A DNA stretch of 64,000 bases, taken from Mageeibacillus sp. (GTDB taxonomy: Bacteria; Bacillota; Clostridia; Saccharofermentanales; Saccharofermentanaceae). Shown here piece by piece: positions 1-64,000 of the stretch. Every line of letters starts with the position of its first letter. The stretch's first letter is position 1. The stretch is taken from NCBI GenBank assembly GCA_022484595.1, contig JAKVLB010000003.1, positions 124,001-188,000 of the forward strand. Direction: 5' to 3'. Position numbers and translations under genes: made by a program. The notes under the pieces were generated by a model. That model worked only from the letters and a program-made list of their open reading frames with translations. It searched no databases and was not told where the DNA came from.

Positions 1-415
1 CCGTCAATGAATCATAGAAAGACCGGCCGCGCTTAATTACGTCTGTAACTGCTTCTCCGCCCTCTGGCGCTTCCATATTCAGCGGATCGTTGTAAAATTT
101 CAGCAGATTTGCCTCCTGACCGAGTGCGGCAACCTGTTCGCGTGTCATTCCGTCCCATATGCCCCAGTCAATCTCTGCCAGTCTTCCGTCTGTTGTCATT
201 TTCAGATCAGGGACCGCGGTTACCAGACGTGCCGTATCTCTTGCCCGTGTCAGCGGACTGGAAAATACAGCGTCAAACCTGATTTTACCTGTTGTCATTC
301 CTGTCTGCCGCGCAAGCTCGATTCCTTTTGAATTGAGCGGCACATCATGTCTGCCTGCCATTCTTGACTGAACATTCCAGTCTGTCTCTCCGTGCCTTAC
401 AAAATATATAATCAT
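1..415 (-). CDS. Histidine phosphatase family protein, cut by the left window edge
   Basis: Reading the minus strand from an ATG at 415 gives a protein that opens MIIYFVRHGETDWN. It carries the RHGE phosphohistidine motif of the phosphoglycerate mutase/acid phosphatase superfamily, and later the motif FSSPLTRARDTA that usually follows it. About 138 residues are visible; the C-terminal part, with the second catalytic His, lies outside the window. Its start overlaps the stop of the iron-sulfur subunit gene by 4 bases (ATGA), so it is translationally coupled as the last visible gene of the fumarate reductase operon. The substrate cannot be told from sequence; cobalamin-pathway alpha-ribazole phosphatase and sugar phosphatases share this fold. 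Confidence 0.85.
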   Translation of the reverse strand, partial: MIIYFVRHGETDWNVQSRMAGRHDVPLNSKGIELARQTGMTTGKIRFDAVFSSPLTRARDTARLVTAVPDLKMTTDGRLAEIDWGIWDGMTREQVAALGQEANLLKFYNDPLNMEAPEGGEAVTDVIKRGRSFYDSLT

Positions 416-1113
416 AATCTGTCACCGCCTATAAGCTTCCATATTTTCCAGACTGACAGTCTGTTAGCATCTGACATCATCGTCACAAGGGGAAGATTCA
501 TCGGACACACCTTTTCGCACGCCATTGATTTTGTGCAGCCCGCGAAAACCTGTTTTCTGTAGTTCTTCTCCATCGCATCTCTGTGTTCGCCTCTGCATGT
601 TTTCGGAATCAGGTTAAGCGAAGCCATAGCCTCAGGCATCCCTTTGAAAATGTCGCCGGGAGCATAATTAGGGCATGCTTCAAGACAAAGCCCGCACATC
701 AGGCAGAGCGCGGAGTTATTGCACGTCGCCGACACTGATGTTCCAGTTGTCTTCTCAGTCCAGAGTTCTGCCCGTTTCATGGCTTCATGCAGTTCGCTTC
801 TGTCGACAAGAAGATCACTTATAACCGGAAATTTTCCGAGAGGTCTTATCTCAACTGTATCAGTGCCGAGTTCATCTATGAAAGTACGGCAGGCAAGGAC
901 AGGCCTTGAGCAGACCACCATGGCACAGGCACCGCAAAGCCCGTGCTGACAGCTGTTGTCATAGGCAATCTCTGCGAGACCGGCAGAAGACAGCCTTATG
1001 TTAAGCCACTCTATAACATTGACTACGGTCACATGCTTTTCGCCGTCATAAACGAACTCCTGACAGTAGCTTTCGCTTGAACTGTCTGCCTGTCTCTTAA
1101 TTCGGATTATCAT
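412..1113 (-). CDS. frdB: Fumarate reductase/succinate dehydrogenase iron-sulfur subunit
   Basis: Electron-transfer subunit of a quinol:fumarate reductase or succinate dehydrogenase, passing electrons between the membrane anchor and the flavoprotein. The 233-residue chain has the plant-ferredoxin [2Fe-2S] cysteines near 55, 60, 63 and 75, then C131, C137, C140, C143 and C147 (CLMCGLCLEACP), and C193, C199 and C203 before a Pro, as expected for the 4Fe-4S and 3Fe-4S centres. The start ATG overlaps the flavoprotein stop by 4 bases and is preceded by GAGGG. The length is normal for the family. In an anaerobe the physiological direction is more likely fumarate reduction; that is inference. Confidence 0.9.
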   Translation of the reverse strand: MIIRIKRQADSSSESYCQEFVYDGEKHVTVVNVIEWLNIRLSSAGLAEIAYDNSCQHGLCGACAMVVCSRPVLACRTFIDELGTDTVEIRPLGKFPVISDLLVDRSELHEAMKRAELWTEKTTGTSVSATCNNSALCLMCGLCLEACPNYAPGDIFKGMPEAMASLNLIPKTCRGEHRDAMEKNYRKQVFAGCTKSMACEKVCPMNLPLVTMMSDANRLSVWKIWKLIGGDRL

Positions 1114-2768
1114 ATATCTACCCTCAAATTACGTCCGCCGTCGGAAGTTACGATTGTACTGCGTCTGTAGCGGCTGTCATCAGTTTCAGGAAAATCAACC
1201 CGCTGATGTGCGCCGCGGCTTTCCTTTCTTGCAAGAGCCGACATGACGGAAGCTCTCGCAAGCAGGAGCATCGCGCCGAGGCGCTGCCTGTCAGAATAGC
1301 TTGTATTGAGGCTGAGACCGTCAAGTTTATCTTCAATTTCAACAAGTTCCGCCAGTGCGGCATTAAGTCTCACACCGTCGCGGTATATACCCATTGCGCT
1401 GTTCATTACTGATGCCGTCTTCTTCAAAACCTCTGCCCGGCTGACGGAACAGAGGTCTTTATCTGTCCTTGCATTCCATTGCGCCCGGCGCGCGGCTGCA
1501 TCCGCAAGAGCTTTATCCGCGGCACTTTGCGACATTCCCTCGCTCACCTCTTCAAGAATCGTCCGTGCTGCCATCATTCCGCCATGAACAGCACCAAGAG
1601 TTGAGTTGCCTCCGAGCCTGTTCGCGCCATGATACTGGCACGAGCACTCGCCTGCGGCATAGAGTGATTCTATTCCGGTTCTGTGCCGCATGTCTGTACT
1701 GATACCGCCCATAAAATAGTGAATTCCGGGATAGACAGGTATCGGCTCGGAATGCGGGTCTATATTGATATAACTGGTACAGGTGTCAAGGACTTCGTCA
1801 AGCCTGGTCCTGATTATCTCATCTGACATCATAGTTATATCAAGAAAGACCTGATTCTTCCCGTCTATTCCGAGTCCCATCATATTGCAGACCTTATATA
1901 TGCTGCGGCTTACTACATCACGCGGCATGAGAGCGCCGCGTTCGGGGTACCATTCTTCCATGAAATACCATCGCTCGCCGTTTCGCATCGTATAGAGACG
2001 CCCTCCCTCACCGCGCGCGGCTTCAGTTATCAGCAACCGTTTGTCACCGAAATCCACAGTCGTCGGATGGTACTGTATCATCTCAAGGTTTGCGAGCCCG
2101 GCACCTGCTTCAAGAGCCAGCCCGGTCGCGCTTCCGTCGTTCATTACGGAGCCTGTGGTCTTGCCGTAGATTCCGTTGGCTCCACCTGTGCAAAGAACCA
2201 CGGCATCTGCCTGAATCGACGTGATCTCATCAGTAACATTGTTACAAAGCACTACACCGGCACATTTACGCTCATCTGTAACTATGAGTGACAGAAGACT
2301 GTTGCCCGTCAGTCTCTCTATGCTTCCGTCAGATTCATAGCGTCTGCAGGTGGCGATAAGTCCGGTCATAAGCTGTTTTCCTGTCCTGGCTCCGGCAAAA
2401 GCAGTACGCGCTTTCTTCTGTCCTCCGAAATATCTCAGGTCAATCTGTCCTGATTCCGTGCGCGTGAAATTTACTCCGCAGCTTCCCGCAAGCCATTCAA
2501 CAAGCGCGGGCGCGTCATCAGCAAGTCGCCTTACAGCAGCTTCGTCATTTATATAACAGCCGCTTCTCATAGTGTCTTTAAAGTGCTCTTCAACGGAATC
2601 CGCCTCACCCTTCGTATCAAGCGCCGCGTTAATTCCGCCCATCGCCATGACCGACTGCGCTCGCTCTGAATACTGCGGCGCTACAATCGTCACATGTGCT
2701 CCGCCTTCAGCCGCACAGATTGCCGCAGTAAGTCCCGCAAGACCGGCGCCTATAACAATAACGTTCAT
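1110..2768 (-). CDS. frdA: Fumarate reductase/succinate dehydrogenase flavoprotein subunit
   Basis: Catalytic FAD subunit. It has the N-terminal dinucleotide-binding GAGLAGLTAA, then the dicarboxylate-site signatures YHPTT, LITEAARGEGGR, a PRDVVSR arginine, the IHYFMGG histidine and GANRLGGNSTLGAVHGG. I place the start at the ATG at 2768, six bases after AGGTG; the longer GTG-initiated form would overlap its own ribosome site. The protein is 552 residues. The position that holds the flavin-linking histidine in classical FrdA/SdhA (RSHT before AxGG) reads ERAQSVMAMGG here, with Gln38 instead, so FAD is probably not covalently bound. L-aspartate oxidase is an alternative family, but the adjacent Fe-S and membrane subunits argue for Frd/Sdh. 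Confidence 0.9.
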   Translation of the reverse strand: MNVIVIGAGLAGLTAAICAAEGGAHVTIVAPQYSERAQSVMAMGGINAALDTKGEADSVEEHFKDTMRSGCYINDEAAVRRLADDAPALVEWLAGSCGVNFTRTESGQIDLRYFGGQKKARTAFAGARTGKQLMTGLIATCRRYESDGSIERLTGNSLLSLIVTDERKCAGVVLCNNVTDEITSIQADAVVLCTGGANGIYGKTTGSVMNDGSATGLALEAGAGLANLEMIQYHPTTVDFGDKRLLITEAARGEGGRLYTMRNGERWYFMEEWYPERGALMPRDVVSRSIYKVCNMMGLGIDGKNQVFLDITMMSDEIIRTRLDEVLDTCTSYINIDPHSEPIPVYPGIHYFMGGISTDMRHRTGIESLYAAGECSCQYHGANRLGGNSTLGAVHGGMMAARTILEEVSEGMSQSAADKALADAAARRAQWNARTDKDLCSVSRAEVLKKTASVMNSAMGIYRDGVRLNAALAELVEIEDKLDGLSLNTSYSDRQRLGAMLLLARASVMSALARKESRGAHQRVDFPETDDSRYRRSTIVTSDGGRNLRVDI

Positions 2769-3310
2769 AATAAGCACCTCAGATTATATGTTCCGTCAGC
2801 AATGACAAGCATTACCAGCGCAAAGGATACTGCCGCCGCAATTGCAATCTTCGCCCTGCCGAATCTTTTCTTGTCGGTAATGATGCCGAAGGTAATGAGC
2901 ATATGTTCAACAGCATAAAAAATATGGATTGAAAGACACACATAGAACAGCGATTCTATCACAAAACGGGCCACTTCGGCCTGTGCTGAAGGCGCATGCT
3001 TTGTTATCTCGGCGAAAACAAGGTGCAGCGGCATGAGTCCGATTATAAAGTAACCGGATATATTCTGAAGATAAGTGGAAACCCAAAGCGAAGGATATCC
3101 GGTAAGTTTACGCGTTCTTGACGCAACCTTTATCCGTGCTGCAACATTAATGACAATGTGAATGAAAGCCAGAGTAAATAGTATCCTGCCCGACTTATCG
3201 AAAACTTCCGAGTACCCGGTTATTCCAAGAAGATATGTGCAGGCAGCGGCCGAATGCCAGATGAACATGCAAAGAACAATGATTCCGGCAATAATATTGA
3301 TCTTCTTCAT
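2765..3310 (-). CDS. frdC: Putative membrane anchor subunit of fumarate reductase/succinate dehydrogenase
   Basis: Polytopic 181-residue protein with about five hydrophobic segments and several histidines inside or next to them (for example HSAAAC near 19, FIHIVIN near 50, PLHLVFAE near 98 and HIFYAVEHML near 135). This is the pattern of a haem-b-ligating quinone-reactive anchor such as SdhC/FrdC. Its stop overlaps the flavoprotein ATG by 4 bases, and the gene starts after GAGG. The assignment rests on topology and operon position more than on a strong sequence motif. A one-subunit dihaem anchor would fit the absence of a fourth subunit gene. Confidence 0.7.
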   Translation of the reverse strand: MKKINIIAGIIVLCMFIWHSAAACTYLLGITGYSEVFDKSGRILFTLAFIHIVINVAARIKVASRTRKLTGYPSLWVSTYLQNISGYFIIGLMPLHLVFAEITKHAPSAQAEVARFVIESLFYVCLSIHIFYAVEHMLITFGIITDKKRFGRAKIAIAAAVSFALVMLVIADGTYNLRCLL

Positions 3311-3313
3311 TAG

Positions 3314-3724
3314 TTACCTCATGGAGTCTATCTGCCTTGTGAGCAGGCAGATTCCCTGTTCAACGTCAAAGGTATCACTGACGGCAGCTTCCATAGGACA
3401 AGGACCGTCTCCTTTGCGGTTTACTATTAAGTCTGTAATTGTATCATATTCAAAAATGACAGAATTGTATTCAAACAGACGCATAGCGGAAGCAGACATA
3501 ACAACCGCATGAACGGATGTCACACCAAGCTTAACAAACAGCATCGCAGCGGCTTTACCGACTATTGTGTCAGCCGCACTGAACCCATCAAATGATTTCC
3601 CGTCATGAACGAGACCGATAAGTGTTGATATTCCCCTGCCGTCGTCCGTAATCAGTATGTCGCCCTTGCACAGAACAAGACTGTGACCTTCGAGAGACTC
3701 ATACGCGCGTTTCAGATCTGTCAT
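3314..3724 (-). CDS. DUF1893 domain-containing protein
   Basis: Small soluble protein of about 136 residues with the DUF1893 hallmarks: an N-terminal SLVLCKGDILITDDGRGIS strand-turn, a central ADTIVGKAAAMLFVKLGV, and a C-terminal NRKGDGPCPMEAAV with a conserved Cys. The family has a cytidine-deaminase-like fold and no settled function. I use the ATG at 3724 because it has AAGGA upstream; a TTG nine codons earlier is also open. The gene overlaps the end of the ECF S-component gene and lies directly before the fumarate reductase subunits, so it is cotranscribed with both. What it contributes there is unknown. Confidence 0.75.
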   Translation of the reverse strand: MTDLKRAYESLEGHSLVLCKGDILITDDGRGISTLIGLVHDGKSFDGFSAADTIVGKAAAMLFVKLGVTSVHAVVMSASAMRLFEYNSVIFEYDTITDLIVNRKGDGPCPMEAAVSDTFDVEQGICLLTRQIDSMR

Positions 3725-4298
3725 CAGCACTGTCCTTAATGACTCGGCCAAGAATCATAACAATAGCCGGAACCGCAACAATCTGAATGAGGAGACCCGG
3801 CCAGCCGGCAGTTACCTGATTTACCGCCATTGAAGGTGCAACAGAGCTTACACCTGACAGAAGCCATGAAGCTATGATAAAGCTGCCGCGTCCCAGAATC
3901 TGAGCCGATATGACAGCGGCAAAAGCAAGATATGAACGGCGTGCTATACCTGTTGCAAAAAGCCCGGCAACAACTCCGAACACAAGAAGTTCAAACATCA
4001 TAAATGGAAGTCTTCCGAGAGCCGGCATAGCTTCGCCTGCCAAAGATGTGACGACAAAACTTACAAGCGGTGACATTATTCCCATGGCAGCGCCGTAACG
4101 CGCGCCGAGAAGACATGCACCCAAAAGAACAGGAAGATACATAGGAAGATACACAGCTCCTCCCTCCTGACCCAGAACGATATGGAATACCTGAGGAAGA
4201 GCAACGCCCAGTGCAATAATGCAAACTGTTATCAGAGATTTGACGGCAATCTTCGATCGTGCGGAGCAGCCATTCATGGTAAGCACTTTATCTATCAT
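3699..4298 (-). CDS. ECF transporter S component
   Basis: Integral membrane protein of about 199 residues with around six hydrophobic segments and the alternating small-residue and Pro pattern of energy-coupling-factor substrate-binding subunits (LPMYLPVLLGACLLGARYGAAMGIMSPLVSF, then ALGRLPFMMFELLVFG). The start is the ATG at 4298, which has AGGTG six bases upstream; a GTG three codons earlier overlaps that site. It is the first gene of the operon that continues into DUF1893 and fumarate reductase. The substrate cannot be read from sequence. A flavin or other vitamin would make sense beside a flavoenzyme, but this is only inference. No EcfA/EcfT genes are nearby. Confidence 0.75.
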   Translation of the reverse strand: MIDKVLTMNGCSARSKIAVKSLITVCIIALGVALPQVFHIVLGQEGGAVYLPMYLPVLLGACLLGARYGAAMGIMSPLVSFVVTSLAGEAMPALGRLPFMMFELLVFGVVAGLFATGIARRSYLAFAAVISAQILGRGSFIIASWLLSGVSSVAPSMAVNQVTAGWPGLLIQIVAVPAIVMILGRVIKDSADDRSETRV

Positions 4299-4333
4299 AC
4301 AATTCACCTCGCGACTATTTTTTCTATGGACAG

Positions 4334-4342
4334 ATTATAACA
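4334..4342 (-). promoter_or_regulatory. Extended -10 promoter element before the ECF/fumarate reductase operon
   Basis: On the minus strand the sequence reads TGTTATAAT, a consensus -10 hexamer with the TGn extension, 36 bases upstream of the ECF S-component ATG. No good -35 hexamer sits 17 bases upstream, which is normal for extended -10 promoters. The rest of the 4299-4490 gap shows no other clear element. Confidence 0.5.
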
Positions 4343-4490
4343 TTTACGCAGTCAAATATAAGGTGCAACCTGAAAATAATACCTGATGCGGTCAGGTCAA
4401 AGTCACGAACCGACATGACATGTTCAATGCTCCGGCGGTACTGTAATCACATGGCGTTATTTTCTATTGCAGCCACCGGAATAAGGTGTT

Positions 4491-4964
4491 CTACTTGCCG
4501 AAAGAAGACAGATTCTCGTCAAGCTTCATAAACAGGCTTGCCGTAGCCTCCAGTTCTTCCCTGCTTACACCCTCGAAAAGACTGTCCATAAGTTCGTCAC
4601 TTCTCTTTGCGATTTTGCCGCCTATGCATTTGGCTTTGCGCGTCAGTCTTACACGGATTTTGCGTTTGTCGGTATTATCCCTGTCCATCTCGACATAACC
4701 GTTCTCCTCAAGTCTGATAAGCAGCTGCTTTGTATTCTGATGAGACGACCCCAACAGGTCTCCGATATCTTTTATTGTAGGTGCCTGACTGAACAGCGGT
4801 ATACAGGTCAGAACAAACATCTGCTTCCAGCTGATGTCATCAAACAGGTAATCTCCTACCAATTGGAATTTATTGTTGAACTCGTTCATATAACCCGTAA
4901 GCAGCATCTTCGGATTCATTTTTTCAAGCTGTGCGGTGTTTCCTAATACAATGTCGCTTTTCAT
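4491..4964 (-). CDS. MarR family transcriptional regulator
   Basis: Winged-helix dimeric repressor of 157 residues. The N-terminal dimerisation helix is followed by the HTH (PTIKDIGDLLGSSHQNTKQLLIRLEENGYV) and the wing RDNTDKRKIRVRLTRK, which is the DxRxxxvxLT signature of MarR proteins. A longer frame exists, but the ATG at 4964 has GGGAGG seven bases upstream, and a palindromic operator lies where the extension would be. It is monocistronic, with a divergent DUF6472 gene on the other side of the operator region. The ligand and other targets are not visible; the operator suggests autoregulation. Confidence 0.85.
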   Translation of the reverse strand: MKSDIVLGNTAQLEKMNPKMLLTGYMNEFNNKFQLVGDYLFDDISWKQMFVLTCIPLFSQAPTIKDIGDLLGSSHQNTKQLLIRLEENGYVEMDRDNTDKRKIRVRLTRKAKCIGGKIAKRSDELMDSLFEGVSREELEATASLFMKLDENLSSFGK

Positions 4965-4993
4965 GGTCTGGCCTCCCGGCATATGCAATAATA

Positions 4994-5030
4994 TGTAATA
5001 TATTACACACTTATATTTCAGGTAAGTAAA
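4994..5030 (-). promoter_or_regulatory. Autoregulated marR promoter with a palindromic operator
   Basis: The 14-base perfect palindrome TGTAATATATTACA (4994-5007) is typical of MarR operators. On the minus strand, -35 TTTACT (5025-5030) and -10 TGTAAT (5002-5007) are separated by 17 bases, so the -10 lies inside one half of the palindrome. MarR bound there would block its own promoter. Confidence 0.6.
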
Positions 5031-5040
5031 TACCTTTTTG

Positions 5041-5068
5041 TTCAAAGACATTTCTTTTGTGCTAGAAT
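5041..5068 (+). promoter_or_regulatory. Candidate promoter for the DUF6472 gene
   Basis: TTCAAA (5041-5046) and TAGAAT (5063-5068) are 16 bases apart, and the -10 is preceded by TGC, giving an extended -10. The position is divergent from the marR promoter and about 50 bases before the DUF6472 start. Confidence 0.4.
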
Positions 5069-5118
5069 TACTGATAGAAATTCCGTATAGAACACTTCAA
5101 CTAATTGAGAGGCAGAAA

Positions 5119-5283
5119 ATGGACTGTGAGAGATGTTCAAATTACAACTACAATGAGTACACCGGCGAATATGTTTGCGATGCTCCGATAGATGAGGACA
5201 ATATGGAACGTATGCTGAGAGGCAGCAACGGTTGTCTGTATTATATCGAGGACGCCGAGTATAAGAGCGCCGGCCGGCAATAA
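5119..5283 (+). CDS. DUF6472 family small Cys-rich protein
   Basis: A 54-residue protein with the pattern CxxCxNYxYNEYTGEYVCDAPIDEDNMERML followed by a Cys-Tyr-Tyr motif, which matches the small clostridial family DUF6472. The cysteines near 3, 6, 19 and 38 could form a metal site. The ATG at 5119 is chosen because GAGAGG lies seven bases upstream; an in-frame extension to 5038 would run through the promoter. The function is unknown. The gene stands alone between a divergent marR and a convergent membrane-protein gene. Confidence 0.7.
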   Translation: MDCERCSNYNYNEYTGEYVCDAPIDEDNMERMLRGSNGCLYYIEDAEYKSAGRQ

Positions 5284-5293
5284 ATGATAGCCG

Positions 5294-5716
5294 TCACTGC
5301 TCTTTTTCTGAAATCTCGCTTCCGTATACACCGTTAATTCTGCCAAACCTGTTCAGACATACATTTTCACCGATCTGGAAGTGATTGTTCATCATCTGGT
5401 CTTCAGATACCACAGTCCTGACCTCAATCCTGTCATTTCCGATTAAGGTTACAGAATACTTCCCTTCTCCGACACTCTGCTCAATTGACTTGATTTTATA
5501 TCCTTTAAGTCGCAGCTGCCTGTCGACCGTCCTGTCACCGGAGCTGCCGATTACCAGTCCGAGTAACAGCCCCGATGTCATACCTATAATCATCCCTGCA
5601 CTTACATTATTCAATACAACACCGCAACCCAGTCCTGCCGCGATTCCAAGGCACATCCCTACAGACATACCAAGCATCATAAACTTATGCGTTCTGCCTG
5701 CTTTTGCCCTTTGCAT
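5294..5716 (-). CDS. Hypothetical membrane protein with two Gly-rich helices
   Basis: About 140 residues. A basic N-terminus is followed by a glycine- and methionine-rich hydrophobic hairpin (roughly residues 13-60, with the GMSVGMCLGIAAGLGCG and GMIIGMTSGLLLGLVIG repeats), then a soluble domain of about 75 residues with a beta-rich pattern (YSVTLIGNDRIEVRTVVSEDQM). The start is the ATG at 5716 after GGAGAG; an upstream TTG is also open but lacks a spaced ribosome site. I recognise no named family. The glycine-zipper-like hairpin suggests a small membrane-anchored protein; no function can be inferred. Confidence 0.6.
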   Translation of the reverse strand: MQRAKAGRTHKFMMLGMSVGMCLGIAAGLGCGVVLNNVSAGMIIGMTSGLLLGLVIGSSGDRTVDRQLRLKGYKIKSIEQSVGEGKYSVTLIGNDRIEVRTVVSEDQMMNNHFQIGENVCLNRFGRINGVYGSEISEKEQ

Positions 5717-5880
5717 AAATCTCTCCAATAACCCTTAATAGTAACGACCCTGTGTGCTTTGTAAATAAAATAGATATAATATTTGCAATTTTCTAAGCTC
5801 AAAGATATTATCACTTGTATATAATTAATTCAACACCGTCAGGTGAACTAAAAAAATACTCCGTGAATTGTAAATTTATA

Positions 5881-5909
5881 TTGTATTTTGCACTGTAAAC
5901 CCTTATAAT
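5881..5909 (+). promoter_or_regulatory. Promoter of the HU gene
   Basis: TTGTAT (5881-5886), a 17-base spacer and a perfect TATAAT (5904-5909) lie about 64 bases upstream of the HU start. The A/T-rich 5740-5880 stretch upstream could serve as an UP element. A strong promoter fits an abundant nucleoid protein. Confidence 0.7.
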
Positions 5910-5972
5910 CAAAGCGTTATCGGTGCGAAACATCGTACGGAACATAAATTACCCAATATGGGAGGACCTAAA

Positions 5973-6269
5973 ATGAACAAGACAGAATTAGTTGATGCTA
6001 TGGCAGCTAAGGCAGGCATCTCCAAGAAGGACACAGAAGCAGCTCTCAGTGCTTTCATCGCAGTAGTTTCCGATGAGCTTCAGAACAAGGGCAAGGTTGC
6101 TCTCGTTGGTTTCGGTACATTCGAGACAACTGACAGAGCAGCTAAGGTTGGTCACAACCCTCAGACAGGCGCTGAAGTAAAGATTGCAGCTTGCACAGCT
6201 CCTAAGTTCAAGGCTGGTAAGGCTCTTAAGGATAAGGTTAATACTCCTGTCAAGAAGGGCAAGAAGTAA
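5973..6269 (+). CDS. hup: DNA-binding protein HU
   Basis: Histone-like nucleoid protein of 98 residues that bends and packages DNA as a dimer. It starts MNKTELVDAMAAKAGISKKDTEAALSAF (family N-terminus), continues with the GFGTFE turn and the NPQTG motif at the tip of the DNA-binding arm, and ends in a Lys-rich tail (KVNTPVKKGKK), slightly longer than the usual 90 residues. The ATG at 5973 follows GGGAGG; five extra codons upstream would start on the ribosome site. It is monocistronic with its own promoter and terminator. Confidence 0.95.
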   Translation: MNKTELVDAMAAKAGISKKDTEAALSAFIAVVSDELQNKGKVALVGFGTFETTDRAAKVGHNPQTGAEVKIAACTAPKFKAGKALKDKVNTPVKKGKK

Positions 6270-6293
6270 TTAATTATTATAATCCGAAATAGC

Positions 6294-6332
6294 AATACCC
6301 CGGAGCACACGCTCCGGGGTATTCTGTTTTTC
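6294..6332 (+). terminator. Intrinsic terminator of the HU gene
   Basis: A perfect 13-base stem (AATACCCCGGAGC at 6294-6306, its complement at 6311-6323) with a 4-base ACAC loop is followed by CTGTTTTT. It lies 25 bases after the HU stop. Confidence 0.9.
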
Positions 6333-6353
6333 CGTCTCTGTTCATACAAAGAC

Positions 6354-7211
6354 TCAGTCTACATTGAAATCTCCCATAGAAAGATCTGCCGTAACAACAG
6401 GTGTTGAAGCATCGGAATCACTGTCATCATACCCTCCGAGATTCACATCGCCGCAATCTGTGTCTGCTTTATACACACACTTGTTAACCGTATCAACTAT
6501 GTCAACATCGCCGCAGGAAGACTCAATTGCCATGTCTGTCAGTATGCTGCAACTTTCAAATCTGATATCACCCAAATCAGATGTGACCTTATCAAGGCTG
6601 ACAGACGAATTGTTGAACCTGATATCACCGCAGTTATTTTCTATGTTACCCGAACCGACAGTGCAGGAATCAGCGGTAAAATCACCGCAGGCCTGACTTA
6701 CGGTTTCTTCTTTGGCAGATACGCTGCTGATATTAATGTCTCCGTATTTTACATTCACAGACAGTGTATCCAGCGTTTCCTCCGGAACTACGATAGTGAC
6801 ATACTCGTCATCAGCGAAGCCTCCGAAATCGAAATTCAATCCTTCGTAATTCTCTTCCGTTCTCAGATCTTTTACGGTAAGGATACCTTCGGAATCAATC
6901 TCTGCCTGAATGTTCTCACTTGGGATATTGGTTGAAACTGATACATTGCTGACAGTGCTGTCTGCCGTGATATTGACATCACCTGCTTCAACATCGATAT
7001 CAATGCCTTCAATGTCACGTTCATCGGACAGCAGTTCATATTTATCTACCGCTCTATCATGGCTCTGCTGGTACCAGTGACCGAATCCTCTCGAAAAATC
7101 GATATTATAGGACAGTGCTCCGCCTCTGATATAACCGGCGATTGATATCAGGACACCTGCAACAACAAGACAGGACGATACAATCACAGTCACTTTATTA
7201 AACTTATTCAT
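6354..7211 (-). CDS. DUF4097 family beta-repeat protein with an N-terminal membrane anchor
   Basis: A 285-residue protein with one N-terminal hydrophobic segment (VTVIVSSCLVVAGVLISIAGYI) followed by a right-handed-helix-like series of short repeats (GDVNITAD, GDINISS, GDFTADS, GDIRFNNS, GDIRFES, GDVDIVD, GDVNLGG, GDFNVD). This is the DUF4097 or putative-adhesin pattern. It is the last gene of a PadR-DUF1700-DUF4097 operon, a common envelope-associated trio in Bacillota. The repeat domain is probably outside the cell or in the cell-wall space. The ATG at 7211 follows AGGAGGG. The exact role is unknown. Confidence 0.8.
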   Translation of the reverse strand: MNKFNKVTVIVSSCLVVAGVLISIAGYIRGGALSYNIDFSRGFGHWYQQSHDRAVDKYELLSDERDIEGIDIDVEAGDVNITADSTVSNVSVSTNIPSENIQAEIDSEGILTVKDLRTEENYEGLNFDFGGFADDEYVTIVVPEETLDTLSVNVKYGDINISSVSAKEETVSQACGDFTADSCTVGSGNIENNCGDIRFNNSSVSLDKVTSDLGDIRFESCSILTDMAIESSCGDVDIVDTVNKCVYKADTDCGDVNLGGYDDSDSDASTPVVTADLSMGDFNVD

Positions 7212-7226
7212 TTGTTTACCCTCCTG

Positions 7227-7877
7227 TTATACCTTTTCCCGTTTCTTGCTGACAATGCCTACTATCCATCTGCCTATGGCTTTGAATGCTCTGGCAACCG
7301 CTCTTGCAAGCCAGACAATAAAAAGCATTATGAATCCTGACAGGCCCAGTGATGTCAGACCGTTTCCGATGAGTACTATTGCGTTGCCGGTCTGTGATGA
7401 CAGAATGCTGATTCCCGACAGCAGCAATACCAGAGAACTCGGTATAATTGATATCATGCATACGAAGAACGCGAAAAGTACAGATGCCACAACAATTATC
7501 GGAACCATCATCAGCACCAGCAATGTTATAGCTACTGGCAACGCAACAGGTGAAGCAAAGATTGCAAGAATTACTATCCATATAGTCGTTGCTGCATTGT
7601 GTTTGCTCTTTACCTTTTTATCGGTTCTGCCGGTATCGTCCTGTATCGAGCTGCTCTCTTCGCTGCTCAGTGAGCTTATTGCCACATCTGTAATTATCCC
7701 CGCGGAAAGTTCTTCAGCAGAACCAAGCTTCGCGATAACCTCTGATTCATCGCCGTCGCCATTGGCAATCGCGTCATCTATGTAGTCGCGGTAATAATCA
7801 ATGGCCGCCTGTCGGTCTTCTGCAGGAAGATGTCTTAAACATCTCTCAAGCTCCTTCAAGTAAAGTTCCTTACTCAT
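7227..7877 (-). CDS. DUF1700 domain-containing membrane protein
   Basis: 216 residues. The N-terminal 60 residues (MSKELYLKELERCLRHLPAEDRQAAIDYYRDYIDDA, then EVIAKLGSAEEL) are the DUF1700 helical domain. A low-complexity Ser/Glu linker follows, then several transmembrane helices from about residue 98. It overlaps the padR stop by 8 bases and precedes the DUF4097 gene by 15 bases, so the three are cotranscribed. Families of this layout are often tied to cell-envelope stress together with their PadR partner; no enzymatic motif is present. Confidence 0.8.
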   Translation of the reverse strand: MSKELYLKELERCLRHLPAEDRQAAIDYYRDYIDDAIANGDGDESEVIAKLGSAEELSAGIITDVAISSLSSEESSSIQDDTGRTDKKVKSKHNAATTIWIVILAIFASPVALPVAITLLVLMMVPIIVVASVLFAFFVCMISIIPSSLVLLLSGISILSSQTGNAIVLIGNGLTSLGLSGFIMLFIVWLARAVARAFKAIGRWIVGIVSKKREKV

Positions 7878-8190
7878 TATTGTTACCCCCCATTAGCAAT
7901 GCATCGACCGAACTGCTGAAAGACTCCCAGTCTCTGACAGCCTCGTCAAGCTTGACTTTACCACTGTCCGTCAACCTGTAATATCTGCGGTTACGGCCGG
8001 CAATCGCCTCATCATATGTCGTCAGATATCCGTCCTTTTGAAGTCGTCTCAAAACCGGATACAGCGTTGACTCCGATATATCTACGACATTCCTCACCTG
8101 TTGAGTAAGTGTATAGCCGTATGCATCACCGTGGCTTACTCCGGAGAGTACACACGCATCAAGCAATCCTGATCCCAATTGATAAACCAT
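7870..8190 (-). CDS. PadR family transcriptional regulator
   Basis: A 106-residue winged-helix regulator: MVYQLGSGLLDACVLSGVSHGDAYGYTLTQQV with the conserved YGY, then ESTLYPVLRRLQKDGYLT (recognition region) and RRYYRLTDSGKVKL (wing). The ATG at 8190 follows AAAGGAGGAAACAGA; an upstream extension of 38 codons overlaps the promoter and operator and is unlikely. It is the first gene of the operon with DUF1700 and DUF4097, and the palindrome in its promoter indicates autorepression. The inducer is unknown. Confidence 0.9.
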   Translation of the reverse strand: MVYQLGSGLLDACVLSGVSHGDAYGYTLTQQVRNVVDISESTLYPVLRRLQKDGYLTTYDEAIAGRNRRYYRLTDSGKVKLDEAVRDWESFSSSVDALLMGGNNNE

Positions 8191-8267
8191 TCTGTTTCCT
8201 CCTTTCAAATTTCCAAAGAAGGTCGTGTATTTGCCAATCGCAGAATACAGCGCACAACCTTGACTGA

Positions 8268-8304
8268 TGTATAATACTATACAACATATAATATTATCCG
8301 TCAA
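8268..8304 (-). promoter_or_regulatory. Promoter and PadR-type operator
   Basis: On the minus strand, -35 TTGACG (8299-8304) and -10 TATAGT (8276-8281) are separated by 17 bases. The dyad TGTATA-N4-TATACA (8268-8283) covers the -10 and start site, the usual position of a PadR repressor site. Confidence 0.65.
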
Positions 8305-8360
8305 CTATTGTTTGCGCGCTGTATCCGTCAGTTCCGAATCCTTAAGATTATTACCTGATC

Positions 8361-9680
8361 TTACAATATATCAACCGCTTCACCTCGCAAAGCTTTGTTC
8401 ATACTTCTTACGGCACAGAATTTGCCGCACATCGAGCATGTATCATCATTCTCGGGCTTACGCGACTCCCGGATTGCTCGAGCCGTCTCAGGGTCAATCG
8501 CACACTTCCACTGCCCGTCCCAGTCTAGTGCATGTCTTGCGTCAGCCATTCTGTCATCAATGTCTCTGGCTCCGCGGACCCCTTTTGCGATATCGGCCGC
8601 GTGGGCCGCGATTCTGCTGGCAATAATGCCCTGTTTGACGTCTTCGATATCAGGCAGCGCCAGATGCTCGGCCGGAGTAACATAGCACAGAAAAGAAGCT
8701 CCGTTCATTGCCGCTATAGCGCCTCCTATGGCAGCCGTAATATGGTCATAGCCGGGAGCAATGTCAGTAACCAGAGGTCCGAGAACATAGAACGGCGCAC
8801 CTTTGCATACTGACTGCTGAACCTTCATATTAGCGGCTATCTGGTCCATCGGGACATGTCCCGGACCTTCTACAATAACCTGAACATCCTTCTCCCATGC
8901 GCGGCTTGTAAGTTCACCAAGCCGTACAAGTTCTTCCGTCTGGCACACATCAGTGGCGTCGGCGAGGCAGCCCGGACGGCAGGCATCGCCGAGCGAGACG
9001 GTCACGTCGTATTCGCGGCAGATATCCAGAATCTCGTCATAATACTCGTAGAAAGGATTTTCGTTGCCTGTCATGCACATCCATGCGAAAATCAAAGAGC
9101 CGCCGCGTGACACAATATTCATCTTTCTCTTATGTTTCTTTATCTGAGAGATGGTGTTGCGCGTGATACCGCAATGCAAAGTCACAAAATCAACCCCGTT
9201 CTCTGCGTGAAGCCTCACTACATCTATAAAATCTTTGGCTGTAAGTGTTCCCAGATCGCGCTGATAGTGAATCACGCTGTCGTAAACCGGAACTGTCCCT
9301 ATCATCGCGGGGCAATCAGATACAAGCTTCAATCTGAAAGGCTCTGTATTGCCGTGACTCGACAGATCCATTATCGCATCTGCTCCCATGTTTACAGCCG
9401 ACATAACCTTCTCAAGCTCCACGCCGTAATCTTTGCAATCCCGCGACACACCCAGATTCACATTGATTTTTGTTGTGAGCATGGAACCTATGCCTCTCGG
9501 ATCAAGCGATTTATGAAGCCTGTTGGCGGGAATCGCTACCTTGCCGCAGGCCACAAGCGGAATCAGCTCTTCTGCAGTCATGTTTTCCCTTGCAGCTGCT
9601 ATGGTCATTTCTTTGGTTACAATACCACGCCTGGCGGCCTCCATCTGTGTTTTGTACTTTCTTTCTTCCTTATTGTTCAT
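8361..9680 (-). CDS. thiC: Phosphomethylpyrimidine synthase ThiC
   Basis: Radical-SAM enzyme that converts 5-aminoimidazole ribotide to hydroxymethylpyrimidine phosphate for thiamine synthesis. The 439-residue chain is the short form without the N-terminal extension of plant and proteobacterial ThiC. It shows the family blocks [31 protein letters not shown] and [20 protein letters not shown], and the C-terminal cluster motif CSMCGKFC (about 413-421) that holds the [4Fe-4S]. It is last in the thiM-thiE-thiD-thiC operon, 44 bases after thiD, with its own AAGGAG. The TPP riboswitch at the operon head should control it. Confidence 0.95.
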
Positions 9681-9724
9681 TTAAAAATTTACTCCTTGAA
9701 TCTGATGAAACTTCGTTATAATGC

Positions 9725-10567
9725 TCACTTTGTAACTATGTTACAGGCGTGATTGAGAGGACCTTTGCCGTGTCCTATGTCAAGATTTGAGGCAATCGCC
9801 AGCGAAACATAGTCTTTGGCGGCGGCAACCGATTCATCCAGAGACAGACCCCTGGCCAGATTGGAACATATAGCGCTCGAAAGAGTGCATCCGGTGCCGT
9901 GTGTGTTGTTGTTGGCAATTCTCGGCGACCGGTACCACTTTATCTGTCCGTCACTGTAAAGAACATCGTCACAGCAGCTTACGCTTCCTTCTGCTGCGGC
10001 AGAATGACCGCCTTTGATAAGAACAGGGCAGCCATACCTGTCGCCAAGAAGTCCTGCAGCATTTTCGATTGCCTCTGGCGAAGGACAATTGGCAATATGT
10101 TCTGACAGAGCCGCTTCACACGGTATGTCCTTCATGAGTGCCCAGGCTTCGGGTATATTTGGCGTGATGAGCGCTGCGAGCGGGAAAAGCTCGTCTCTGA
10201 GCGCTGTAACTGCGTCACCATCAAGAAGCCTCGTGTTGCTTGTTGATATCATAACCGGGTCAATGACGACTTTACCGGCACCGTAATGACGGATTCGCTC
10301 CGCAACGGCGACAGTAACGGCTTTGCTGCCAAGCATTCCGATTTTGACGCTGTCAGGGAATATATCTGTAAATACCGCGTCCATCTGGTCCTTCACAATC
10401 CCGGCCGGGACTTCGAGAACCGACCTTATTCCTAGGGTATTCTGCGCGGTAATCGCAGTTATCACGCTCATACCGTAGACACCGTTGGCAATCATCGTCT
10501 TGAGGTCTGCCTGAACGCCGGCACCGCCGGAAGAATCCGAGCCTGCTATAGTAAGTGCTGTTCTCAT
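9725..10567 (-). CDS. thiD: Hydroxymethylpyrimidine/phosphomethylpyrimidine kinase ThiD
   Basis: Ribokinase-family enzyme that phosphorylates HMP and HMP-P to HMP-PP. Family signatures are TIAGSDSSGGAGVQADLKT at the N-terminus, VIDPVMISTS, and the C-terminal ATP/anion-hole motif NNTHGTGCTLSSAI. The start ATG at 10567 overlaps the thiE stop by 4 bases; a few upstream in-frame codons belong to thiE and are rejected. The protein has 280 residues, slightly long for ThiD but normal for clostridia. It supplies the pyrimidine diphosphate that ThiE joins to the thiazole phosphate. Confidence 0.95.
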   Translation of the reverse strand: MRTALTIAGSDSSGGAGVQADLKTMIANGVYGMSVITAITAQNTLGIRSVLEVPAGIVKDQMDAVFTDIFPDSVKIGMLGSKAVTVAVAERIRHYGAGKVVIDPVMISTSNTRLLDGDAVTALRDELFPLAALITPNIPEAWALMKDIPCEAALSEHIANCPSPEAIENAAGLLGDRYGCPVLIKGGHSAAAEGSVSCCDDVLYSDGQIKWYRSPRIANNNTHGTGCTLSSAICSNLARGLSLDESVAAAKDYVSLAIASNLDIGHGKGPLNHACNIVTK

Positions 10568-11196
10568 AGACAAACTGCCGCCCGGCAAAGTCTCATGCTC
10601 GCCTCACGCGGATCTTTCTGCGCAAGAATCGCGCTGATTACCGCAACTCCGCAAATTCCGCTGCCTTTCAGCTCACTTATGTTCTCTGCTGTAATTCCGC
10701 CGATAGCAATTACCGGGATTGTGACGCTTCGGCATATTTCCGTGAGAGTTTCCCGATCAACGCTGTCGGCATCCGATTTTGACCCTGTCGCGAAAACCGC
10801 ACCGACACCAAGGTAATCTGCCCCGTCTCTCTGAGCTTCAATCGCCTGCTCCACTGTCTGTACCGAAGCTCCGATTATTTTACTGTCTCCGAGAATCGCC
10901 CGTGCGTCTGCTACGCACCGGTCTGACTGACCCACATGAACTCCGTCACTGCCGCACAAAAATGCCGCGTCGACATCGTCATTAATCACAAACGGCACGC
11001 CGTGTCTCCTGCAGACTTCCTGAGTATTCTTTGCAAAGTCAGCGAGTTCCGCGCCCGACTTATCCTTCTGCCTGAGCTGAACAAAGCTCACTCCGCCCTC
11101 TATTGCCTGTTCCACCTGACTCTCAAGTGATCTGCCTTCAAGCCATCTGCTGTCAGTCACAAGATAAACAAGAAGAGATTTCTTATCTAATCTCAT
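10564..11196 (-). CDS. thiE: Thiamine-phosphate synthase ThiE
   Basis: TIM-barrel enzyme that couples HMP-PP with hydroxyethylthiazole phosphate. Seen are VQLRQKDKSG, the Mg-binding FVINDDVDAAFLCGSDGVHVGQSD, and GVGAVFATGSKSDADS (diphosphate loop), then VIAIGGI. I start at the ATG at 11196 after GGGAGGTG; the frame extends 60 codons further upstream, but those codons lie in thiM and carry no family sequence. The gene overlaps thiM by 14 bases and thiD by 4, giving tight coupling. Confidence 0.95.
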   Translation of the reverse strand: MRLDKKSLLVYLVTDSRWLEGRSLESQVEQAIEGGVSFVQLRQKDKSGAELADFAKNTQEVCRRHGVPFVINDDVDAAFLCGSDGVHVGQSDRCVADARAILGDSKIIGASVQTVEQAIEAQRDGADYLGVGAVFATGSKSDADSVDRETLTEICRSVTIPVIAIGGITAENISELKGSGICGVAVISAILAQKDPREASMRLCRAAVCL

Positions 11197-12022
11197 ATCT
11201 GCACCTCCCGTCGAGTTCTTCTCCGGAAAGGTTGTATATGGCGTCAATAATGCGGTTTCTGTAAGTAGCGTTGCCTTCGCCTTCTTTGAGATTGGCATAA
11301 GCAGTCTCACCGCAGACTCCCATGGAGCTGACTGCGGCTGCCACGGCAAAGACCGTTCCGGCACTGCCCGCGTCACTGATCATATCTGCCGCGACACAGG
11401 CAGTCGTCATACCTGACAGCTGACAACCCGTACCGGTTATTCTTCCCATCTCCGGTCTGCCGTTGTAAATTGCAATGCTTGTCCTGCCGTCGCTCACTAT
11501 ATCAATTGCGCCCGTAACCGCGACGGTAAGATTCTCGCGCGCGGCAAACCCGCTTACAAAGCCGACCGCATCGTCAAGATTGTCTTTGCATACAGCGTCA
11601 AGCCCTGAACAATCCACACCCCTTGTATCATTGGAACCTGAAGCAAGCGCCTTTATCTCCGACATGTTGCCACGAACTGCGGTAAAGTCATAATCATCCA
11701 GAAGCTTCCTTGCGGTATCGGTTCGAAGTCTGCTCGCTCCGGCTCCGACCGGATCAAGAATCATCGGATGCTTCAGAGCCTGTGCCCTGGCGCATGCTAC
11801 ACGCATTGCCTCAATTGTCATGCTGTTGAGCGTGCCGATATTTACGCACAGACCGTCACATATAGCAGTGATATCACCCGCTTCGCATGGATCGTCCGCC
11901 ATAACGGGACTTGCACCGCAGGCAAGAATCACATTGGCAACATCGTTCACAGTAACATAGTTTGTTATGCAGTGAACGAGCGGCGCTTTTGAACGCACAT
12001 TTTCGAGACATTTACTGAACAT
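11183..12022 (-). CDS. thiM: Hydroxyethylthiazole kinase ThiM
   Basis: Salvage kinase that phosphorylates the thiazole moiety. The 279-residue chain has APLVHCITNYVTVNDVANVILACGASPVMADDP at the N-terminus, ILDPVGAGASRLRT, RGNMSEIKAL, and the catalytic TGTGCQLSG with its cysteine. It is the first gene of the operon, 20 bases after the riboswitch terminator region ends with AAGGAGG. With ThiD and ThiE it forms the kinase and coupling steps, and ThiC makes the pyrimidine; no thiazole synthesis genes (thiG, thiH, thiS) are in the window, so the thiazole may be salvaged or made elsewhere. Confidence 0.95.
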   Translation of the reverse strand: MFSKCLENVRSKAPLVHCITNYVTVNDVANVILACGASPVMADDPCEAGDITAICDGLCVNIGTLNSMTIEAMRVACARAQALKHPMILDPVGAGASRLRTDTARKLLDDYDFTAVRGNMSEIKALASGSNDTRGVDCSGLDAVCKDNLDDAVGFVSGFAARENLTVAVTGAIDIVSDGRTSIAIYNGRPEMGRITGTGCQLSGMTTACVAADMISDAGSAGTVFAVAAAVSSMGVCGETAYANLKEGEGNATYRNRIIDAIYNLSGEELDGRCRYEIR

Positions 12023-12093
12023 AATAATGTTCCTCCTTGAATAAAGATGTTTTTGAACCGTTTGTCTCTGTCTACGTTTATGCGCGTATAAGC

Positions 12094-12130
12094 AAATAAA
12101 AACGGATACACCTTGAATTGGTGTACCCGT
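12094..12130 (-). terminator. Riboswitch-controlled intrinsic terminator before thiM
   Basis: On the minus strand, ACGGGTACACC and GGTGTATCCGT form an 11-base stem with one G-U pair around a 7-base loop, followed by TTTTATTT. It lies between the TPP aptamer and thiM, so it is the expression platform: TPP binding should favour termination. Confidence 0.85.
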
Positions 12131-12144
12131 TGCTTAAGTAATCT

Positions 12145-12242
12145 TCTTCAGCGTTCCTACGTTGGCATTATCCAAATCAGGTTGTGGGTCTAGGCGGTAT
12201 ATATCACCTACTCTCAGCCTGTTTACGCAAGCTCCCCGTGCC
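12145..12242 (-). promoter_or_regulatory. TPP riboswitch (THI element) aptamer
   Basis: The minus strand shows the conserved order of the THI box: GGGGAGC, CTGAGAG, TAGACCC, ACCTGATTTGGATAATGCCA, then ACGTAGGAACGC. These are the P2/J pyrimidine-sensing (CTGAGA) and pyrophosphate-sensing (CCTGAT..GGATAATGCCA) elements. The RNA begins just after the promoter at 12248-12276 and ends before the terminator at 12094-12130. It controls thiM-thiE-thiD-thiC by transcription attenuation. Confidence 0.95.
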
Positions 12243-12247
12243 TGAAC

Positions 12248-12276
12248 ATCGTAGTTTAAAAGTCAGGATATGTCAA
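12248..12276 (-). promoter_or_regulatory. Promoter of the thi operon
   Basis: Minus-strand TTGACA (12271-12276), a 17-base spacer and TACGAT (12248-12253). Transcription would start at about 12241, exactly at the first stem of the TPP aptamer. Confidence 0.75.
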
Positions 12277-12302
12277 GCGGCAATGTCAGTGAAGGCAGCC
12301 GT

Positions 12303-13241
12303 CTATTCCTGATATGTGGCGTTGAGTTTGGCCAGAATGACCGGAAGCTCCGTATCAATGACATCGTTATCAAGCTGACAGGTTCCGGCGTTGGCGTGAC
12401 CGCCGCCACCGTAGCTCAGGCAAAGCGCTCCTATATCAGTTCTGTTCGCACGGTTTACAATGGATTTACCTATCATCACCGCAGTATTCTGTTTATGAAA
12501 GCCCCACGCCACATGGACGCTGATCTCAGCCTGCGGCCAAAGGGCATATACCATGAACCGGTTTCCGGTATAGATTATGTCCAAAGGACGTAAATCAATG
12601 ACAGCCACCTTGCCGACAATCTTTACGGTGTCACGAAGCTGAGCGACAAACTTCTCCTGCTGTTCAAAATACATGTCAACGCGTTCCCTGACATCCGGAA
12701 GCGCAAGAACTTCATCCACATTGTGATCTGTACAATAGCTGATAAGCTCCATCATCAGATCATAATTGGAAATGCGGAAATCGTGGAATCTTCCGAGACC
12801 GGTTCTCGCGTCCATAAGGAAATCCATAAGCACCCAGCCCGACGGATGCAATATCTCATCTACTGTAAAATCGGCGCAGTCACCCTTGTCAACCGCTTCG
12901 AGGATCTCCGGCGTAACCGTCCTGAACTTCTCTCTTCCGCCGTAGTAATTATAGACCACGCTCGCGGCTGATTTCGCGGTAGGTATGCAGACATATCTGC
13001 CCTTGAAGCTGTCAGGACTGTTGCGAACCAGCTCGCTCTCGTGATGGTCAAAAGCGATTCCGACTCTCGGATCAAACGGAAGATTTGTCGTAATATCATT
13101 ACCGGTAATATCAACTTTCCCGTCCTGAACATCCTTGGGATGGACAAACTTGATATCCTGAATCATATCAAGCTCCCGAAGAAGCATTGCACAGACCAGG
13201 CCATCGAAATCACTCCTGGTTACCAGACGCATTGTACCCAT
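12303..13241 (-). CDS. DHH family phosphoesterase
   Basis: A 312-residue hydrolase with the N-terminal SDFDG motif (RLVTRSDFDGLVCAMLL), the metal-binding DHH (IAFDHHESE near 75) and the C-terminal DHHA1-like GGGGHANAG motif. These define the DHH family, which includes exopolyphosphatases and oligoribonuclease/pApA hydrolases. The ATG at 13241 is used because AGGAGG lies nine bases upstream; the frame continues 14 codons further. It precedes the thi riboswitch as a separate unit. The real substrate (polyphosphate, pAp or a short nucleotide) cannot be told. Confidence 0.85.
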   Translation of the reverse strand: MGTMRLVTRSDFDGLVCAMLLRELDMIQDIKFVHPKDVQDGKVDITGNDITTNLPFDPRVGIAFDHHESELVRNSPDSFKGRYVCIPTAKSAASVVYNYYGGREKFRTVTPEILEAVDKGDCADFTVDEILHPSGWVLMDFLMDARTGLGRFHDFRISNYDLMMELISYCTDHNVDEVLALPDVRERVDMYFEQQEKFVAQLRDTVKIVGKVAVIDLRPLDIIYTGNRFMVYALWPQAEISVHVAWGFHKQNTAVMIGKSIVNRANRTDIGALCLSYGGGGHANAGTCQLDNDVIDTELPVILAKLNATYQE

Positions 13242-13317
13242 TGTTATGTCCTCCTGTTTCATTATCTGATTAAATACTAACATCTTCTCAAAAAGATAAA
13301 TAAAACAGTGTGTAAAT

Positions 13318-14049
13318 TTATGTTAACGGTATATTTGTCACGCAAACAGAACATAATGCGTCGCACAGCTCATCTTCACTATGTACGGTAAAATCCGGCC
13401 GGTACGACACACCGGAAATGTCTGAAGACGAGCCGCGTCTGTCGAACCAGATTGTATGCCAGCGTGCTCCCGCTGCGCCAATTATGTCATGCTTCATCGA
13501 GTCACCGACCATCCACAGATTCTCAGGTGTCAGTCCAAGTCTGTCTTCCATCATCTCGAAAATTCTGACATCCGGTTTGGTATACCCGACTTCACCGGCG
13601 ACGATAGTCCTGTCTCTGTCAACCCAGCGGTCGAGTCCGAGTCTGTCAAATTTGCTCCACTGGTGTCCGGCCTGACCGGCAGTAATTATTCCGAGAATGA
13701 CGTCATCGATGACTGAAATTCTGTCAAGTGTCGCGCTGAGAAGCGGCGACACCGCCATAGAAGACTGCATGGAGAGATACAGTTCGGCCGCGCGGTGTCC
13801 CGCGTTTATGTCACCGAGTCCGAACATCTCCATGACCGTCCCGTATCGCCAACTGTTGGATTCTACGGTCGTAATCTCACCGCGTTCCAGCCTGGCGAGA
13901 TTGCTGTCTGAGCAGCGGTAGAATTCGTCAACAAATCTGCGTCTCTGCTGTTCATCAAACGTTATGCCCAGCACTTCCCCGGCTGCGTCTGATATCAACT
14001 TCTGTCTATCATATAGAGTATCATCAATATCTAATACAATTCCTGTCAT
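13318..14049 (-). CDS. HAD family hydrolase
   Basis: A 243-residue haloacid-dehalogenase-type phosphatase. Motif I is DIDDTLYD at the N-terminus with the nucleophile and acid Asp pair, motif II lies in ILGIITAGQ, motif III Lys is in GEVGYTKPD, and motif IV is MVGDSMKHDIIGA. The helical cap between motifs I and II places it in subfamily I (YjjG or phosphoglycolate-phosphatase-like). The ATG at 14049 follows GGAGATAAATGT. It is on the same strand as the MFS gene upstream, 44 bases away, and may share its transcript. The substrate is unknown. Confidence 0.85.
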   Translation of the reverse strand: MTGIVLDIDDTLYDRQKLISDAAGEVLGITFDEQQRRRFVDEFYRCSDSNLARLERGEITTVESNSWRYGTVMEMFGLGDINAGHRAAELYLSMQSSMAVSPLLSATLDRISVIDDVILGIITAGQAGHQWSKFDRLGLDRWVDRDRTIVAGEVGYTKPDVRIFEMMEDRLGLTPENLWMVGDSMKHDIIGAAGARWHTIWFDRRGSSSDISGVSYRPDFTVHSEDELCDALCSVCVTNIPLT

Positions 14050-14093
14050 ACATTTATCTCCGTAATTGTCCGTCGGGATTTATCCCGGACACG

Positions 14094-15446
14094 TCACTCA
14101 AAATCTTCAAATGTCTCAAGGCCCTTTGGGGCATCTGCGCAGACATCTCCGTGGCGCACAAAAATCATTGTAATGAAGCTTGCAAATGCGAAAACCGCTG
14201 CATAAACAAACAAAATCCTGTAGCTGACGTTGCGCATAAGGAATCCGGTGAGAACAGGCGTCAAAACCTGACCGAGCATTGCCGCAGTGTAATACAGTCC
14301 GGTGTATTCACCCGATTCTGATCCCTTGCACATTTCGACGACCATCGGCAGAGAATTTACGCTTATCGCCGCCCAGGCCACACCGACCAAAGCAAAGACG
14401 ATATACATGAGCACACTGATATGATCGTTTGTCACTGTAAGAACTCCGCACAGAGCAAATGATACAGTGAGCAGGATTGTACCGAAGTATATTGATTTCT
14501 TGCGGCCTATGCGTGAGGCAAGAAGGCCGAGCGGCAAATATGACACAATCGCGCCGGCATTTGCAATAAGGAAGCAGAGTGAGGCGCCGCCTATTCCTTC
14601 GCCCATTATCCGGCTTACATAGGTTGTAAACCACGTGGTTACCGCGTTATAGCCCATGTACCAGAGCATTATAGATACCAGGAGGAAAATCATGGAGCGG
14701 CGGACTGATCCTGTAAGCGCACGTTTGCCTCCTGTCTTACTGTCTGACCTGCCTTCAGCATTCAGATCCCACTCGGGATGCTCTGCTTCTATGGAATCGT
14801 TGATTGCGGAGAGTTTGTTCTCGCGCACAAAGGCGAACATTATTCCTACGCAGATAACGATGAAGACAGACATGAAAATAAAGAGTGCGGAATAGTCAAC
14901 ATGTGAAAGACCCTGTGTCTTTGATTTCGGGTACATGATCGCGGCAAAGGCCAGGTATATTATTCCGCCGGCTGCGCCCATCAGATTGATAATCGCATTG
15001 CCGCGTGAACGAAGAGGCTTCGGAGTAATATCAGGCATAAGCGCCACCGCGGGGGTTCTGTAAACCGTCATTGTAAGAAGCAGCATTGCAAGAACCGCGA
15101 TAAAAGCAAACACACTGTAGAACGCGCCTGTCCTTCCGGCCGCGACACCGTTGTCAATCACCGGGATAAATGTGATAAGAACTGCTGCAATAACAGTTCC
15201 TGTTATAATGTACGGCATGCGCTTTCCGATTCTCGTATGAGTCCTGTCTGACAATCTGCCGAACACAGGCAGAAGAACAATCGCGAGGATGTTGTCGATT
15301 GCCATTATTCCTCCGGAAACCGTCTCATTAAAGTGGAAGGTGTTGGTAAGAAGCAGCGGAACGATATTATCGTAGAGCTGCCAGAACGCAATGATTGACA
15401 TAAATGCAAGACCGACCAGAAATGTATTCCTGTAGTTAAGTTTCAT
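14094..15446 (-). CDS. MFS transporter of the GPH/SLC45-like sugar carrier type
   Basis: A 450-residue polytopic protein with about 12 hydrophobic segments. After TM2 it has the loop FGRLSDRTHTRIGKRMPYI, the D-R-T-x-T-R-x-G-R/K-R-x-P pattern characteristic of sugar/H+ or sugar/Na+ carriers (GPH and SLC45 groups), and the mirrored GLLASRIGRKKSIYFG in the second half. The ATG at 15446 follows GAGGGG. It is divergent from the sensor-GGDEF gene, which carries a sugar-binding-protein-like sensor domain, so both may respond to the same ligand; that is inference. Confidence 0.8.
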   Translation of the reverse strand: MKLNYRNTFLVGLAFMSIIAFWQLYDNIVPLLLTNTFHFNETVSGGIMAIDNILAIVLLPVFGRLSDRTHTRIGKRMPYIITGTVIAAVLITFIPVIDNGVAAGRTGAFYSVFAFIAVLAMLLLTMTVYRTPAVALMPDITPKPLRSRGNAIINLMGAAGGIIYLAFAAIMYPKSKTQGLSHVDYSALFIFMSVFIVICVGIMFAFVRENKLSAINDSIEAEHPEWDLNAEGRSDSKTGGKRALTGSVRRSMIFLLVSIMLWYMGYNAVTTWFTTYVSRIMGEGIGGASLCFLIANAGAIVSYLPLGLLASRIGRKKSIYFGTILLTVSFALCGVLTVTNDHISVLMYIVFALVGVAWAAISVNSLPMVVEMCKGSESGEYTGLYYTAAMLGQVLTPVLTGFLMRNVSYRILFVYAAVFAFASFITMIFVRHGDVCADAPKGLETFEDFE

Positions 15447-15636
15447 AATTACCCCTCTTCAGTAACAGGCTATGTTAATTTCAGATTATAACATTTAGTA
15501 TGACTGACAGCACCTTCGCCCGAAAGGCAAAACATTCCGGCTTAAGCTGTTGTTGCATCTGTTAATATATAAATTGTTATTTTATAATTAATCATGACGC
15601 AACAGTTGTGTTGTAACCTTTATACGAGGTGATAAT

Positions 15637-17553
15637 ATGCGCAAAAGAATTGCCATTTTCGCGAACGGATACAGCATGGAGTTTCTGCAATCCATGCTTA
15701 ACGGCATTGAGCAGTCGGGATTCTACAACAACTATGATTACCTTGTTTTCCTGAGTCACACTTCTTATGACGACCCTGAAGAGATGAATGACGGCGAGTT
15801 TGCTATTTACAGGCTGCCGTATATTGAAGATTTTGACGGAGTCATTGTTTTTACCAACTGCCTTAATTCATGCGGCAGCGGCGTTGAGCTTGTGAAGCGC
15901 GCTGTTGACTGCGGGACTCCTGTCGTCAGCATAGGAATCAGAGTGGAAGGTGCCATTAATGTTGATATTGACAATACAACCGGAATACGTGAGCTGTGCG
16001 AACATCTGATTACGATGCACAATGTCAGGCACGCTGTGATCATAGGTGGCAAGGACGACCACCCCGAGAGCATCGTTCGCATTGATACATGCAGAACGGT
16101 TTTTCATGAACACGGGCTTGATATCAATGACAAGGATATCTTTTACGGCGATTGGGGAAATGTCAAGACTACCGTTATAACCGACAGTCTTGCGGCAAAT
16201 CCGGATGGTCTGCCGGATGCGATTATCTGCGCTAACGACATTATGGCACTGGCCTGCGCCACAGAGCTTGCAAGACTCAATATAAGGGTTCCTGAAGACG
16301 TCATTGTCACAGGCTATGATTCAATCATCCGCGGTCAGCTTTTCTGCCCTGTCTTAACTACGGTATCTTCGGATTATTCAACGATAGGACAAGAATGTAT
16401 TCAGTTATTCAACGATGCCGGCGACGGATACAGTATTTCGACAGATTTTAAAATTCCGTCAAAGCTTGTGCTCGGTGAGAGTTGCGGATGCTTTGAATCA
16501 AAACTTTTCGATACCAGGCGCAAGGAAAATGCCAGAGACACCTATTCACGGTATCTGGATCACCTGAAGCTCGAATCCAGCGAACGTACTCTTACTCAGC
16601 TGATAACCGATTCCACAGAATATGAGGGACTGAATAAAAGACTTATCGACTTCTATTCCGCAAACCGCGATATTTTCGGTGACGATTTCTTCATTGTCAT
16701 TCATAACAAGTATCTGGAAGATGTTATGTCTGATGATAATGCGGTTTTCGAAGACGGAGAACGCGGCAGGCTCAGTTCGATTGTTGCAATCAGCGAAGGA
16801 AAAGTGTGCGACAGACTCGATACAGACAGGCACAGGCTTATTCCTCTGTATGATCATGATTCCGGAACGAATCATATCTATTACCTTATGCCGCTTCATA
16901 ACGGCCGGTATAATTACGGCTACTGTGTAATATCTGACAAATCCAAGCTGATGCTCGGGCATATGGATCTGCACTCTAATCTTGAGAAACTTATGCTTGC
17001 ATTCAAGATTCAGCGGTCAAACATTCAGCTTCATATATATAACGAAAGTCTCAAGAGAATGTCACAGATTGATGCCATGACCGGTCTTTACAACCGCCTG
17101 GGCTATGAGAAGAAAGCTATTCCCATATACCACGAATGTGAGAGACTGAGACGGATGCTCATGGTTATGTTTATAGATATCAACCATATGAAGCTTATCA
17201 ATGACAGTTTCGGACATATAAGCGGCGACAGTGCCATCAGAGCCACGGCAAGCGCAATCATGGCCAATATCAAGCCTGACTGGATTGCAGTGCGTTTCGG
17301 CGGAGATGAATTTCTTATTATCGGCGGGATAACCGACGAGACCGAGGCTGAGGATTGCCAGAGTTCAATAGTAAGTTACATAAGCCGGATTAACCGGGAA
17401 GAGAACAATCCTTTTACTCTTTCTGTCAGCTCGGGCTTTATTCTGAGCGACAGGACCTACAAGAAGCCGCTTACGGAATATATCAAGGAAGCTGACAACC
17501 TTATGTATGTCACAAAGAGAAAGCTTCACAGCGAGAATGGTCACGCTTTTTGA
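15637..17553 (+). CDS. LacI/PurR-type ligand-binding domain fused to a GGDEF diguanylate cyclase
   Basis: A 638-residue protein, probably cytoplasmic since no signal peptide or membrane helix is visible. Residues 1-290 form a type I periplasmic-binding-like sensor as in LacI regulators (RKRIAIFANG, DFDGVIVFTN, VDIDNTTGIRELCEHL, DAIICANDIMALAC, VTGYDS), but without the N-terminal HTH. Residues 300-480 hold a linker, perhaps GAF-like, ending in a helix. The C-terminus is a cyclase domain: DAMTGLYNRLGYE, then FGGDEF at about 554-559 with an intact catalytic loop. No RxxD inhibitory site is seen before GGDEF. It would make cyclic di-GMP in response to a small ligand. The start follows GAGGTG. Confidence 0.9.
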   Translation: MRKRIAIFANGYSMEFLQSMLNGIEQSGFYNNYDYLVFLSHTSYDDPEEMNDGEFAIYRLPYIEDFDGVIVFTNCLNSCGSGVELVKRAVDCGTPVVSIGIRVEGAINVDIDNTTGIRELCEHLITMHNVRHAVIIGGKDDHPESIVRIDTCRTVFHEHGLDINDKDIFYGDWGNVKTTVITDSLAANPDGLPDAIICANDIMALACATELARLNIRVPEDVIVTGYDSIIRGQLFCPVLTTVSSDYSTIGQECIQLFNDAGDGYSISTDFKIPSKLVLGESCGCFESKLFDTRRKENARDTYSRYLDHLKLESSERTLTQLITDSTEYEGLNKRLIDFYSANRDIFGDDFFIVIHNKYLEDVMSDDNAVFEDGERGRLSSIVAISEGKVCDRLDTDRHRLIPLYDHDSGTNHIYYLMPLHNGRYNYGYCVISDKSKLMLGHMDLHSNLEKLMLAFKIQRSNIQLHIYNESLKRMSQIDAMTGLYNRLGYEKKAIPIYHECERLRRMLMVMFIDINHMKLINDSFGHISGDSAIRATASAIMANIKPDWIAVRFGGDEFLIIGGITDETEAEDCQSSIVSYISRINREENNPFTLSVSSGFILSDRTYKKPLTEYIKEADNLMYVTKRKLHSENGHAF

Positions 17554-17563
17554 AAAGCGGCTG

Positions 17564-18148
17564 TTACGCTGATAAACTCTTTATCACTTTGGCGGGAACA
17601 CCTGCAACCACGGTGTTATCAGGAACATCTTTCGTTACAACACTTCCTGCTGCAACAACAGCGTTCTCGCCGACAGTAACACCCGGAGTAATTGTAGCTC
17701 CCATACCAATCCACGCATTCTTCCTGATAGTGACCTTCCCGTATGTATATACTGTATGTCTCTGCGCAAAATCATGATTGATTGTCGCTATCCTGACTCC
17801 GGGCGCAAGCATAACACCATCCTCGAAAGTAATCCCTCCCGAAGCTGACAGTATTGCCGAATGATTAATGAAAACATTACTGCCAAAAGTCACACGGTTG
17901 CCGAAGTCACATATAAACGGTGTAAGAATTCTTACATCATCAAGCTTTCTTCCAAACAGCTCTTCTAAAAATCCAACATAAGCCGGGTCATCCGGTGATG
18001 TTGAATTTGCCTTGAAGCAAAGCGTTCTTGCCCTGATCATTTCATCGGCGGCTTCCTTAAAGTATTCTTCAGTTGCAGTTGTAGGACCGCCTTCATCCAT
18101 CAGTTTGTAAACATAGCCTTTATCATAATTCATACCTGTCACACCCAT
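17564..18148 (-). CDS. Sugar O-acetyltransferase (maltose acetyltransferase-like, left-handed beta-helix)
   Basis: A 194-residue hexapeptide-repeat acyltransferase. It has an N-terminal helical region, then the Lac/Mal transacetylase core FGSNVFINHSAILSASGGITFEDGVMLAPGV with the catalytic NHDF histidine region (IATINHDFA), then IGMGATITPGVTVGENAVVAAGSVVTKDVPDNTVVAGVPAK. It transfers acetyl from acetyl-CoA to a sugar or small acceptor. The start is uncertain: ATG at 18148 or at 18133; both overlap or touch the flavodoxin stop and neither has a strong ribosome site. It is last in the MerR-flavodoxin operon. Confidence 0.85.
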   Translation of the reverse strand: MGVTGMNYDKGYVYKLMDEGGPTTATEEYFKEAADEMIRARTLCFKANSTSPDDPAYVGFLEELFGRKLDDVRILTPFICDFGNRVTFGSNVFINHSAILSASGGITFEDGVMLAPGVRIATINHDFAQRHTVYTYGKVTIRKNAWIGMGATITPGVTVGENAVVAAGSVVTKDVPDNTVVAGVPAKVIKSLSA

Positions 18149-18636
18149 CTTTCAACCGAATCCATCGCCTCATCCGCCAGACTGCCTTTAATCGCAAGAC
18201 CTTTGGTAACCGTGGCTGCCGGAACTTCATTTGCAATATCACTTTCAGTACCCGAAAGTCCGCTGCCTTCATGGGTACAGAACGGATGAATCACTTTGCC
18301 TTCAAAGTTCGAACTATCCAGGAATGTGTAGACTGCCATCGGCATAGTTCCCCAATAGTTAGGATACCCAAGATAAATCTCATCATAACCGCTTAAATCA
18401 GGCAGTGCCTTGAGCTCCGGCCGTAAGTTCTCCTGACGGTCCTTCTTTGCCTGGGCTGTTGCAGTGCTGTAATCCGCGGCATATGGAATCTTCTGTTCAA
18501 TTCTGAACATATCTGCGCCCTTAATTCCGGCAATCATCCGCGCAACCTTCTCTGTATTGCCGACTTCAATATAACGGTAGCTTCCGTCGAAATAGTTCTC
18601 ATCTGCTCTTGAATAAAACGCAACTAATTTTTTCAT
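18139..18636 (-). CDS. Flavodoxin family protein
   Basis: A 165-residue FMN protein. The N-terminal strand and loop KLVAFYSRADENYFDGSYRYIEVGNTEKVARMI is the phosphate-binding region of the long-loop flavodoxin/NADPH-dependent reductase type. YDEIYLGYPNYWGTMPMAVYTFLDS is the flavin-stacking Y-P-x-Y/W block, and FCTHEGSGLSGTESDI is the third FMN loop. It lies 6 bases after merR and is followed by the acetyltransferase, so all three share the merR promoter. In the context of an aldehyde-type MerR regulon it probably supplies electrons for detoxifying reductions. Confidence 0.85.
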   Translation of the reverse strand: MKKLVAFYSRADENYFDGSYRYIEVGNTEKVARMIAGIKGADMFRIEQKIPYAADYSTATAQAKKDRQENLRPELKALPDLSGYDEIYLGYPNYWGTMPMAVYTFLDSSNFEGKVIHPFCTHEGSGLSGTESDIANEVPAATVTKGLAIKGSLADEAMDSVERWV

Positions 18637-18641
18637 ATTCT

Positions 18642-19055
18642 TTATCCTCTCTTCGTGTCCGTATTCCTGTCTTTATCTTTACCGTCCCAGTCGAGCCTGC
18701 CTGTAACAAGCGCATCCTCATATCTGTCAATCTTGAACGACAGCCTTTCCATAGTCTCTTCCACTGCTCTCTTCTGTTCCTCAAGAACAGTCATCTGTTC
18801 TCTCAACAGTTCAAGTCTTGCCGGAATCGTGTCATCTCCCTGCCTGAAAAGCTCCAGATACTCGATCATAACTTCCACAGGCAATCCGGCGCTTCTCATA
18901 CATTTGGCAAGATTAACCCATCTTATATCCTCTTCGCCGTAATTTCTTGTTCCACCGGCCGTTCTTGTTACTCTCGGAATCATTCCCACGCGCTCGTAGT
19001 AACGCAGGGTATCCTGTGACAGCCCCGTCATAAGGCTCACTTCATTTATCGTCAT
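18642..19055 (-). CDS. MerR family regulator of the AdhR/NmlR type
   Basis: A 137-residue regulator. The winged-helix head reads MTINEVSLMTGLSQDTLRYYERVGMIP with TAGGTRNYGEEDIRW, followed by a C-terminal coiled coil (about 75-120). It has a single cysteine in the middle region, NLAKCMRSAGLP. Counting from the ATG at 19055 it is residue 52, the same position as the thiol that senses aldehydes in Bacillus AdhR and NmlR relatives. I use the second ATG because GGAGGA touches the first one. Its own promoter carries the 19-base spacer and dyad typical of MerR activation. The signal is inferred to be a reactive aldehyde or similar electrophile. Confidence 0.85.
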   Translation of the reverse strand: MTINEVSLMTGLSQDTLRYYERVGMIPRVTRTAGGTRNYGEEDIRWVNLAKCMRSAGLPVEVMIEYLELFRQGDDTIPARLELLREQMTVLEEQKRAVEETMERLSFKIDRYEDALVTGRLDWDGKDKDRNTDTKRG

Positions 19056-19084
19056 AAACATTCCTCCGGTTGCTTTATGTCTGA

Positions 19085-19115
19085 ATTATACAATCTGGAG
19101 TTAACTCCGGGTCAA
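19085..19115 (-). promoter_or_regulatory. MerR-class promoter of the merR-flavodoxin-acetyltransferase operon
   Basis: Minus strand: -35 TTGACC (19110-19115), 19-base spacer, -10 TATAAT (19085-19090). The spacer contains the dyad CCGGAGTTAACTCCAG (19095-19110). A 19-base spacer with a central inverted repeat is diagnostic of MerR-activated promoters. One mismatch breaks the symmetry compared with the second copy at 20319-20349. Confidence 0.85.
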
Positions 19116-19156
19116 GCTTTGCAGGTTCTCATAGTAAGCGTCACTCGGTATTTTTC

Positions 19157-20293
19157 TCACATTCCTATCATTGCCGAGAAATCCTTCATGACCTCGGATA
19201 TCTTTATCTGCTGAGGGCACACCTTCTCGCAGCTCCTGCACCCTATACAGTTTGCCGGCCTCTTTGAAGGCTCCATACTGCCGACAGCCATAGGCGCGAG
19301 AAAACCGCCGCCGGCCAGCTTATGTTCATTATATAAAGCTATAAGCTCCGGAATCGGAAGCTTCTTCGGACAATGACTCGTGCAATAGTGACACGCCGTG
19401 CAGGGAAGACCGCCGCGCTTTACTTCCTCATCCATAAGATATACAAGCCTGTCAAACTCTTCACGGTTCAGCGGCTTATCCACACTCCATGTATCAATGT
19501 TGGCCTTAAGCTGCTCCATGTCAGACATTCCGGAAAGAACCATTCTTACCTGGGGCAATGCCTGCAAAAACCTGAACGCCCACTCCGTAACAGTTTCATC
19601 CGGACGCATCTTCCGCAGTTCACCGGTCATTTCATCCGGCTCGTTGCAGAGTTTTCCTCCGTGCAGAGGTTCCATAACCCAGACCGGAAGCTGCCTTTCC
19701 TCACAAAGCGCGACCTTCTCATCACATTTCTGAAAATGCCAGTCCATATAATTGAGCTGAAGCTGGCAGAACTCCATATGCTCTCCGTACGCTGAATCAA
19801 GAAATCGCTTCAGAACCGAGGATGATCCGTGACACGAGAAACCCAGATGTCTGATTCTGCCAAGTCTCTTCTGTTCAAGAAAGTACTCAAGTATACCGAA
19901 CTCAGGGTCAAGGTAATCGTCGATGTTCCCTTCATAGACGTTATGAATCAGGTAGAAATCGAAGTAATCCGTCTGAAGCTTTACGAGCTGTTTCTCGAAA
20001 ATCTCTCTTGCTTTCGGCATATTTGAATTGTCATAGCCCGGAAACTTTGTTGCCAGACAGAAACTGTCGCGCGGATATCCGTGTAGATATTTTCCTGCGA
20101 CAAGCTCCGAAGCGCCGCTGTGATATCCCCATGCTGTGTCGAAATAATTAATCCCGTGTCTGTACGCGTATTCTATCATCTCTGCGGCAGCCTTCTCATC
20201 TACTGCGGCATCGTTGCCGTTGATAACAGGCAGTCTCATCATTCCGAGTCCGAGCCCGGACAGCTTCTCGCCTTTGAAATCTCTGTAAATCAT
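19157..20293 (-). CDS. Aldo/keto reductase with a C-terminal ferredoxin-like domain
   Basis: A 378-residue fusion. Residues 1-270 are an NAD(P)H aldo/keto reductase barrel with the tetrad region NYFDTAWGYHSG (Asp and Tyr), AGKYLHG, and IRHLGFSCHGS. The C-terminal part has two cysteine clusters, CTACHYCTSHCP (about 298-309) and CIGCRSCEKVCP (about 350), for two [4Fe-4S] centres, an arrangement common in anaerobe AKRs. The ATG at 20293 follows GGGGA. Its promoter carries the same MerR dyad as the neighbouring operon, so it belongs to the AdhR-like regulon and probably reduces aldehydes. Confidence 0.9.
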   Translation of the reverse strand: MIYRDFKGEKLSGLGLGMMRLPVINGNDAAVDEKAAAEMIEYAYRHGINYFDTAWGYHSGASELVAGKYLHGYPRDSFCLATKFPGYDNSNMPKAREIFEKQLVKLQTDYFDFYLIHNVYEGNIDDYLDPEFGILEYFLEQKRLGRIRHLGFSCHGSSSVLKRFLDSAYGEHMEFCQLQLNYMDWHFQKCDEKVALCEERQLPVWVMEPLHGGKLCNEPDEMTGELRKMRPDETVTEWAFRFLQALPQVRMVLSGMSDMEQLKANIDTWSVDKPLNREEFDRLVYLMDEEVKRGGLPCTACHYCTSHCPKKLPIPELIALYNEHKLAGGGFLAPMAVGSMEPSKRPANCIGCRSCEKVCPQQIKISEVMKDFSAMIGM

Positions 20294-20318
20294 AACAGTA
20301 TCCCCTGACTTTTTTCTT

Positions 20319-20349
20319 ATTATACTGCCTGGAGTTAACTCCAGGTCAA
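20319..20349 (-). promoter_or_regulatory. MerR-class promoter of the aldo/keto reductase gene
   Basis: Minus strand: -35 TTGACC (20344-20349), 19-base spacer, -10 TATAAT (20319-20324), with the perfect 18-base palindrome CCTGGAGTTAACTCCAGG (20329-20346) in the spacer. It matches the merR promoter site and resembles published AdhR/NmlR boxes. Confidence 0.88.
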
Positions 20350-20380
20350 ATACAATTTTCGAAAAATCAGAACAAATATG

Positions 20381-20806
20381 TCACCGGATTTTTTTCTGCA
20401 TCCAGATATGCGGAAGTCCCTCTTCATCATCCGACGGGCCTGTCTCCATGAACCCAAGCGTGCTGTAGAACTTCACTACCCTGCATTGCGCATGAAGCAT
20501 CAGAACTTTCGCACCCATCTTCCTGACTGTGTCCTCGGCTTCCAAGAGCATCTCAGAGCCTAATCCCAACCCCCGGTATTCTTTTATGACGGCTATTCTT
20601 CCGAATATAAAGCATCCTTTGTCCGCCCCTTCGTAAACGCGGCACGTGGCAACAGGTTCATCCGCTTCGTTATACATCACAAAATGAACTGCCTTGTCAT
20701 CCTTATCGTCAAACTCGTTGCGAAAAGACTGTTCATCAACAAACACCTTCGTTCGAATATATCTCGCATCGTCGGTAAGATATGTGTATTTCCTTATGTC
20801 AGACAT
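20381..20806 (-). CDS. GNAT family N-acetyltransferase
   Basis: A 141-residue acetyltransferase of the ElaA/YjcF type: RTKVFVDEQSFRNEFDDKDDKAVHFVMYN (N-terminal strands), then FGRIAVIKEYRGLGLGSEMLLEAED (acetyl-CoA pyrophosphate loop R-x-x-G-x-G), and LHAQCRVVKFYSTLGF. The ATG at 20806 follows a weak GAAAGAG. It lies upstream of the aldo/keto reductase promoter and is a separate unit. The substrate is unknown. Confidence 0.88.
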   Translation of the reverse strand: MSDIRKYTYLTDDARYIRTKVFVDEQSFRNEFDDKDDKAVHFVMYNEADEPVATCRVYEGADKGCFIFGRIAVIKEYRGLGLGSEMLLEAEDTVRKMGAKVLMLHAQCRVVKFYSTLGFMETGPSDDEEGLPHIWMQKKIR

Positions 20807-20840
20807 ATATAATCTCTTTCTGTAATGCCTTTATCGATGA

Positions 20841-21707
20841 TTACAAAGCACCCGTTGCTTCTTCCGGCTTCTCCCTGTCCCTCCTATAAAGCAGACAATA
20901 CGCACCGAAGAAAGTCAGAAGCCCTACGGCTGCGACATAGGCTTCCAACGCCCATGAAGAGATGTCTATAACCTTGAAAATACTCAGTGCCGCCACGGTG
21001 TCCATGACAGTATGAAGCAGAATTGCCAGAGGATACAGCCAGAATTTTTTATCTCTTGCCGCATAGAACACGATGATCGACGCTCCGACATGGAAAAGAA
21101 AAGCAAATACTCTCTCGACAATCGATATTGCAAAAACATTAAACGAAAATGACGTAACTGTATAAGCAAGACTGTCGATTGAAGATTGCAGCTGTCCGGA
21201 AACTTCAGATGCGGAAGCAGTCATCATTGTCTGGAATGTTCCGTTATTGATCATTAATCCGAAAGCGATATATTCTATAAACGTAGTTCCCAGAATAAAC
21301 ATCACTTCGAATCCGCCGTGCCCTATTCCGTATGAGATAGCGGTCTCCCTGTTTCTGCGTTTTCTCAGCACGGTCCTGAATGCAACCAGACGCCCGGTCT
21401 CTTCAAACACGCCCGGAAAGAGTCCTGCGACGATAGAAAGCAATATAGGGTTCGCACTCAGAAATATGCTCACCGGATTATCGGGAAGTCCCATCGCCGT
21501 CGGGAACACTATCACGTTCTGGATAATTTTCTCAAGTATGACCGCGAAAACCATAAATGTCGCTGCACCAATCAATATGGTGGTGAAACGTTCCTTCTTC
21601 CTAACTTTCCAGATTATCGCTATCAGCAGCGGCACCAGTATAAAAAGTGCAGCCCCTGCGAACATCAGCAGAAATTGATCCGTACCCACTTTCTCTGTTC
21701 CCGTCAT
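20841..21707 (-). CDS. YhfC family intramembrane metalloprotease
   Basis: A 288-residue polytopic protein with about eight transmembrane segments. Putative metal and catalytic motifs lie in membrane segments: FPGVFEETGRLVAF (Glu-Glu-x-x-Arg), ISYGIGHGGFEV (His and Glu), RVFAFLFHVGASI, and ILLHTVMDT (His and Asp). These match the YhfC family, distant relatives of CPBP proteases. The ATG at 21707 follows AAAGGAG. It lies downstream of the SMR gene by 75 bases and may be cotranscribed. Its substrate is unknown. Confidence 0.8.
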   Translation of the reverse strand: MTGTEKVGTDQFLLMFAGAALFILVPLLIAIIWKVRKKERFTTILIGAATFMVFAVILEKIIQNVIVFPTAMGLPDNPVSIFLSANPILLSIVAGLFPGVFEETGRLVAFRTVLRKRRNRETAISYGIGHGGFEVMFILGTTFIEYIAFGLMINNGTFQTMMTASASEVSGQLQSSIDSLAYTVTSFSFNVFAISIVERVFAFLFHVGASIIVFYAARDKKFWLYPLAILLHTVMDTVAALSIFKVIDISSWALEAYVAAVGLLTFFGAYCLLYRRDREKPEEATGAL

Positions 21708-21782
21708 AATATTATTCTCCTTTTATTTATTTTCCCTGTTATCCGCACCGGAATCATAGATTTCCATGCAGAAACTTTTTAC

Positions 21783-22094
21783 TTAGAATATTTTTAATCC
21801 GACAATACCGCATACAATCAGCACTATGCATATTATCTGTGCTGCATTCAGTGTCTCCTTATAAATTAATATGCCCAGCACCGATGTTCCGACAATCCCA
21901 AAACCGGTCCACATCGCATAGGCTGTTCCCAACGGAAGTTTTTTTAATGCAAGTGACAGAAAAACTGCACTGAGAACATAAAAGATAAGTGTTGTAATAC
22001 TTGGAACAACCTTTGTGAATCCATTTGATAACTTCATGAAATATGCCCATGTAATCTCTGATATACCTGCCAGAAGCAACATAATCCACTGCAT
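21783..22094 (-). CDS. Small multidrug resistance (SMR) family transporter
   Basis: A 103-residue four-helix protein with the family glutamate in TM1 (AGISEITWAYFMKLSNGFT), LGTAYAMWTGFGIVGT in TM3 and YKETLNAAQIICIVLIVCGIVGLK in TM4. SMR proteins of this type export quaternary cations or guanidinium (Gdx) as antiparallel dimers. The ATG at 22094 follows GGAGGA; the longer frame starts inside that site. The leader upstream is about 100 bases long with an inverted repeat (CCATACC and its complement), but I could not match it to a known guanidine riboswitch class. Confidence 0.85.
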   Translation of the reverse strand: MQWIMLLLAGISEITWAYFMKLSNGFTKVVPSITTLIFYVLSAVFLSLALKKLPLGTAYAMWTGFGIVGTSVLGILIYKETLNAAQIICIVLIVCGIVGLKIF

Positions 22095-22207
22095 ACTTTT
22101 CCTCCGCAAAAAAAGAACTCAGGACATCCATACCTTCAAAGGCCTACTGGTATGGTTCCGAAGCTCTGTTCTTTCTCTGCCCGGCAGCAGAAGTTTAATT
22201 CGATATA

Positions 22208-22236
22208 ATCATAACATATTTCAAACGCCGTTTGAA
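22208..22236 (-). promoter_or_regulatory. Candidate promoter overlapping a 17-base palindrome, upstream of the SMR gene
   Basis: The perfect palindrome TTCAAACGCCGTTTGAA (22220-22236, 8+1+8) overlaps a minus-strand promoter with -35 TTCAAA (22231-22236), 17-base spacer and -10 TATGAT (22208-22213). A dimeric repressor, for example of the TetR type, could bind it; no such gene is adjacent. The stretch 22110-22346 otherwise holds the SMR leader and the end of the metF unit. Confidence 0.5.
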
Positions 22237-22346
22237 TTCATTTCCCCGGTTCTCGATTCTATCGCCGGCTGCAGGTGACACTGTAAAATTTTCATTTCTA
22301 AGGAAAGTTCAGAACAGGTTTCCTGTTTCCACATTATCTTCCACAA

Positions 22347-23207
22347 TTAAACTATATTTTTAATTCCGTCACAGATACGCTTCACCGCAACAGGATTATT
22401 CATGGTATAGATATGAATTCCGTCGCAGCCTGAGACAAGAAGATCTATGATCTGGCTGATTGCGTAATATAAGCCTGCATCAAATAACGCATCAGGATTC
22501 TCTTCATACTTTTCGATGATCTTCCGGAACTTATCAGGCAGCTTTGCTCCGCATGTGGTGACCATCCGCTTTATTGTTCTCGCCGAAAGGCATGGCATTA
22601 TCCCGGGGGTAACAGGTACTTGTATGCCTGCTATCCGTGCATCTTCCACAAATGAATAGAAATCTTCATTATCAAAGAAAAGCTGAGACATAAGCACTTC
22701 TGCTCCGGCATCAACTTTAGTTTTGAGATTCCTTATCTCGCTGATCCTGTTCTCTGAATCCGGGTGGTTCTCAGGATAACAGGCTCCGGCAATACAAAAG
22801 TTCGTACGTGGTCTGATATATTCAATCAGATCAGAAGCATGACTGAATACTCCCTTCGGCGGAGCCTTTGGATTGTAGTCCCCTCTCAGTGCAAGAACAT
22901 TTTCAATTCCGCTGTCGGCAAGTTCGCGGCAGAAATCATCAATTTCATTTCTGTTATAACAAAGGCATGTAAGGTGCGCGACAGGCTCAACTCCATATTT
23001 TTCCTTTATATGACGGCAGATAGCGATCGTTCCGTTATTGTTTGAGCTGCCTCCTGCTCCAAACGTAACGCTGATGAAGTCGGGTTTGAGCTCACAAAGC
23101 AGTTCGAGTGTTGCATCGATATTAATCAGTTCTTCATCATGCTTTGGCGGAAAAATCTCAAACGACAGTACTCTTCCGGGTTTCTTGTAAATTTCAGTCA
23201 GTTTCAT
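22347..23207 (-). CDS. metF: Methylenetetrahydrofolate reductase
   Basis: FAD TIM-barrel enzyme of 286 residues that makes 5-methyl-THF, the methyl donor for MetE. Seen are LSFEIFPPKHDEE (catalytic Glu region), FISVTFGAGGSS, VAHLTCLCYNR, ALRGDYNP, and MSQLFFDNEDFYSF. It overlaps metE by 14 bases with its own GAGGAG, so the two steps of methionine synthesis are translationally coupled. Expression should follow the LysR-controlled metE promoter. Confidence 0.95.
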   Translation of the reverse strand: MKLTEIYKKPGRVLSFEIFPPKHDEELINIDATLELLCELKPDFISVTFGAGGSSNNNGTIAICRHIKEKYGVEPVAHLTCLCYNRNEIDDFCRELADSGIENVLALRGDYNPKAPPKGVFSHASDLIEYIRPRTNFCIAGACYPENHPDSENRISEIRNLKTKVDAGAEVLMSQLFFDNEDFYSFVEDARIAGIQVPVTPGIMPCLSARTIKRMVTTCGAKLPDKFRKIIEKYEENPDALFDAGLYYAISQIIDLLVSGCDGIHIYTMNNPVAVKRICDGIKNIV

Positions 23208-25464
23208 ACCGACTCCTCATAACAGATGCGGCTTTTACAAGATTATTCAGACTTCTCTCCGCTTCCGCTTCACCTCTGGTCTTAAGACCACAGTCCGGAT
23301 TCACCCAGAGCTTATGTACATCCACCTTTTCTGTCATCTTTTTAAGTGCCTCAACTATTTCGTCAACGGACGGTACTCTCGGCGAATGAATATCATAAAC
23401 ACCAGGTCCAACCTCAGTCCTGAAATTGTTTTCCTTCAGCGAATCCAATATCATAAGGTCTGAGCGAGAAGCTTCAAATGTTATTACATCAGCATCCATA
23501 TTGTCTATTGCCGGGATTATATCCGTAAACTCACTGTAACACATGTGCGTATGTATCTGTGTACTGGGCTTTACTCCGCTATGAACAAGTTTGAAAGCAG
23601 GGATTGCCCAATCCAGATATTCCGTATACCAGTCGCTTTTTCTCAGAGGAAGCTTTTCGCGTAAAGCAGCCTCGTCAATCTGAATGATCCGGATGCCGTT
23701 TGACTCAAGATCCAGCACTTCATCACGGATAGCAAGAGCAATCTGCTGTGTTTGTTCCTTCAGGCTGATATCCTCTCTCGGAAAAGACCAGTTCAAAATT
23801 GTCACCGGACCTGTCAGCATTCCTTTTACAGGCTTGTCTGTAAGGCTCTGAGCATACACCGACCATTCAACCGTAATCGGCTTTTTTCTTGACACATCAC
23901 CCCAGATCAACGGCGGTTTCACACAGCGTGTCCCGTATGACTGCACCCATGCTTTTTCGGTGAAAAGATATCCTTCCAGATTCGCTCCAAAATACTCTAC
24001 CATGTCGTTACGTTCGTATTCACCATGAACAAGTACGTCAAGTCCGATTTCCTCCTGGAAACGGATACATCTTTTTATCTTTTCCCTGTTGAATTTCTCG
24101 TACTGTTCTTCCGTCACTGTACCCTTGCTAAGTCCGGTACGGTTTGCCTTGACATCCTTTGTCTGAGGAAATGAACCGATCGTCGTTGTCGGAAAAACAG
24201 GAAGTGAGAACTCTGCTTTCTGGATTTTTTCTCTCTCCTCAAATAATGGTTTTCTCGTATAGTCCTCTTCTTTTATACTTTTTACGCGTTTTATGACTGC
24301 CTCATCAGCCTGATAGCGGTTACCGTCGAAAATGCGGCGATTTCTGTCAAGAGCTTCATCGTCCGCGCCTTCCGACAGTCCTTTCAGTTCGCGCAGTTCA
24401 TCCAATTTTTCGTATGCGTAAGCAAAATGACGCGCGATACCCTCCGAAAGCCTGCTCTCGTTCTCAAGCGTATAAGGAACGTGAAGCAGTGAACAGGACG
24501 TAGATATCACCGTATCGATGCCCGCATCTTTCAGGCTTTTGAGAATCTTCAGCGTTGAATCATAATGATTTCTCCAGATGTTTTTTCCATTTACGACTCC
24601 GGCGAAAAGTTTTCGGTCTTCAGGAAAACCGTTCTTCATTATAAGATCAGCCGTCTTTCTTCCCTCAACAAAATCAAGCCCGATTCCGTTAAAAGGCAGC
24701 GCCGCCACTGCATCATATATGTCTCTGATGTCTCCGAAATAGGTCTGCAACAGGATCTTCACGTTTCCTTTTCCGGAAAGAATTTTCTTATAAAGGCCTT
24801 CGAAAAATGAAATATCATCTGTAGAAAGGTCCCGCACAAGATACGGCTCGTCAAACTGTACCCACTCAGCGCCAAGGTCTCCAAACTTCTTTATCAGCGC
24901 CGTGTAAACAGACGCAGCTTCATCCATATAATCATTTCTGTCTTTTGAACCGACAAATCTCGCAAGGTTAAGGAAAGTAAACGGGCCGCAGATTACCGGC
25001 TTTGTGATAATTCCCTCATTCTTTGCTTCCGAAAACTCATCAAGAGGCTTCGTTCCAACAAGCTTCATATGAGCGTCGTCTTCGATTTCCGGAACTATAT
25101 AATGATAATTTGTATTGAACCATTTCTTCATGGCAAGAGCCTTAACATCGCCCTTTTCCCCTTGATATCCGTGTGCGGCTGCGAAATATTTATCCAGAAC
25201 CGAGACATCAAGCTGTCTGTACCTGTCCGGAATTAAGTCAAATAGAAATGCAGTATCAAGTACACCATCATAAAAAGAGAAGTCTCCGGAAGGAATAAGG
25301 TCGATGCCGGAAGCCTTCTGTTTTTTCCATGCATCAATACGGATTGCTCTGGCAGTATCACACAACTCCTCTTCCGTGATCTCGCTTCTGAAATACCTTT
25401 CAGTCGCAAATTTGAGTTCTCGCAATGATCCGACTCTGGGAAATCCGATAACCGATGTTTTCAT
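23194..25464 (-). CDS. metE: Cobalamin-independent methionine synthase
   Basis: 5-methyltetrahydropteroyltriglutamate-homocysteine methyltransferase of about 756 residues, the usual length. Both barrels are present: the N-terminal one (VIGFPRVGSLRELKFATERYF) and the catalytic one beginning FPTTTIGSFPQTKDVKANR. Zinc ligands are visible in HTHMCYSEF and NPDCGLKTR near the C-terminus, with IIQIDEAALRE before them. I choose the second ATG (25464), nine bases after AAGGAG; the first ATG is too close. It is upstream of and overlaps metF. Regulation is probably by the LysR protein encoded just upstream. Confidence 0.95.
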   Translation of the reverse strand: MKTSVIGFPRVGSLRELKFATERYFRSEITEEELCDTARAIRIDAWKKQKASGIDLIPSGDFSFYDGVLDTAFLFDLIPDRYRQLDVSVLDKYFAAAHGYQGEKGDVKALAMKKWFNTNYHYIVPEIEDDAHMKLVGTKPLDEFSEAKNEGIITKPVICGPFTFLNLARFVGSKDRNDYMDEAASVYTALIKKFGDLGAEWVQFDEPYLVRDLSTDDISFFEGLYKKILSGKGNVKILLQTYFGDIRDIYDAVAALPFNGIGLDFVEGRKTADLIMKNGFPEDRKLFAGVVNGKNIWRNHYDSTLKILKSLKDAGIDTVISTSCSLLHVPYTLENESRLSEGIARHFAYAYEKLDELRELKGLSEGADDEALDRNRRIFDGNRYQADEAVIKRVKSIKEEDYTRKPLFEEREKIQKAEFSLPVFPTTTIGSFPQTKDVKANRTGLSKGTVTEEQYEKFNREKIKRCIRFQEEIGLDVLVHGEYERNDMVEYFGANLEGYLFTEKAWVQSYGTRCVKPPLIWGDVSRKKPITVEWSVYAQSLTDKPVKGMLTGPVTILNWSFPREDISLKEQTQQIALAIRDEVLDLESNGIRIIQIDEAALREKLPLRKSDWYTEYLDWAIPAFKLVHSGVKPSTQIHTHMCYSEFTDIIPAIDNMDADVITFEASRSDLMILDSLKENNFRTEVGPGVYDIHSPRVPSVDEIVEALKKMTEKVDVHKLWVNPDCGLKTRGEAEAERSLNNLVKAASVMRSRYETD

Positions 25465-25493
25465 ATAAATCATTCTCCTTATCGCAAGTAAAT

Positions 25494-25520
25494 AAAAGAG
25501 AGGTGTCTTACCTCTCTTTT
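25494..25520 (-). terminator. Hairpin with U-tract between the LysR gene and metE
   Basis: A perfect 11-base stem (AAAAGAGAGGT and complement, 5-base loop) is followed on the minus strand by TTTTATTT. Because the Met-box-like site and -10 element lie upstream of it and metE begins 30 bases downstream, it sits in the metE leader. It may end the LysR transcript, attenuate metE, or both. Confidence 0.6.
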
Positions 25521-25559
25521 AAATTGTACTCACCGCATCATGAACGTAAAATATATCAA

Positions 25560-25588
25560 ATTATAGGTTATCGATAGCTTCAGGCTAT
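25560..25588 (-). promoter_or_regulatory. LysR-type Met-box and promoter of metE-metF
   Basis: The dyad ATAGC-N5-GCTAT (25574-25588) has the T-N11-A form of LysR sites and resembles the streptococcal MetR/MtaR box (TATAGTTTNAAACTATA). A minus-strand -10 TATAAT lies at 25560-25565 with no -35 consensus, as expected for an activator-dependent promoter. The LysR gene is immediately upstream. Confidence 0.6.
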
Positions 25589-25598
25589 ATCAAAAAAT

Positions 25599-26504
25599 TC
25601 ATTCAGAAGCCGCGTGTTTTTTTAACGCCTCGACATAAATTGTACCCAGTCTGCTTCGGTGCGATTTTCTGTGAGTAATGTATCCGATATGCATGTCACC
25701 TTCCTTCTTCAGCGGAACCGCGATAATATCCGGTCCGTTCAATACCGGATCAATCACACCGCTTGAGACGGTATATCCGTTCAGTCCGATAAGCAGATTA
25801 AAAAGCGTTGCTCTGTCTCTTACCCGGATGTTCTTCGGTCTGTTCACAGTACTGAATATCTCCTCGGAATAATAAAAAGCATTATGCTCTCCCTGCTCGA
25901 ACAGCAGATACGGGTAAGGTGACAATTCTTCCATCTTCACGGATTTCCTGTCTGCAAGCGGATGAGTCTTGCTGATGAAGATATGAGGCTTTGCTGTAAA
26001 GAGCTCTGTAAATTCGAGTTCCTTTGCCTTAAGAATCTTTTTTATGACCGTCTCGTTAAAGTCATTAATGTATAAGACCCCGATCTCACTTTTCAGCGAT
26101 GCCACATCTTCGATGATCTCATAAGTCTGCGTCTCGCGCAGGGAGAAGTCATATTCGTCTCTGCCGTATTCTTCAATCAGATCAACTAAAGCGTTGACTG
26201 CAAAAGAATAATGCTGCGTGGAAACACAGAAAGACTGTTCTCCTCCGCCCTTATTCAGATATTTCTCTTCAAGCATATCTGCCTGTTCAAGCACCTGACG
26301 GGCATAAGCAAGAAACTGTTCGCCTTCCTTTGACACCTTGATGCCCTTGTTCGTCCGGTCGAAAATGGTGATTCCCACTTCCTTTTCCAGCTCATGGACA
26401 GCTTTTGTCAGACTGGGCTGAGCGATATATAATTCATTGGCTGCGTCTGTAATGGTTCCTTTTTTTGCCACCATCACCGCGTACCGGAGCTGATTCAATG
26501 TCAT
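25599..26504 (-). CDS. LysR family regulator, probable MetR/MtaR-like activator of metEF
   Basis: A 301-residue LysR protein. The HTH is TLNQLRYAVMVAKKGTITDAANELYIAQPSLTKAVHELEKEVGITIFDRTNKGIKVSKEGEQFL, the standard family start, so I use the ATG at 26504 after GAGGA rather than an upstream extension of 28 codons. The C-terminal effector domain follows from about residue 90. Its stop lies 10 bases from a dyad in front of metE, and gene order LysR-metE-metF on one strand supports local control of methionine synthesis. Homocysteine is the usual co-inducer of MetR; here that is inference. Confidence 0.85.
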   Translation of the reverse strand: MTLNQLRYAVMVAKKGTITDAANELYIAQPSLTKAVHELEKEVGITIFDRTNKGIKVSKEGEQFLAYARQVLEQADMLEEKYLNKGGGEQSFCVSTQHYSFAVNALVDLIEEYGRDEYDFSLRETQTYEIIEDVASLKSEIGVLYINDFNETVIKKILKAKELEFTELFTAKPHIFISKTHPLADRKSVKMEELSPYPYLLFEQGEHNAFYYSEEIFSTVNRPKNIRVRDRATLFNLLIGLNGYTVSSGVIDPVLNGPDIIAVPLKKEGDMHIGYITHRKSHRSRLGTIYVEALKKHAASE

Positions 26505-26727
26505 AATTTCTACTTCCTCGCCAAAAGCTCTATTTCCGCGCCTTACCGGTGCTAACATCTGATTGTCAGCCACAACCCGATCAGGCAACTCAATCCTATC
26601 ACATATAGTTTTTCATTACATATAAAGCGTAAATTATATATAATAAAAGACGGTTGCTGACAGGTGATTGCAACTGGCTATGTTTTTACAAACCAATCAA
26701 CAAACCGCTATTTTTCGGAGTTTAATT

Positions 26728-27336
26728 ATGTATTTATTTTTAACAGAATTTTCTAGCAGCATCGTGCAAATTCTTCTTTTTACTTTAATTCCTTTAATTT
26801 GGTGGTTGATTACAGATAAAAAGAATATCAGTTTCTTTAGGTGGATTGGATTAAAGAGAATCAAAAGTGCACATGAAAATAAGACGGCAGCATGGATTGC
26901 CGGTGCTGCGATTGCTTTTGTTATTCTTGGGGCATTTGATCTTTATATGCTGAAAGATGTGCAGCTGGCAACCTCAAAGTTTTCGGGATTAGGTGTCAAA
27001 GCGATTCCGGCTGTTATAGTGTATGCAGTATTTAATACGTCAATGCCAGAAGAGATTTTGTTTAGAGGCTTTCTTTTAAAAAGACTGAGTAATAAGTTTG
27101 GATTTACAGTATCGAATATCATACAAGCAGCTGTATTTGGACTGATTCACGGAATTCTGTTATTCAATACAGGAATCAATAAAGCAGTCCCCATAGTTAT
27201 TTTCACTGGTCTGATTGGATGGACAATGGGGTATATTAACGAGAAGAAAGCTGATGGTTCAATTCTCCCGGGTTGGATAATCCATGCAGCTTCGAATTTA
27301 TTTTCCGGTATTTGTGCGGCCTTTTTACTTATCTAA
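26728..27336 (+). CDS. CPBP family intramembrane glutamic endopeptidase
   Basis: A 202-residue polytopic protein with the Abi/CPBP motifs MPEEILFRGFLLKRL (motif 1, Glu-Glu-x-x-x-Arg, near 106-112), FGLIHGIL (motif 2 His) and WIIHAASNLFSG (motif 3 His and Asn). The ATG at 26728 follows CGGAG; an upstream frame of 20 codons has no ribosome site. The coding sequence is clearly richer in A/T than the genes to its left, a sign of recent acquisition, and it marks the beginning of the accessory region. Roles of relatives range from prenyl-protein processing to bacteriocin immunity. Confidence 0.85.
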   Translation: MYLFLTEFSSSIVQILLFTLIPLIWWLITDKKNISFFRWIGLKRIKSAHENKTAAWIAGAAIAFVILGAFDLYMLKDVQLATSKFSGLGVKAIPAVIVYAVFNTSMPEEILFRGFLLKRLSNKFGFTVSNIIQAAVFGLIHGILLFNTGINKAVPIVIFTGLIGWTMGYINEKKADGSILPGWIIHAASNLFSGICAAFLLI

Positions 27337-27779
27337 ATGTCTATCTTTTGAGATCTTATTCGTGATATAAATAAGGTGATGACTGCCACCACCGGCAATA
27401 GTCAGAAATCCATTGCTTCTTTGCGACTGATTATGAGACCGGAAAGACAAACCGATCTGTACAATGCCCCATCCAATATATATGGCCGGGCTGAATGTTC
27501 TGATAAAAAGACAACCCGATGATTTCTCGCCGGGTTGAAGAGATTCGTATTCTTTTGTAGAGCTTTGGAGATTCGCAGATTATATTCGTAGGGTTTGATT
27601 TGTCTTTGGTGTTAATTGGTGTAAGTTTTGGATTAAGCACCCTGCAAAGGCATTCAGCAGTCTACTTATAACGACTTATTCACACCAAAGGCTTCATTGT
27701 CGGGAACTCTTTGCAAGATTACCCTCGTTTCCTACGTCATTCTACGTGGAAGAGAATTTGCATCAGAAATCTGCTTTTT
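27337..27779 (+). other. 443-base gap without a convincing gene
   Basis: The stretch between the CPBP gene and the chimeric open reading frame has no coding region that I can support. A 69-codon minus-strand frame (27431-27640) has no family resemblance and contains a terminator-like hairpin in its middle. The octamer TTTTGTAG at 27553-27560 also occurs three times near the other end of the accessory region. It may be a scar of earlier insertions or deletions. Confidence 0.5.
27504..27537 (-). terminator. Terminator-like hairpin in the gap
   Basis: On the minus strand CAACCCG and CGGGTTG pair across a 12-base loop, followed by TCTTTTT. It is correctly oriented to end transcription of the chimeric gene at 27780-29129, about 240 bases downstream of its stop. 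Confidence 0.5.
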
Positions 27780-29129
27780 CTAGATTACACGATTATCCAT
27801 GATTCTACTAAATCGATGTGTTCCGGTTGTGGCAAGTGCCCCAGAGGGTAGCTTATCTTGGATAATCATAAAGACTTGGCAACTGCTAAAATTTGATAGA
27901 CAAATTGCTACTAAATTAAGTATAAAGTCTTCATACGGTTTGTTTTCTTTATCATCGAAGAAAGCCTTTCCATAACGCCCCGGTCGGAACTCTGAATACT
28001 TAATATAGTAATATCTCCAAGGGAATATATGATTATTCTCACACTCCGCTATATAATCATCCGCAACTCCACGAAGAACATCGTCATCAAATGACTCACT
28101 TTGAGAAAGCAGTTTTACAAGTACTTCATGAGTTTTCTCGAAGCCAAGACTGTTTCCACTCTTATGGAATAGGTTGAGCCAGGCATCCTTTATACCATAT
28201 GAAGCAAATTGATATCGCCAATTGGTTCGTCTCTCTTGCTGGCTGATATCACCGATAGCCATTAAAGCACAGTCAATTCTATCCTGATCACAAGCAAATA
28301 AAGATACAAACCTATTTGAAAGATCAAGATGGTCAAGACCTATTATGGATATCTGTCCACGAAGCAAGTCGTGATCTTCAAGAGAATACAGCGTTTCAAC
28401 CATATCAGGATTGCTATCCACAAAGGAAATCTTTTCCTTTTCTTCCGCAATCTGATGGACATTGAAGTTATTATCCGTTTCATCCTTGAATGTTCCGGAA
28501 ATAATGATATCCTCCGTAGCCTGCAACAAAGCCTGCATACGATTGCGATCAGATCTATCGCTTATTTCATCGTTGGAATTCTTTATAAGGTTATTAACTA
28601 TCCTTATTCTTCGTAATAACTGGCCGTTATCTACGCTTTCACGATGCTGAAGATAGATGCATAAAGCGTAAAGTAGAATAACTCTACCTAACGGGAATTG
28701 CCTGTTACGGCCATTTTGGTCCGCATAATTATGGACACAATCCTCGAAGATATTAATACTATCAACCATCACCTTATTCTTTTCGTGTTCTATAGAAAAG
28801 ATAGATGCCAAAAACTCCGATGGACTATTAAATCCCATCAATGTCATATCGCACCAGCAATCAAAGAACTTCTCAAGTACTATAAAGTGATTAAATAAGC
28901 GTTTTCCTTCACATGTCTCGTCATTGATCTTTTTGACAGCTACACATGCCACAGGTTTGTCTTCTTCATATCCGATCAAAATTGCTCCGCCGGAATAATA
29001 TCCTTCCAGATCATTCAATTCTTTATCAAATGAGACAAAGCAGCTTTCTGCCCCTTTGATATGAGAATACTCAACAAATAAACCCTTGATTATTTCTGTA
29101 TCAGAATGCTCTTCAACTCTAAACCCCAT
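27780..29129 (-). CDS. Chimeric protein: N-terminal GNAT fragment joined to a C-terminal DUF262/GmrSD-like region
   Basis: One open frame of 449 residues, start after GAGGA. Residues 1-77 look like the first half of a GNAT acetyltransferase (ESCFVSFDKELNDLEGYY, GGAILIGYEEDKPVACVAVKKINDETCEGKRL) and stop just where the acetyl-CoA loop should begin. From about residue 78 the sequence changes to the pattern of the rear half of DUF262 proteins (FPLGRVILLYALCIYL, RRIRIVNNLIKNS, VETLYSLEDHDLLRGQISII, TNWRYQFASYG). The N-terminal DUF262 nuclease-like domain with its DGQQR motif is absent. The best reading is a fusion by deletion of two genes, so neither original activity should remain. The family calls come from remembered patterns. 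Confidence 0.6.
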   Translation of the reverse strand: MGFRVEEHSDTEIIKGLFVEYSHIKGAESCFVSFDKELNDLEGYYSGGAILIGYEEDKPVACVAVKKINDETCEGKRLFNHFIVLEKFFDCWCDMTLMGFNSPSEFLASIFSIEHEKNKVMVDSINIFEDCVHNYADQNGRNRQFPLGRVILLYALCIYLQHRESVDNGQLLRRIRIVNNLIKNSNDEISDRSDRNRMQALLQATEDIIISGTFKDETDNNFNVHQIAEEKEKISFVDSNPDMVETLYSLEDHDLLRGQISIIGLDHLDLSNRFVSLFACDQDRIDCALMAIGDISQQERRTNWRYQFASYGIKDAWLNLFHKSGNSLGFEKTHEVLVKLLSQSESFDDDVLRGVADDYIAECENNHIFPWRYYYIKYSEFRPGRYGKAFFDDKENKPYEDFILNLVAICLSNFSSCQVFMIIQDKLPSGALATTGTHRFSRIMDNRVI

Positions 29130-29167
29130 AAAACATATTCCTCTTTACTGATTATGTGAATTATAAG

Positions 29168-29905
29168 TTACTTTTGTATATGGTACCCGCCGTCTGCAAA
29201 TATATTGGTTCCGTTTATATAATCTGAAAAATCCGAGAGAAGAAACAAGACAACTTTGGATATATCTTCAGGTTGCCCGAGCCGTCCTTCAGGTATAAGG
29301 GTTTCTGACTGCTTCCTTATCTCCTCGTTATCAAAAGATCCTTTCGTCATGCCTGTATATATGAATCCGGGTGCAACAGCATTTACTCTGATATTATATG
29401 GTGCAAGATCTAAAGCCATTGCTGATGTCAATGCAACAACAGCACCTTTTGATGCTGCATAATCAGTCATATTATTTCTGAATATTGTACTTCTAAGGCA
29501 ACTTATATTAACGATCTTTCCGCTCTTATCAGGTATCATGGCACGGGCCACGACCTTTGAGACAATATAGGTTCCGGTAAGGTTAACAGATATGATCCGT
29601 TCCCATTCAGAAGTTTCCGTATCAAAGAACGGCTTACTGTTCCCCCAGATACCGGCAGCATTGACTAGTCCGTCTATCTTTCCATAATTATATATGACAT
29701 CATCAGTGATCTTTCTGATAGCTTCTTCGTCCGTAATACTTGCCATGTAATGCTTGTAAGTATCATAAGCAAGGTCGCCTTTTGCCAGATCAATGCCGAT
29801 TACCATTGCACCTGATCCCAGAAGCTGTTCGGCACAACTTCTGCCGATTCCGGATGCCGCTCCTGTCACAACAAATACCTTGCCCGTAAAATCTAATTCC
29901 TTCAT
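29168..29905 (-). CDS. SDR family NAD(P)-dependent oxidoreductase
   Basis: A 245-residue classical short-chain dehydrogenase/reductase: cofactor loop TGAASGIGRSCAE, NAAG (GLVNAAGIWG), catalytic region NISC with YAASKG (Tyr and Lys spaced by three), then VAPGFIYTGMT. An acidic residue after the second strand (GIDLAKGD) favours NAD. The motif DGGYH at the end is typical of FabG-like members. A weak ribosome site precedes the ATG at 29905. The substrate cannot be told; it lies between the thioredoxin/permease cassette and the chimeric gene. Confidence 0.88.
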   Translation of the reverse strand: MKELDFTGKVFVVTGAASGIGRSCAEQLLGSGAMVIGIDLAKGDLAYDTYKHYMASITDEEAIRKITDDVIYNYGKIDGLVNAAGIWGNSKPFFDTETSEWERIISVNLTGTYIVSKVVARAMIPDKSGKIVNISCLRSTIFRNNMTDYAASKGAVVALTSAMALDLAPYNIRVNAVAPGFIYTGMTKGSFDNEEIRKQSETLIPEGRLGQPEDISKVVLFLLSDFSDYINGTNIFADGGYHIQK

Positions 29906-29924
29906 CTTTATAGTCCCATCTTTC

Positions 29925-30152
29925 TTATAATAGTTTTTCTATTTCTTTTGCCTTTAACACCTTGCCGCTGCTGACAACTGTATCGTCGATCATAAGAGCC
30001 GGCATGCTCATCACGCCTGTCTCCATGATCTTGGTCATGTCTGTTATGTATTCTATTTCGGCCGTAATGCCCTTATTCCTCACGGCCTCTTTAACTGCAC
30101 TCAGTAAGGCTTCACACCTTTTGCATCCTCCGCCTAATACTTTAATGTTCAT
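29925..30152 (-). CDS. Small redox-active disulfide (thioredoxin-fold) protein
   Basis: A 75-residue thioredoxin-like protein with MNIKVLGGGCKRCEALLSAVKEAV at the N-terminus (CxxC at 10-13) and a cis-Pro loop SMPALMIDD. This is the mini-thioredoxin family (redox-active disulfide protein 2) that usually accompanies permeases of the YraQ/ArsP type. It starts 17 bases after the permease stop with AGGAGG, so it is in the same operon. It may reduce the metalloid substrate or the permease cysteines; this is inference. Confidence 0.85.
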   Translation of the reverse strand: MNIKVLGGGCKRCEALLSAVKEAVRNKGITAEIEYITDMTKIMETGVMSMPALMIDDTVVSSGKVLKAKEIEKLL

Positions 30153-30168
30153 CTTGATACCTCCTGTT

Positions 30169-31167
30169 TTATATCAATAATTGTTGTGCTATGTTAAAAA
30201 TGTATCCCACCAGTATTATCCCGATTACGCATATTCCTATAAAAACTGCCAGTAGTTTCGGCTTTATAGCTTTCTTTAGCATCACAAGTGACGGCAAGCT
30301 TAGAGTCGTAACTGCCATCATAAAGCTTAATACAGTACCCAGTAATGCACCTTTACCCAATAAAGCTTCTGCTACGGGAATAACTCCGAACATGTCTGCA
30401 TACATCGGAGTCCCAAGCACTGTTGCCAACACCACGCCAAACGGATTCGTGCTTCCTAGAACGGTTTGTACCCATTCCTGCGGTATCCAATTATGTATTA
30501 CTGCACCGATCGCAACCCCAATCAGAATGTATGGAAATACCTTTTTAAGTGTTGATATAACTTGATCTTTTGAATAGATTAATCTGTCCTTAATCCTAAG
30601 CTTGGGAGAATTCACATTAACCTTGATCTTGCTTGCTCTGATGAAATCCGCAACCTGATCATCCATCTTGAGCCTTTCGATTATTGTTCCGCCCGCAACT
30701 GCGACGATCAGGCCCAAAATCACATATACGATTGCTGTCTTTATTCCGAAAATACTCATCAGAAGTATAAGGCTTCCAAGATCAACCATAGGGGAGGAAA
30801 TCAAAAAAGAGAACGTTACACCAAGAGGAAGTCCTGCACTTGTAAATCCCATGAAGATGGGAATTGAAGAACATGAACAGAAGGGGGTCACTGTCCCCAA
30901 TAATGCTCCGACAATATTAGCTCCAATTCCGTGAAATCTTCCCATTATCTTCTTACTTCGCTCCGGGGGGAAGTAACTCTGAATAAACGATATAACAAAT
31001 ACCAGAATGCACAGAAGAAGAACTATCTTTATTACATCGTAAAGAAAGAACCGAATAGCGGAAACAACTGCTGATTCAGTATTTACCCCGAACGACGACA
31101 GCAGAAACCCAATAATATCATTTAGCCACTTCATTCCAAACAGTTGGTCTTGGATAAACTCCCACAT
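30169..31167 (-). CDS. Permease of the YraQ/ArsP (DUF318) family
   Basis: A 332-residue membrane protein with eight to ten hydrophobic segments and the conserved thiol motif TPFCSCSSIPIFMGFTSAGLPLG, then FLISSPMVDLGSLILL, repeated in degenerate form in the second half (LGTPMYADMFGVIPVAEALL). CSCS is the signature of ArsP-like permeases that export trivalent organoarsenicals, and of relatives of unknown substrate. It forms an operon with the mini-thioredoxin and lies downstream of an ArsR-type repressor and a dyad operator, so metalloid export is likely. The start follows AGGTG. Confidence 0.85.
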   Translation of the reverse strand: MWEFIQDQLFGMKWLNDIIGFLLSSFGVNTESAVVSAIRFFLYDVIKIVLLLCILVFVISFIQSYFPPERSKKIMGRFHGIGANIVGALLGTVTPFCSCSSIPIFMGFTSAGLPLGVTFSFLISSPMVDLGSLILLMSIFGIKTAIVYVILGLIVAVAGGTIIERLKMDDQVADFIRASKIKVNVNSPKLRIKDRLIYSKDQVISTLKKVFPYILIGVAIGAVIHNWIPQEWVQTVLGSTNPFGVVLATVLGTPMYADMFGVIPVAEALLGKGALLGTVLSFMMAVTTLSLPSLVMLKKAIKPKLLAVFIGICVIGIILVGYIFNIAQQLLI

Positions 31168-31185
31168 ATTTAATCACCTACAATC

Positions 31186-31203
31186 GAAATATAACTATAT
31201 TTC
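31186..31203 (-). promoter_or_regulatory. 18-base palindrome before the permease gene
   Basis: GAAATATA-AC-TATATTTC is a perfect 8+2+8 palindrome 19 bases upstream of the permease ATG. It shares the general A/T-rich TAGAAA/TTTCTA character of the two dyads before arsR and is probably a further ArsR site. Confidence 0.5.
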
Positions 31204-31271
31204 TATATGTTTTCCTTTTATTTAGCCGCCTTACGACGGCTGTAGTTAGGATCAAATAAATCCTTCTTACC

Positions 31272-31547
31272 TTACTCAAACACTGATCTTAAAGATTCGG
31301 CCAGTTCAATATACGCATCCTTATCAATCGAATAATATATATTCTTGCCTTCGCGCCTATCGTTAACCAATCCGGATTCGACGAGAACCTTCATATCATG
31401 TGACAATGTTGGTTGGGTTATATGAAACTCTTCAAGTATTACGCATGCACACAATTCGCCTCTGGAAAGCATATCTATAATCTTAAGACGCTTGGGATCC
31501 GATAACGCTTTAAGCATTTTGGCAGTGTTTGTATACTTATCTTTCAT
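31272..31547 (-). CDS. arsR: ArsR/SmtB family metalloregulatory repressor
   Basis: A 91-residue winged-helix repressor: KMLKALSDPKRLKIIDMLSRGELCACVILEEFHITQPTLSHDMKVLVESGLVNDRREGKNIYYSI. The α3 motif ELCACVI resembles the ELCVCDL box in which the two cysteines bind As(III) in ArsR. It precedes the permease by about 100 bases, and two perfect dyads lie in its upstream region, so it likely represses itself and the export genes until a metalloid binds. Confidence 0.88.
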   Translation of the reverse strand: MKDKYTNTAKMLKALSDPKRLKIIDMLSRGELCACVILEEFHITQPTLSHDMKVLVESGLVNDRREGKNIYYSIDKDAYIELAESLRSVFE

Positions 31548-31558
31548 GTGTCACCTCA

Positions 31559-31603
31559 GATAGAAGAGTTTCTATCTGTAAGATTAATAGAATAATTTCT
31601 ATT
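31559..31603 (-). promoter_or_regulatory. Tandem ArsR operators
   Basis: Two perfect dyads of the same form, GATAGAA-N4-TTCTATC (31559-31576) and AATAGAA-N4-TTCTATT (31586-31603), lie 27 bases apart centre to centre just upstream of arsR. The shared core is ATAGAA-N4-TTCTAT. Confidence 0.7.
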
Positions 31604-31636
31604 TGTCAATATGTTCTCCGTTTGGAATATTCAAGA

Positions 31637-31996
31637 TTAAATCTCCTGACAGGAAACACAAAGTTTCAACCGCAGTTTTCCCATGCGCGCCATCAGATCA
31701 GGATCAAACTCCATATTGCATTGTTTAACATAGTAGTAGATCATCCAGATCTGCGAATCCGAAAAATCCACTCCAAGATCACGAAGTTCCTTCTCATTCT
31801 TTTCTATCAGATCCAAAAGCCATGCTATTTCTTCATAAAAAACCGGTCCATCCGGATCCTCCGGCAGATTATCAGGAACTCGTATACAATTATCATCGAG
31901 TTTAACATGTAGTAATTTCTCGATTTTGACTAAGTCGATATTCTTACCATACAAAGTCATCCAGAAACTCATTCTAGGCTCTCGTTCAGTTTTCAC
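31637..31996 (-). CDS. Hypothetical protein (weak DUF4279-like pattern)
   Basis: A 119-residue protein beginning at a GTG with GGGGAG eight bases upstream. The opening MTLYGKNIDLVKIEKLLHVKLD vaguely recalls DUF4279, small proteins with a strand followed by a helix where a theme of ligand threshold occurs; the rest is acidic and helical with two cysteines at the C-terminus (LCVSCQEI). I cannot assign a function. It lies between the arsR operators and the conjugation genes, on the same strand as both. Confidence 0.55.
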   Translation of the reverse strand: MKTEREPRMSFWMTLYGKNIDLVKIEKLLHVKLDDNCIRVPDNLPEDPDGPVFYEEIAWLLDLIEKNEKELRDLGVDFSDSQIWMIYYYVKQCNMEFDPDLMARMGKLRLKLCVSCQEI

Positions 31997-32047
31997 TTTC
32001 TAATCTCCCCAGTCAAATGAACTGTCTATTTTACCGACAAAGAACCT

Positions 32048-32329
32048 TTATTTCTTTTGCCACCAGTGCTTTTTCTTCTTAGACTCTTCCGCAAGTCGTT
32101 CTTGCTCTTTACGTTCCTGCTCAGCAAAGTGCTCGTTATAGTATTCGACATTCTCCAAGATATCATTAAGCTGGTCAGAAGTAAGACCAACCTGCTGTCT
32201 TATCTGAACATAGTTAGTTACTCCAGAATCAACTAACTTCGATACTTGCTCAAACTGATGCTTCGATATCATCACACTAACCTGCGTTTTAAATCTCTCC
32301 GACAAAGGACCTTCCTCTGTCTTAATCAT
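32048..32329 (-). CDS. Hypothetical protein of the conjugation module
   Basis: About 93 residues from the ATG at 32329 (a TTG-initiated form reaches 32362). The middle (ERFKTQVSVMISKHQFEQVSKLVDSGVTNYVQIRQQVGLTSDQLNDILENVEYY) looks helical with a possible HTH, and the C-terminus is a charged tail ending KKKKHWWQKK, which could touch membrane or DNA. No family recognised. It follows a terminator hairpin, so it is either a separate unit or the remnant end of a longer gene. The relaxase gene would be expected around here in Tn1549-type elements. Confidence 0.45.
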   Translation of the reverse strand: MIKTEEGPLSERFKTQVSVMISKHQFEQVSKLVDSGVTNYVQIRQQVGLTSDQLNDILENVEYYNEHFAEQERKEQERLAEESKKKKHWWQKK

Positions 32330-32368
32330 TATACCATTCGTGTAAATAGCCCTTACATGCAAAACACC

Positions 32369-32406
32369 CGCCGCAGGATATCGGAATGAACCGACATCCC
32401 ACGGCG
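32369..32406 (-). terminator. Terminator hairpin after the TTRAP gene
   Basis: A 16-base stem with three wobble pairs and a 6-base loop: CGCCG.. at 32369-32384 pairs with 32391-32406. On the minus strand it is followed by GGTGTTTTG, a modest U-tract. It marks the end of the long conjugation operon. Confidence 0.6.
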
Positions 32407-32426
32407 TGCTTGTTTTTACTTAACGC

Positions 32427-32627
32427 TTAAGCGCGACTAATCCTCTTCTTAAGAAGATTGAACTCCGTATCCGACATCTTAAGAAGCTTCTCGAGAAGCT
32501 TCTGTGTCTGATAGGAAAGCTCCGGATACTTGATATACGGCATCTTTGCCAGGATATCCGTGATTGCTGTTTCTCTGGTCGTAATATCAAAGATCTTCAG
32601 AAGTGATCTCTGTTCAGCATTCATCAT
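32427..32627 (-). CDS. Transposon-transfer assisting (TTRAP) family-like protein
   Basis: A 66-residue protein, MMNAEQRSLLKIFDITTRETAITDILAKM, then a helix ending KMSDTEFNLL. The pattern (E..LL.ifD..tR...i..i..m, a gap, then L..kLl.MsD.EF..L) matches the small TTRAP family found in clostridial conjugative elements. The start overlaps the ArdC-like stop by 4 bases with AAAGGAGG before it. The mechanism of the family is not established. Confidence 0.55.
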   Translation of the reverse strand: MMNAEQRSLLKIFDITTRETAITDILAKMPYIKYPELSYQTQKLLEKLLKMSDTEFNLLKKRISRA

Positions 32628-34345
32628 CGAACCGCCTCCTTTGCTTTGGCAGTGGCTGGTTCAGCCTTGACCTTATCAACAACAGCCTGATTCTCTTTTA
32701 GGCTCTTGAGAATAGACTTCTTTGTCGGGGGCTTGATCCTGTCTGAAGTTTTGTCACCATGTGGCTTCTCGACAACAGACTCCATGACCTTCTCACGGTC
32801 CTTCAGGATCTGTTCGCACTCTTTGATTGCTCCCTGTACAAGGGGACTTTCCTTAAACTCGGAAATGTGGTTGATGGCAGCGGTCTGCACCTGACCGATC
32901 TGCATCAGGGGATACTTACAATCATTAACGGCACTGTTCTCATCATGGAGAATAAAGCCGATACCGGTAACAGCATTAAGTCTCTGAGGCGGAATCGTAT
33001 CGAGGATCTCGAACGCTTCCTTCAGATCAGCTGTCTCATGGTATTCTCCGTAAGTAGGGTGCTCCATGCACTCGGCAACATAAAAGGTGATAGACGCCTT
33101 GGCTGCTTCCTGTACCTGTTCGGATACGTGATACTTCTCACGAAATGCCTGCAGGTCAGCAAGGAGCACACTTGCATCAGCTGACTCCAGGCAATCGGCT
33201 TCGACCACACCCTTAAGATAATCCTCTACACCGTCCAAAGACTTGGTATCGTTTGTAACAAGTCCTTCCTTAAGATCAACAAGCGCCTGCTCACGGTCAT
33301 CGATCATGTCGTTATAAGAATACGGATCAACATCGTAAGCAAAAGCATCCAGCCTTACGGCAAGAAGCTCAGCAGCTTCGTCGATCGTCATATTCTCGAC
33401 ATGCTCAAGATGGATCTCCTTCATGTGACCTTCGATGTCATCGATCATGGACGCGGCTGCACGACGGATAGTAAGAAGCGAATCCTTGATCTCAGAAAGC
33501 TCTTTTCCCTGAGACCATCCGGCTACATATCCGAAGCTGTAATCAGAAGTATCTATACCGAAGTGCTGACATACCGTGTATGCCACAGACTCAGCTTCGA
33601 CTTCCTTCTCGGATCTCGTCTGCTGCTTCTTCTCGACGTAGGACTGTTCCTTGTCCTGCTGGACGGAGTGCAGCTTCTGATGTGCCATCTCATGGATCGC
33701 AGTCTTGATCGTCTGCATTTCACTCATGCCTTCCTTGATCGCTATACGATTCTCCGTCTGATGGAAGTATCCCTTGGCACCTGTTTTGATATCTTCGAAA
33801 GCAATCGGCACAGGACAAGTTCTCTTCAGTGCTTCGAAGAAGTCCTGGAAGTTCTTCACGTTACCCTGAAGCTCCGTCGCAAGAGTCGGTAGCTCCTTAC
33901 CATCGGTCTGGGATACATCAAATACATTCACGACCTTGAAGGAAGGTCTTTGTACTTCGACCGTCTCCTTAACGGTCTGTCCGTTCTCATCCTTAATGGG
34001 TTCATGAGTCTCGGGATCGACCTTATCTCTCTCGACCTTCTCCTTATAAGGATTCCATGCAAGGATACGGATCGCCTTCTCGCCCTTATTGACGTTTCTG
34101 CTAAAGTCCTTCTGCCACTGCGTGTAGCCTGCAACCATCGTCGCATCCGGCTTTTGCATCGCGATAAGGATCGTGTTATTCAAGCTATACTCATGGAACT
34201 TGCTCATGGTATTAAGCCAATTCACATACTTATCGGAACTGAAAAGTTCCTTAATACCGGTCTCAAGTTTATCCGTGATCTCCTTGACCTTGTCGCGGCG
34301 GATCTGCTCAACATCGGTCTTCTTTTCCATTACAGTGTTTTCCAT
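32624..34345 (-). CDS. ArdC-like ssDNA-binding protein with a metallopeptidase domain
   Basis: 573 residues. The N-terminal 130 residues carry the ArdC N-domain pattern (YVNWLNTMSKFHEYSLNNTILIAMQKPDATMVAGYTQWQKDFSRNVNKGEKAIRIL). A zinc metallopeptidase region follows, with the HExxH site AIHEMAHQKLHS near 217. The remaining C-terminal part is helical and resembles element-encoded LPD/DUF3849-type domains. ArdC proteins protect incoming single-stranded DNA from restriction. The ATG follows GGAGG. It is downstream of a small peptide gene and a terminator. Confidence 0.8.
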   Translation of the reverse strand: MENTVMEKKTDVEQIRRDKVKEITDKLETGIKELFSSDKYVNWLNTMSKFHEYSLNNTILIAMQKPDATMVAGYTQWQKDFSRNVNKGEKAIRILAWNPYKEKVERDKVDPETHEPIKDENGQTVKETVEVQRPSFKVVNVFDVSQTDGKELPTLATELQGNVKNFQDFFEALKRTCPVPIAFEDIKTGAKGYFHQTENRIAIKEGMSEMQTIKTAIHEMAHQKLHSVQQDKEQSYVEKKQQTRSEKEVEAESVAYTVCQHFGIDTSDYSFGYVAGWSQGKELSEIKDSLLTIRRAAASMIDDIEGHMKEIHLEHVENMTIDEAAELLAVRLDAFAYDVDPYSYNDMIDDREQALVDLKEGLVTNDTKSLDGVEDYLKGVVEADCLESADASVLLADLQAFREKYHVSEQVQEAAKASITFYVAECMEHPTYGEYHETADLKEAFEILDTIPPQRLNAVTGIGFILHDENSAVNDCKYPLMQIGQVQTAAINHISEFKESPLVQGAIKECEQILKDREKVMESVVEKPHGDKTSDRIKPPTKKSILKSLKENQAVVDKVKAEPATAKAKEAVR

Positions 34346-34368
34346 TTTTAACCTCCAAAATTTGTAGT

Positions 34369-34402
34369 AATGAAAAGCAGGGATAGATCGCTCTACCCCT
34401 GC
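34369..34402 (-). terminator. Intrinsic terminator after the 29-residue gene
   Basis: An 11-base stem (GCAGGG.. at 34377-34387 with 34392-34402, one G-U pair) and a 4-base loop, followed on the minus strand by TTTTCATT. Partial read-through would allow expression of the ArdC-like gene. Confidence 0.75.
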
Positions 34403-34427
34403 CTTAGGTCTTAATTGCTCTTACGGC

Positions 34428-34517
34428 TTACTGCTTCTTGCCGTAGTTCTTAAGAGCCTTCGAATAATCGTTAAGTCTCTTAGCAGTAGCTTCAGTATTC
34501 TTATTCTGCTTCTCCAT
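34428..34517 (-). CDS. Small 29-residue basic peptide gene
   Basis: The minus strand has an excellent ribosome site, AGGGAGGTGACAAGGT, before an ATG at 34517 and a frame of 29 codons to a TAA at 34428. The peptide begins MEKQNKNTEATAKRLNDY and ends YGKKQ, is Lys- and Asn-rich and probably helical. It lies 19 bases after the DUF5688 gene and is directly followed by a terminator. Short genes of this kind are often missed. No function is known. Confidence 0.6.
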   Translation of the reverse strand: MEKQNKNTEATAKRLNDYSKALKNYGKKQ

Positions 34518-34536
34518 ACCTTGTCACCTCCCTTCA

Positions 34537-35592
34537 TCAAAGTGCCTGCTCGGCCTTCTTAACCGGAGCAGGAGCAGTCTTTTTCATGTCCTCAACCTTT
34601 GCCTTCTTCTCAGCAAGCTTGCCAAGGACAGAACCCTTCTCCTGGGTCTTATCCTTCTGTGCCTTACGATTCTCGAACTTGTCAGTCCTCTCGAAGAGCT
34701 TTTCCTTTGCATCGAAGTGATAAACATGATTGGAAAGTTGTTCCTTGGGATCAACGGTATTCTCATTGATGTCCTTCACCATGTTCTCGAGCATCTTATA
34801 GTCACCCTTGTCAGGGATGATGATGACCTCATTGGTAGAAGACGGAAGCATTACGAAGTCGCCACCCATCTTGTCAGAGATCTCATCCATCACACCGGGA
34901 TAGAAAAGTGCGGCCGCACCGTTTACCATCGACTGATTGGTGACGATCATCATCTCGTTCATACCGGGAGCCGGAGCATCGGGGAGCTCATCCGCCATAA
35001 CCTCAGGCATCATGTCGGAGATAACGTTATACATGGAATCGATCTTTACCGGCATTACTTCAGGTGCACTTTCCATCGCATCCTTGAAAAGCTGCTCTTC
35101 GGAAATACCATAGTGATCAAGAAGATCCTTGTTCACGATGGTGCTCGCCATGCCGTTCGGCCCCTGATCAACTGCGATATGGCAGGTGATAACAAGATCA
35201 TCCACGACCTTATGAGGCGCGGAGTTTACAAGATCTTCGTTCTTCTCGGCGTTACTTACACGGATGAAGAGATGCTCCTTTGCCTGATCATAATCCATAA
35301 GCCAGGACATATTCTGAAGGTGCTCGGGCGCCTTGGTCTGAAGCACGTCGGCAATGTGATCCATTACCTCATCAAAAGGCTTGCCGTTCTGATAATCCTC
35401 GAAGAAGGCGTTGAGATTTGCAGCAGGAGCTGCCATCTGGCCTTCAGGTCTTACGGTAAGAGAATCGTAGGTCATACCGATCTTGCTTACCTCAGCGATC
35501 GATACCTTCGCATCCTTGTATTCATCAGGGAGATAATCCTTGACTACTGCTTCTACTTCCTTCTTAAACTCGTCGTAATTCATATTGTTCAT
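34537..35592 (-). CDS. DUF5688 family protein
   Basis: A 351-residue protein beginning MNNMNYDEFKKEVEAVVKDYLPDEYKDAKVSIAEVSKIGMTYDSLTVRP, the start typical of DUF5688, with VNSAPHKVVDDLVITCHI in the middle and IVTNQSMVNGAAALFYPGVMDEISDKMGGDFVMLPSSTNEVIIIPD further on. The family is common in clostridial mobile elements, function unknown. The ATG at 35592 follows GGAGG. It is placed between topB and the small peptide gene in one transcript. Confidence 0.8.
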   Translation of the reverse strand: MNNMNYDEFKKEVEAVVKDYLPDEYKDAKVSIAEVSKIGMTYDSLTVRPEGQMAAPAANLNAFFEDYQNGKPFDEVMDHIADVLQTKAPEHLQNMSWLMDYDQAKEHLFIRVSNAEKNEDLVNSAPHKVVDDLVITCHIAVDQGPNGMASTIVNKDLLDHYGISEEQLFKDAMESAPEVMPVKIDSMYNVISDMMPEVMADELPDAPAPGMNEMMIVTNQSMVNGAAALFYPGVMDEISDKMGGDFVMLPSSTNEVIIIPDKGDYKMLENMVKDINENTVDPKEQLSNHVYHFDAKEKLFERTDKFENRKAQKDKTQEKGSVLGKLAEKKAKVEDMKKTAPAPVKKAEQAL

Positions 35593-35606
35593 AAAAAATA
35601 CCTCCA

Positions 35607-37703
35607 TTAGTTATTTGAATTGTTGTCCGGGAAATCGAGATTTAAGTTCACGAATGTCCCTGTGTCTTCCATGACGATATCCGCGTCGAAGTTCTTGTCT
35701 TTCTTCCGCGAATACAGTCCCTTCACATGTGTCCTTCCATCCTTAAGAAGTGCAGCAACCATTGTTTTTGTCACTTTCTTCTTCATAGATGAAAGAAGCT
35801 TGTTATCCTTAACGATGAAGAATTTGCAGTCTTTGTTACTGCAATAAAAGCTCTTCTGTCCCTCATATACGGAAGATCCGCATCTCGGGCACTTACCGAT
35901 CACTTCTTTGACCGAAGATGATGCAAACTTACTTGCAGCTTCAGAAGAGGCTTCCTTATTTGAGTTGATCATGTTACCCGTAAAGGTACTGATGCTCCTC
36001 ATGAAGCCTTCCGCATCTTTCTGTCCGCGTTCGATCTGCATAAGAGAATTTTCCCAGTCAGCCGTAAGCTTCGGGGACTTCAGCACTTCGGGAAGGATCT
36101 TTATTAGCGTGATACCTTCTTCCGTCGGAATAAGCTGTTTCCCCTTACGCTCGGCATAGTGACAAGAGATGATCTTCTCGATCATGGAAGCTCGTGTTGC
36201 AGGAGTGCCGATACCTTTCTTCTCCGTATCCTCATCGAAGTCTTCATTTCCTGCCGTCTCCATGGAAGACAGCAATGAATCTTCCGTAAACTGCTTCGGC
36301 GGAGAAGTAAAGTGCTCTGACTTTCTCATATCAACGCCCTTTAAGATCTGTCCGTTTGTTACTTCGGGAAGTTCTATCGGCTCCTTCTCGTCATCGTTTT
36401 TATCGGTATTTCCAATAAAAGATCGATATGCTTTCTCGATACCTTTCCATCCAAGTTCCAAGACGGTCTTACCCTTTGCCTTGAACTCTTCGCCCTGACA
36501 CATCACGGTCACTTCCGTATCCAAGAAGATATGAGAAATGCCGGTAGCACATAAAAGCTGCTTTGAAATAAGCATCAATATGTCCTGTTCAGGCTTAGGA
36601 AGCTCTGAGATCTTCGCTTTTGCGATCTCGGCTGTCGGGATGATCGCATGGTGATCAGAAACCTTCTTACTGTTAAGGACTCGTCTTACATCAGGATCTC
36701 CGGAAGATGCTTTTCCGAACGGGAACATCGATCTTACAAGACTTACCATCGACATGGCCGTATCTTCCATATCTTCGGTAAGAAACCTGCTGTCCGTTCT
36801 CGGGTAGGTGACAAGCTTCTTCTCGTAAAGGGACTGCGTAGCATTTAAGGTCTGCTGCGCGGTCATGCCAAGATAGCGGTTTGCCTCTCTTTGCAAGGTA
36901 GTGAGATCAAAGAGCTTCGGCGGATTTACAGACTTTCTGGTCTGAATCACGGACGTGACATTTGCATCCGCACCGCTACATTTATCGACGATACGATCCG
37001 CTTCATCCTCATCGAAGATCTTTTCTTTCACGGCTTCGAAGTCTCCTGACTTCAAATGCACATTAAAGTATCTCTGCTTCACGAAGTTTCTGATAGAGTC
37101 ATCGCGCTGTACGATCATGGCAAGTGTCGGAGTCTGAACTCTTCCCACCGTAAGTTTTCTGCCATACAAGGTAGAGAAAAGTCTTGTGGCATTGATGCCG
37201 ACAAGCCAGTCTGCTTCCGACCTTGATATCGCTGCATCATAAAGATTATCGTAATCGTGCCCGGGCTTAAGATTCATGAACCCTTCGCGGATTGCTTCAT
37301 CTTCCATGGAACTGATCCAAAGTCTTTTGAAAGGCTTATTGCATCGCGCTTCGTTATAAACAAGACGGAAGATAAGCTCTCCTTCACGCCCGGCATCTGT
37401 TGCACAGATCAACTCATCCACATCATCGCGGAGCATAAGCGTTCTTAACACCTTGAACTGAGACTTCTTATCCGATGTCACTTCCCACTTGAAGCTCTGG
37501 GGGAGTATCGGAAGATCGTCTCTGTTCCATGACTTGTACTTCTCGTCGTATGCATCTGCCTGGCAAAGCGATACGAGATGACCAAAGCACCACGAAACGA
37601 TATATCCGTTTCCTTCCAAGTATCCGTCGCATCTTTTATTTGCACCGATGACCGATGCAATAGACTGACCGACACTCGGCTTTTCTGCTATTACAAGTTT
37701 CAT
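35607..37703 (-). CDS. topB: DNA topoisomerase III
   Basis: Type IA topoisomerase of 698 residues. TOPRIM begins at KLVIAEKPSVGQSIA with DAGREGELIFRLVY near 103; the active-site tyrosine is in LVTYPRTDSRFL near 299; and a zinc finger CPRCGSSV..YCSNKDC closes the chain. Type IA enzymes of this kind are carried by Tn1549-family elements, where they probably resolve single-stranded intermediates of transfer. It starts after GAGGTG and is followed by DUF5688. Confidence 0.95.
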   Translation of the reverse strand: MKLVIAEKPSVGQSIASVIGANKRCDGYLEGNGYIVSWCFGHLVSLCQADAYDEKYKSWNRDDLPILPQSFKWEVTSDKKSQFKVLRTLMLRDDVDELICATDAGREGELIFRLVYNEARCNKPFKRLWISSMEDEAIREGFMNLKPGHDYDNLYDAAISRSEADWLVGINATRLFSTLYGRKLTVGRVQTPTLAMIVQRDDSIRNFVKQRYFNVHLKSGDFEAVKEKIFDEDEADRIVDKCSGADANVTSVIQTRKSVNPPKLFDLTTLQREANRYLGMTAQQTLNATQSLYEKKLVTYPRTDSRFLTEDMEDTAMSMVSLVRSMFPFGKASSGDPDVRRVLNSKKVSDHHAIIPTAEIAKAKISELPKPEQDILMLISKQLLCATGISHIFLDTEVTVMCQGEEFKAKGKTVLELGWKGIEKAYRSFIGNTDKNDDEKEPIELPEVTNGQILKGVDMRKSEHFTSPPKQFTEDSLLSSMETAGNEDFDEDTEKKGIGTPATRASMIEKIISCHYAERKGKQLIPTEEGITLIKILPEVLKSPKLTADWENSLMQIERGQKDAEGFMRSISTFTGNMINSNKEASSEAASKFASSSVKEVIGKCPRCGSSVYEGQKSFYCSNKDCKFFIVKDNKLLSSMKKKVTKTMVAALLKDGRTHVKGLYSRKKDKNFDADIVMEDTGTFVNLNLDFPDNNSNN

Positions 37704-37742
37704 TTTTGGGTATTCACCTCACTTTCTTAAGTTTTAGGGGAT

Positions 37743-37776
37743 AAAAAAGGAGCCTCGCTTGCTAAGGCGGGACTCC
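37743..37776 (-). terminator. Intrinsic terminator between the DUF4366 gene and topB
   Basis: GGAGTCCCGCCT and AGCGAGGCTCC pair with one mismatch and wobble pairs, followed on the minus strand by TTTTTTATC. It lies about 30 bases after the DUF4366 stop and splits the module into two transcripts. Confidence 0.75.
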
Positions 37777-37803
37777 CGAAAGGAGCAGTAATATCATGTT
37801 GTC

Positions 37804-38586
37804 TTACTCCTCGTCTTCTTCCTCTTCAGACTCATCTTCAGATTCATCCTCATAGGACTCATCCTCGTTCTCGGTCTCTTCGTCAACCTCTTCGTCGTCT
37901 TCAAACTCGGCGTCCTCGTTGATCTTTCCGTTCTTCTTAGGCTTGATCTTCACGATGTAATAACCGCCACCAATCACGGCTACTGCTGCAACTACGATAA
38001 GGAGAGTCTTTAAGGATCCGAAGTTAAACTTGGATTCCTTCTTAGGGGCTTCCGTTCCGTCAGCTTCGGTCTCAACGGGATCTCCGTTCTCATCAAGTAC
38101 GGGTTCAGTAGTTTCGCCTGTTTCGGCCGGAATACCGTCGGGGAAGTATTCCTGAACTTCCTCTTCGGACATGATTGCCATCAGGTCAGAGTTATCTACC
38201 TGATTTAAGAAGTGGACATTATCGCCGTTCTTCATGTGCTCGATCACGATATAGAACGTGTGATTGTCTCTTGTCGTAACAGTGAGGAACTCAATACTCT
38301 CGGCTTCCTCATCTGCAATATCATCCTGCAAGCTCATGTTTCCGTCGGGTGTAAGACCGAAGGATACGGGATTCTCAGGCTCTTCCGGGATCTCATTGAT
38401 AATTGCCGGCACTGTTTCCACAGGTTCCGTCTCAACCTGTTGTGTTTCCTCAGCAGCTGTAGTTTCTTCCGGGGGAGTAGTCTCTTCGGGGATAGGATCA
38501 GCCCATACTGCTCCTGCCATAGATCCGACCATTAAAAAAGCGGCAAGGATTCCTGCCGCCTTATGCTTCAATCTGTTCTTAATCAT
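37804..38586 (-). CDS. DUF4366 mobile-element surface protein
   Basis: About 260 residues. A signal peptide (NRLKHKAAGILAAFLMVGSMAGAVWA) is followed by a Thr/Glu/Pro-rich low-complexity stretch, a compact domain with VTTRDNHTFYIVIEHMKNGDNVHFLNQVDNSDLMAIM (DUF4366 core), a transmembrane helix (SLKTLLIVVAAVAVIGGGYYIV) and a very acidic cytoplasmic tail. It matches the CD1107-type proteins of clostridial elements. I use the ATG at 38586, which overlaps the DUF4315 stop by 8 bases; a start at 38607 is also open. It is probably part of the mating-pair surface structure. Confidence 0.85.
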   Translation of the reverse strand: MIKNRLKHKAAGILAAFLMVGSMAGAVWADPIPEETTPPEETTAAEETQQVETEPVETVPAIINEIPEEPENPVSFGLTPDGNMSLQDDIADEEAESIEFLTVTTRDNHTFYIVIEHMKNGDNVHFLNQVDNSDLMAIMSEEEVQEYFPDGIPAETGETTEPVLDENGDPVETEADGTEAPKKESKFNFGSLKTLLIVVAAVAVIGGGYYIVKIKPKKNGKINEDAEFEDDEEVDEETENEDESYEDESEDESEEEEDEE

Positions 38587-38839
38587 CGATTTCAACCTCG
38601 CTTTCATGATTTTTATAGGGGACAGTCGGACGGGGCTGACTGTTCATCTGCTTAAAGAGTTCGAGTTTTTCGAGAACATCGCCGTCTTTTCCGACGATTC
38701 CACGCATAACCTCAATGATCTCTTCGTTCTCCGCCTGTTCGCGCATCGAGTTCAGTTCCTGAAGATGAAGCTCCATCTCGCGCATCTTCTTTTTGTTCTT
38801 CTCGATCTCTTCGCGGATCTTTCGATTCTTCTTGTTCAT
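38579..38839 (-). CDS. DUF4315 family coiled-coil protein
   Basis: An 86-residue protein beginning MNKKNRKIREEIEKNKKKMREMELHLQELNSMREQAENEEIIEVMRGIV, a heptad-like helix and the AENxEII motif of DUF4315, found between NlpC/P60 and DUF4366 genes in Tn1549-type modules. The ATG at 38839 follows AAAGGAG. Function unknown; possibly a helical spacer or scaffold. Confidence 0.8.
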   Translation of the reverse strand: MNKKNRKIREEIEKNKKKMREMELHLQELNSMREQAENEEIIEVMRGIVGKDGDVLEKLELFKQMNSQPRPTVPYKNHESEVEIDD

Positions 38840-38862
38840 GTTCTTTAAATCTCCTTTCCTGC

Positions 38863-40761
38863 TTACGGAAGTCGTCCGAAGCATAAAAAATGTTCTTGCC
38901 AGTAGGGTGTGTTGATTGATGTGTACTGGATAGGTTTACCGCAGTGGATCATCATTCCGTCTCCGACATAGATACCGACATGACTTGCAGGACCGTCGCA
39001 ATCGTAAGTCTTCTCGAAGAAGATGATGTCTCCTGGCTGCGCGTCGGCAGGACTTACATAAGTTACATAGTTAAGAAGTCCGCTTGCAGTCTGTCGTCCG
39101 ATGCTCCAACCGTTTCCGCAATTGTTGATTACCCAAGATACGAATCCCGAGCAGTCAAAACTTGTAGAAGGGGATGAGCCACCGAATACATACGGATAAC
39201 CCAAATACTTCTCCGCTTCCGCGATCATGTTGGCAAATCGTTCATCGGATAATGCATCTGGCGGTATCTGATAAGAGATACCGGGCGGCACGATCGGATC
39301 TCCGAAAAGATATCTTCTATTGCCGCACGTCGCCTGATATGCCTGAAACATCTGAAATTCTTCATCGTCCAATTCATCAAAGACGACCATATTAAGCCCG
39401 TGATTCGTAAGTTCCACATTTAAGATGTGATACTCATATTCTTCGGTCTCGATAACCGTAACCGTCTGAGTAATGACTCTTCCGGTCTTTGGATCTCTGA
39501 CCTGTCTTGTGACTTGTCGCTCGACCTCGCGAGTTCTGGTCTCCGTTGTCTCCCAGACATTAAGTTGATACTGCGCTGCAAATAGATCATCCATCTCGGA
39601 TTCGACATCATCTGCTTCAAACTCGCCATACAGCACAGTCAGATAGGAAATAAGAGCATATGGATCATGAGATATCTCATCGATCTGATACTGATACTCA
39701 TCATAATCAGGATGCGATGTCTCCATATCATCAATCTGAGTCTGCAAAGCCGATTCAAGACCGCAGTAATAGGCTTCGGCCGCTAGGATCTCCTCATCTG
39801 TGGCAAGATATGAAGTTCCGATTATCACTCCGCCTGAACCACTACTCACCGGTCCGCACATGGTCAATGAGCTGGCGATCATAAAGACTCCAAGACCGAT
39901 AAGTATAGCTATCGCAACACCGCCCTTATGGTCCTCAACAAAGTTTTGTATCTTCTCCTTGAGCCTTGCTCCAAGACCTCCATCCTTTGTTGCCGTCGAT
40001 CTTTTGGGTGTAAGTATGGATCCTGAATCGCTGTTACGCTTCTTGGCAGCATACTGTTTCTTAATGGCTCTTTTCTGCTGCTCCTTCCTGCGTGACGGCT
40101 TATCCCTGATCACTTCCGTCTCTTCGTCGTCGAAATGTAATCGTCCCGATGATTCTTTCGAAGAATAATTACTGTTATCTCGGTTTCTTCTGTCTTTACC
40201 GGACTCGAACTTCAGGGATGATACCTTTCTTACGGCACCTTCTCCGACCTGCAAACCTTCATTTGCCGCCTCGACAGATGAGTTGTCGTCAGAGTTTTCC
40301 GATACCTTCTGATGAAGCTGGGAACCGGCATAGGATACGGCACGATCATCGAAATGAAGCCTTTTATACTGTTCCTTCTTGATCGCCTTCTTACGGGCTT
40401 TCTTAAGGTCAACTTCTTTCTTCTTAGGCTTTACTTTCTCATGAAGTACACCCCTTTGAAGGCTCTCGTCCTTAAGACTTACTTCCTTCCCGGATAATCT
40501 CGGACCATCCTTCTCGGTCAGCTTAGTCGGCTTCTTAGAAGATTCAGGGGATGAAAAATCCCGAGAAAGCTTTTCTTCTCTTCCTCGGGATAATTCCAGG
40601 TCCGGTATCTGCCTTTGATCAGAGACGTCATATTGACCATCTTCTATATTTTCTCGATACCGTTCTCCGTACATCCTCTGCCGTCGTTTATTTGAAGACG
40701 GTTCTACCTGCGACACTCGATCCGAACTGCGGACACTGTCATCACTTAATCCATTCCGCAT
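38863..40761 (-). CDS. NlpC/P60 (C40) peptidoglycan hydrolase of the conjugation module
   Basis: A 632-residue protein (CD1108-like). It has a long basic and polar cytoplasmic part of about 280 residues, one transmembrane segment (HKGGVAIAILIGLGVFMIASSLTMCG), an extracellular linker, and a C-terminal NlpC/P60 domain. The catalytic Cys is in STSFDCSGFVSWV near 537 and the His is in ASHVGIYVGDGMMIHCG near 595. It would open the wall for the mating channel, like Orf14/VirB1-type proteins. The ATG follows GGAGG. Confidence 0.88.
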   Translation of the reverse strand: MRNGLSDDSVRSSDRVSQVEPSSNKRRQRMYGERYRENIEDGQYDVSDQRQIPDLELSRGREEKLSRDFSSPESSKKPTKLTEKDGPRLSGKEVSLKDESLQRGVLHEKVKPKKKEVDLKKARKKAIKKEQYKRLHFDDRAVSYAGSQLHQKVSENSDDNSSVEAANEGLQVGEGAVRKVSSLKFESGKDRRNRDNSNYSSKESSGRLHFDDEETEVIRDKPSRRKEQQKRAIKKQYAAKKRNSDSGSILTPKRSTATKDGGLGARLKEKIQNFVEDHKGGVAIAILIGLGVFMIASSLTMCGPVSSGSGGVIIGTSYLATDEEILAAEAYYCGLESALQTQIDDMETSHPDYDEYQYQIDEISHDPYALISYLTVLYGEFEADDVESEMDDLFAAQYQLNVWETTETRTREVERQVTRQVRDPKTGRVITQTVTVIETEEYEYHILNVELTNHGLNMVVFDELDDEEFQMFQAYQATCGNRRYLFGDPIVPPGISYQIPPDALSDERFANMIAEAEKYLGYPYVFGGSSPSTSFDCSGFVSWVINNCGNGWSIGRQTASGLLNYVTYVSPADAQPGDIIFFEKTYDCDGPASHVGIYVGDGMMIHCGKPIQYTSINTPYWQEHFLCFGRLP

Positions 40762-40783
40762 AAGATCTTACCTCCGCATGCGA

Positions 40784-41371
40784 TCACTTGATCTCTTCGA
40801 GAGTGGAATTCTCCCATCTTCTGAAGACCTGATCTGCAAGATCCTTAGTCTCATGCACAGCATTGTCGTAATGCTGCTTATTGACCGGAGCACCATACTT
40901 GGTCGCGATGTAGTACTTGGTCAAAAGATCGATTGAATCCGTAAGATTGATCATGTCTTCCTGCATAGCCTGAAGATCAGTAAGTCTCATGAGGACACAA
41001 GGATCATCATCCTCCTTATTTTCGGCACACTTCTCACACTCGCAATGCGGAATAGGATTGACCTCACAATCGAACGGTACGCCGTCATTCGGAGCGAACG
41101 GACTGTTACCTGTCATAAGGAATCCGCCGATAGATGTGAGCATCGTCTCGATCTGCTCAAGATCTGACTTAATAACGTCTTCCGCCTCATCTCTTACATG
41201 GAGATAAGCTCTGTGATGCTTCTTAAGCTCGCTTTCTTCCTTGTAGTAACCGATGAGGTTCATGTGCATCGTCAAAAGAGTGCCCACAGACTGTACGAGG
41301 TTCGCAAGCTCTGCCTCAGGGATCTCGACTGTCTTTACCTTTGCTGTGTTCTTTTTGTTAGGTTTTGTCAT
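40784..41371 (-). CDS. Hypothetical protein of the conjugation module
   Basis: A 195-residue soluble protein. It is mostly helical, with a Cys-rich turn in the middle (DCEVNPIPHCECEKCAENKEDDDPC) that could bind metal, and a C-terminal helix ADQVFRRWENSTLEEIK. It is situated between virB4 and the NlpC/P60 gene and starts 3 bases after the virB4 stop with GGAGG, so translation is coupled. I recognise no family. Confidence 0.6.
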   Translation of the reverse strand: MTKPNKKNTAKVKTVEIPEAELANLVQSVGTLLTMHMNLIGYYKEESELKKHHRAYLHVRDEAEDVIKSDLEQIETMLTSIGGFLMTGNSPFAPNDGVPFDCEVNPIPHCECEKCAENKEDDDPCVLMRLTDLQAMQEDMINLTDSIDLLTKYYIATKYGAPVNKQHYDNAVHETKDLADQVFRRWENSTLEEIK

Positions 41372-41373
41372 AA

Positions 41374-43848
41374 TTAAATACCTCCGTTTTCAATTTGTTC
41401 TTGTGGTTTTGTTGTCATGATGTGATAAAGCTTCGTATCCTTCGGGAAGTGATCCTTGAAAGGAATGATCGTACTTCCATAGAACAGCAAGCCTTCGCCC
41501 TCGTTACTGTTCGTGACGAAAGATAACTGATGAGGGCTGATGTTAAGCTGCTTTGCAAGTATCTGCCTGTCTCCGCCTGCTTGATTGAGCATGTAGATAT
41601 AGTCAGAGTTCTCGAAAATGTTCTCGATCTCACGGGATGCCAGAAGATCTTTAACGTTCTGAGTGATACCGGTAGGTATACCGCCCCACTTTCTGAATCG
41701 CTTCCAGATCTCAACGGAATATGCTGCCGTCTGTTCATCTTTGAGAAGCAGGTGGAACTCGTCGATGTAGTACCTCGTGGATTTATGCTCCGCGCGGTTG
41801 ATCGTGACTCTGTTCCAGACCTGATCCTGAACTACCAGCATGCCGATCTTCTTAAGTTGCTTACCGAGTTCCTTGATGTCAAAGCAGACCATCCTGTTGT
41901 TGATATCAACGTTTGTTCTGTGGTTAAAGACGTTGAGGGAACCCGTTACATAGATTTCAAGCGCCGTCGCGATCCTCTTTGCTTCCGGCTCGTCCTGCTC
42001 CAAGATGCAGTTATAAAGATCTTCCATAACGGGCATATTCTCAGGGATAGGATTTCCGAGATAGTTCATATAGGTAAGTCTTACGCATCTGTCGATGATC
42101 GTCTTCTCGACCGGCTCAAGACCTGTCTTGGATCCGACAATAAGCTCGCAAAGAGACAGAATGAAGTCTGCCTTAAGGCTTACAGGACTCTCATCTTCCG
42201 AGTAGTTCAGATTGATATCCATAGGATTCACGTACTGCCTGCTGGAAGGTGAGATCTTAATGACCTGACCGTGAAGCATGTTCACAAGGGGAGAATACTC
42301 GCCCTCAGGATCACACACGATGATGTCATCCTTCGTGATCAAAAAGGCGTTAGCCATCTCACGCTTGGCCGAGAAGGATTTACCGGAGCCTGGCGTACCC
42401 AATATCAGACCATTCGGATTCTTAAGAAGCTTCCTGTCGGCCATGATCATGTTGTTACTGATCGCATTGATACCGCAGTACAAGGCTTCATCCGCCTGGA
42501 AGAGCTCTTCCGTCGTAAAAGGAACAAACACCGCAGTTGCGGATGTCGTAAGACCTCTTTGGATATCGATCTCATTAACGCCAAGCGGAACGGAACTCAT
42601 GAGTCCCTGTTCCTGGCGAAAGTCCAGACGCTTCAAAGCACAGTTATATTTCTGTGCAATCGCAGCAGTCTGAAACAAGATGTTATCCAGCTTCTTTTTG
42701 GAATTTGCCGTGTTCATGATGAGGATCGTTACGAGGAACATCCTCTCATTCCTGCTCTGAAGATCTTCGAGAAGTTTCTTCGCCTCACCACCGTAGGTCA
42801 TGAGGTCGGATGGCAGAACGTCCATGTCGTATCCGGCACGGACCGCCTTTTTCTGTTCCTCAATCTTCATCTTGTCGAGATCCGTGATCTTCGCCTTGAT
42901 CTGTTTGATCGCCTTTGCCTGATCAATCGACTGCACATGCAAATTAACGACTATGGAATTATCCATATCGAGAAAATCAGCAAGCATCTTGTCCGAAAGT
43001 TCCGGCGCGAGGATATGAAGGAACGATACCGCTCCGATCGTCTTACCCATACGGAAATACTTTGAGTCTCGGAAATCAAAACTCGTCGGCGCGATAAAGT
43101 CTTTTGTACTTAACCCTGTTTCTGCTATGAGATCGTAGCTAAACACAAACGGCTCCTGCGTTTCCTCGTTAAAGGTCGTGTACAGAAGTTTCAACCTCTC
43201 GTAACCAGTCATAGAATGAGCACTTACGCCCATTGCCTTAAGGTTATTCGTGATGTCCGTCTCGATCCTTTCGAGCTTCGGCTTTGCGTCCTTAAGGTTC
43301 GCGGCCTCGATACCGAAAGTAATATACTTCTTTCTCTGAAGGCCGTTGTTACCTTTGGAAAGCTGCGTCTTCAGAACTCCGGCATACTCTTCGCGGATAT
43401 CATCGAAGTCGTCTCCCTGATTCGGGATATCGATCGTCTTCTGCATCTCCGATACATTCGCATACTGGCTCATGCAGGAGATCTGCAAAGAGATATTCGG
43501 ATCAAAGTAATTATAGAAATCACACCACAATCCAAACGCGGCTGTCTTGTCCTCGTTTCTGGCAAGCTGATAATTGATATCACCGAACTCGATACACTTA
43601 TTAAAGTGCTTCGCGTCCACCTGGCAGATTCCGTCCTTATATATCTCCTTATAAGGAATGGACTGCTGTGCCGTCTTCGGGATCTTCGACTGCTTTCTCT
43701 CCTTTGCCTTCGCCTTTAAGATCTGCTTCTTCTCGTCCGCCGTAAGGATCGAACCCGTCTCACTTCCGTTTACGACTCTTGTTCTTACCTTGTGCGGCTT
43801 TGCTTTTCGATGCGCCTTTACGGGCTGCACCGGCTTCGCTCTCGTCAT
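41374..43848 (-). CDS. VirB4-like conjugal transfer ATPase (CD1110 family)
   Basis: Motor of the type IV secretion system, 824 residues. The family entry is IPYKEIYKDGICQVDAKHFNKCIEFGDINYQLARNEDKTAAF; Walker A is LGTPGSGKSFSAKRE near 488 and Walker B YYIDEFHLLLKDE near 693, followed by a conserved TQN. The N-terminus overlaps the PrgI gene by 89 bases; the start at 43848 has GGAGG upstream at a slightly long spacing. It powers assembly and substrate transfer together with VirD4. Confidence 0.92.
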   Translation of the reverse strand: MTRAKPVQPVKAHRKAKPHKVRTRVVNGSETGSILTADEKKQILKAKAKERKQSKIPKTAQQSIPYKEIYKDGICQVDAKHFNKCIEFGDINYQLARNEDKTAAFGLWCDFYNYFDPNISLQISCMSQYANVSEMQKTIDIPNQGDDFDDIREEYAGVLKTQLSKGNNGLQRKKYITFGIEAANLKDAKPKLERIETDITNNLKAMGVSAHSMTGYERLKLLYTTFNEETQEPFVFSYDLIAETGLSTKDFIAPTSFDFRDSKYFRMGKTIGAVSFLHILAPELSDKMLADFLDMDNSIVVNLHVQSIDQAKAIKQIKAKITDLDKMKIEEQKKAVRAGYDMDVLPSDLMTYGGEAKKLLEDLQSRNERMFLVTILIMNTANSKKKLDNILFQTAAIAQKYNCALKRLDFRQEQGLMSSVPLGVNEIDIQRGLTTSATAVFVPFTTEELFQADEALYCGINAISNNMIMADRKLLKNPNGLILGTPGSGKSFSAKREMANAFLITKDDIIVCDPEGEYSPLVNMLHGQVIKISPSSRQYVNPMDINLNYSEDESPVSLKADFILSLCELIVGSKTGLEPVEKTIIDRCVRLTYMNYLGNPIPENMPVMEDLYNCILEQDEPEAKRIATALEIYVTGSLNVFNHRTNVDINNRMVCFDIKELGKQLKKIGMLVVQDQVWNRVTINRAEHKSTRYYIDEFHLLLKDEQTAAYSVEIWKRFRKWGGIPTGITQNVKDLLASREIENIFENSDYIYMLNQAGGDRQILAKQLNISPHQLSFVTNSNEGEGLLFYGSTIIPFKDHFPKDTKLYHIMTTKPQEQIENGGI

Positions 43849-44200
43849 AAAGCTTTAATACCTCCGTTTCATATATATTTTTCTGAATGGCACCATACAT
43901 GTTTCTGGTCTCATAAGGTCTTATGCCGGGACACTTGATCTTCTGCCTGTAAACAGACATCAGAATCTTTTCCAAAGGCCTTCCGTCCTTCTCATAAACT
44001 CCGAAAAGGAAAAGCGGCAACACGATGATGATCATCAGACATGCCGCGAAGGTCGTTCCCAGCGGACCTTTTGTAAAAAAATAAGCGGGTAATCCTAAGA
44101 CTCCCGCTGAACCGAAACATATAAGTTGCCTTTTTGTAAGGTTAAACATAACCTTCGTCTTGACCCTTGTAAGGTCTTTAGGGACTTGAACATATGCCAT
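43760..44200 (-). CDS. PrgI family protein
   Basis: A 146-residue membrane protein, MAYVQVPKDLTRVKTKVMFNLTKRQLICFGSAGVLGLPAYFF with two adjacent hydrophobic segments and a basic tail (SKSKAAQGKNKSRKRK). This is the VirB3-like PrgI family that precedes VirB4 in Gram-positive conjugation systems. I use the second ATG (44200), after GGGGGCG. Its 3' end overlaps virB4 by a long stretch in a different frame. Confidence 0.88.
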   Translation of the reverse strand: MAYVQVPKDLTRVKTKVMFNLTKRQLICFGSAGVLGLPAYFFTKGPLGTTFAACLMIIIVLPLFLFGVYEKDGRPLEKILMSVYRQKIKCPGIRPYETRNMYGAIQKNIYETEVLKLYDESEAGAARKGASKSKAAQGKNKSRKRK

Positions 44201-44243
44201 ATTCATCGCCCCCTTTAATAAATGTTTCCATGTTTACCTCCTG

Positions 44244-45113
44244 TTAATGTGCATTGAATATCGACTTACTGATCGAACCGGTCTTAAAGAGCGCGAAGCA
44301 CAGAACGACCGTATAAGCGGCTATCGAGAACAGGGCACCGTGAACATCACTTGCAATGGTCATGGAATTTACAAGTACGCAATAGATTCCCACGATTACC
44401 ATAATGAAGAAGCCCTGAAAACCTAACGCAAGAAGACCTCTTGCATAGTTGTTTCCGATCTGGCCCCATTCTCTGTTCGTGAATGTCGCGAAGGGGATAG
44501 GAGCGATCGAAGTATATAGATAGATCTCGATCATACGGCCATACATAACTACGGTAATGAGAATTGAGATGATTTTCATGCACATGGAAACGATCATGGT
44601 CTCCAAAGATAACTGGAGAAGTTCGCCTACATCCATACTGAGCATCTCAGCCTGCATCTGCCGTATCACTTCTTCCGTGTTGATCGCGGTATCCGACCCG
44701 ATCACTCCCGCCGCTCCGTTTACTACATACTGCCCGACATCAAATATCGCCATAGTGATGTTGAACGTATTTGTTACAAGCCATACTGCGATAAAAGACT
44801 TGAATACCCACTTGAAGAACATCCAGGTATCTACGTCGTGCAGATTGTTTCGTTCCGTGATCATGCTTATAAGTTCGTAAGTAAGAACAAATGCAATGAT
44901 CAATCCTGCAATCGGGATGATGACGTTATTACTAAGATCTCGCACCATATTGAAGATGCCTGAGTTCCAACCCTGGGGAGTCTGTCCCACTTCATTCGCG
45001 ATCGTCCCGGTCTTCTCATTTACGTCGGTAAACATACTGGTAAGATTTCCGGTGATAAAATCTCTGAGTAAGTCACAGATCCAATCCTCCAAATCATCTA
45101 TTATCCAGTCCAT
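44244..45113 (-). CDS. VirB6/TrbL-like conjugal transfer membrane protein (CD1112 family)
   Basis: A 289-residue polytopic protein starting MDWIIDDLEDWICDLLRDFITGNL, with five or six hydrophobic segments (NNVIIPIAGLIIAFVLTYELISM, ISILITVVMYGRMIEIYLYTSIAPIPFAT, YARGLLALGFQGFFIMVIVG). It has the pattern of the CD1112-type TrbL/VirB6 proteins that form the inner channel. The ATG follows AAAGGAGG. It lies between Maff2 and PrgI, as in Tn1549. Confidence 0.88.
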   Translation of the reverse strand: MDWIIDDLEDWICDLLRDFITGNLTSMFTDVNEKTGTIANEVGQTPQGWNSGIFNMVRDLSNNVIIPIAGLIIAFVLTYELISMITERNNLHDVDTWMFFKWVFKSFIAVWLVTNTFNITMAIFDVGQYVVNGAAGVIGSDTAINTEEVIRQMQAEMLSMDVGELLQLSLETMIVSMCMKIISILITVVMYGRMIEIYLYTSIAPIPFATFTNREWGQIGNNYARGLLALGFQGFFIMVIVGIYCVLVNSMTIASDVHGALFSIAAYTVVLCFALFKTGSISKSIFNAH

Positions 45114-45147
45114 CTGTTGGTGTTACCTCCTTTGCTGTAATAGGAAA

Positions 45148-45175
45148 GCCTGCCTTTCCTACTTGAAAAGCAGGC
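45148..45175 (-). terminator. Possible weak hairpin between Maff2 and the TrbL-like gene
   Basis: GCCTGC and GCAGGC pair across 16 bases, followed on the minus strand by TTTCC. The U-tract is poor, so it may only trim or attenuate the transcript after the abundant Maff2 message. Confidence 0.35.
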
Positions 45176-45204
45176 CGTCCCGCGTAGCTTCGTTGACACA
45201 CGTA

Positions 45205-45420
45205 TCAGCCGAAGAGTCCGGCAAGCAAAGGAACAAGTGTAGTACCGATAAGAGCTACACCGCCTCCTGCCATGAGCTGCTTCATGCCCTGGGACTTAGC
45301 GCCCGGGTTATCGTTACCGTAACCTTCGAGAAGGTTGATAACTCCCCAGATTCCGAGTCCTGCACCGAGTGCTGTTACGAGTGTCTGCAATACTGTTACT
45401 GCGCTGTTAAAAAATGCCAT
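45205..45420 (-). CDS. Maff2 family small membrane protein (VirB2 pilin-like)
   Basis: A 71-residue protein with two hydrophobic helices separated by a polar loop: MAFFNSAVTVLQTLVTALGAGLGIWGVINLLEGYGNDNPGAKSQGMKQLMAGGGVALIGTTLVPLLAGLFG. This is the Maff2 family of clostridial elements and has the size and layout of VirB2/TrbC pilins. It stands alone between two hairpins, as expected for a product made in larger amounts. Confidence 0.88.
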   Translation of the reverse strand: MAFFNSAVTVLQTLVTALGAGLGIWGVINLLEGYGNDNPGAKSQGMKQLMAGGGVALIGTTLVPLLAGLFG

Positions 45421-45461
45421 AATTTAAAACCTCCTGAATTTAATGTGTTTTGGCTGAAAAC

Positions 45462-45509
45462 AAAAAAGGCGCCCGTCTCATCTCCCCGAAGGGATCAGAA
45501 ACGAACGCC
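45462..45509 (-). terminator. Intrinsic terminator between virD4 and Maff2
   Basis: A long imperfect stem beginning GGCGTTCGT and closing ACGGGCGCC, with an inner CCCTTCGGGG tetraloop hairpin, then TTTTTTG on the minus strand. It lies 23 bases after the virD4 stop. Confidence 0.8.
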
Positions 45510-45531
45510 TCATCGTTTTCTTTCTTGGTTG

Positions 45532-47292
45532 TTATCCTGCGAGTTCTACCTCGTGGATCTCTACTTCTTCGTCCTTTTTGAGGACCAGTTTGCGGCTTAC
45601 GTATTTTTCAATATCGAAAGCCAGTTTGGGGTTATAGTCCGACAGCTCCTTGTACCTTTGATGCTTCGTGATATCAAACTTATCACTGAAGAAAGGTCTA
45701 ACCCCTCGAAGCTGTAAGATGCACTTGCCACCATCCATTACTGCCAACTCATCCTTGGTCATGAGATCTTTGCCGGTCTTCTGATAGTTAATTCCGTAAC
45801 TTCTGTTAGTACCTCTCGTATCAGATGTGTTAAACAGATCGATGGTTTCCTTGCCGAGCATCTCGGACATCTCTTTAAGTGTTGACGACTCTTTACCGCC
45901 GAGAAACAACGTCGTATCACAGTTACCCACGATAGTATCTGCCGAATCTTTATAGATGGCTTTAAGTTGTGACTGGGATTGTAATATGATCGACGCCGAT
46001 ATCTCACGGGATCGGATCGTCGCTATGAGCTTATCGAATTTCGGGATCTGCCCGATGTTCGCGAACTCATCAAGTAAGCACCTGACGTGAACAGGAAGCT
46101 TTCCTCCGTAAACATCGTCGGCTCGGTCACACAGCAGATTAAAAAGCTGCGTGTACATAATACTGACAATGAAGTTGAAGGTATCGTCCGTATCACTTAT
46201 GATTACGAACATCGCTGTCTTACGGTCTCCCATAAGATCAAGCTCCAGTTCATCGTAGCTCATAAGGTCGCGAAGCTCCTTGATATCGAACGGAGCAAGT
46301 CTTGCACCGCACGAGATAAGAATAGACTTCGCTGTCTTTCCGGCAGCAAGCTTATATTTTCTGTACTGCCTTACTGCAAAGTGTGTAGGGTCTTTTTCTT
46401 CCAATTCGTCAAACAGCATATCGACGGCGTTTTTGAAGTTCTCATCGTCTTCTCTAGCCTCTGATGCGTTGATCATCTCAAGAAGTGTTGTGAAGTTCTG
46501 CTCTTCTTCAGGAGCTTCATACCAGATATATCCGATAAGAGCCTGATAGTATAGCTTCTCGGCCTTAACCCAAAAATCTTCTCCTGACTTGTCGCCCTCA
46601 CCCTTTGTGTTCGCGATGATCGTATTGACCAGCTTCAGGATGTCTTTCTCACTCCTTAAGTACACGAAAGGGTTATAGTGCATCGACTTCTTGAAATTAA
46701 TGGTATTCAAGACTTTGATCTTATATTTATGCCGCTTCAACATGGAGCCGCACTCAACTAGGATAGTACCTTTCGGATCAGTCACGCAGTAGGAACTATG
46801 GAGCTGCATAATATTGGGTTTTACGAAAAATCTCGTTTTCCCGGAGCCCGATCCGCCGATTACAAGAATGTTCTTGTTCCTGGCGTATTTCGGATTCTTA
46901 GGCCTGCTTTCCATCGTAAGCCTCTCGGTCTGGGTGAGAATGATATTGTTATCGGGTTTCTCATCCATATAAGGCTTGATATCTTCAGGCGTGCCCCATC
47001 GTGCTGATCCGTACTCAACACCTTGTCTGAACTTCTTCGCGTTCTTTTTCTTCATATAGAGCGCTGCCTTCAAAGCAAGGGCTGCACCGACACCGATCAG
47101 AAGATCCGTCGGATTGATACTGGGCAAGACATTTTCGAAAGCCTCACCCATGTTCATTGCAGCATAGGCAATCTTCTCGCCGGCCTGTTCGGCGGGTGCG
47201 GTTCGAACAAGCCATGAAAGTTTATCTCCAATATACCCGACCACGACAAAGGGGAGATTCACGAGAATGATTTTCTTGATATCCTTCTTCAT
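45532..47292 (-). CDS. VirD4-like conjugal transfer coupling protein (CD1115 family)
   Basis: Type IV coupling ATPase of 586 residues. Two N-terminal hydrophobic segments are followed by FRQGVEYGSARWGTPEDIKPY (TraG/VirD4 start), Walker A VIGGSGSGKTRFFVKPN near 147, and Walker B CLLDEFANIGQIPKFD near 407, then a conserved QSQSQ motif. It recruits the relaxase-bound DNA to the channel. The start overlaps the pcfB stop by 4 bases (ATGA). No relaxase partner is encoded in the window. Confidence 0.92.
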   Translation of the reverse strand: MKKDIKKIILVNLPFVVVGYIGDKLSWLVRTAPAEQAGEKIAYAAMNMGEAFENVLPSINPTDLLIGVGAALALKAALYMKKKNAKKFRQGVEYGSARWGTPEDIKPYMDEKPDNNIILTQTERLTMESRPKNPKYARNKNILVIGGSGSGKTRFFVKPNIMQLHSSYCVTDPKGTILVECGSMLKRHKYKIKVLNTINFKKSMHYNPFVYLRSEKDILKLVNTIIANTKGEGDKSGEDFWVKAEKLYYQALIGYIWYEAPEEEQNFTTLLEMINASEAREDDENFKNAVDMLFDELEEKDPTHFAVRQYRKYKLAAGKTAKSILISCGARLAPFDIKELRDLMSYDELELDLMGDRKTAMFVIISDTDDTFNFIVSIMYTQLFNLLCDRADDVYGGKLPVHVRCLLDEFANIGQIPKFDKLIATIRSREISASIILQSQSQLKAIYKDSADTIVGNCDTTLFLGGKESSTLKEMSEMLGKETIDLFNTSDTRGTNRSYGINYQKTGKDLMTKDELAVMDGGKCILQLRGVRPFFSDKFDITKHQRYKELSDYNPKLAFDIEKYVSRKLVLKKDEEVEIHEVELAG

Positions 47293-47804
47293 CGATCACG
47301 CCCTCGATCTTTCTGCCTGACCTTGGTTCGCTCCATCTGCTTGGATTTCTCCTGCGCTTTCTCGAGCTTATGCTTCAACGAAGGCTTTTTGCTCTTGTCG
47401 AGTTCCTTCTTGGAATACTCTTTAAAAGCCGCATTCATGACATCGACATCACGAGCCTTGAAGAAGACCATATACCTTGGCGGATCTATGGACCTGTCTT
47501 TCTTCAGTGCAAAATCGATATTGTACTTCTTGGCCACTCTCTCGAAAGACTTGATGTTCTGATCCGTAACCTCGATATTGGTAAGCTTGGTATTCTGCTC
47601 CATGAGCTTTCTGACCGACTGCTTACCTCGATAGGTAGTAGGCTTCTCAGGCTTCTTGGTCTGCTCTCTCTTTGTCTTGGCCTTCTCTTGCTCCGCCAGG
47701 AACTTCCGAAGAGCTTCCTTCAGAAGATGAGCCGTCATTCTAGCGCCTTCCTTACCGGTATTCACCGAGATCGCTACAACTCTTGAATTGATCTCATCTT
47801 GCAT
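47289..47804 (-). CDS. pcfB: PcfB family (DUF3801) conjugation protein
   Basis: A 171-residue protein with the PcfB/DUF3801 pattern: EINSRVVAISVNTGKEGARMTAHLLKEALRKFLAEQEK, then KQSVRKLMEQNTKLTNIEVTDQNIKSFERVAKKYNIDFALKKDRSIDPPRYMVFFKARDVDVMNAAFKEY, and a Lys-rich tail. PcfB proteins act with the coupling protein in substrate recruitment in enterococcal pCF10. It is the first gene of the transfer operon and starts after GAAAGGAG. Confidence 0.88.
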   Translation of the reverse strand: MQDEINSRVVAISVNTGKEGARMTAHLLKEALRKFLAEQEKAKTKREQTKKPEKPTTYRGKQSVRKLMEQNTKLTNIEVTDQNIKSFERVAKKYNIDFALKKDRSIDPPRYMVFFKARDVDVMNAAFKEYSKKELDKSKKPSLKHKLEKAQEKSKQMERTKVRQKDRGRDR

Positions 47805-47831
47805 TGTGATTACTCCTTTCCTTCAGATTTA

Positions 47832-47849
47832 TGAGATCACCTGATCTCA
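47832..47849 (-). promoter_or_regulatory. 18-base palindrome in the leader of the pcfB-virD4 operon
   Basis: TGAGATCA-CC-TGATCTCA is a perfect 8+2+8 palindrome 28 bases upstream of the pcfB ATG, between the double terminator of the upstream gene and the ribosome site. It could be an operator controlling transfer genes or an RNA hairpin near the start. Confidence 0.5.
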
Positions 47850-47882
47850 CGCTAGGGCGGTTTTACCCGCTGAATAAGAAAA

Positions 47883-47945
47883 ATGCCCATGTCATCACCA
47901 TCCTTTCCGGGCAATAAAAAAGGTCTCAGATTACTCCAAGACCTT
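47883..47945 (-). terminator. Two tandem intrinsic terminators after the DUF134-NifX gene
   Basis: First hairpin: AAGGTCT and AGACCTT (47920-47945), followed by TTTTTTATT on the minus strand. Second: TGCCC and GGGCA (47884-47914 region) followed by TTTTTCTT. Double terminators suggest that read-through into the transfer operon is prevented. Confidence 0.75.
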
Positions 47946-47969
47946 ACTAAAACTATTCGATTACTTGTT

Positions 47970-48698
47970 TCAGTTATGACAACTACCGTGTCCGCATTCA
48001 TGATCAGCATGACCGCAATTATGATCCTCACCATGTCCATGGTGGTCGCACTTTGCATCTGGATCGTAGTTCAGATTGCCTTCAGCAAGTGCTTTTGCGG
48101 CCTCGTCAGCAGATCCCTGAACTCCACCATAGAGCTTGATTCCTGCTTCTGCAAGTGCCATCTGCGCTCCCATTCCGATTCCTCCGCAGATAAGAGCATC
48201 AGCTCCTGCTGCCTTAAGAAAACCTGCCAAAGCTCCGTGTCCACTACCATTTGTATCGACTACCTGACTGCTTACGATCTTGCCATCCTCGACATCGTAG
48301 AGCTTAAACTGCTCTGTATGTCCAAAATGCTGGAAAATGTTTCCTTCTTCATAGGTTACCGCGATTCTCATAATGTTCAGTCCTTTCTTGATTACTCCTA
48401 GATTGAAGATTTCTTTTAGCCGGTATGCTCCGCCGCTGATCTGTAGTCTCTTTCCGTCAACCAACGAGTCGGCGATCTTCTTTCTTGCCGATTCATAGAT
48501 TGATGTGACCGTCGTTCTTGCGACACCCATCTTTACTGATGCTTCTTCCTGTGTCATGCCTTCTTTATCGATAAGCCTGATTGTCTCAAACTCATCAAGA
48601 CTCATTATGATGGTTTCATCCGAAGACGGATCATCAGGGGAGAAGCCCCAATGATCAGGATATTGACTGATACAACGGCATCTTGGTCTACGCGTCAT
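47970..48698 (-). CDS. DUF134 HTH - NifX/NifB cofactor-binding fusion with a His-rich tail
   Basis: A 242-residue protein in three parts. Residues 1-105 are DUF134: MTRRPRCRCISQYPDHWGF, then MSLDEFETIRLIDKEGMTQEEASVKMGVARTTVTSIYESARKKIADSL, an HTH of sigma-70 region-4 type. Residues 109-205 are a dinitrogenase iron-molybdenum cofactor-binding domain (MRIAVTYEEGNIFQHFGHTEQFKLYDVEDGKIVSS, ALICGGIGMGAQMALAEAGIKLYGG). The tail from 212 is His/Cys-rich (CDHHGHGEDHNCGHADHECGHGSC) and likely binds metal. These domains usually occur in separate neighbouring genes. Two palindromes in its promoter point to self-control. It seems to be cargo in the conjugation module. Confidence 0.88.
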   Translation of the reverse strand: MTRRPRCRCISQYPDHWGFSPDDPSSDETIIMSLDEFETIRLIDKEGMTQEEASVKMGVARTTVTSIYESARKKIADSLVDGKRLQISGGAYRLKEIFNLGVIKKGLNIMRIAVTYEEGNIFQHFGHTEQFKLYDVEDGKIVSSQVVDTNGSGHGALAGFLKAAGADALICGGIGMGAQMALAEAGIKLYGGVQGSADEAAKALAEGNLNYDPDAKCDHHGHGEDHNCGHADHECGHGSCHN

Positions 48699-48714
48699 AG
48701 CAACACCTCTTTTC

Positions 48715-48760
48715 TGACATATGTCAACTTTATACTATTATCTTATCTGACATATGTCAA
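48715..48760 (-). promoter_or_regulatory. Promoter with two identical palindromes before the DUF134-NifX gene
   Basis: The palindrome TGACATATGTCA occurs twice, at 48715-48726 and 48748-48759, 33 bases apart (three helical turns). The upstream copy contains the -35 TTGACA (48755-48760); -10 TAGTAT (48732-48737) lies 17 bases on, and the second copy follows the start site. The layout suits looping repression by the DUF134 product. Confidence 0.75.
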
Positions 48761-48791
48761 GATTGCGGATTTGTATTAGGGAAAAGTTGAG

Positions 48792-49742
48792 CTAATCAAA
48801 TTTGTGTTCTTCGTAATAATCGACAATCTCTTGCGGGAGATAGTCGATTATGTCTTTGTGATAGGTGTTCCTGATCATGCCGACAGCTGAGTCGTATCTT
48901 CTTTGACGGAACAAATCGATGATGTAATCTCGCGTCCCTTGAAGATCTGCTGCCTCGCTTCGAGTCATGATCTTTTCGGCTCGTTTTTCATCGTAGTTTT
49001 CATCGGCGATTTCCGCAGCAACATACGAGAGCTTGCTGACTCTTCGGTCCAAGATAAAGTTCTTGGCATCTCTGGGATTATCAATCCCTTTGTTTTTCCA
49101 TTCGTCCAACGTTTCTTGAACATGCCGCAGATCAAACCATTCTTTCCGATACAGGTTATCCTGAAGAGCAATACGGATCATCTCAAGATCCGTCCCTTGT
49201 TCAACCCATCGAACCAAGACACGACGTTCTATAGAAGAAAGAGACCTTCCTATCTGATCAACAACAAAAGAAAGCAGTTCATCGACTGCTTCCTCGCGCG
49301 CACACGACGTTCGTTCGTTCGCATGATTTGTTTCATCAGTTTTTGGTTCTTTCTTTATATTAGTAATATCTTTACTTAATTGTGGAACGTTATCATACGT
49401 ATGATTCTCTTGTGTAAGGTTTTCATACATAGGTGCTTGTAACGTAGGTTGAGGATACTCATAGACAGTGTATATCGATCCCGCCAACCGCCCGTGAGGA
49501 CCTCGTTGTCGTTCTCGATGGATATAACCGTTGTCCTCAAGCTCATGCAGAGCAGCTCGTACAGCAGTCAGACCATCCTTTGAGATCTTCACAAGTCCTG
49601 CCAGGGAATAGTCCCAGTCATCAGGCAAGGAGAGAATCATTGATAAAAGTCCTCGTGCCTTTAAGGACAGGTTCTCATCCCTTAGATGATAATTGGCCAT
49701 TACCGTATAGTTTTTGTTCTTCTCAACTCTGAATACTGACAT
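48792..49742 (-). CDS. DnaD-domain replication initiation protein of the element
   Basis: 316 residues. The N-terminal winged HTH (NYTVMANYHLRDENLSLKARGLLSMILSLPDDWDYSLAGLVKISKDGLTAVRAALHELEDNGYIHRE) is of the replication initiator A type, and a DnaD-like helical domain follows (VDQIGRSLSSIERRVLVRWVEQGTDLEMIRIALQDNLYRKEWFDLRHVQETLDEWKNKGI). Such proteins direct autonomous replication of Tn1549-type elements and plasmids. The ATG at 49742 follows GAGGAGG. Downstream is the DUF134-NifX gene. Confidence 0.82.
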   Translation of the reverse strand: MSVFRVEKNKNYTVMANYHLRDENLSLKARGLLSMILSLPDDWDYSLAGLVKISKDGLTAVRAALHELEDNGYIHRERQRGPHGRLAGSIYTVYEYPQPTLQAPMYENLTQENHTYDNVPQLSKDITNIKKEPKTDETNHANERTSCAREEAVDELLSFVVDQIGRSLSSIERRVLVRWVEQGTDLEMIRIALQDNLYRKEWFDLRHVQETLDEWKNKGIDNPRDAKNFILDRRVSKLSYVAAEIADENYDEKRAEKIMTRSEAADLQGTRDYIIDLFRQRRYDSAVGMIRNTYHKDIIDYLPQEIVDYYEEHKFD

Positions 49743-49771
49743 CTTTTCATCACCTCCTCTCCGTCAGAAAT

Positions 49772-49805
49772 AAAAAAGCGCCGCTTCTTATTTAGAAACG
49801 ACGCT
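49772..49805 (-). terminator. Intrinsic terminator before the DnaD-type gene
   Basis: A 12-base stem (AGCGTCGTTTCT with AGAAGCGGCGCT, two wobble pairs, 5-base loop) followed by TTTTTTATTT on the minus strand. It ends the upstream transcript; three TTGGTA hexamers lie beside it at 49810-49832. Confidence 0.8.
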
Positions 49806-49809
49806 CGCA

Positions 49810-49832
49810 TTGGTAAACCGTTGGTATTGGTA
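49810..49832. repeat. Three TTGGTA direct repeats
   Basis: TTGGTA occurs at 49810-49815, 49821-49826 and 49827-49832, spaced 11 and 6 bases, in the short gap upstream of the replication protein gene. Short iterons near a replication initiator can be binding sites, but three hexamers are weak evidence. Confidence 0.3.
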
Positions 49833-49835
49833 AGC

Positions 49836-50141
49836 TTATCTGCCCATTATTGTCTGCACAGAGCCTTTCAGAACCTGAAAGACAAGGGCAAATCCGCCGA
49901 TAATACCGCCGACTATTATATTGACTGCCACGACTCCGATCGTCCCGGCAAGATCAAACTTGGTTGGTACAAGCCATAGAAACATCCTGTGGATCCCAAA
50001 CGGAATTCCGATACAGATCCACATTAGAAGGTAATTGATACCTTCCGGGGATGCATATACCGTCTTGAACAACAGGGCACAGGCCGCTGCAATTATCAAC
50101 GGGAGCACTACACTCACCGAAAATCTTCTGAATCTGGTCAT
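49836..50141 (-). CDS. Small membrane protein of the conjugation module (possibly DUF6050)
   Basis: A 101-residue protein with three hydrophobic segments: SVSVVLPLIIAAACALLFKTVYA, NYLLMWICIGIPFGIHRMFLWLV and AGTIGVVAVNIIVGGIIGGFALVFQVLKG. Similar small three-helix proteins are present at this place in clostridial elements; DUF6050 is my best guess. It starts by a 4-base overlap with the zinc-ribbon gene, after AGGAGG. Function unknown. Confidence 0.6.
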   Translation of the reverse strand: MTRFRRFSVSVVLPLIIAAACALLFKTVYASPEGINYLLMWICIGIPFGIHRMFLWLVPTKFDLAGTIGVVAVNIIVGGIIGGFALVFQVLKGSVQTIMGR

Positions 50142-51022
50142 TTCTGCCTCCTAATCTCGTCATAATCCCTGACGATATCAACATCTATCAGGATCTTAAT
50201 CTTCTTAAATGCTTGTCTTATTGCGTAGTTTACTGCATCAGCTGTCCCATTCTTGACTCTTACGCACTTACAGCTTGAAAAAGTCTTCATCTTTCGTGGG
50301 ATGATCCGCACCATCTTGATGTTTGTATTAGCACAAAGCCAATTCTTTGCATTCTCACGTCTCCAGTCTGCCCAGCCCTCATGCATCATAGAAGTGAGCT
50401 CAATTGCTGCACACTTCTCAGGAAAGTAAAGTTGAACCGGAACCCCGATATCGGGATCATGGTTGAATATGACCTTTGTACCGGAGCGATTTGCGTAAAA
50501 CGCAAGAACATCCTTACGGAATTCATCTTCTCTCAAGCTGATACGGATCTTACGATCTTTCCATCTGCAAAAAACCTCACGCCTGTGAGCCTCAGTTCTG
50601 GCATTCTGTCTGGCGCGAATTCGATCCTTCAAGCAATAAGGACAACCATGTCCATCTGTCCTGTCGGCGATCCTTGCACGCCATTCTCGGCCGCAGGTGC
50701 TACATGTCCACCAAGACTCTCTGTTTGACTTGGGTCCAAAAGCTTGAGGAAGGTCAGGAAGATTCCTGTCAGACCATTCCTTAGCAACATCCGGATATCT
50801 AGAGGCAAGGTCATTGAGACCTGCCTTAATAATATTACCGGAGCAAACGGGGCATCCGTGACCATGACCTCGGTTCTTAGGTGTAGCAGTCCAGATATGA
50901 CCGCAGGTTCCGTTCCAAATGATCGACTTATTTGATCCGTAAGATACCTTGTCAGGTCCCAGAGCATTTCCCGATGACCACTCCTTGACCAATGACGGGT
51001 ACACTTCAGCGAAACTTTTCAT
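50138..51022 (-). CDS. Zinc-ribbon (DUF4379-like) protein with a VSR-like C-terminal domain
   Basis: About 294 residues. Two tandem treble-clef/zinc-ribbon modules of the DUF4379 type (SFAEVYPSLVKEWSS..W.C.CGHIWTATPKNRGHGHGCPVCSG, then DLASRYPDVAKEWSD..WTCSTCGREWRARIADRTDGHGCPYC) are followed by a domain like VSR/DUF559 endonucleases (VPVQLYFPEKCAAIEL, then KNWLCANTNIKMVRI). The expected acidic residues of that fold (xDIYIPE, IEYDG) are replaced by Gln and Leu-Thr, so catalysis is doubtful. The ATG at 51022 follows AAGGAG; a TTG-initiated form reaches 51112 but runs through a palindrome. Confidence 0.7.
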   Translation of the reverse strand: MKSFAEVYPSLVKEWSSGNALGPDKVSYGSNKSIIWNGTCGHIWTATPKNRGHGHGCPVCSGNIIKAGLNDLASRYPDVAKEWSDRNLPDLPQAFGPKSNRESWWTCSTCGREWRARIADRTDGHGCPYCLKDRIRARQNARTEAHRREVFCRWKDRKIRISLREDEFRKDVLAFYANRSGTKVIFNHDPDIGVPVQLYFPEKCAAIELTSMMHEGWADWRRENAKNWLCANTNIKMVRIIPRKMKTFSSCKCVRVKNGTADAVNYAIRQAFKKIKILIDVDIVRDYDEIRRQK

Positions 51023-51064
51023 CACTCTTTGTCTCCTTTGATCATCGTATATTTTTCCTCGTAT

Positions 51065-51080
51065 ACGATTCTCGAATCGT
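51065..51080 (-). promoter_or_regulatory. Palindrome upstream of the zinc-ribbon gene
   Basis: ACGATTC-TC-GAATCGT (7+2+7) lies 43 bases upstream of the start, flanked by TATACG/CGTATA repeats on both sides. It looks like an operator of an element-encoded repressor. The upstream-start reading of the gene would translate through it, which is one reason to reject that start. Confidence 0.5.
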
Positions 51081-51136
51081 AAATATACGAATTTATACGA
51101 ATTTCGATCCAATGTAGGGTTAACTATTGCGGAGAC

Positions 51137-51178
51137 AAAAAAGACACTTTCCTTGATATTTCTATCGTAGAAAGTGTC
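51137..51178 (-). terminator. Terminator hairpin at the right end of the element
   Basis: GACACTTTC and GAAAGTGTC (9 bases) pair across 18 bases; on the minus strand TTTTTTG follows. No gene ends just before it, so it may be what remains of the end of a deleted gene or an insulator at the junction with lysS. The stretch 51023-51320 holds no other gene. Confidence 0.65.
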
Positions 51179-51257
51179 TCATTTACTTAAGACTTATGCG
51201 ATTGAATCGCCTACAAAAGATGAATAATCATCTGTTATCGTCTGTCTGGCAAGGACT

Positions 51258-51279
51258 TTTTGTAGTCATTTTGTAGTCA
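51258..51279. repeat. Tandem 11-base direct repeat near the lysS end
   Basis: TTTTGTAGTCA occurs twice without a gap (51258-51268 and 51269-51279), and the core octamer again in inverted orientation about 40 bases away (CTACAAAA near 51211). It lies between the element and lysS and could be a recombinase arm site or junction remnant. Confidence 0.45.
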
Positions 51280-51296
51280 ATCGACTTACCCAAGTC

Positions 51297-51322
51297 CCAA
51301 AACGCCTGTAAATAGGGCGTTT
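51297..51322 (-). terminator. Terminator of lysS
   Basis: AAACGCC and GGCGTTT pair across a 9-base loop, followed by TTTGGG on the minus strand (short U-tract). The first stem arm overlaps the lysS stop codon. Confidence 0.5.
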
Positions 51323-52826
51323 ACTGATTCTGTTGTTTTAAAGTTGGGAACAAAAGCACATCCCTGATTGACGCTGCGTCAGTAAGCAGCATCGTCAGTC
51401 TGTCTATGCCGTAACCGATTCCACCCGTAGGCGGCATCCCGAGCTCCAGAGCATTGAGGAAATCCTCGTCGGTGTGATTTGCCTCTTCGTCGCCCGCGTC
51501 GGCGGCCGCATCCTGCGCCTTAAAGCGTTCACGCTGGTCGATAGGGTCGTTAAGCTCCGAATAAGCGTTGCACATCTCCCATGTGTTGATGAACAGTTCG
51601 AATCTCTCAACCTTCTCGGGTTCATCCTTCTTCTTCTTGGTGAGCGGAGATATCGCAAGAGGATGATCCATAATAAACGTAGGCTGCAGCAGATTCTTTT
51701 CGCAGTATTCCTCGAAAAACAGATTTATGATATCGCCCTTCTTATGCCACTTCTCGTATTCAATATGATGTTCGTCAGCAAGTGCTCTCGCCTCTTCGTC
51801 AGTTGTTACACTGTCAAAATCGATGCCCGCATACTGCCTGATCGCATCGTTCATGGTAAGTCTCGCAAAGGGCTTTCCGAAGTCAAGCTCCAGATCACCG
51901 TATTTAATCAGAGTCGTGCCGCAGACCTTCTCTGCAACATAGCGGAACATAGACTCGGTAAGCTCCATCATTCCCTGGTAATCAGTATATGCCTGATAAA
52001 GCTCCATCAGTGTAAACTCCGGGTTGTGACGGGTGTCCATTCCTTCGTTGCGGAATACTCTGCCTATCTCATATACACGTTCAAAACCGCCGACAATAAG
52101 CCTCTTCAGGTAGAGCTCAAGTGATATGCGAAGCTTAAGATCGATGTCCAGAGCATTGAAATGAGTCTCGAAAGGTCTTGCCGAAGCACCGCCTGCATTG
52201 CTGACAAGCAGCGGCGTCTCAACTTCCATAAAGCCGCGTCCGTCAAGGAAGTTACGTATCTCCTTGATGATCCGCGACCTCTTCTCAAAAGTGTCCTTAA
52301 CCTGAGGGTTTACGATCAGATCAAGATATCTCTGACGATAACGTATCTCTGTGTCCTTGAGGCCCTGATACTTGTTAGGCAGCGGGTGAAGGCACTTGGC
52401 AAGAAGCGTATATGAATGTGTTACGATTGATACCTCGCCCTTCTCGGTCAGATATACCTCACCCTCAACGCCGACCACATCGCCGATATCGAGGTTCTGC
52501 CAGTTGGCGTAAGCCTCTTCGCCGAGCACATCAACCTTGGTAAAAATCTGTATCTTGCCCCTGCGGTCATACAGGTCGCAGAAAGAGACCTTTCCCATTC
52601 CGCGTTTTGACATAAGCCTTCCTGCAACGCGGACGATTGACCCTGCAAGCTTATCATAGTCAGCGATGATGTCGACAGAATGTCCGGTAACATCGTAAGT
52701 GAGTTCTTCGTAAGGATCTTTCCCTGCTGTCTTAAGCGCATTAAGCTTCTCTATGCGGAATCTGGTCTGCTCCTGAATCTCTTCGTTGCTCAGGGGTTCT
52801 GTCTGAGGTACAAATTTCTTACCCAT
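51321..52826 (-). CDS. lysS: Lysyl-tRNA synthetase (class II)
   Basis: 501-residue class II synthetase. The N-terminal anticodon-binding OB fold includes VRVAGRLMSKRGMGKVSFCDLYDRRGKIQIF; the catalytic motifs are FMEVETPLL (motif 1), RVYEIGRVFRNEGMDTRHNPEFTLMELYQAY (motif 2) and GIGYGIDRLTMLLTDAASIRDVLLFP (motif 3). The ATG at 52826 is 2 bases from the greA stop, so greA-lysS is an operon, a common order in Bacillota. A mobile element ends just behind its terminator. Confidence 0.97.
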   Translation of the reverse strand: MGKKFVPQTEPLSNEEIQEQTRFRIEKLNALKTAGKDPYEELTYDVTGHSVDIIADYDKLAGSIVRVAGRLMSKRGMGKVSFCDLYDRRGKIQIFTKVDVLGEEAYANWQNLDIGDVVGVEGEVYLTEKGEVSIVTHSYTLLAKCLHPLPNKYQGLKDTEIRYRQRYLDLIVNPQVKDTFEKRSRIIKEIRNFLDGRGFMEVETPLLVSNAGGASARPFETHFNALDIDLKLRISLELYLKRLIVGGFERVYEIGRVFRNEGMDTRHNPEFTLMELYQAYTDYQGMMELTESMFRYVAEKVCGTTLIKYGDLELDFGKPFARLTMNDAIRQYAGIDFDSVTTDEEARALADEHHIEYEKWHKKGDIINLFFEEYCEKNLLQPTFIMDHPLAISPLTKKKKDEPEKVERFELFINTWEMCNAYSELNDPIDQRERFKAQDAAADAGDEEANHTDEDFLNALELGMPPTGGIGYGIDRLTMLLTDAASIRDVLLFPTLKQQNQ

Positions 52827-52828
52827 AA

Positions 52829-53308
52829 TTACTTCTCAATCTTAACAATTTTATACTTTATTACACCGTTAGGTGTCGAAACAGATACGGTCTTGCCTTT
52901 CTTCTGGTTGGCAATTGCCTTTCCGACAGGTGAACTCTCCGAAATCTTCTTCTTGCGGAAATCAACCTCTGCCGCACCTACAAGTTTATATTTATATTCT
53001 TCCTTGGTTGCCGTGTTCTGCAGCGTAACAATCGAACCGAGCGCCACCTTGTCAGTCGTAAGGTCTGAATCGTCTACAATCTCGATATTCTTGAGAATTG
53101 TCTTGATCTCTTCGATTCTCTGCGCATTGGCAGCCTGCTCGGCTCTTGCCTCGTCGTACTCCGAGTTCTCCGAAAGGTCGCCCTGAGCCTTAGCTTCATT
53201 AATCTTATCGATAATCTTTGAAGTGTCCTCGGTCTGTCTTCTGGATAATTCTTCCTGAAGTTCGTCGAAGCCTTCCTTTGTCATCTGTATCTTTTTTACT
53301 TCTGCCAT
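52829..53308 (-). CDS. greA: Transcription elongation factor GreA
   Basis: A 159-residue factor that stimulates transcript cleavage by stalled RNA polymerase. N-terminal coiled coil (MTKEGFDELQEEL..IIDKINEAKAQGDLSENSEYDEARAEQAANAQRIEEI) with the acidic tip DLSENSEYDEA, then a C-terminal globular domain ending VGKAIANQKKGKTVSVSTPNG. The ATG at 53308 follows AAGGAG; six upstream codons start on the site itself and are rejected. Confidence 0.95.
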   Translation of the reverse strand: MAEVKKIQMTKEGFDELQEELSRRQTEDTSKIIDKINEAKAQGDLSENSEYDEARAEQAANAQRIEEIKTILKNIEIVDDSDLTTDKVALGSIVTLQNTATKEEYKYKLVGAAEVDFRKKKISESSPVGKAIANQKKGKTVSVSTPNGVIKYKIVKIEK

Positions 53309-53367
53309 GTCAGTTCTCCTTTTCATTCGCTTTGGTTATTCTAATAAAAACTGCTGATATTTGCAAA

Positions 53368-54876
53368 TTATCGTGCAGTCCTGTCATTCTCCTTCTGGAT
53401 AACGTCGTGAGCGCCGCCCTCGACGATTGAAGTTGACGATACAACAACAAGTCTCGCTTTCTCCTGGAACTCAGGGATGCTGGAAGAACCGCAGGAACAC
53501 ATGGTTGCCTTAACCTTTGCAAGCGATGTCTCAACGCCGTCCTTAAGCGTTCCCGCGTAAGGCACGTATGAATCTACGCCTTCCTCGAAAACCATCTTTC
53601 CTCCCTTGCCGCCGTCGTCATAACGCTGCCAGTTGCGGGCACGGTTTGAGCCTTCGCCCCAGTATTCCTTTACATAAGAACCTCCGACAAGAAGCTTTCT
53701 CGTAGGGGATTCGTCAAATCGTGCGAAATATCTTCCGAGCATCATGAAGTCTGCGCCCATCGCAAGTGCGAGAGCCATGTGGTAGTCGTGTACTATTCCG
53801 CCGTCGGAGCAAAGCGGAATATAGATTCCGGTCTGTTCATAATATTCATCTCTCGCTTTGGCTACGGCAAGAACCGCGGAAGCCTGTCCGCAGCCTATGC
53901 CCTTCTGCTCACGTGTGATACAGATTGAGCCGCCGCCGATACCTATCTTTATAAAGTCTGCGCCACTCTTTGCAAGATAATTGAAGCCTTCCGCGTCAAC
54001 AACGTTGCCGGCACCGATAATAGCGTCAGGGTAATTCTTTTTGCACCACTGCAGCGCATTCTGCTGCCATACGGAGAAACCGTCGGAGGAATCAAGGCAG
54101 AGGCAGTCAGCACCTGCCTCAAGAAGCGCAGGCACGCGCTCCGCGTAATCTCTTGTATTGATACCTGCACCTACAATCAGTTTCTTCTCTGAATCGAGAA
54201 GTTCGTTCGGGTTTGCCTTGTGGAACTCATAGTCCTTGCGGAAAACGAGACCGACAAGTCTGCCGTTTGCATCTACAATCGGGAGCTGGTTGATCTTGTT
54301 GTCCCAGATAATGTCGTTTGCTTCCTTGAGCGATGTGCCTTCAGGTGCCGTAATCAGCTTGTCGATCGGAGTCATAAATTCCTTGACCTTTGTATCTGAG
54401 GACAGTCTGCTGACACGATAATCTCTGGTCGTCACAAGTCCCATCAGTTTGCCTGCAGCTGTACCGTCTTCCGTTACCGCTGCCGTGCCGTGGCCTGTTG
54501 CCTCATGAAGTTCCAAAACCTTCTCAAGTGTATCGTCCGGAGCGAGGTTTGAATCGGATTCAACGATTCCTGCCTTATATTTCTTAACTTTGCGAATCAT
54601 CTCGCACTGTGATTCTATTGACTGGGACTGGTATATGAAAGACATACCGCCGCAGCGTGCGAGCGCTATTGCAAGGCCGTCATCCGACACTGCCTGCATG
54701 ACTGCCGAGACCATCGGAATGTTGATATTAAGTCTGGAATTCTCCTGTCCTTTTCTGTATTTGCAAACCGGTGCGGACAAATCAATCTGGTCCGGTGTAT
54801 TCTTCTCGGTTGTGAGGTTCGGTATCAGAAGATACTCTGAGAAAGTTCTTGATTCCTGCTCGAAAATCTGTGCCAT
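53368..54876 (-). CDS. guaB: IMP dehydrogenase
   Basis: 502-residue enzyme of GMP synthesis. The TIM barrel is interrupted by two CBS domains (about 105-230: [49 protein letters not shown]). The catalytic loop is [19 protein letters not shown] with the cysteine near 317 (Ile after it where many have Thr), followed by [31 protein letters not shown]. The C-terminus also carries CSCGS. The ATG at 54876 follows AAGGGGG; upstream in-frame codons have no ribosome site. It is on its own transcript. Confidence 0.95.
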
Positions 54877-54982
54877 AAATAGCCCCCTTGGAAAGTAATT
54901 AATAAATATTAGCATAAACAGGCATTACTATGCACACAAAATTATCACTGATTAATTGTCTGCTTTTGTGACAAAAACGCCA

Positions 54983-56143
54983 TCACTTGCTGTTATTCTT
55001 CTTCCATTCTTTCTTACGGGTATATAGCATCCTGTCGGCGCTGGCAAATACCGCCTGGCAATCCTGATGGGAATAGCACACAGTGTATCCTACACTGACA
55101 GAAAGACACTGACCGTGCGTTGAGTCTTTGACAGCCTTCAGTCTGTTGGCAAGCTTTTCGCGCAACTCCGCATCGTAATTCTCCGCGGAATGGTCTTCAA
55201 GTTCCGCAACAAGGCAGAACTCGTCCCCGCCGTATCTTGCTATGAAAGCACCGCTCTGCCCTGCAATTGATTTAAGAACGCCGGAAAAAATCTTGAGGGC
55301 TTCATCTCCGGCAATATGTCCGTAATGATCGTTAATTGACTTGAAGCTGTTTATGTCCATCATAAAAACTATCACCGCGTGCTGATCACTCGCATGCTGA
55401 AGCTTCTCCTCCAGATAGCAGTTAAGACGTCTGCGGTTGTTTAAGCTCGTTAAAGCATCTATGCAGATATGCATATTTTCGATCATAAGGAACAGAATCA
55501 GTATAGCGAGGAACATATTCTCAGCGAGTATCGGCCCGTATTTCATATCTTCATCAAAAACAAGGCTGAAAACAGATATCACAACATAAACACAGTAACT
55601 CGCGTACTCCAGTCTCTCGGTAACTGAATTGCTTCTGATAAAGGCCTTTATCGACAGAAACGCAGGAACAAGAATATATCCGAAATTAACGATACCCTGA
55701 ATGATGAACAGCTTTGTGTCGCAATAGTGACCGTCCGCGTTGATTCTGAACATCCATCCTGTGTAGATTGATATTATGTCAAGCGCGAAAATAATCGCGA
55801 CAGGCAGCCTGGACAGAAGCTTATGGAGTTTACGGTTGGAATACTTGCGGTGAAGTCTGTCACATACAAAACTGTACCAGTAGAAACATCCGAGCGATAT
55901 CGACATAACTGATATGCAGTTAATGGCGGCGTTGATATAGTGTCCGGGGCGAAATATGCCAAGTTCAAATGATGCCCACAGCGCATCCGTAAGAATATAC
56001 GCGAAGTAAGTAAAAATAAGGTTTCTCAATTCGCGGACCTCATGCTCGGAACCGACATTGCGGTCGACTCTCAGAAGCACTATGAGTGCAAACACAAAAC
56101 AATAAATCTCCGGCATAACATAATAAATAAAAATTTGATTCAT
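54983..56143 (-). CDS. Membrane-bound GGDEF diguanylate cyclase
   Basis: A 386-residue protein. Residues 1-210 contain six or seven hydrophobic segments (FIYYVMPEIYCFVFALIVLL, FTYFAYILTDALW, YFIN..CISVMSISLGCFYWYS and more), a helical sensory region. The C-terminal domain is a cyclase: ALTSLNNRRRLNCYLE, DINSFKSINDHYGHIAGDEAL and ARYGGDEF near 305. No RxxD inhibitory site is visible before it. It would synthesise cyclic di-GMP at the membrane in response to an unknown signal. It is the second GGDEF gene of the window. Confidence 0.9.
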   Translation of the reverse strand: MNQIFIYYVMPEIYCFVFALIVLLRVDRNVGSEHEVRELRNLIFTYFAYILTDALWASFELGIFRPGHYINAAINCISVMSISLGCFYWYSFVCDRLHRKYSNRKLHKLLSRLPVAIIFALDIISIYTGWMFRINADGHYCDTKLFIIQGIVNFGYILVPAFLSIKAFIRSNSVTERLEYASYCVYVVISVFSLVFDEDMKYGPILAENMFLAILILFLMIENMHICIDALTSLNNRRRLNCYLEEKLQHASDQHAVIVFMMDINSFKSINDHYGHIAGDEALKIFSGVLKSIAGQSGAFIARYGGDEFCLVAELEDHSAENYDAELREKLANRLKAVKDSTHGQCLSVSVGYTVCYSHQDCQAVFASADRMLYTRKKEWKKNNSK

Positions 56144-56282
56144 TTTGCTTGTGTCCTTACTTTTGTATGTTTTTGTATAAATGATAGTTTATGACTCTGC
56201 TTGTGTCAAATGAACATGCGCTAAATTCGGCTATAAAAATTGTACGTTTTGTTATAGCTGTTCGTTTGCAATTACCGTTGCC

Positions 56283-56312
56283 TGCTGTCTGCCAACTGTG
56301 CGGCAGACAGCA
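56283..56312. terminator. Strong hairpin after the surface-protein gene
   Basis: A perfect 11-base stem (TGCTGTCTGCC with GGCAGACAGCA, 8-base loop) follows the stop of the minus-strand gene at 56328 by 16 bases. There is no U-tract on either strand, so it is an atypical terminator or a 3'-end stabilising structure. Confidence 0.45.
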
Positions 56313-56327
56313 GCATACGGCCTCAAT

Positions 56328-58361
56328 CTATTTCCCTTCATGTTTTCTGCGGATTATCAATACCGAAGCAACGATAAACCCGCTCATAATAAGTACAGCT
56401 GCGCATACACTGAGCACTGTCGTCGGGCTCTCGCCTGTACTTACAAGTGAAGCCGCCGCACTGTCGTCTGACGATGCAGCTGACGATGCTGATGACGCCG
56501 TCGTTTGTGAAACAGCAGTCGTCTGCGTAGCGGTGGACCCGGCAGTTGAATTGGTGCCTGCAATCTCCGGAAGTTGGGCAACCATATAGCTGGAAAATCT
56601 GTCTGTCATAAATGAAAGCTTTCCCGTTGTCGAATCATATGTCGCACCGAGGACTTCTATTGAGCCGTTGTGGCTTCGAGCCACGCAGAATTGTGTGCTT
56701 GATGTAAACATAGACGGGTCTAACCAGATGTTAACAGTGAACTTCGACGAGGATTCAGTAATACCGGTTGTCCTCTCGGTGCCTTTATTGCCCTGCGTCC
56801 AGAAATTATCAATACTCAGATTTATAAACAAGAGCTTCTCGCTGTTGGGTACGCTCGATATCAGCGCCTGCTTCTCGCTGTCTACAAGTTCAGTATTGCC
56901 GATGTTGACTCTTATATTGCCGCTTGAAACTGCGTTTCCGACCTGAACATCGGCACTCTTGATTGCAGGATTTGTAATATTTATTATGTCCTCGTTCGCG
57001 GTAAACACACCTTGAATGCGAACATCCGACTGCGGCATTACAAATGTAAAGGTGTTGCGCACATTTGCATCAGGGGTCAGCTGTTGACCGTCAATGCTGC
57101 CTGAAAGCACCTGATATCCGTAATCAGGAATCAGTTTGACTGTAACAAGCGTTCCTGGGACGGCGAAAACATTTCCGCCATGTTCATCATCCTGCACAAC
57201 CGTTAATCCTGTACCGCTCTGAATGCTGACTCTGCCATGAGTGACAGGCGTACCTTCAGCCGCGCCGGTACTATCGTAACTCCATGTAATATTATAAGGC
57301 AACGAACTGATCTCATATCGTCCGCGGACAAGAGTGAATGTTTCTCCGCTCCTGATTCCGGTAATATTTTTCCCTGTCGCTGTCGATACAACCTGAGGCA
57401 TGTAATTTGAGGAATTCCAGGTGAGGCGCATATAGACCTGATCAGTATTACTGATGGTATAAACCGTCAGGTTATTCTTTATGCCCGCCTCATTGTCGGA
57501 CAGCTCTGTAAAATTCGTTCCGTCAAGTGAATACTCTATAGTTGCGCAGTCGTCTATAAAATCATCGTTATATTCAGTGTTGCTTCCACTGATGTCATTC
57601 AGCACGAATGACACCGGTTCTTCCGCTGCAAAAGCCACTGAGATATTATACGTCGTCTCATCTGTGGCACTTGTAGTTATATTGAAGTGTTCGCCTGATG
57701 TACATTTCTTGACGTTGCCGTTGCAGGTTACCACCGCACAATAATCATTTTCCAGATCGAAATCCAACCGCAATTCGGAATTCATAGGCGTTGTAATAGA
57801 TCCGCCGGTACCTTCCATTGTAAATTTAGTACCGTCAACAGCTACTGATATAGAATTTATTATTCCATTCTCAGTGCAATCAAGCCTGTTCTGTATGTAA
57901 TTAATATTAGCTCCTGAAGGTCCGCTTATATTTACTGTATTATGTAAAGCCGTACAAACAGGTAAAATCACATATTTATCAAAGTTGTTCTTTTGGGCTG
58001 TAAATACATAACTTCCGCTATTAAGCAATACGTCACTGCCATCAACCTTAAGTGTCATATTGTATCCGGAATCAACAGTAAAATCGAGTTCTATCTTGAC
58101 ATTGTTTCCAACTTTAAACGAGACTGTGCCATTCGCATTATCCACATCACAGTCACTCTTATCCAAGAGAATCCCGTTAATCTTAACCGTGGCAGAACAA
58201 TTATCAAAGATAACAGAAGATCCACTTTGATCGAACTCGGCATCTTCCAGAATGACTTCATTATACCAGGGGGTCGCATTAACAACGCCGGGCGGAAACA
58301 ATCCTGCAAGAAGAACAATCCCCAATACAACCGACAATAAACAATAAATACCTCTTCTCAT
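56328..58361 (-). CDS. Large secreted protein with a C-terminal anchor and sortase-like motif
   Basis: About 677 residues. A signal peptide (RRGIYCLLSVVLGIVLLAGLFPPGVVNA) precedes several beta-rich domains (repeated DNAN, SGYNMTLKVDG, and similar strands), including an InlB B-repeat-like module (DYGYQVLSGSIDGQQLTPDANVRNTFTFVMPQSDVRIQGVF). A Ser/Thr-rich linker follows. The end is LVSTGES, a hydrophobic segment and RRKHEGK, which looks like a cell-wall sorting signal in which Pro of LPXTG is Val. A simple membrane anchor is the alternative. The ATG at 58361 follows GGAGGAG. Its binding partner is unknown. Confidence 0.75.
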   Translation of the reverse strand: MRRGIYCLLSVVLGIVLLAGLFPPGVVNATPWYNEVILEDAEFDQSGSSVIFDNCSATVKINGILLDKSDCDVDNANGTVSFKVGNNVKIELDFTVDSGYNMTLKVDGSDVLLNSGSYVFTAQKNNFDKYVILPVCTALHNTVNISGPSGANINYIQNRLDCTENGIINSISVAVDGTKFTMEGTGGSITTPMNSELRLDFDLENDYCAVVTCNGNVKKCTSGEHFNITTSATDETTYNISVAFAAEEPVSFVLNDISGSNTEYNDDFIDDCATIEYSLDGTNFTELSDNEAGIKNNLTVYTISNTDQVYMRLTWNSSNYMPQVVSTATGKNITGIRSGETFTLVRGRYEISSLPYNITWSYDSTGAAEGTPVTHGRVSIQSGTGLTVVQDDEHGGNVFAVPGTLVTVKLIPDYGYQVLSGSIDGQQLTPDANVRNTFTFVMPQSDVRIQGVFTANEDIINITNPAIKSADVQVGNAVSSGNIRVNIGNTELVDSEKQALISSVPNSEKLLFINLSIDNFWTQGNKGTERTTGITESSSKFTVNIWLDPSMFTSSTQFCVARSHNGSIEVLGATYDSTTGKLSFMTDRFSSYMVAQLPEIAGTNSTAGSTATQTTAVSQTTASSASSAASSDDSAAASLVSTGESPTTVLSVCAAVLIMSGFIVASVLIIRRKHEGK

Positions 58362-58516
58362 AGCAATCTCCTCCAAACTGTCAATTCAATATAATAATTG
58401 TAGATTTAACCGCATTTAGATTAAAGTTCATTGATGTTATTTAAATGTTAATCATTTGTAAAGGAAGTCAAAGAAAAAAACTACGGATACGGATATACTG
58501 ATTCAGAACTGACGTG

Positions 58517-58550
58517 AAATAAAAATAACCGCCCCCCCACGGAAGCGGTT
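58517..58550 (-). terminator. Intrinsic terminator in the gap
   Basis: AACCGC and GCGGTT pair around a G-rich loop and are followed on the minus strand by TATTTTTATTT. No annotated gene ends just upstream of it, which suggests a small RNA or peptide message in 58560-58760. Confidence 0.7.
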
Positions 58551-58762
58551 CCTTCAACAACAAAATTAAACTTTGGACAAAGCTTTAATTAAGAGTAACA
58601 AAAGCGGCAAAAACTTCTGCTAACATGGTTTATCTTACCGCACCGCTCATTTTAAACAACCGGAAAAGCCTTGTTATTAATACCAAAAATAGAGTCGGCA
58701 GAAAAACTAAAATATACAATTTATCAATCCATTGTGACAAATTGCCTGCCAAAAAAGCAGAT

Positions 58763-58810
58763 AAAAACCCCGCTTTAGACAATCTGCCGAAACAAATTAT
58801 AGAAGCGGGG
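58763..58810 (-). terminator. Terminator of glgP
   Basis: CCCCGCTT and AAGCGGGG pair across 27 bases, followed by TTTTTATC on the minus strand, 23 bases after the glgP stop. Confidence 0.8.
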
Positions 58811-58832
58811 CCTGATTCAATTTACTGAATAA

Positions 58833-61214
58833 TCAGATCTTCTGGGGTTCAATCTTCCAGATCTCGTCTGCATATTCCTTGATGGTACGGTCAGAAGAGA
58901 ACTTGCCTGAATTGCAGATGTTAATCCAGCACATTCTGGCCCACTTGATCTCGTCCTTAAAATCCCTGTACATTCTGTCGCAGGTCTTGCGATAGTCATC
59001 GAAATCGCCGAGTACATAATAAGGATCACCCGGCTGCCAGTTGGAGCCGTAGAGGAGACCGTTGAACAGGTCATTGAACATTCCGGATCCTTCATCATTA
59101 AATGTTCCGTCAATGAGTCTGTCAAGGCACTTCTTGAGACCGGGTATATTCTCGTACTGCCACTTAGGATTGTAATATGCCTTGGTCGCAGTCATATCCT
59201 GAGCTCTGCATCCGAATATATAGATGTTATCGTTGCCAACACTCTCAGCAATCTCTACATTCGCGCCGTCCAGAGTTCCCAATGTCACCGCACCGTTCAT
59301 CATAAACTTCATGTTGCCGGTGCCTGATGCCTCAAGGCCTGCGGTTGAAATCTGTTCAGAGACATCTGCTGCCGGGAACATCTTCTCGCCGATTGAGACA
59401 TTATAATTCTCAACGAACACAACCTTGAGTCTGCCCTTCATCTTGGGGTCGGAATCAATGAGATCTGCAATCTCATTGATAAGCTTTATTATTGCCTTTG
59501 CCCTGAAATATCCGGGTGCAGCCTTGGCAGCGAAAAGAATGGTAACAGGCGGTATATCAAGCTTCGGGTTCTCTTTAATTCTGTCGTAGAGATTCAACGC
59601 ATAGAGCGCATTCAGGAGCTGTCTCTTGTATTCATGAAGACGCTTGATCTGTACGTCATAGCACGAATCCGGGTTGAGCTCGATCCCCTTTGTCTTAGCA
59701 AGATAGTCAGCAAAATTCTTCTTGTTGTGCTTCTTGATTGTAATGAATTTCTTCATTACAGCTTCGTCATCCGCAAACTTCTCAAGCTGCTTCAGACGAT
59801 CCAGATCGGTAACCCACTTGTCGTCTCCCAAAAGATCGGTGATGAGCGCCGACAACTCCGGATCGCAGGCTCTGAGCCATCTTCTCGGAGTAACTCCGTT
59901 CGTCTTGTTTGAGAACTTCTCCGGATAGATTCCGTACCAGTCCTTGAGCGTGTCAGTCTTGAGAATCTCGGTATGAAGTTCAGCGACACCGTTTACTGAA
60001 TGAGCTGCGTAAATCGCAATCCACGCCATATGAATTTTACCGTCGCCAAGCGGAGAAAGCTTGTCAATAAGTTCCGAATAAAGTCCTGCATCGTACATCT
60101 CGGCACGGAACTGGTTATTGATACCCTCGATAATCTCAAAAATTCTCGGGAACAGGAAGCGGAAAATAGATACATCCCACTTCTCAAGAGCCTCAGCCAT
60201 GATAGTATGGTTTGTATACGCAAAGGTATCCTTTACAATATTCCATGCTTCTTCCCACTTCATGCCGTTCTCATCCACCAGAAGCCTCATTAGCTCCGGG
60301 ATAGCGATAACCGGATGGGTATCGTTGAGCTGGATAGTGTTGTACCTGGCGAAATCATGCATATCTTCACCATGGTTCTTTTTATATCTGTAGATAATAT
60401 CCTGGAGTGAAGCGGATACGAAGAAATACTGCTGTCTTACTCGAAGAACCTTTCCGTCGTATGAAGTATCGTTAGGATAGAGAACTCTCCAGATATCCTG
60501 AACACGGTTGCGCTCAATGACTGCATTGTCAAATCTCTGTGAATTAAAAAGACTGAAGTCAAACTCCTGCGCAGGCTCGGCCTTCCAGAGTCTCAGAAGA
60601 TTGACATTCTTCGTATCATAACCGGTGATGGGCAGATCGCAGGGGATTGCCCAGACATCAATATCCTGGTAATGAACCTTGACCTTGCGGTCATATCTTG
60701 CAACGATAAACGGATAACCGTGCTCCATCCAGGAATCAGGATACTCATTCTGGAAACCGTTCTCGATGGCTTGTCTGAAGAGCCCGTAGCGGTAAAGAAT
60801 TCCGTATCCGGTTACCGGAAGATTCATTGTCGCGCATGAATCAAGGAAACATGCCGCAAGTCTTCCCAAGCCGCCGTTGCCCAATGCCGGATCTGTCTCT
60901 TCCTCAAGAATATCGGTAAGATTGAGTCCGAAAGAATTCAGTGCTTCCTTTGCCTGATCGTATATTCCCAGATTAACAAGGTTGTTCAGCATTGAACGGC
61001 CTTCAAGAAACTCTGCGGAAAAATAATGAGCCTGTCGGCCCTCGTTGTATCTCTGTCTGGTTTCAATCCAGTTATCAGAGATAATCTCGACAATGCTTTT
61101 AGCAAGCGCCGTCCAGTAATCCCTGGGCGTAGCCTGCTCGAGACTCATTCCTGTCTCGGCCTTTACATGTGATTGCATCATCGATTCCAGTTGTTTTGCG
61201 GTAATTGTTGCCAT
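58833..61214 (-). CDS. glgP: Glycogen/starch phosphorylase
   Basis: A 793-residue PLP enzyme that releases glucose-1-phosphate from alpha-glucans. Family blocks are YFSAEFLEGRSMLNNL, EEETDPALGNGGLGRLAACFLDS, GYGILYRYGLFRQ, QLNDTHPVIAIPELMRLLVDE, KTNGVTPRRWL, and the PLP-lysine loop EASGTGNMKFMMNGAVTLGTLDGANVEI (Lys near 635). Length is normal for the family. Ribosome site weak (GAAGAA). It has its own extended -10 promoter and terminator. It is part of storage polysaccharide use; no glgA, glgB or glgC are in the window. Confidence 0.97.
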   Translation of the reverse strand: MATITAKQLESMMQSHVKAETGMSLEQATPRDYWTALAKSIVEIISDNWIETRQRYNEGRQAHYFSAEFLEGRSMLNNLVNLGIYDQAKEALNSFGLNLTDILEEETDPALGNGGLGRLAACFLDSCATMNLPVTGYGILYRYGLFRQAIENGFQNEYPDSWMEHGYPFIVARYDRKVKVHYQDIDVWAIPCDLPITGYDTKNVNLLRLWKAEPAQEFDFSLFNSQRFDNAVIERNRVQDIWRVLYPNDTSYDGKVLRVRQQYFFVSASLQDIIYRYKKNHGEDMHDFARYNTIQLNDTHPVIAIPELMRLLVDENGMKWEEAWNIVKDTFAYTNHTIMAEALEKWDVSIFRFLFPRIFEIIEGINNQFRAEMYDAGLYSELIDKLSPLGDGKIHMAWIAIYAAHSVNGVAELHTEILKTDTLKDWYGIYPEKFSNKTNGVTPRRWLRACDPELSALITDLLGDDKWVTDLDRLKQLEKFADDEAVMKKFITIKKHNKKNFADYLAKTKGIELNPDSCYDVQIKRLHEYKRQLLNALYALNLYDRIKENPKLDIPPVTILFAAKAAPGYFRAKAIIKLINEIADLIDSDPKMKGRLKVVFVENYNVSIGEKMFPAADVSEQISTAGLEASGTGNMKFMMNGAVTLGTLDGANVEIAESVGNDNIYIFGCRAQDMTATKAYYNPKWQYENIPGLKKCLDRLIDGTFNDEGSGMFNDLFNGLLYGSNWQPGDPYYVLGDFDDYRKTCDRMYRDFKDEIKWARMCWINICNSGKFSSDRTIKEYADEIWKIEPQKI

Positions 61215-61274
61215 TTAACAATTCTTCAGCGTTTACAAAAACGCCTACTGCCCTCTCATTTAGAATCAACAGTT

Positions 61275-61303
61275 ATTTTAGCAGTAATAAACTAAGTGTG
61301 CAA
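61275..61303 (-). promoter_or_regulatory. Promoter of glgP
   Basis: Minus strand: -35 TTGCAC (61298-61303), 17-base spacer, -10 TAAAAT (61275-61280) preceded by TGC. A small inverted repeat GCGTTT/AAACGC follows close to the start codon. The remaining part of the 61215-61502 gap must contain the promoter of the plus-strand operon. Confidence 0.7.
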
Positions 61304-61502
61304 TTTTTTAGGCAATTTTCTTCAAAATATCAATTAAAATAGACGATATGGTCACTTTTTAGAGTCATTTAACGTACTTATACTACTTTTTGGTAACTAT
61401 TGGCACAGCAAAAACTTCATTCGTTTACACCTTTATCAAGGTTGTAATTAGCTCTTTTATATATTAAACTCCATAATAACGAATCCGGAAGGCGAACTGC
61501 TT

Positions 61503-62399
61503 ATGTCTTATGTATTTTATCTGATTTCTATACCGGCGGCAATTATTCTCGGCACTCTCATGGGTGTGGTTATCACCTCACTTTTCAACATTCTCCCTGA
61601 GAAATGGCTCCAGGACTACGGGGTCAAAGAGTCGGACTGCAACTACAGAGTATCAAAGAGAATGCACAGATATCCGGAAGGTGTCGTTGCGGCACTGATG
61701 TGTTCGGCATTCTATATTGTCGCTCTCATTTTTTGCAAGCAGCTCTATTTTGACTCTTTCAAGCCGCTTCACATTCTTGTTCTGATTCTGCTGATTCCGG
61801 CTCTCGTACTTGTCATGATGTCGGATCATCTGAACCGTATCATTCCTGACCAGTTCTCAATCTGGATAGCACTTTGCGGAATGCTATCAATCGCTGCGGA
61901 CTTATCGGAGTCATCGGTCTGGTTCTCTTCCGAAGCAGGCTGGTATATGCCTGTTGTCAACAAGATTGCGGGAGCGCTGATAGGCGGTGGAGCACTTTGG
62001 CTTATAGGATTTCTTACGTTGACATTCAGCGGTCATGAAGGAATGGGACAGGGTGATATGCGTCTTCTCGCGGCAACCGGGCTCATTACCGGATGCTACG
62101 GACTTGTCGTTCTTACATATGTTGCTATATTCACGGCGGTTATTTTCGCTGTGCCGAAGCTGATAAGCAAACAGCGCAGGCTGAGGCGAGAAGAAGAAGA
62201 AATTCGCAGATCGCCAAACCCTCAGAAGACGCGCCGCGCGCTGGCGATTAAGAAAGCGCGCATGCATTTCGCGGATGACCCGGACTATCTGGCGTTCGGA
62301 CCTTTCCTTGCTCTGGGTTGCGGAATATTCGCAGTGATGGAACCGTACTTTTTCAATATGATGTATAACACAATACGCGTTCTGGGGGCATGGTTCTGA
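61503..62399 (+). CDS. Prepilin peptidase (type A24 aspartic protease)
   Basis: A 298-residue polytopic protein with the two catalytic aspartate motifs of type IV prepilin peptidases: VMMSDHLNRIIPDQFSIW (Asp near 109) and GHEGMGQGDMRLLAATGL (GxGD, Asp near 185). A cytoplasmic loop (RRLRREEEEIRRSPNPQKTRRALAIKKARMHF) precedes the motif FGPFLALGCGI of the family. It lacks the N-terminal cysteine-rich methylase domain. It should process pilin or pseudopilin leader peptides. It is first in the plus-strand operon and starts after GGAAGG. Confidence 0.85.
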   Translation: MSYVFYLISIPAAIILGTLMGVVITSLFNILPEKWLQDYGVKESDCNYRVSKRMHRYPEGVVAALMCSAFYIVALIFCKQLYFDSFKPLHILVLILLIPALVLVMMSDHLNRIIPDQFSIWIALCGMLSIAADLSESSVWFSSEAGWYMPVVNKIAGALIGGGALWLIGFLTLTFSGHEGMGQGDMRLLAATGLITGCYGLVVLTYVAIFTAVIFAVPKLISKQRRLRREEEEIRRSPNPQKTRRALAIKKARMHFADDPDYLAFGPFLALGCGIFAVMEPYFFNMMYNTIRVLGAWF

Positions 62400-63403
62400 T
62401 GGAACAGATAATCGGTTTTCTTAGAAGAAACTTCGTGATTCCGAATCCTATGAACTGGGGATATCCGGTTCTTTTCGCCGGAATCGGCTCGATAATATCT
62501 TTTCTTGTCTCAAAAGCTGCCTTCAATTTTCTTCCGTTCTCATCGACTTCAATTGTTGGATGCACGTTGATCACCATTTTGTTTGTACTCGCGGCGTTTA
62601 TTATGCCGGCTGTCTTTCTGTCAGGAATGACCTCGGATGACATCGCCGGACGTTACACCGGAATCGGCGTACTGCTTATGTCTTTTCTGTCCGGCGCGCC
62701 GGTCTACCTTATAGACACAGCCTGTCGCAATATAATTACCTATCTTTGGATGCGGAGCGGCAATTCCGTCGTCTTTCCGCTTACTTTCTATTACAACGCG
62801 GAGTCAGGATTATCAGTTCTCGGACTTGAGTTTCTGACAGACACTTTGATTCCAGCAATCGGTATGTCATTGTTTTTCTACGGACTGCTTTGGTCCTGCT
62901 TCAAGCCTTCTCAGCGCAAAGCCGCCGCGCTCATAATTCCGCTTCTTTATGCTGCTTTCAGTTTTGATTTTCTTGGTTTGGTCGGCGTTATTGTCACCGG
63001 ATGGTGGCTTCTTACTCTCCGCCGCAACATAGACAATATCTGGGGACCAATCCTATGTCTGATTGGATCACGCGCTACCGGCATCATCATAGGCAGTATA
63101 ATTTCTCCTGTTGACATAACTTCATTAAGAACTTATCAGGACATTTCAATATCCTGTTTTTATGCGGCGGCACCGGCAATTGTTGTCGCAGTTATTCTTT
63201 TCGCCTTTTTTCTTAAGACACTCGGCGAATTTAACTACACATACAACAACAGCATCTACGGAGACAATCTTGATGCGGACTATCTGTCTTCACGCGAACA
63301 CTTCGCGCCTTCGGCACTGAAAGGCTTCAATGTGGCCGCGCTTATCGGAGTAATCATCTGCGCAGTCATCTGGATCATGCTTTATAAAGGAGTCAGACCA
63401 TGA
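62399..63403 (+). CDS. Polytopic membrane protein of unknown function
   Basis: A 334-residue protein with eight or so hydrophobic segments (VLFAGIGSIISFLVSKAAFNFLPF, VGCTLITILFVLAAFIMPAVFLSG, MGVLLMSFLSGAPVYLIDTACRNIITYLWM and others). I recognise no family. Its ATG (62399) overlaps the stop of the prepilin peptidase, so it is coupled to it. The next gene overlaps by 4 bases. It might take part in the same export or surface pathway. Confidence 0.7.
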   Translation: MEQIIGFLRRNFVIPNPMNWGYPVLFAGIGSIISFLVSKAAFNFLPFSSTSIVGCTLITILFVLAAFIMPAVFLSGMTSDDIAGRYTGIGVLLMSFLSGAPVYLIDTACRNIITYLWMRSGNSVVFPLTFYYNAESGLSVLGLEFLTDTLIPAIGMSLFFYGLLWSCFKPSQRKAAALIIPLLYAAFSFDFLGLVGVIVTGWWLLTLRRNIDNIWGPILCLIGSRATGIIIGSIISPVDITSLRTYQDISISCFYAAAPAIVVAVILFAFFLKTLGEFNYTYNNSIYGDNLDADYLSSREHFAPSALKGFNVAALIGVIICAVIWIMLYKGVRP

Positions 63404-64000
63404 ACGATACCGAAAGATTTAACCACGATCGCGCGTCAGTAATGTCTATGATTAAGTTCATCCTGATGATTGGCATCATCGGGGCATTATGCTGGCTCGG
63501 TACCAAGATTTTCGTGATTCTTGTACCGTTCCTCATAGGTTTCCTGCTTGCTAAGACATCTAACATAATAGCATCTCCGATTGCAGGACTCTTTACAAAG
63601 AGCGACCCTTCAAAAATCAGACCCGGACAGAAGAAGTCAACACGTACCAAAGTTGCGAGCTGTGTATATGCCATTCTGATAATCCTGCTGCTGATAATCG
63701 TTGTTTTTATCTGTATAGCTCTTATCGCTCAGGCGAATAACCTCATCGAAAAGATTGCAGGTCTTGCCGGCGGCTTTGATTTCTCGTCAATAAGCATCTG
63801 GCTTGACTCACTGGCACAGAGAAGCAACGGAATCATAAAACCTGAAATGACAGAGACGTTTAAAGACAGTCTCAATGACATGGGCAACAACATAGTCTCA
63901 GCTATTCCTTCTGTCCTGACGAGATTCCTGTCATCAGTATGGAACCTTATAGGCAATATTCCTTACGGGGTATTCTTCGTGATAAGCATCATTCTCAGCG
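63400..64000 (+). CDS. AI-2E family transporter (PerM/YtvI-like), cut by the right edge
   Basis: The first 200 residues of a membrane protein: MNDTERFNHDRASVMSMIKFILMIGIIGALCWLGTKIFVILVPFLIGFLLAKTSNII, followed by a basic loop and a second pair of helices, then an amphipathic region (AQANNLIEKIAGLAGGFDFSSISIWLD) and SVWNLIGNIPYGVFFVISIILS. This N-terminal hairpin-plus-helix layout is that of the AI-2E/PerM permease family. The start overlaps the previous stop by 4 bases, with AAAGGAG upstream. The C-terminal half lies outside the window. Confidence 0.8.
   Translation, partial: MNDTERFNHDRASVMSMIKFILMIGIIGALCWLGTKIFVILVPFLIGFLLAKTSNIIASPIAGLFTKSDPSKIRPGQKKSTRTKVASCVYAILIILLLIIVVFICIALIAQANNLIEKIAGLAGGFDFSSISIWLDSLAQRSNGIIKPEMTETFKDSLNDMGNNIVSAIPSVLTRFLSSVWNLIGNIPYGVFFVISIILS

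Follow-up and report, generated by a model that had tools for sequence, protein, structure and literature searches.

A two-promoter NmlR/AdhR-type MerR regulon with a probable reductive output in Mageeibacillus sp. and the recurrence of its operator across Bacillota

Two promoters in a 64,000-nucleotide stretch of the Mageeibacillus sp. genome (hereafter the window) carry the same operator and lie beside a single gene for an NmlR/AdhR-like MerR regulator. The operator, the promoter spacing and a regulator cysteine are conserved in relatives, and genes for reductases and flavodoxins are enriched behind the operator in other genomes. We consider it probable that the window contains a horizontally shared regulon of the NmlR/AdhR type belonging to a bacterium presumed from its kinship to be anaerobic, in which Cys52 of the regulator would serve as an electrophile switch for two promoters with a reductive output. 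This kind of switch is already known, and what is added here is a regulon of two sites, a broad class of loci defined by the operator and the reductive output. As a regulon, this reductive variant of the known NmlR/AdhR system is well supported; its inducer we infer.

Both promoters are on the minus strand. The promoter of the operon encoding the regulator (merR), a flavodoxin and an acetyltransferase occupies positions 19085-19115, with TTGACC as the -35 box (19115-19110) and TATAAT as the -10 box (19090-19085), and the promoter of the gene for an Fe-S aldo/keto reductase (AKR) occupies positions 20319-20349, with the same two boxes at 20349-20344 and 20324-20319. Read on the minus strand, the spacers are CGGAGTTAACTCCAGATTG for merR (19115 to 19085) and TGGAGTTAACTCCAGGCAG for AKR (20349 to 20319), each 19 bases long, which agrees with the architecture given for both promoters in the preliminary description. 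Within the spacer of both lies a 16-base dyad, CTGGAGTTAACTCCAG, which is perfect in the AKR promoter (20329-20344) and has one mismatch in the merR promoter (19095-19110). With up to three mismatches allowed, the dyad matched twice in the 64-kb window and none of 100 shuffles gave two matches, which bears out the earlier report of a dyad at both promoters, imperfect at merR. According to PMC5045206, MerR promoter spacers measure 19-20 bp and are effectively shortened by DNA distortion. A dyad within such a spacer was one of our criteria for the NmlR/AdhR clade, and both window sites have this arrangement.

The whole-genome search that had been proposed for the dyad with 19-base spacing was carried out on the source genome (1.92 Mb in 12 contigs, 99.13% complete). 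With up to three mismatches, the dyad together with a 19-bp promoter was found at the two window sites only, with no third composite operator-promoter in the 1.92 Mb, and a reversed control pattern gave no match. The dyad alone occurs with two mismatches at one further place (C2:188231), where the promoter pattern has no match. This place falls within a 494-aa open frame that, judged by its look, we took for a mobilisation (relaxase-type) protein.

The regulator is a MerR-family protein of 137 aa (18642-19055, minus strand). Its start at 19055 is favoured because a GGAGG lies 7 nt upstream of it, against 1 nt for the alternative upstream ATG at 19061. Numbered from this start, the sole cysteine of the protein is Cys52 (codon 18902-18900), so that the single cysteine previously placed at residue 52 is correct given the start at 19055. 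The N-terminal helix-turn-helix is of MerR type (PF13411, 58 bits against a cut-off of 21.6). A genome search with this model (E ≤ 0.001; 12 of 14 control genomes positive), which can miss regulators outside that model, found one MerR_1 protein, the one encoded beside the operators. This protein is therefore the only candidate regulator seen, and both promoters are very probably run by it. The locus can thus be called a compact regulon, as it was from the first, with one NmlR/AdhR-like MerR candidate, two matched promoters and no third in the genome. Of the 15 NCBIfam models listed for the regulator, NmlR is by a wide margin the best (127.8 bits), with CueR at 45.6 bits. The NmlR score lies under the equivalog cut-off of 175 bits, which counts against our best explanation, although the model seems narrowly drawn, since the cut-off was reached in 0 of 14 control genomes, B. 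subtilis among them, and nine match below it.

The cysteine at the sensing position of the clade (Cys52 in AdhR, Cys54 in H. influenzae NmlR) is conserved, being kept in 111 of 114 MerR relatives and replaced by Arg in three, where the count is over non-duplicate stretches no shorter than 96 residues (139 with duplicates), includes the window's own copy (in L126) and takes in 12 stretches that contain a stop. PDB relatives of the regulator are 3gp4, which is closest by sequence, 3gpv and 5e01 (HI_0186), and the residue aligned to Cys52 is Cys in 5e01 and 3gpv and Gln in 3gp4. We count this Gln, together with the three Arg, against the best explanation. A review claims absolute conservation of the sensing cysteine in the clade and describes a C52A AdhR of B. 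subtilis with no adhA induction by formaldehyde (PMC4776306). The loci of the three relatives with Arg (L197, L158 and L188) carry operators, hinting that these regulators may respond to a different signal or be non-sensing paralogues. It is conceivable, if quite improbable, that the cassette serves one specific metabolite (e.g. a dietary or fermentation carbonyl), with MerR as a ligand-type sensor and Cys52 as a structural residue. Such a role would suit the lack of the cysteine in 3gp4, the mixing of target sets between genomes described below and the presence of a co-directional O-acetyltransferase with no obvious part in detoxification, but few residues are better conserved than Cys52 (111/114), 137 aa leave little space for a separate ligand-binding domain and the targets are enzymes of a broad carbonyl kind.

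The operator-promoter recurs in relatives. Our merR-first set consisted of 87 loci, namely 80 named loci (the best 80 of 413 relatives) and seven whole-genome loci; L008 and L041 among them are apparently one contig, and L010 and L011 gave an identical site. The operator-promoter was present in 76 of the 87, with up to five mismatches and anywhere in the locus. When the -10 box was left free, the 80 named loci (again the best 80 of 413) yielded 64 distinct dyad cores that had TTGA at a fixed distance, and 16 of the loci had none. A TANNNT box stood at spacing 19 in 63 of these 64 cores, whereas the two next best spacings had such a box in 14 and 12, and no dyad core of that kind occurred on the opposite strand of the 80 loci. 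Given this near-constant spacing and the empty opposite strand, we regard the element as a genuine promoter of MerR type whose long spacer is fixed.

A scan of 393 genomes of the class that started from the operator and allowed up to three mismatches found 65 sites, spread over 44 genomes, and no site for the reversed pattern. That the two dyads of the window are a coincidence, or a repeat element with no regulatory meaning, has nothing in its favour beyond the small number of sites (two); the same composite element stands ahead of homologous genes in dozens of genomes while reversed controls are zero, and at the level of sequence this reading is refuted and in our judgement practically untenable. 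The operator and the gene set are not special to the source genome and recur across the class. The class defined by the operator is mostly Bacillota, with a few records labelled Fusobacteriota, Bacteroidota or Thermoplasmatota. Among 35 genomes of the genus (G000-G034), the six whose operator match is exact are the same six that have the regulator at E ≤ 1e-30, a co-occurrence that is not independent evidence because operator and regulator are linked. G005 has only a 48-residue piece of the regulator. In G030, which is 99% complete, an operator-like promoter with three mismatches (L226, about 5498-5528) precedes cyclophilin-like and Fe-ADH genes. No match to an NmlR-type regulator was found in G030, and an operator without a regulator counts against the best explanation.

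The AKR, merR, flavodoxin and acetyltransferase genes of the window are co-directional and served by the two promoters. The AKR (378 aa; 19157-20293, minus strand) combines an aldo/keto reductase domain (PF00248, 111.1 bits) with a C-terminal 2x[4Fe-4S] ferredoxin-like domain (Fer4_9, 37.5 bits), in which an eight-Cys pattern for two clusters spans residues 298-359. In an alignment, its D, Y, K and H match active-site residues of 1ynp, a tetrad that we take to be the AKR active site. The flavodoxin (Flavodoxin_4, PF12682, 84 bits; 165 aa; 18139-18636, minus strand) has 3klb, 4j8p and 4ici as PDB relatives, and its frame is overlapped by 10 bp by that of a hexapeptide-repeat O-acetyltransferase (194 aa; 17564-18148, minus strand), for which maltose O-acetyltransferase is the best NCBIfam model (123.6 bits, cut-off 314).

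A Zn-type (MDR) AdhC/AdhA dehydrogenase, the target in the canonical regulon, is lacking here. The Zn-type ADH_N domain (PF08240) had no match in the genome at E ≤ 0.001, with 13 of 14 control genomes positive, and since no ADH_N protein was found we take the canonical target to be absent. The genome does have three Fe-ADH matches, none of which has the operator, because the genome contains only two operator sites. The earlier proposal that the system works instead of an alcohol dehydrogenase therefore stands for the Zn type. With no ADH_N, Fe-ADHs that lack the operator and an Fe-S AKR with aligned active-site residues, a reductive answer to carbonyls is our best guess.

Among known systems, the AdhR (YraB) regulon of Bacillus subtilis, in which AdhR activates adhA (an AdhC homologue), yraC (carboxymuconolactone decarboxylase, CMD) and yraA, is similar in several respects (PMC4776306). 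Its regulator is of the MerR family with Cys52, its target yraC is of the CMD family that is also found behind the operator in relatives, and the over-long 19-20 bp spacer is that of MerR promoters generally (PMC5045206); this likeness is drawn from published descriptions. Unlike the AdhR regulon, the window system has no ADH_N, and its outputs are the Fe-S AKR, the flavodoxin and the acetyltransferase. In Neisseria and Haemophilus influenzae, adhC-estD adjoins and diverges from nmlR, horizontal transfer of nmlR-adhC-estD is reported, and the account of NmlR/AdhR as carbonyl sensors is coupled to thiol-dependent enzymes of AdhC type (PMC4776306). The likeness there lies in NmlR as the best NCBIfam match, in the Cys of the HI_0186 structure 5e01 at the Cys52 position and in horizontal transfer, whereas the window has co-directional genes, two promoters and no AdhC. 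NmlR regulons have been computed in Lactobacillales (PMC3616900) and NmlR homologues in Clostridium are on record (PMC4776306). These offer a computed Gram-positive NmlR regulon for comparison; the accessible text gives no Clostridium operator or targets, and an overlap of targets is possible.

For the genes behind the operator in other genomes, the operator-first surroundings comprised the 65 scan sites, less the two in the window and a single site from each of G001, G006 and G013 (three that were already in the merR-first set), plus five genus sites. Genes were labelled by BLAST against references taken mostly from merR-linked loci. ORFs were called mechanically, which left some chains shortened or missing; the first labelling was partly loose (in L229, for instance, it accepted four 'flavodoxins', the longest of 743 aa) and some few chains are near-duplicates. 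A strict recount used stricter labels, excluded the window and counted identical proteins once. By p-values that are uncorrected over about ten families, for families picked after the merR-linked loci had been viewed and from related loci that are not independent, AKR genes were enriched in operator-led chains relative to other ORFs of the same loci (21/147 vs 10/372, p = 3e-6; strict 18/143 vs 7/359, p = 5e-6), as were genes for flavodoxins (16 vs 7 among the same 147 and 372 ORFs, p = 3e-5; strict 11 vs 6, p = 0.002) and Fe-ADH (7 vs 2, p = 0.003; strict 5 vs 1, p = 0.008). Strict labels gave weak enrichment of DUF362 (p = 0.046) and alpha/beta hydrolase (p = 0.025). In the operator-first set, DXS-like genes (4 vs 2, p = 0.06 under both labellings), FMN-reductase genes (p = 0.36; strict p = 0.07) and the hexapeptide transferase (p = 0.06; strict 1 vs 2, p = 1.0) were not significantly enriched. 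CMD stood at 1 vs 1 under strict labels, the coverage rule of which is unfair to single CMD proteins because the CMD reference is a CMD-cupin fusion.

The first genes of 65 chains (distinct from the 65 scan sites, these are the chains with a gene among 73 pattern sites in the fetched loci and the window) were merR in 22, AKR in 11, flavodoxin in six, CMD/cupin, DUF362 and FMN reductase in three each, Fe-ADH and DXS-like in two each, hexapeptide transferase in one and others in 12. Under strict labels they were merR in 18, AKR in 11, flavodoxin in five, FMN reductase in three, Fe-ADH, DXS-like and DUF362 in two each, CMD/cupin in one and others in 21 of the 65. Ten of the unlabelled chain genes proved by Pfam to encode two SDRs, a glyoxalase, a CMD protein, a cyclophilin-like protein, two MFS proteins, CbiM and an AAA protein, with one having no match. 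The target set is mixed (MFS, CbiM, AAA and cyclophilin-like proteins; 21 of 65 first genes unlabelled), which speaks against the best explanation. Cyclophilin-like (PF18050) proteins are encoded in operator-led chains of L226, L227, L183 and L231.

The two sets together give 128 distinct operator sites that lead a chain, and in counts over these sites, where chains of neighbouring sites can overlap, merR is present in 84 chains, at least one of AKR, Fe-ADH, DXS-like, flavodoxin, FMN reductase or CMD in 82, and an AKR, Fe-ADH or DXS-like gene in 64. Judging from the genes that the same operator precedes in other genomes, a role in the response to carbonyls or electrophiles is likely. One could instead suppose, and we think this rather unlikely, that the regulator uses Cys52 to sense a redox or disulfide signal (oxidants, HOCl, quinones, diamide, oxygen exposure) and not aldehydes, with the reductases, flavodoxin and CMD/AhpD-like proteins serving general redox repair. 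Flavodoxin, FMN reductase and CMD genes do recur behind the operator; against this, AKR, Fe-ADH or DXS-like genes occur in those 64 of 128 chains, and SDR and glyoxalase genes are also found there.

Behind the operators of L223 lie genes for a DkgA-like AKR (282.3 bits, cut-off 425) and an Fe-ADH. YqhC of Escherichia coli is an AraC-type regulator of yqhD-dkgA, likewise an Fe-ADH and an AKR acting against short aldehydes, under an unrelated switch. A DXS-like enzyme of about 584 aa (L113:5392-7158; NCBIfam PRK12315, 934 bits, cut-off 510) is encoded behind an NmlR-type merR in 18 of the 87 loci (best 80 of 413 relatives plus seven), and such a gene occurs in the chains of 20 of the 128 operator sites. 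DXS under an electrophile-type switch is unexpected. We also considered an electron chain from flavodoxin to Fe-S AKR, the two having been described as used together. Flavodoxin was present in 5 of 25 Fe-S-AKR chains and in 26 of 105 chains without Fe-S AKR (p = 0.80), and with strict labels and no duplicates in 5/25 and 24/103 (p = 1.0). There is no sign of such a coupling and we rejected it.

Under the electrophile-switch reading, a single MerR-family dimer would sit on the dyad in the over-long 19-bp spacer and both promoters would be kept poorly active. Upon reaction of Cys52 with a carbonyl or other thiol-reactive electrophile, MerR would untwist the DNA, and RNA polymerase could then use the -35 and -10 boxes. 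One promoter would supply the Fe-S AKR and the other the regulator itself, the flavodoxin and the hexapeptide acetyltransferase; detoxification would be reductive, from aldehyde to alcohol, in place of a thiol-dependent Zn-ADH. In this scheme we infer the binding, the activation by distortion, the cysteine sensing, the inducer and the substrates. The preliminary interpretation is partly supported, and the observation on which it was built is confirmed.

A wider reading is tentative, and we would give it a little under an even chance. It holds that a carbonyl-defence regulon is widespread in mostly anaerobic Bacillota, with one NmlR-type switch, an operator-promoter conserved as TTGACYTGGAGTTAACTCCAR-TATAAT-like and a swappable output, either reductive or condensing, that would replace the thiol-dependent AdhC route, all carried on a horizontally spreading cassette. 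The swappable output is proposed to include Fe-S AKR, other AKRs, Fe-ADH, flavodoxin, CMD proteins and the DXS paralogue, and in the boldest form of this reading the DXS-like enzyme would remove aldehydes by condensation with pyruvate. No description of a carbonyl-defence regulon with such a target set was found in the open-access literature searched; as this covers open-access literature alone, novelty is not proven. An NmlR/AdhR-type switch here governs reductases, and the two-promoter regulon is small enough for complete testing. The operator gives a precise handle on carbonyl-response genes, the DXS paralogue included, in many Bacillota for which metagenomes are the main source.

The cassette appears to have arrived by horizontal transfer. 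In a merR tree of 102 rows (the window and stretches without a stop, own copy removed), which has few columns for its number of rows and an unsettled bootstrap, the window groups with Lachnospiraceae, Erysipelotrichaceae, others and a single congener (G013) in a clade of 13 rows (99/95), and the congeners G001, G006, G008, G017, G072 and G080 are in a separate clade (9 rows, 100/99). Vertical inheritance of the cassette within the genus is not the simplest account, the window merR standing apart from these six congeners. The closest AKR found was that of L060, a Holdemanella MAG (71% identity), where the order is operator-AKR-merR-EamA-flavodoxin and the -35 box starts 59 bp upstream of the AKR gene; the AKR of L086 is also 71% identical to that of the window and has an operator 459 bp upstream. 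The AKRs of G012, G013, G024, G069 and G077 are 55-57% identical to the window's and have no operator within the about 1.2-1.5 kb scanned upstream (best 8-10 mismatches). It is less likely that a new operator captured an AKR already resident in the genome, given 71% identity to operator-bearing AKRs against 55-57% to the operator-less AKRs of congeners. It is therefore probable that the AKR module and the merR module arrived together.

The window has several other features. A gene encoding a LacI-type sugar-binding sensor domain fused to GGDEF (15637-17553, plus strand) is convergent with the merR operon. Adjacent genes for methylenetetrahydrofolate reductase (PF02219) and cobalamin-independent methionine synthase (PF01717, PF08267) occupy 22347-25473 on the minus strand. 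In the region searched for such elements (12000-28000), a TPP riboswitch (RF00059) was found at 12137-12248 on the minus strand, with 55.4 bits against a gathering threshold of 54.3.
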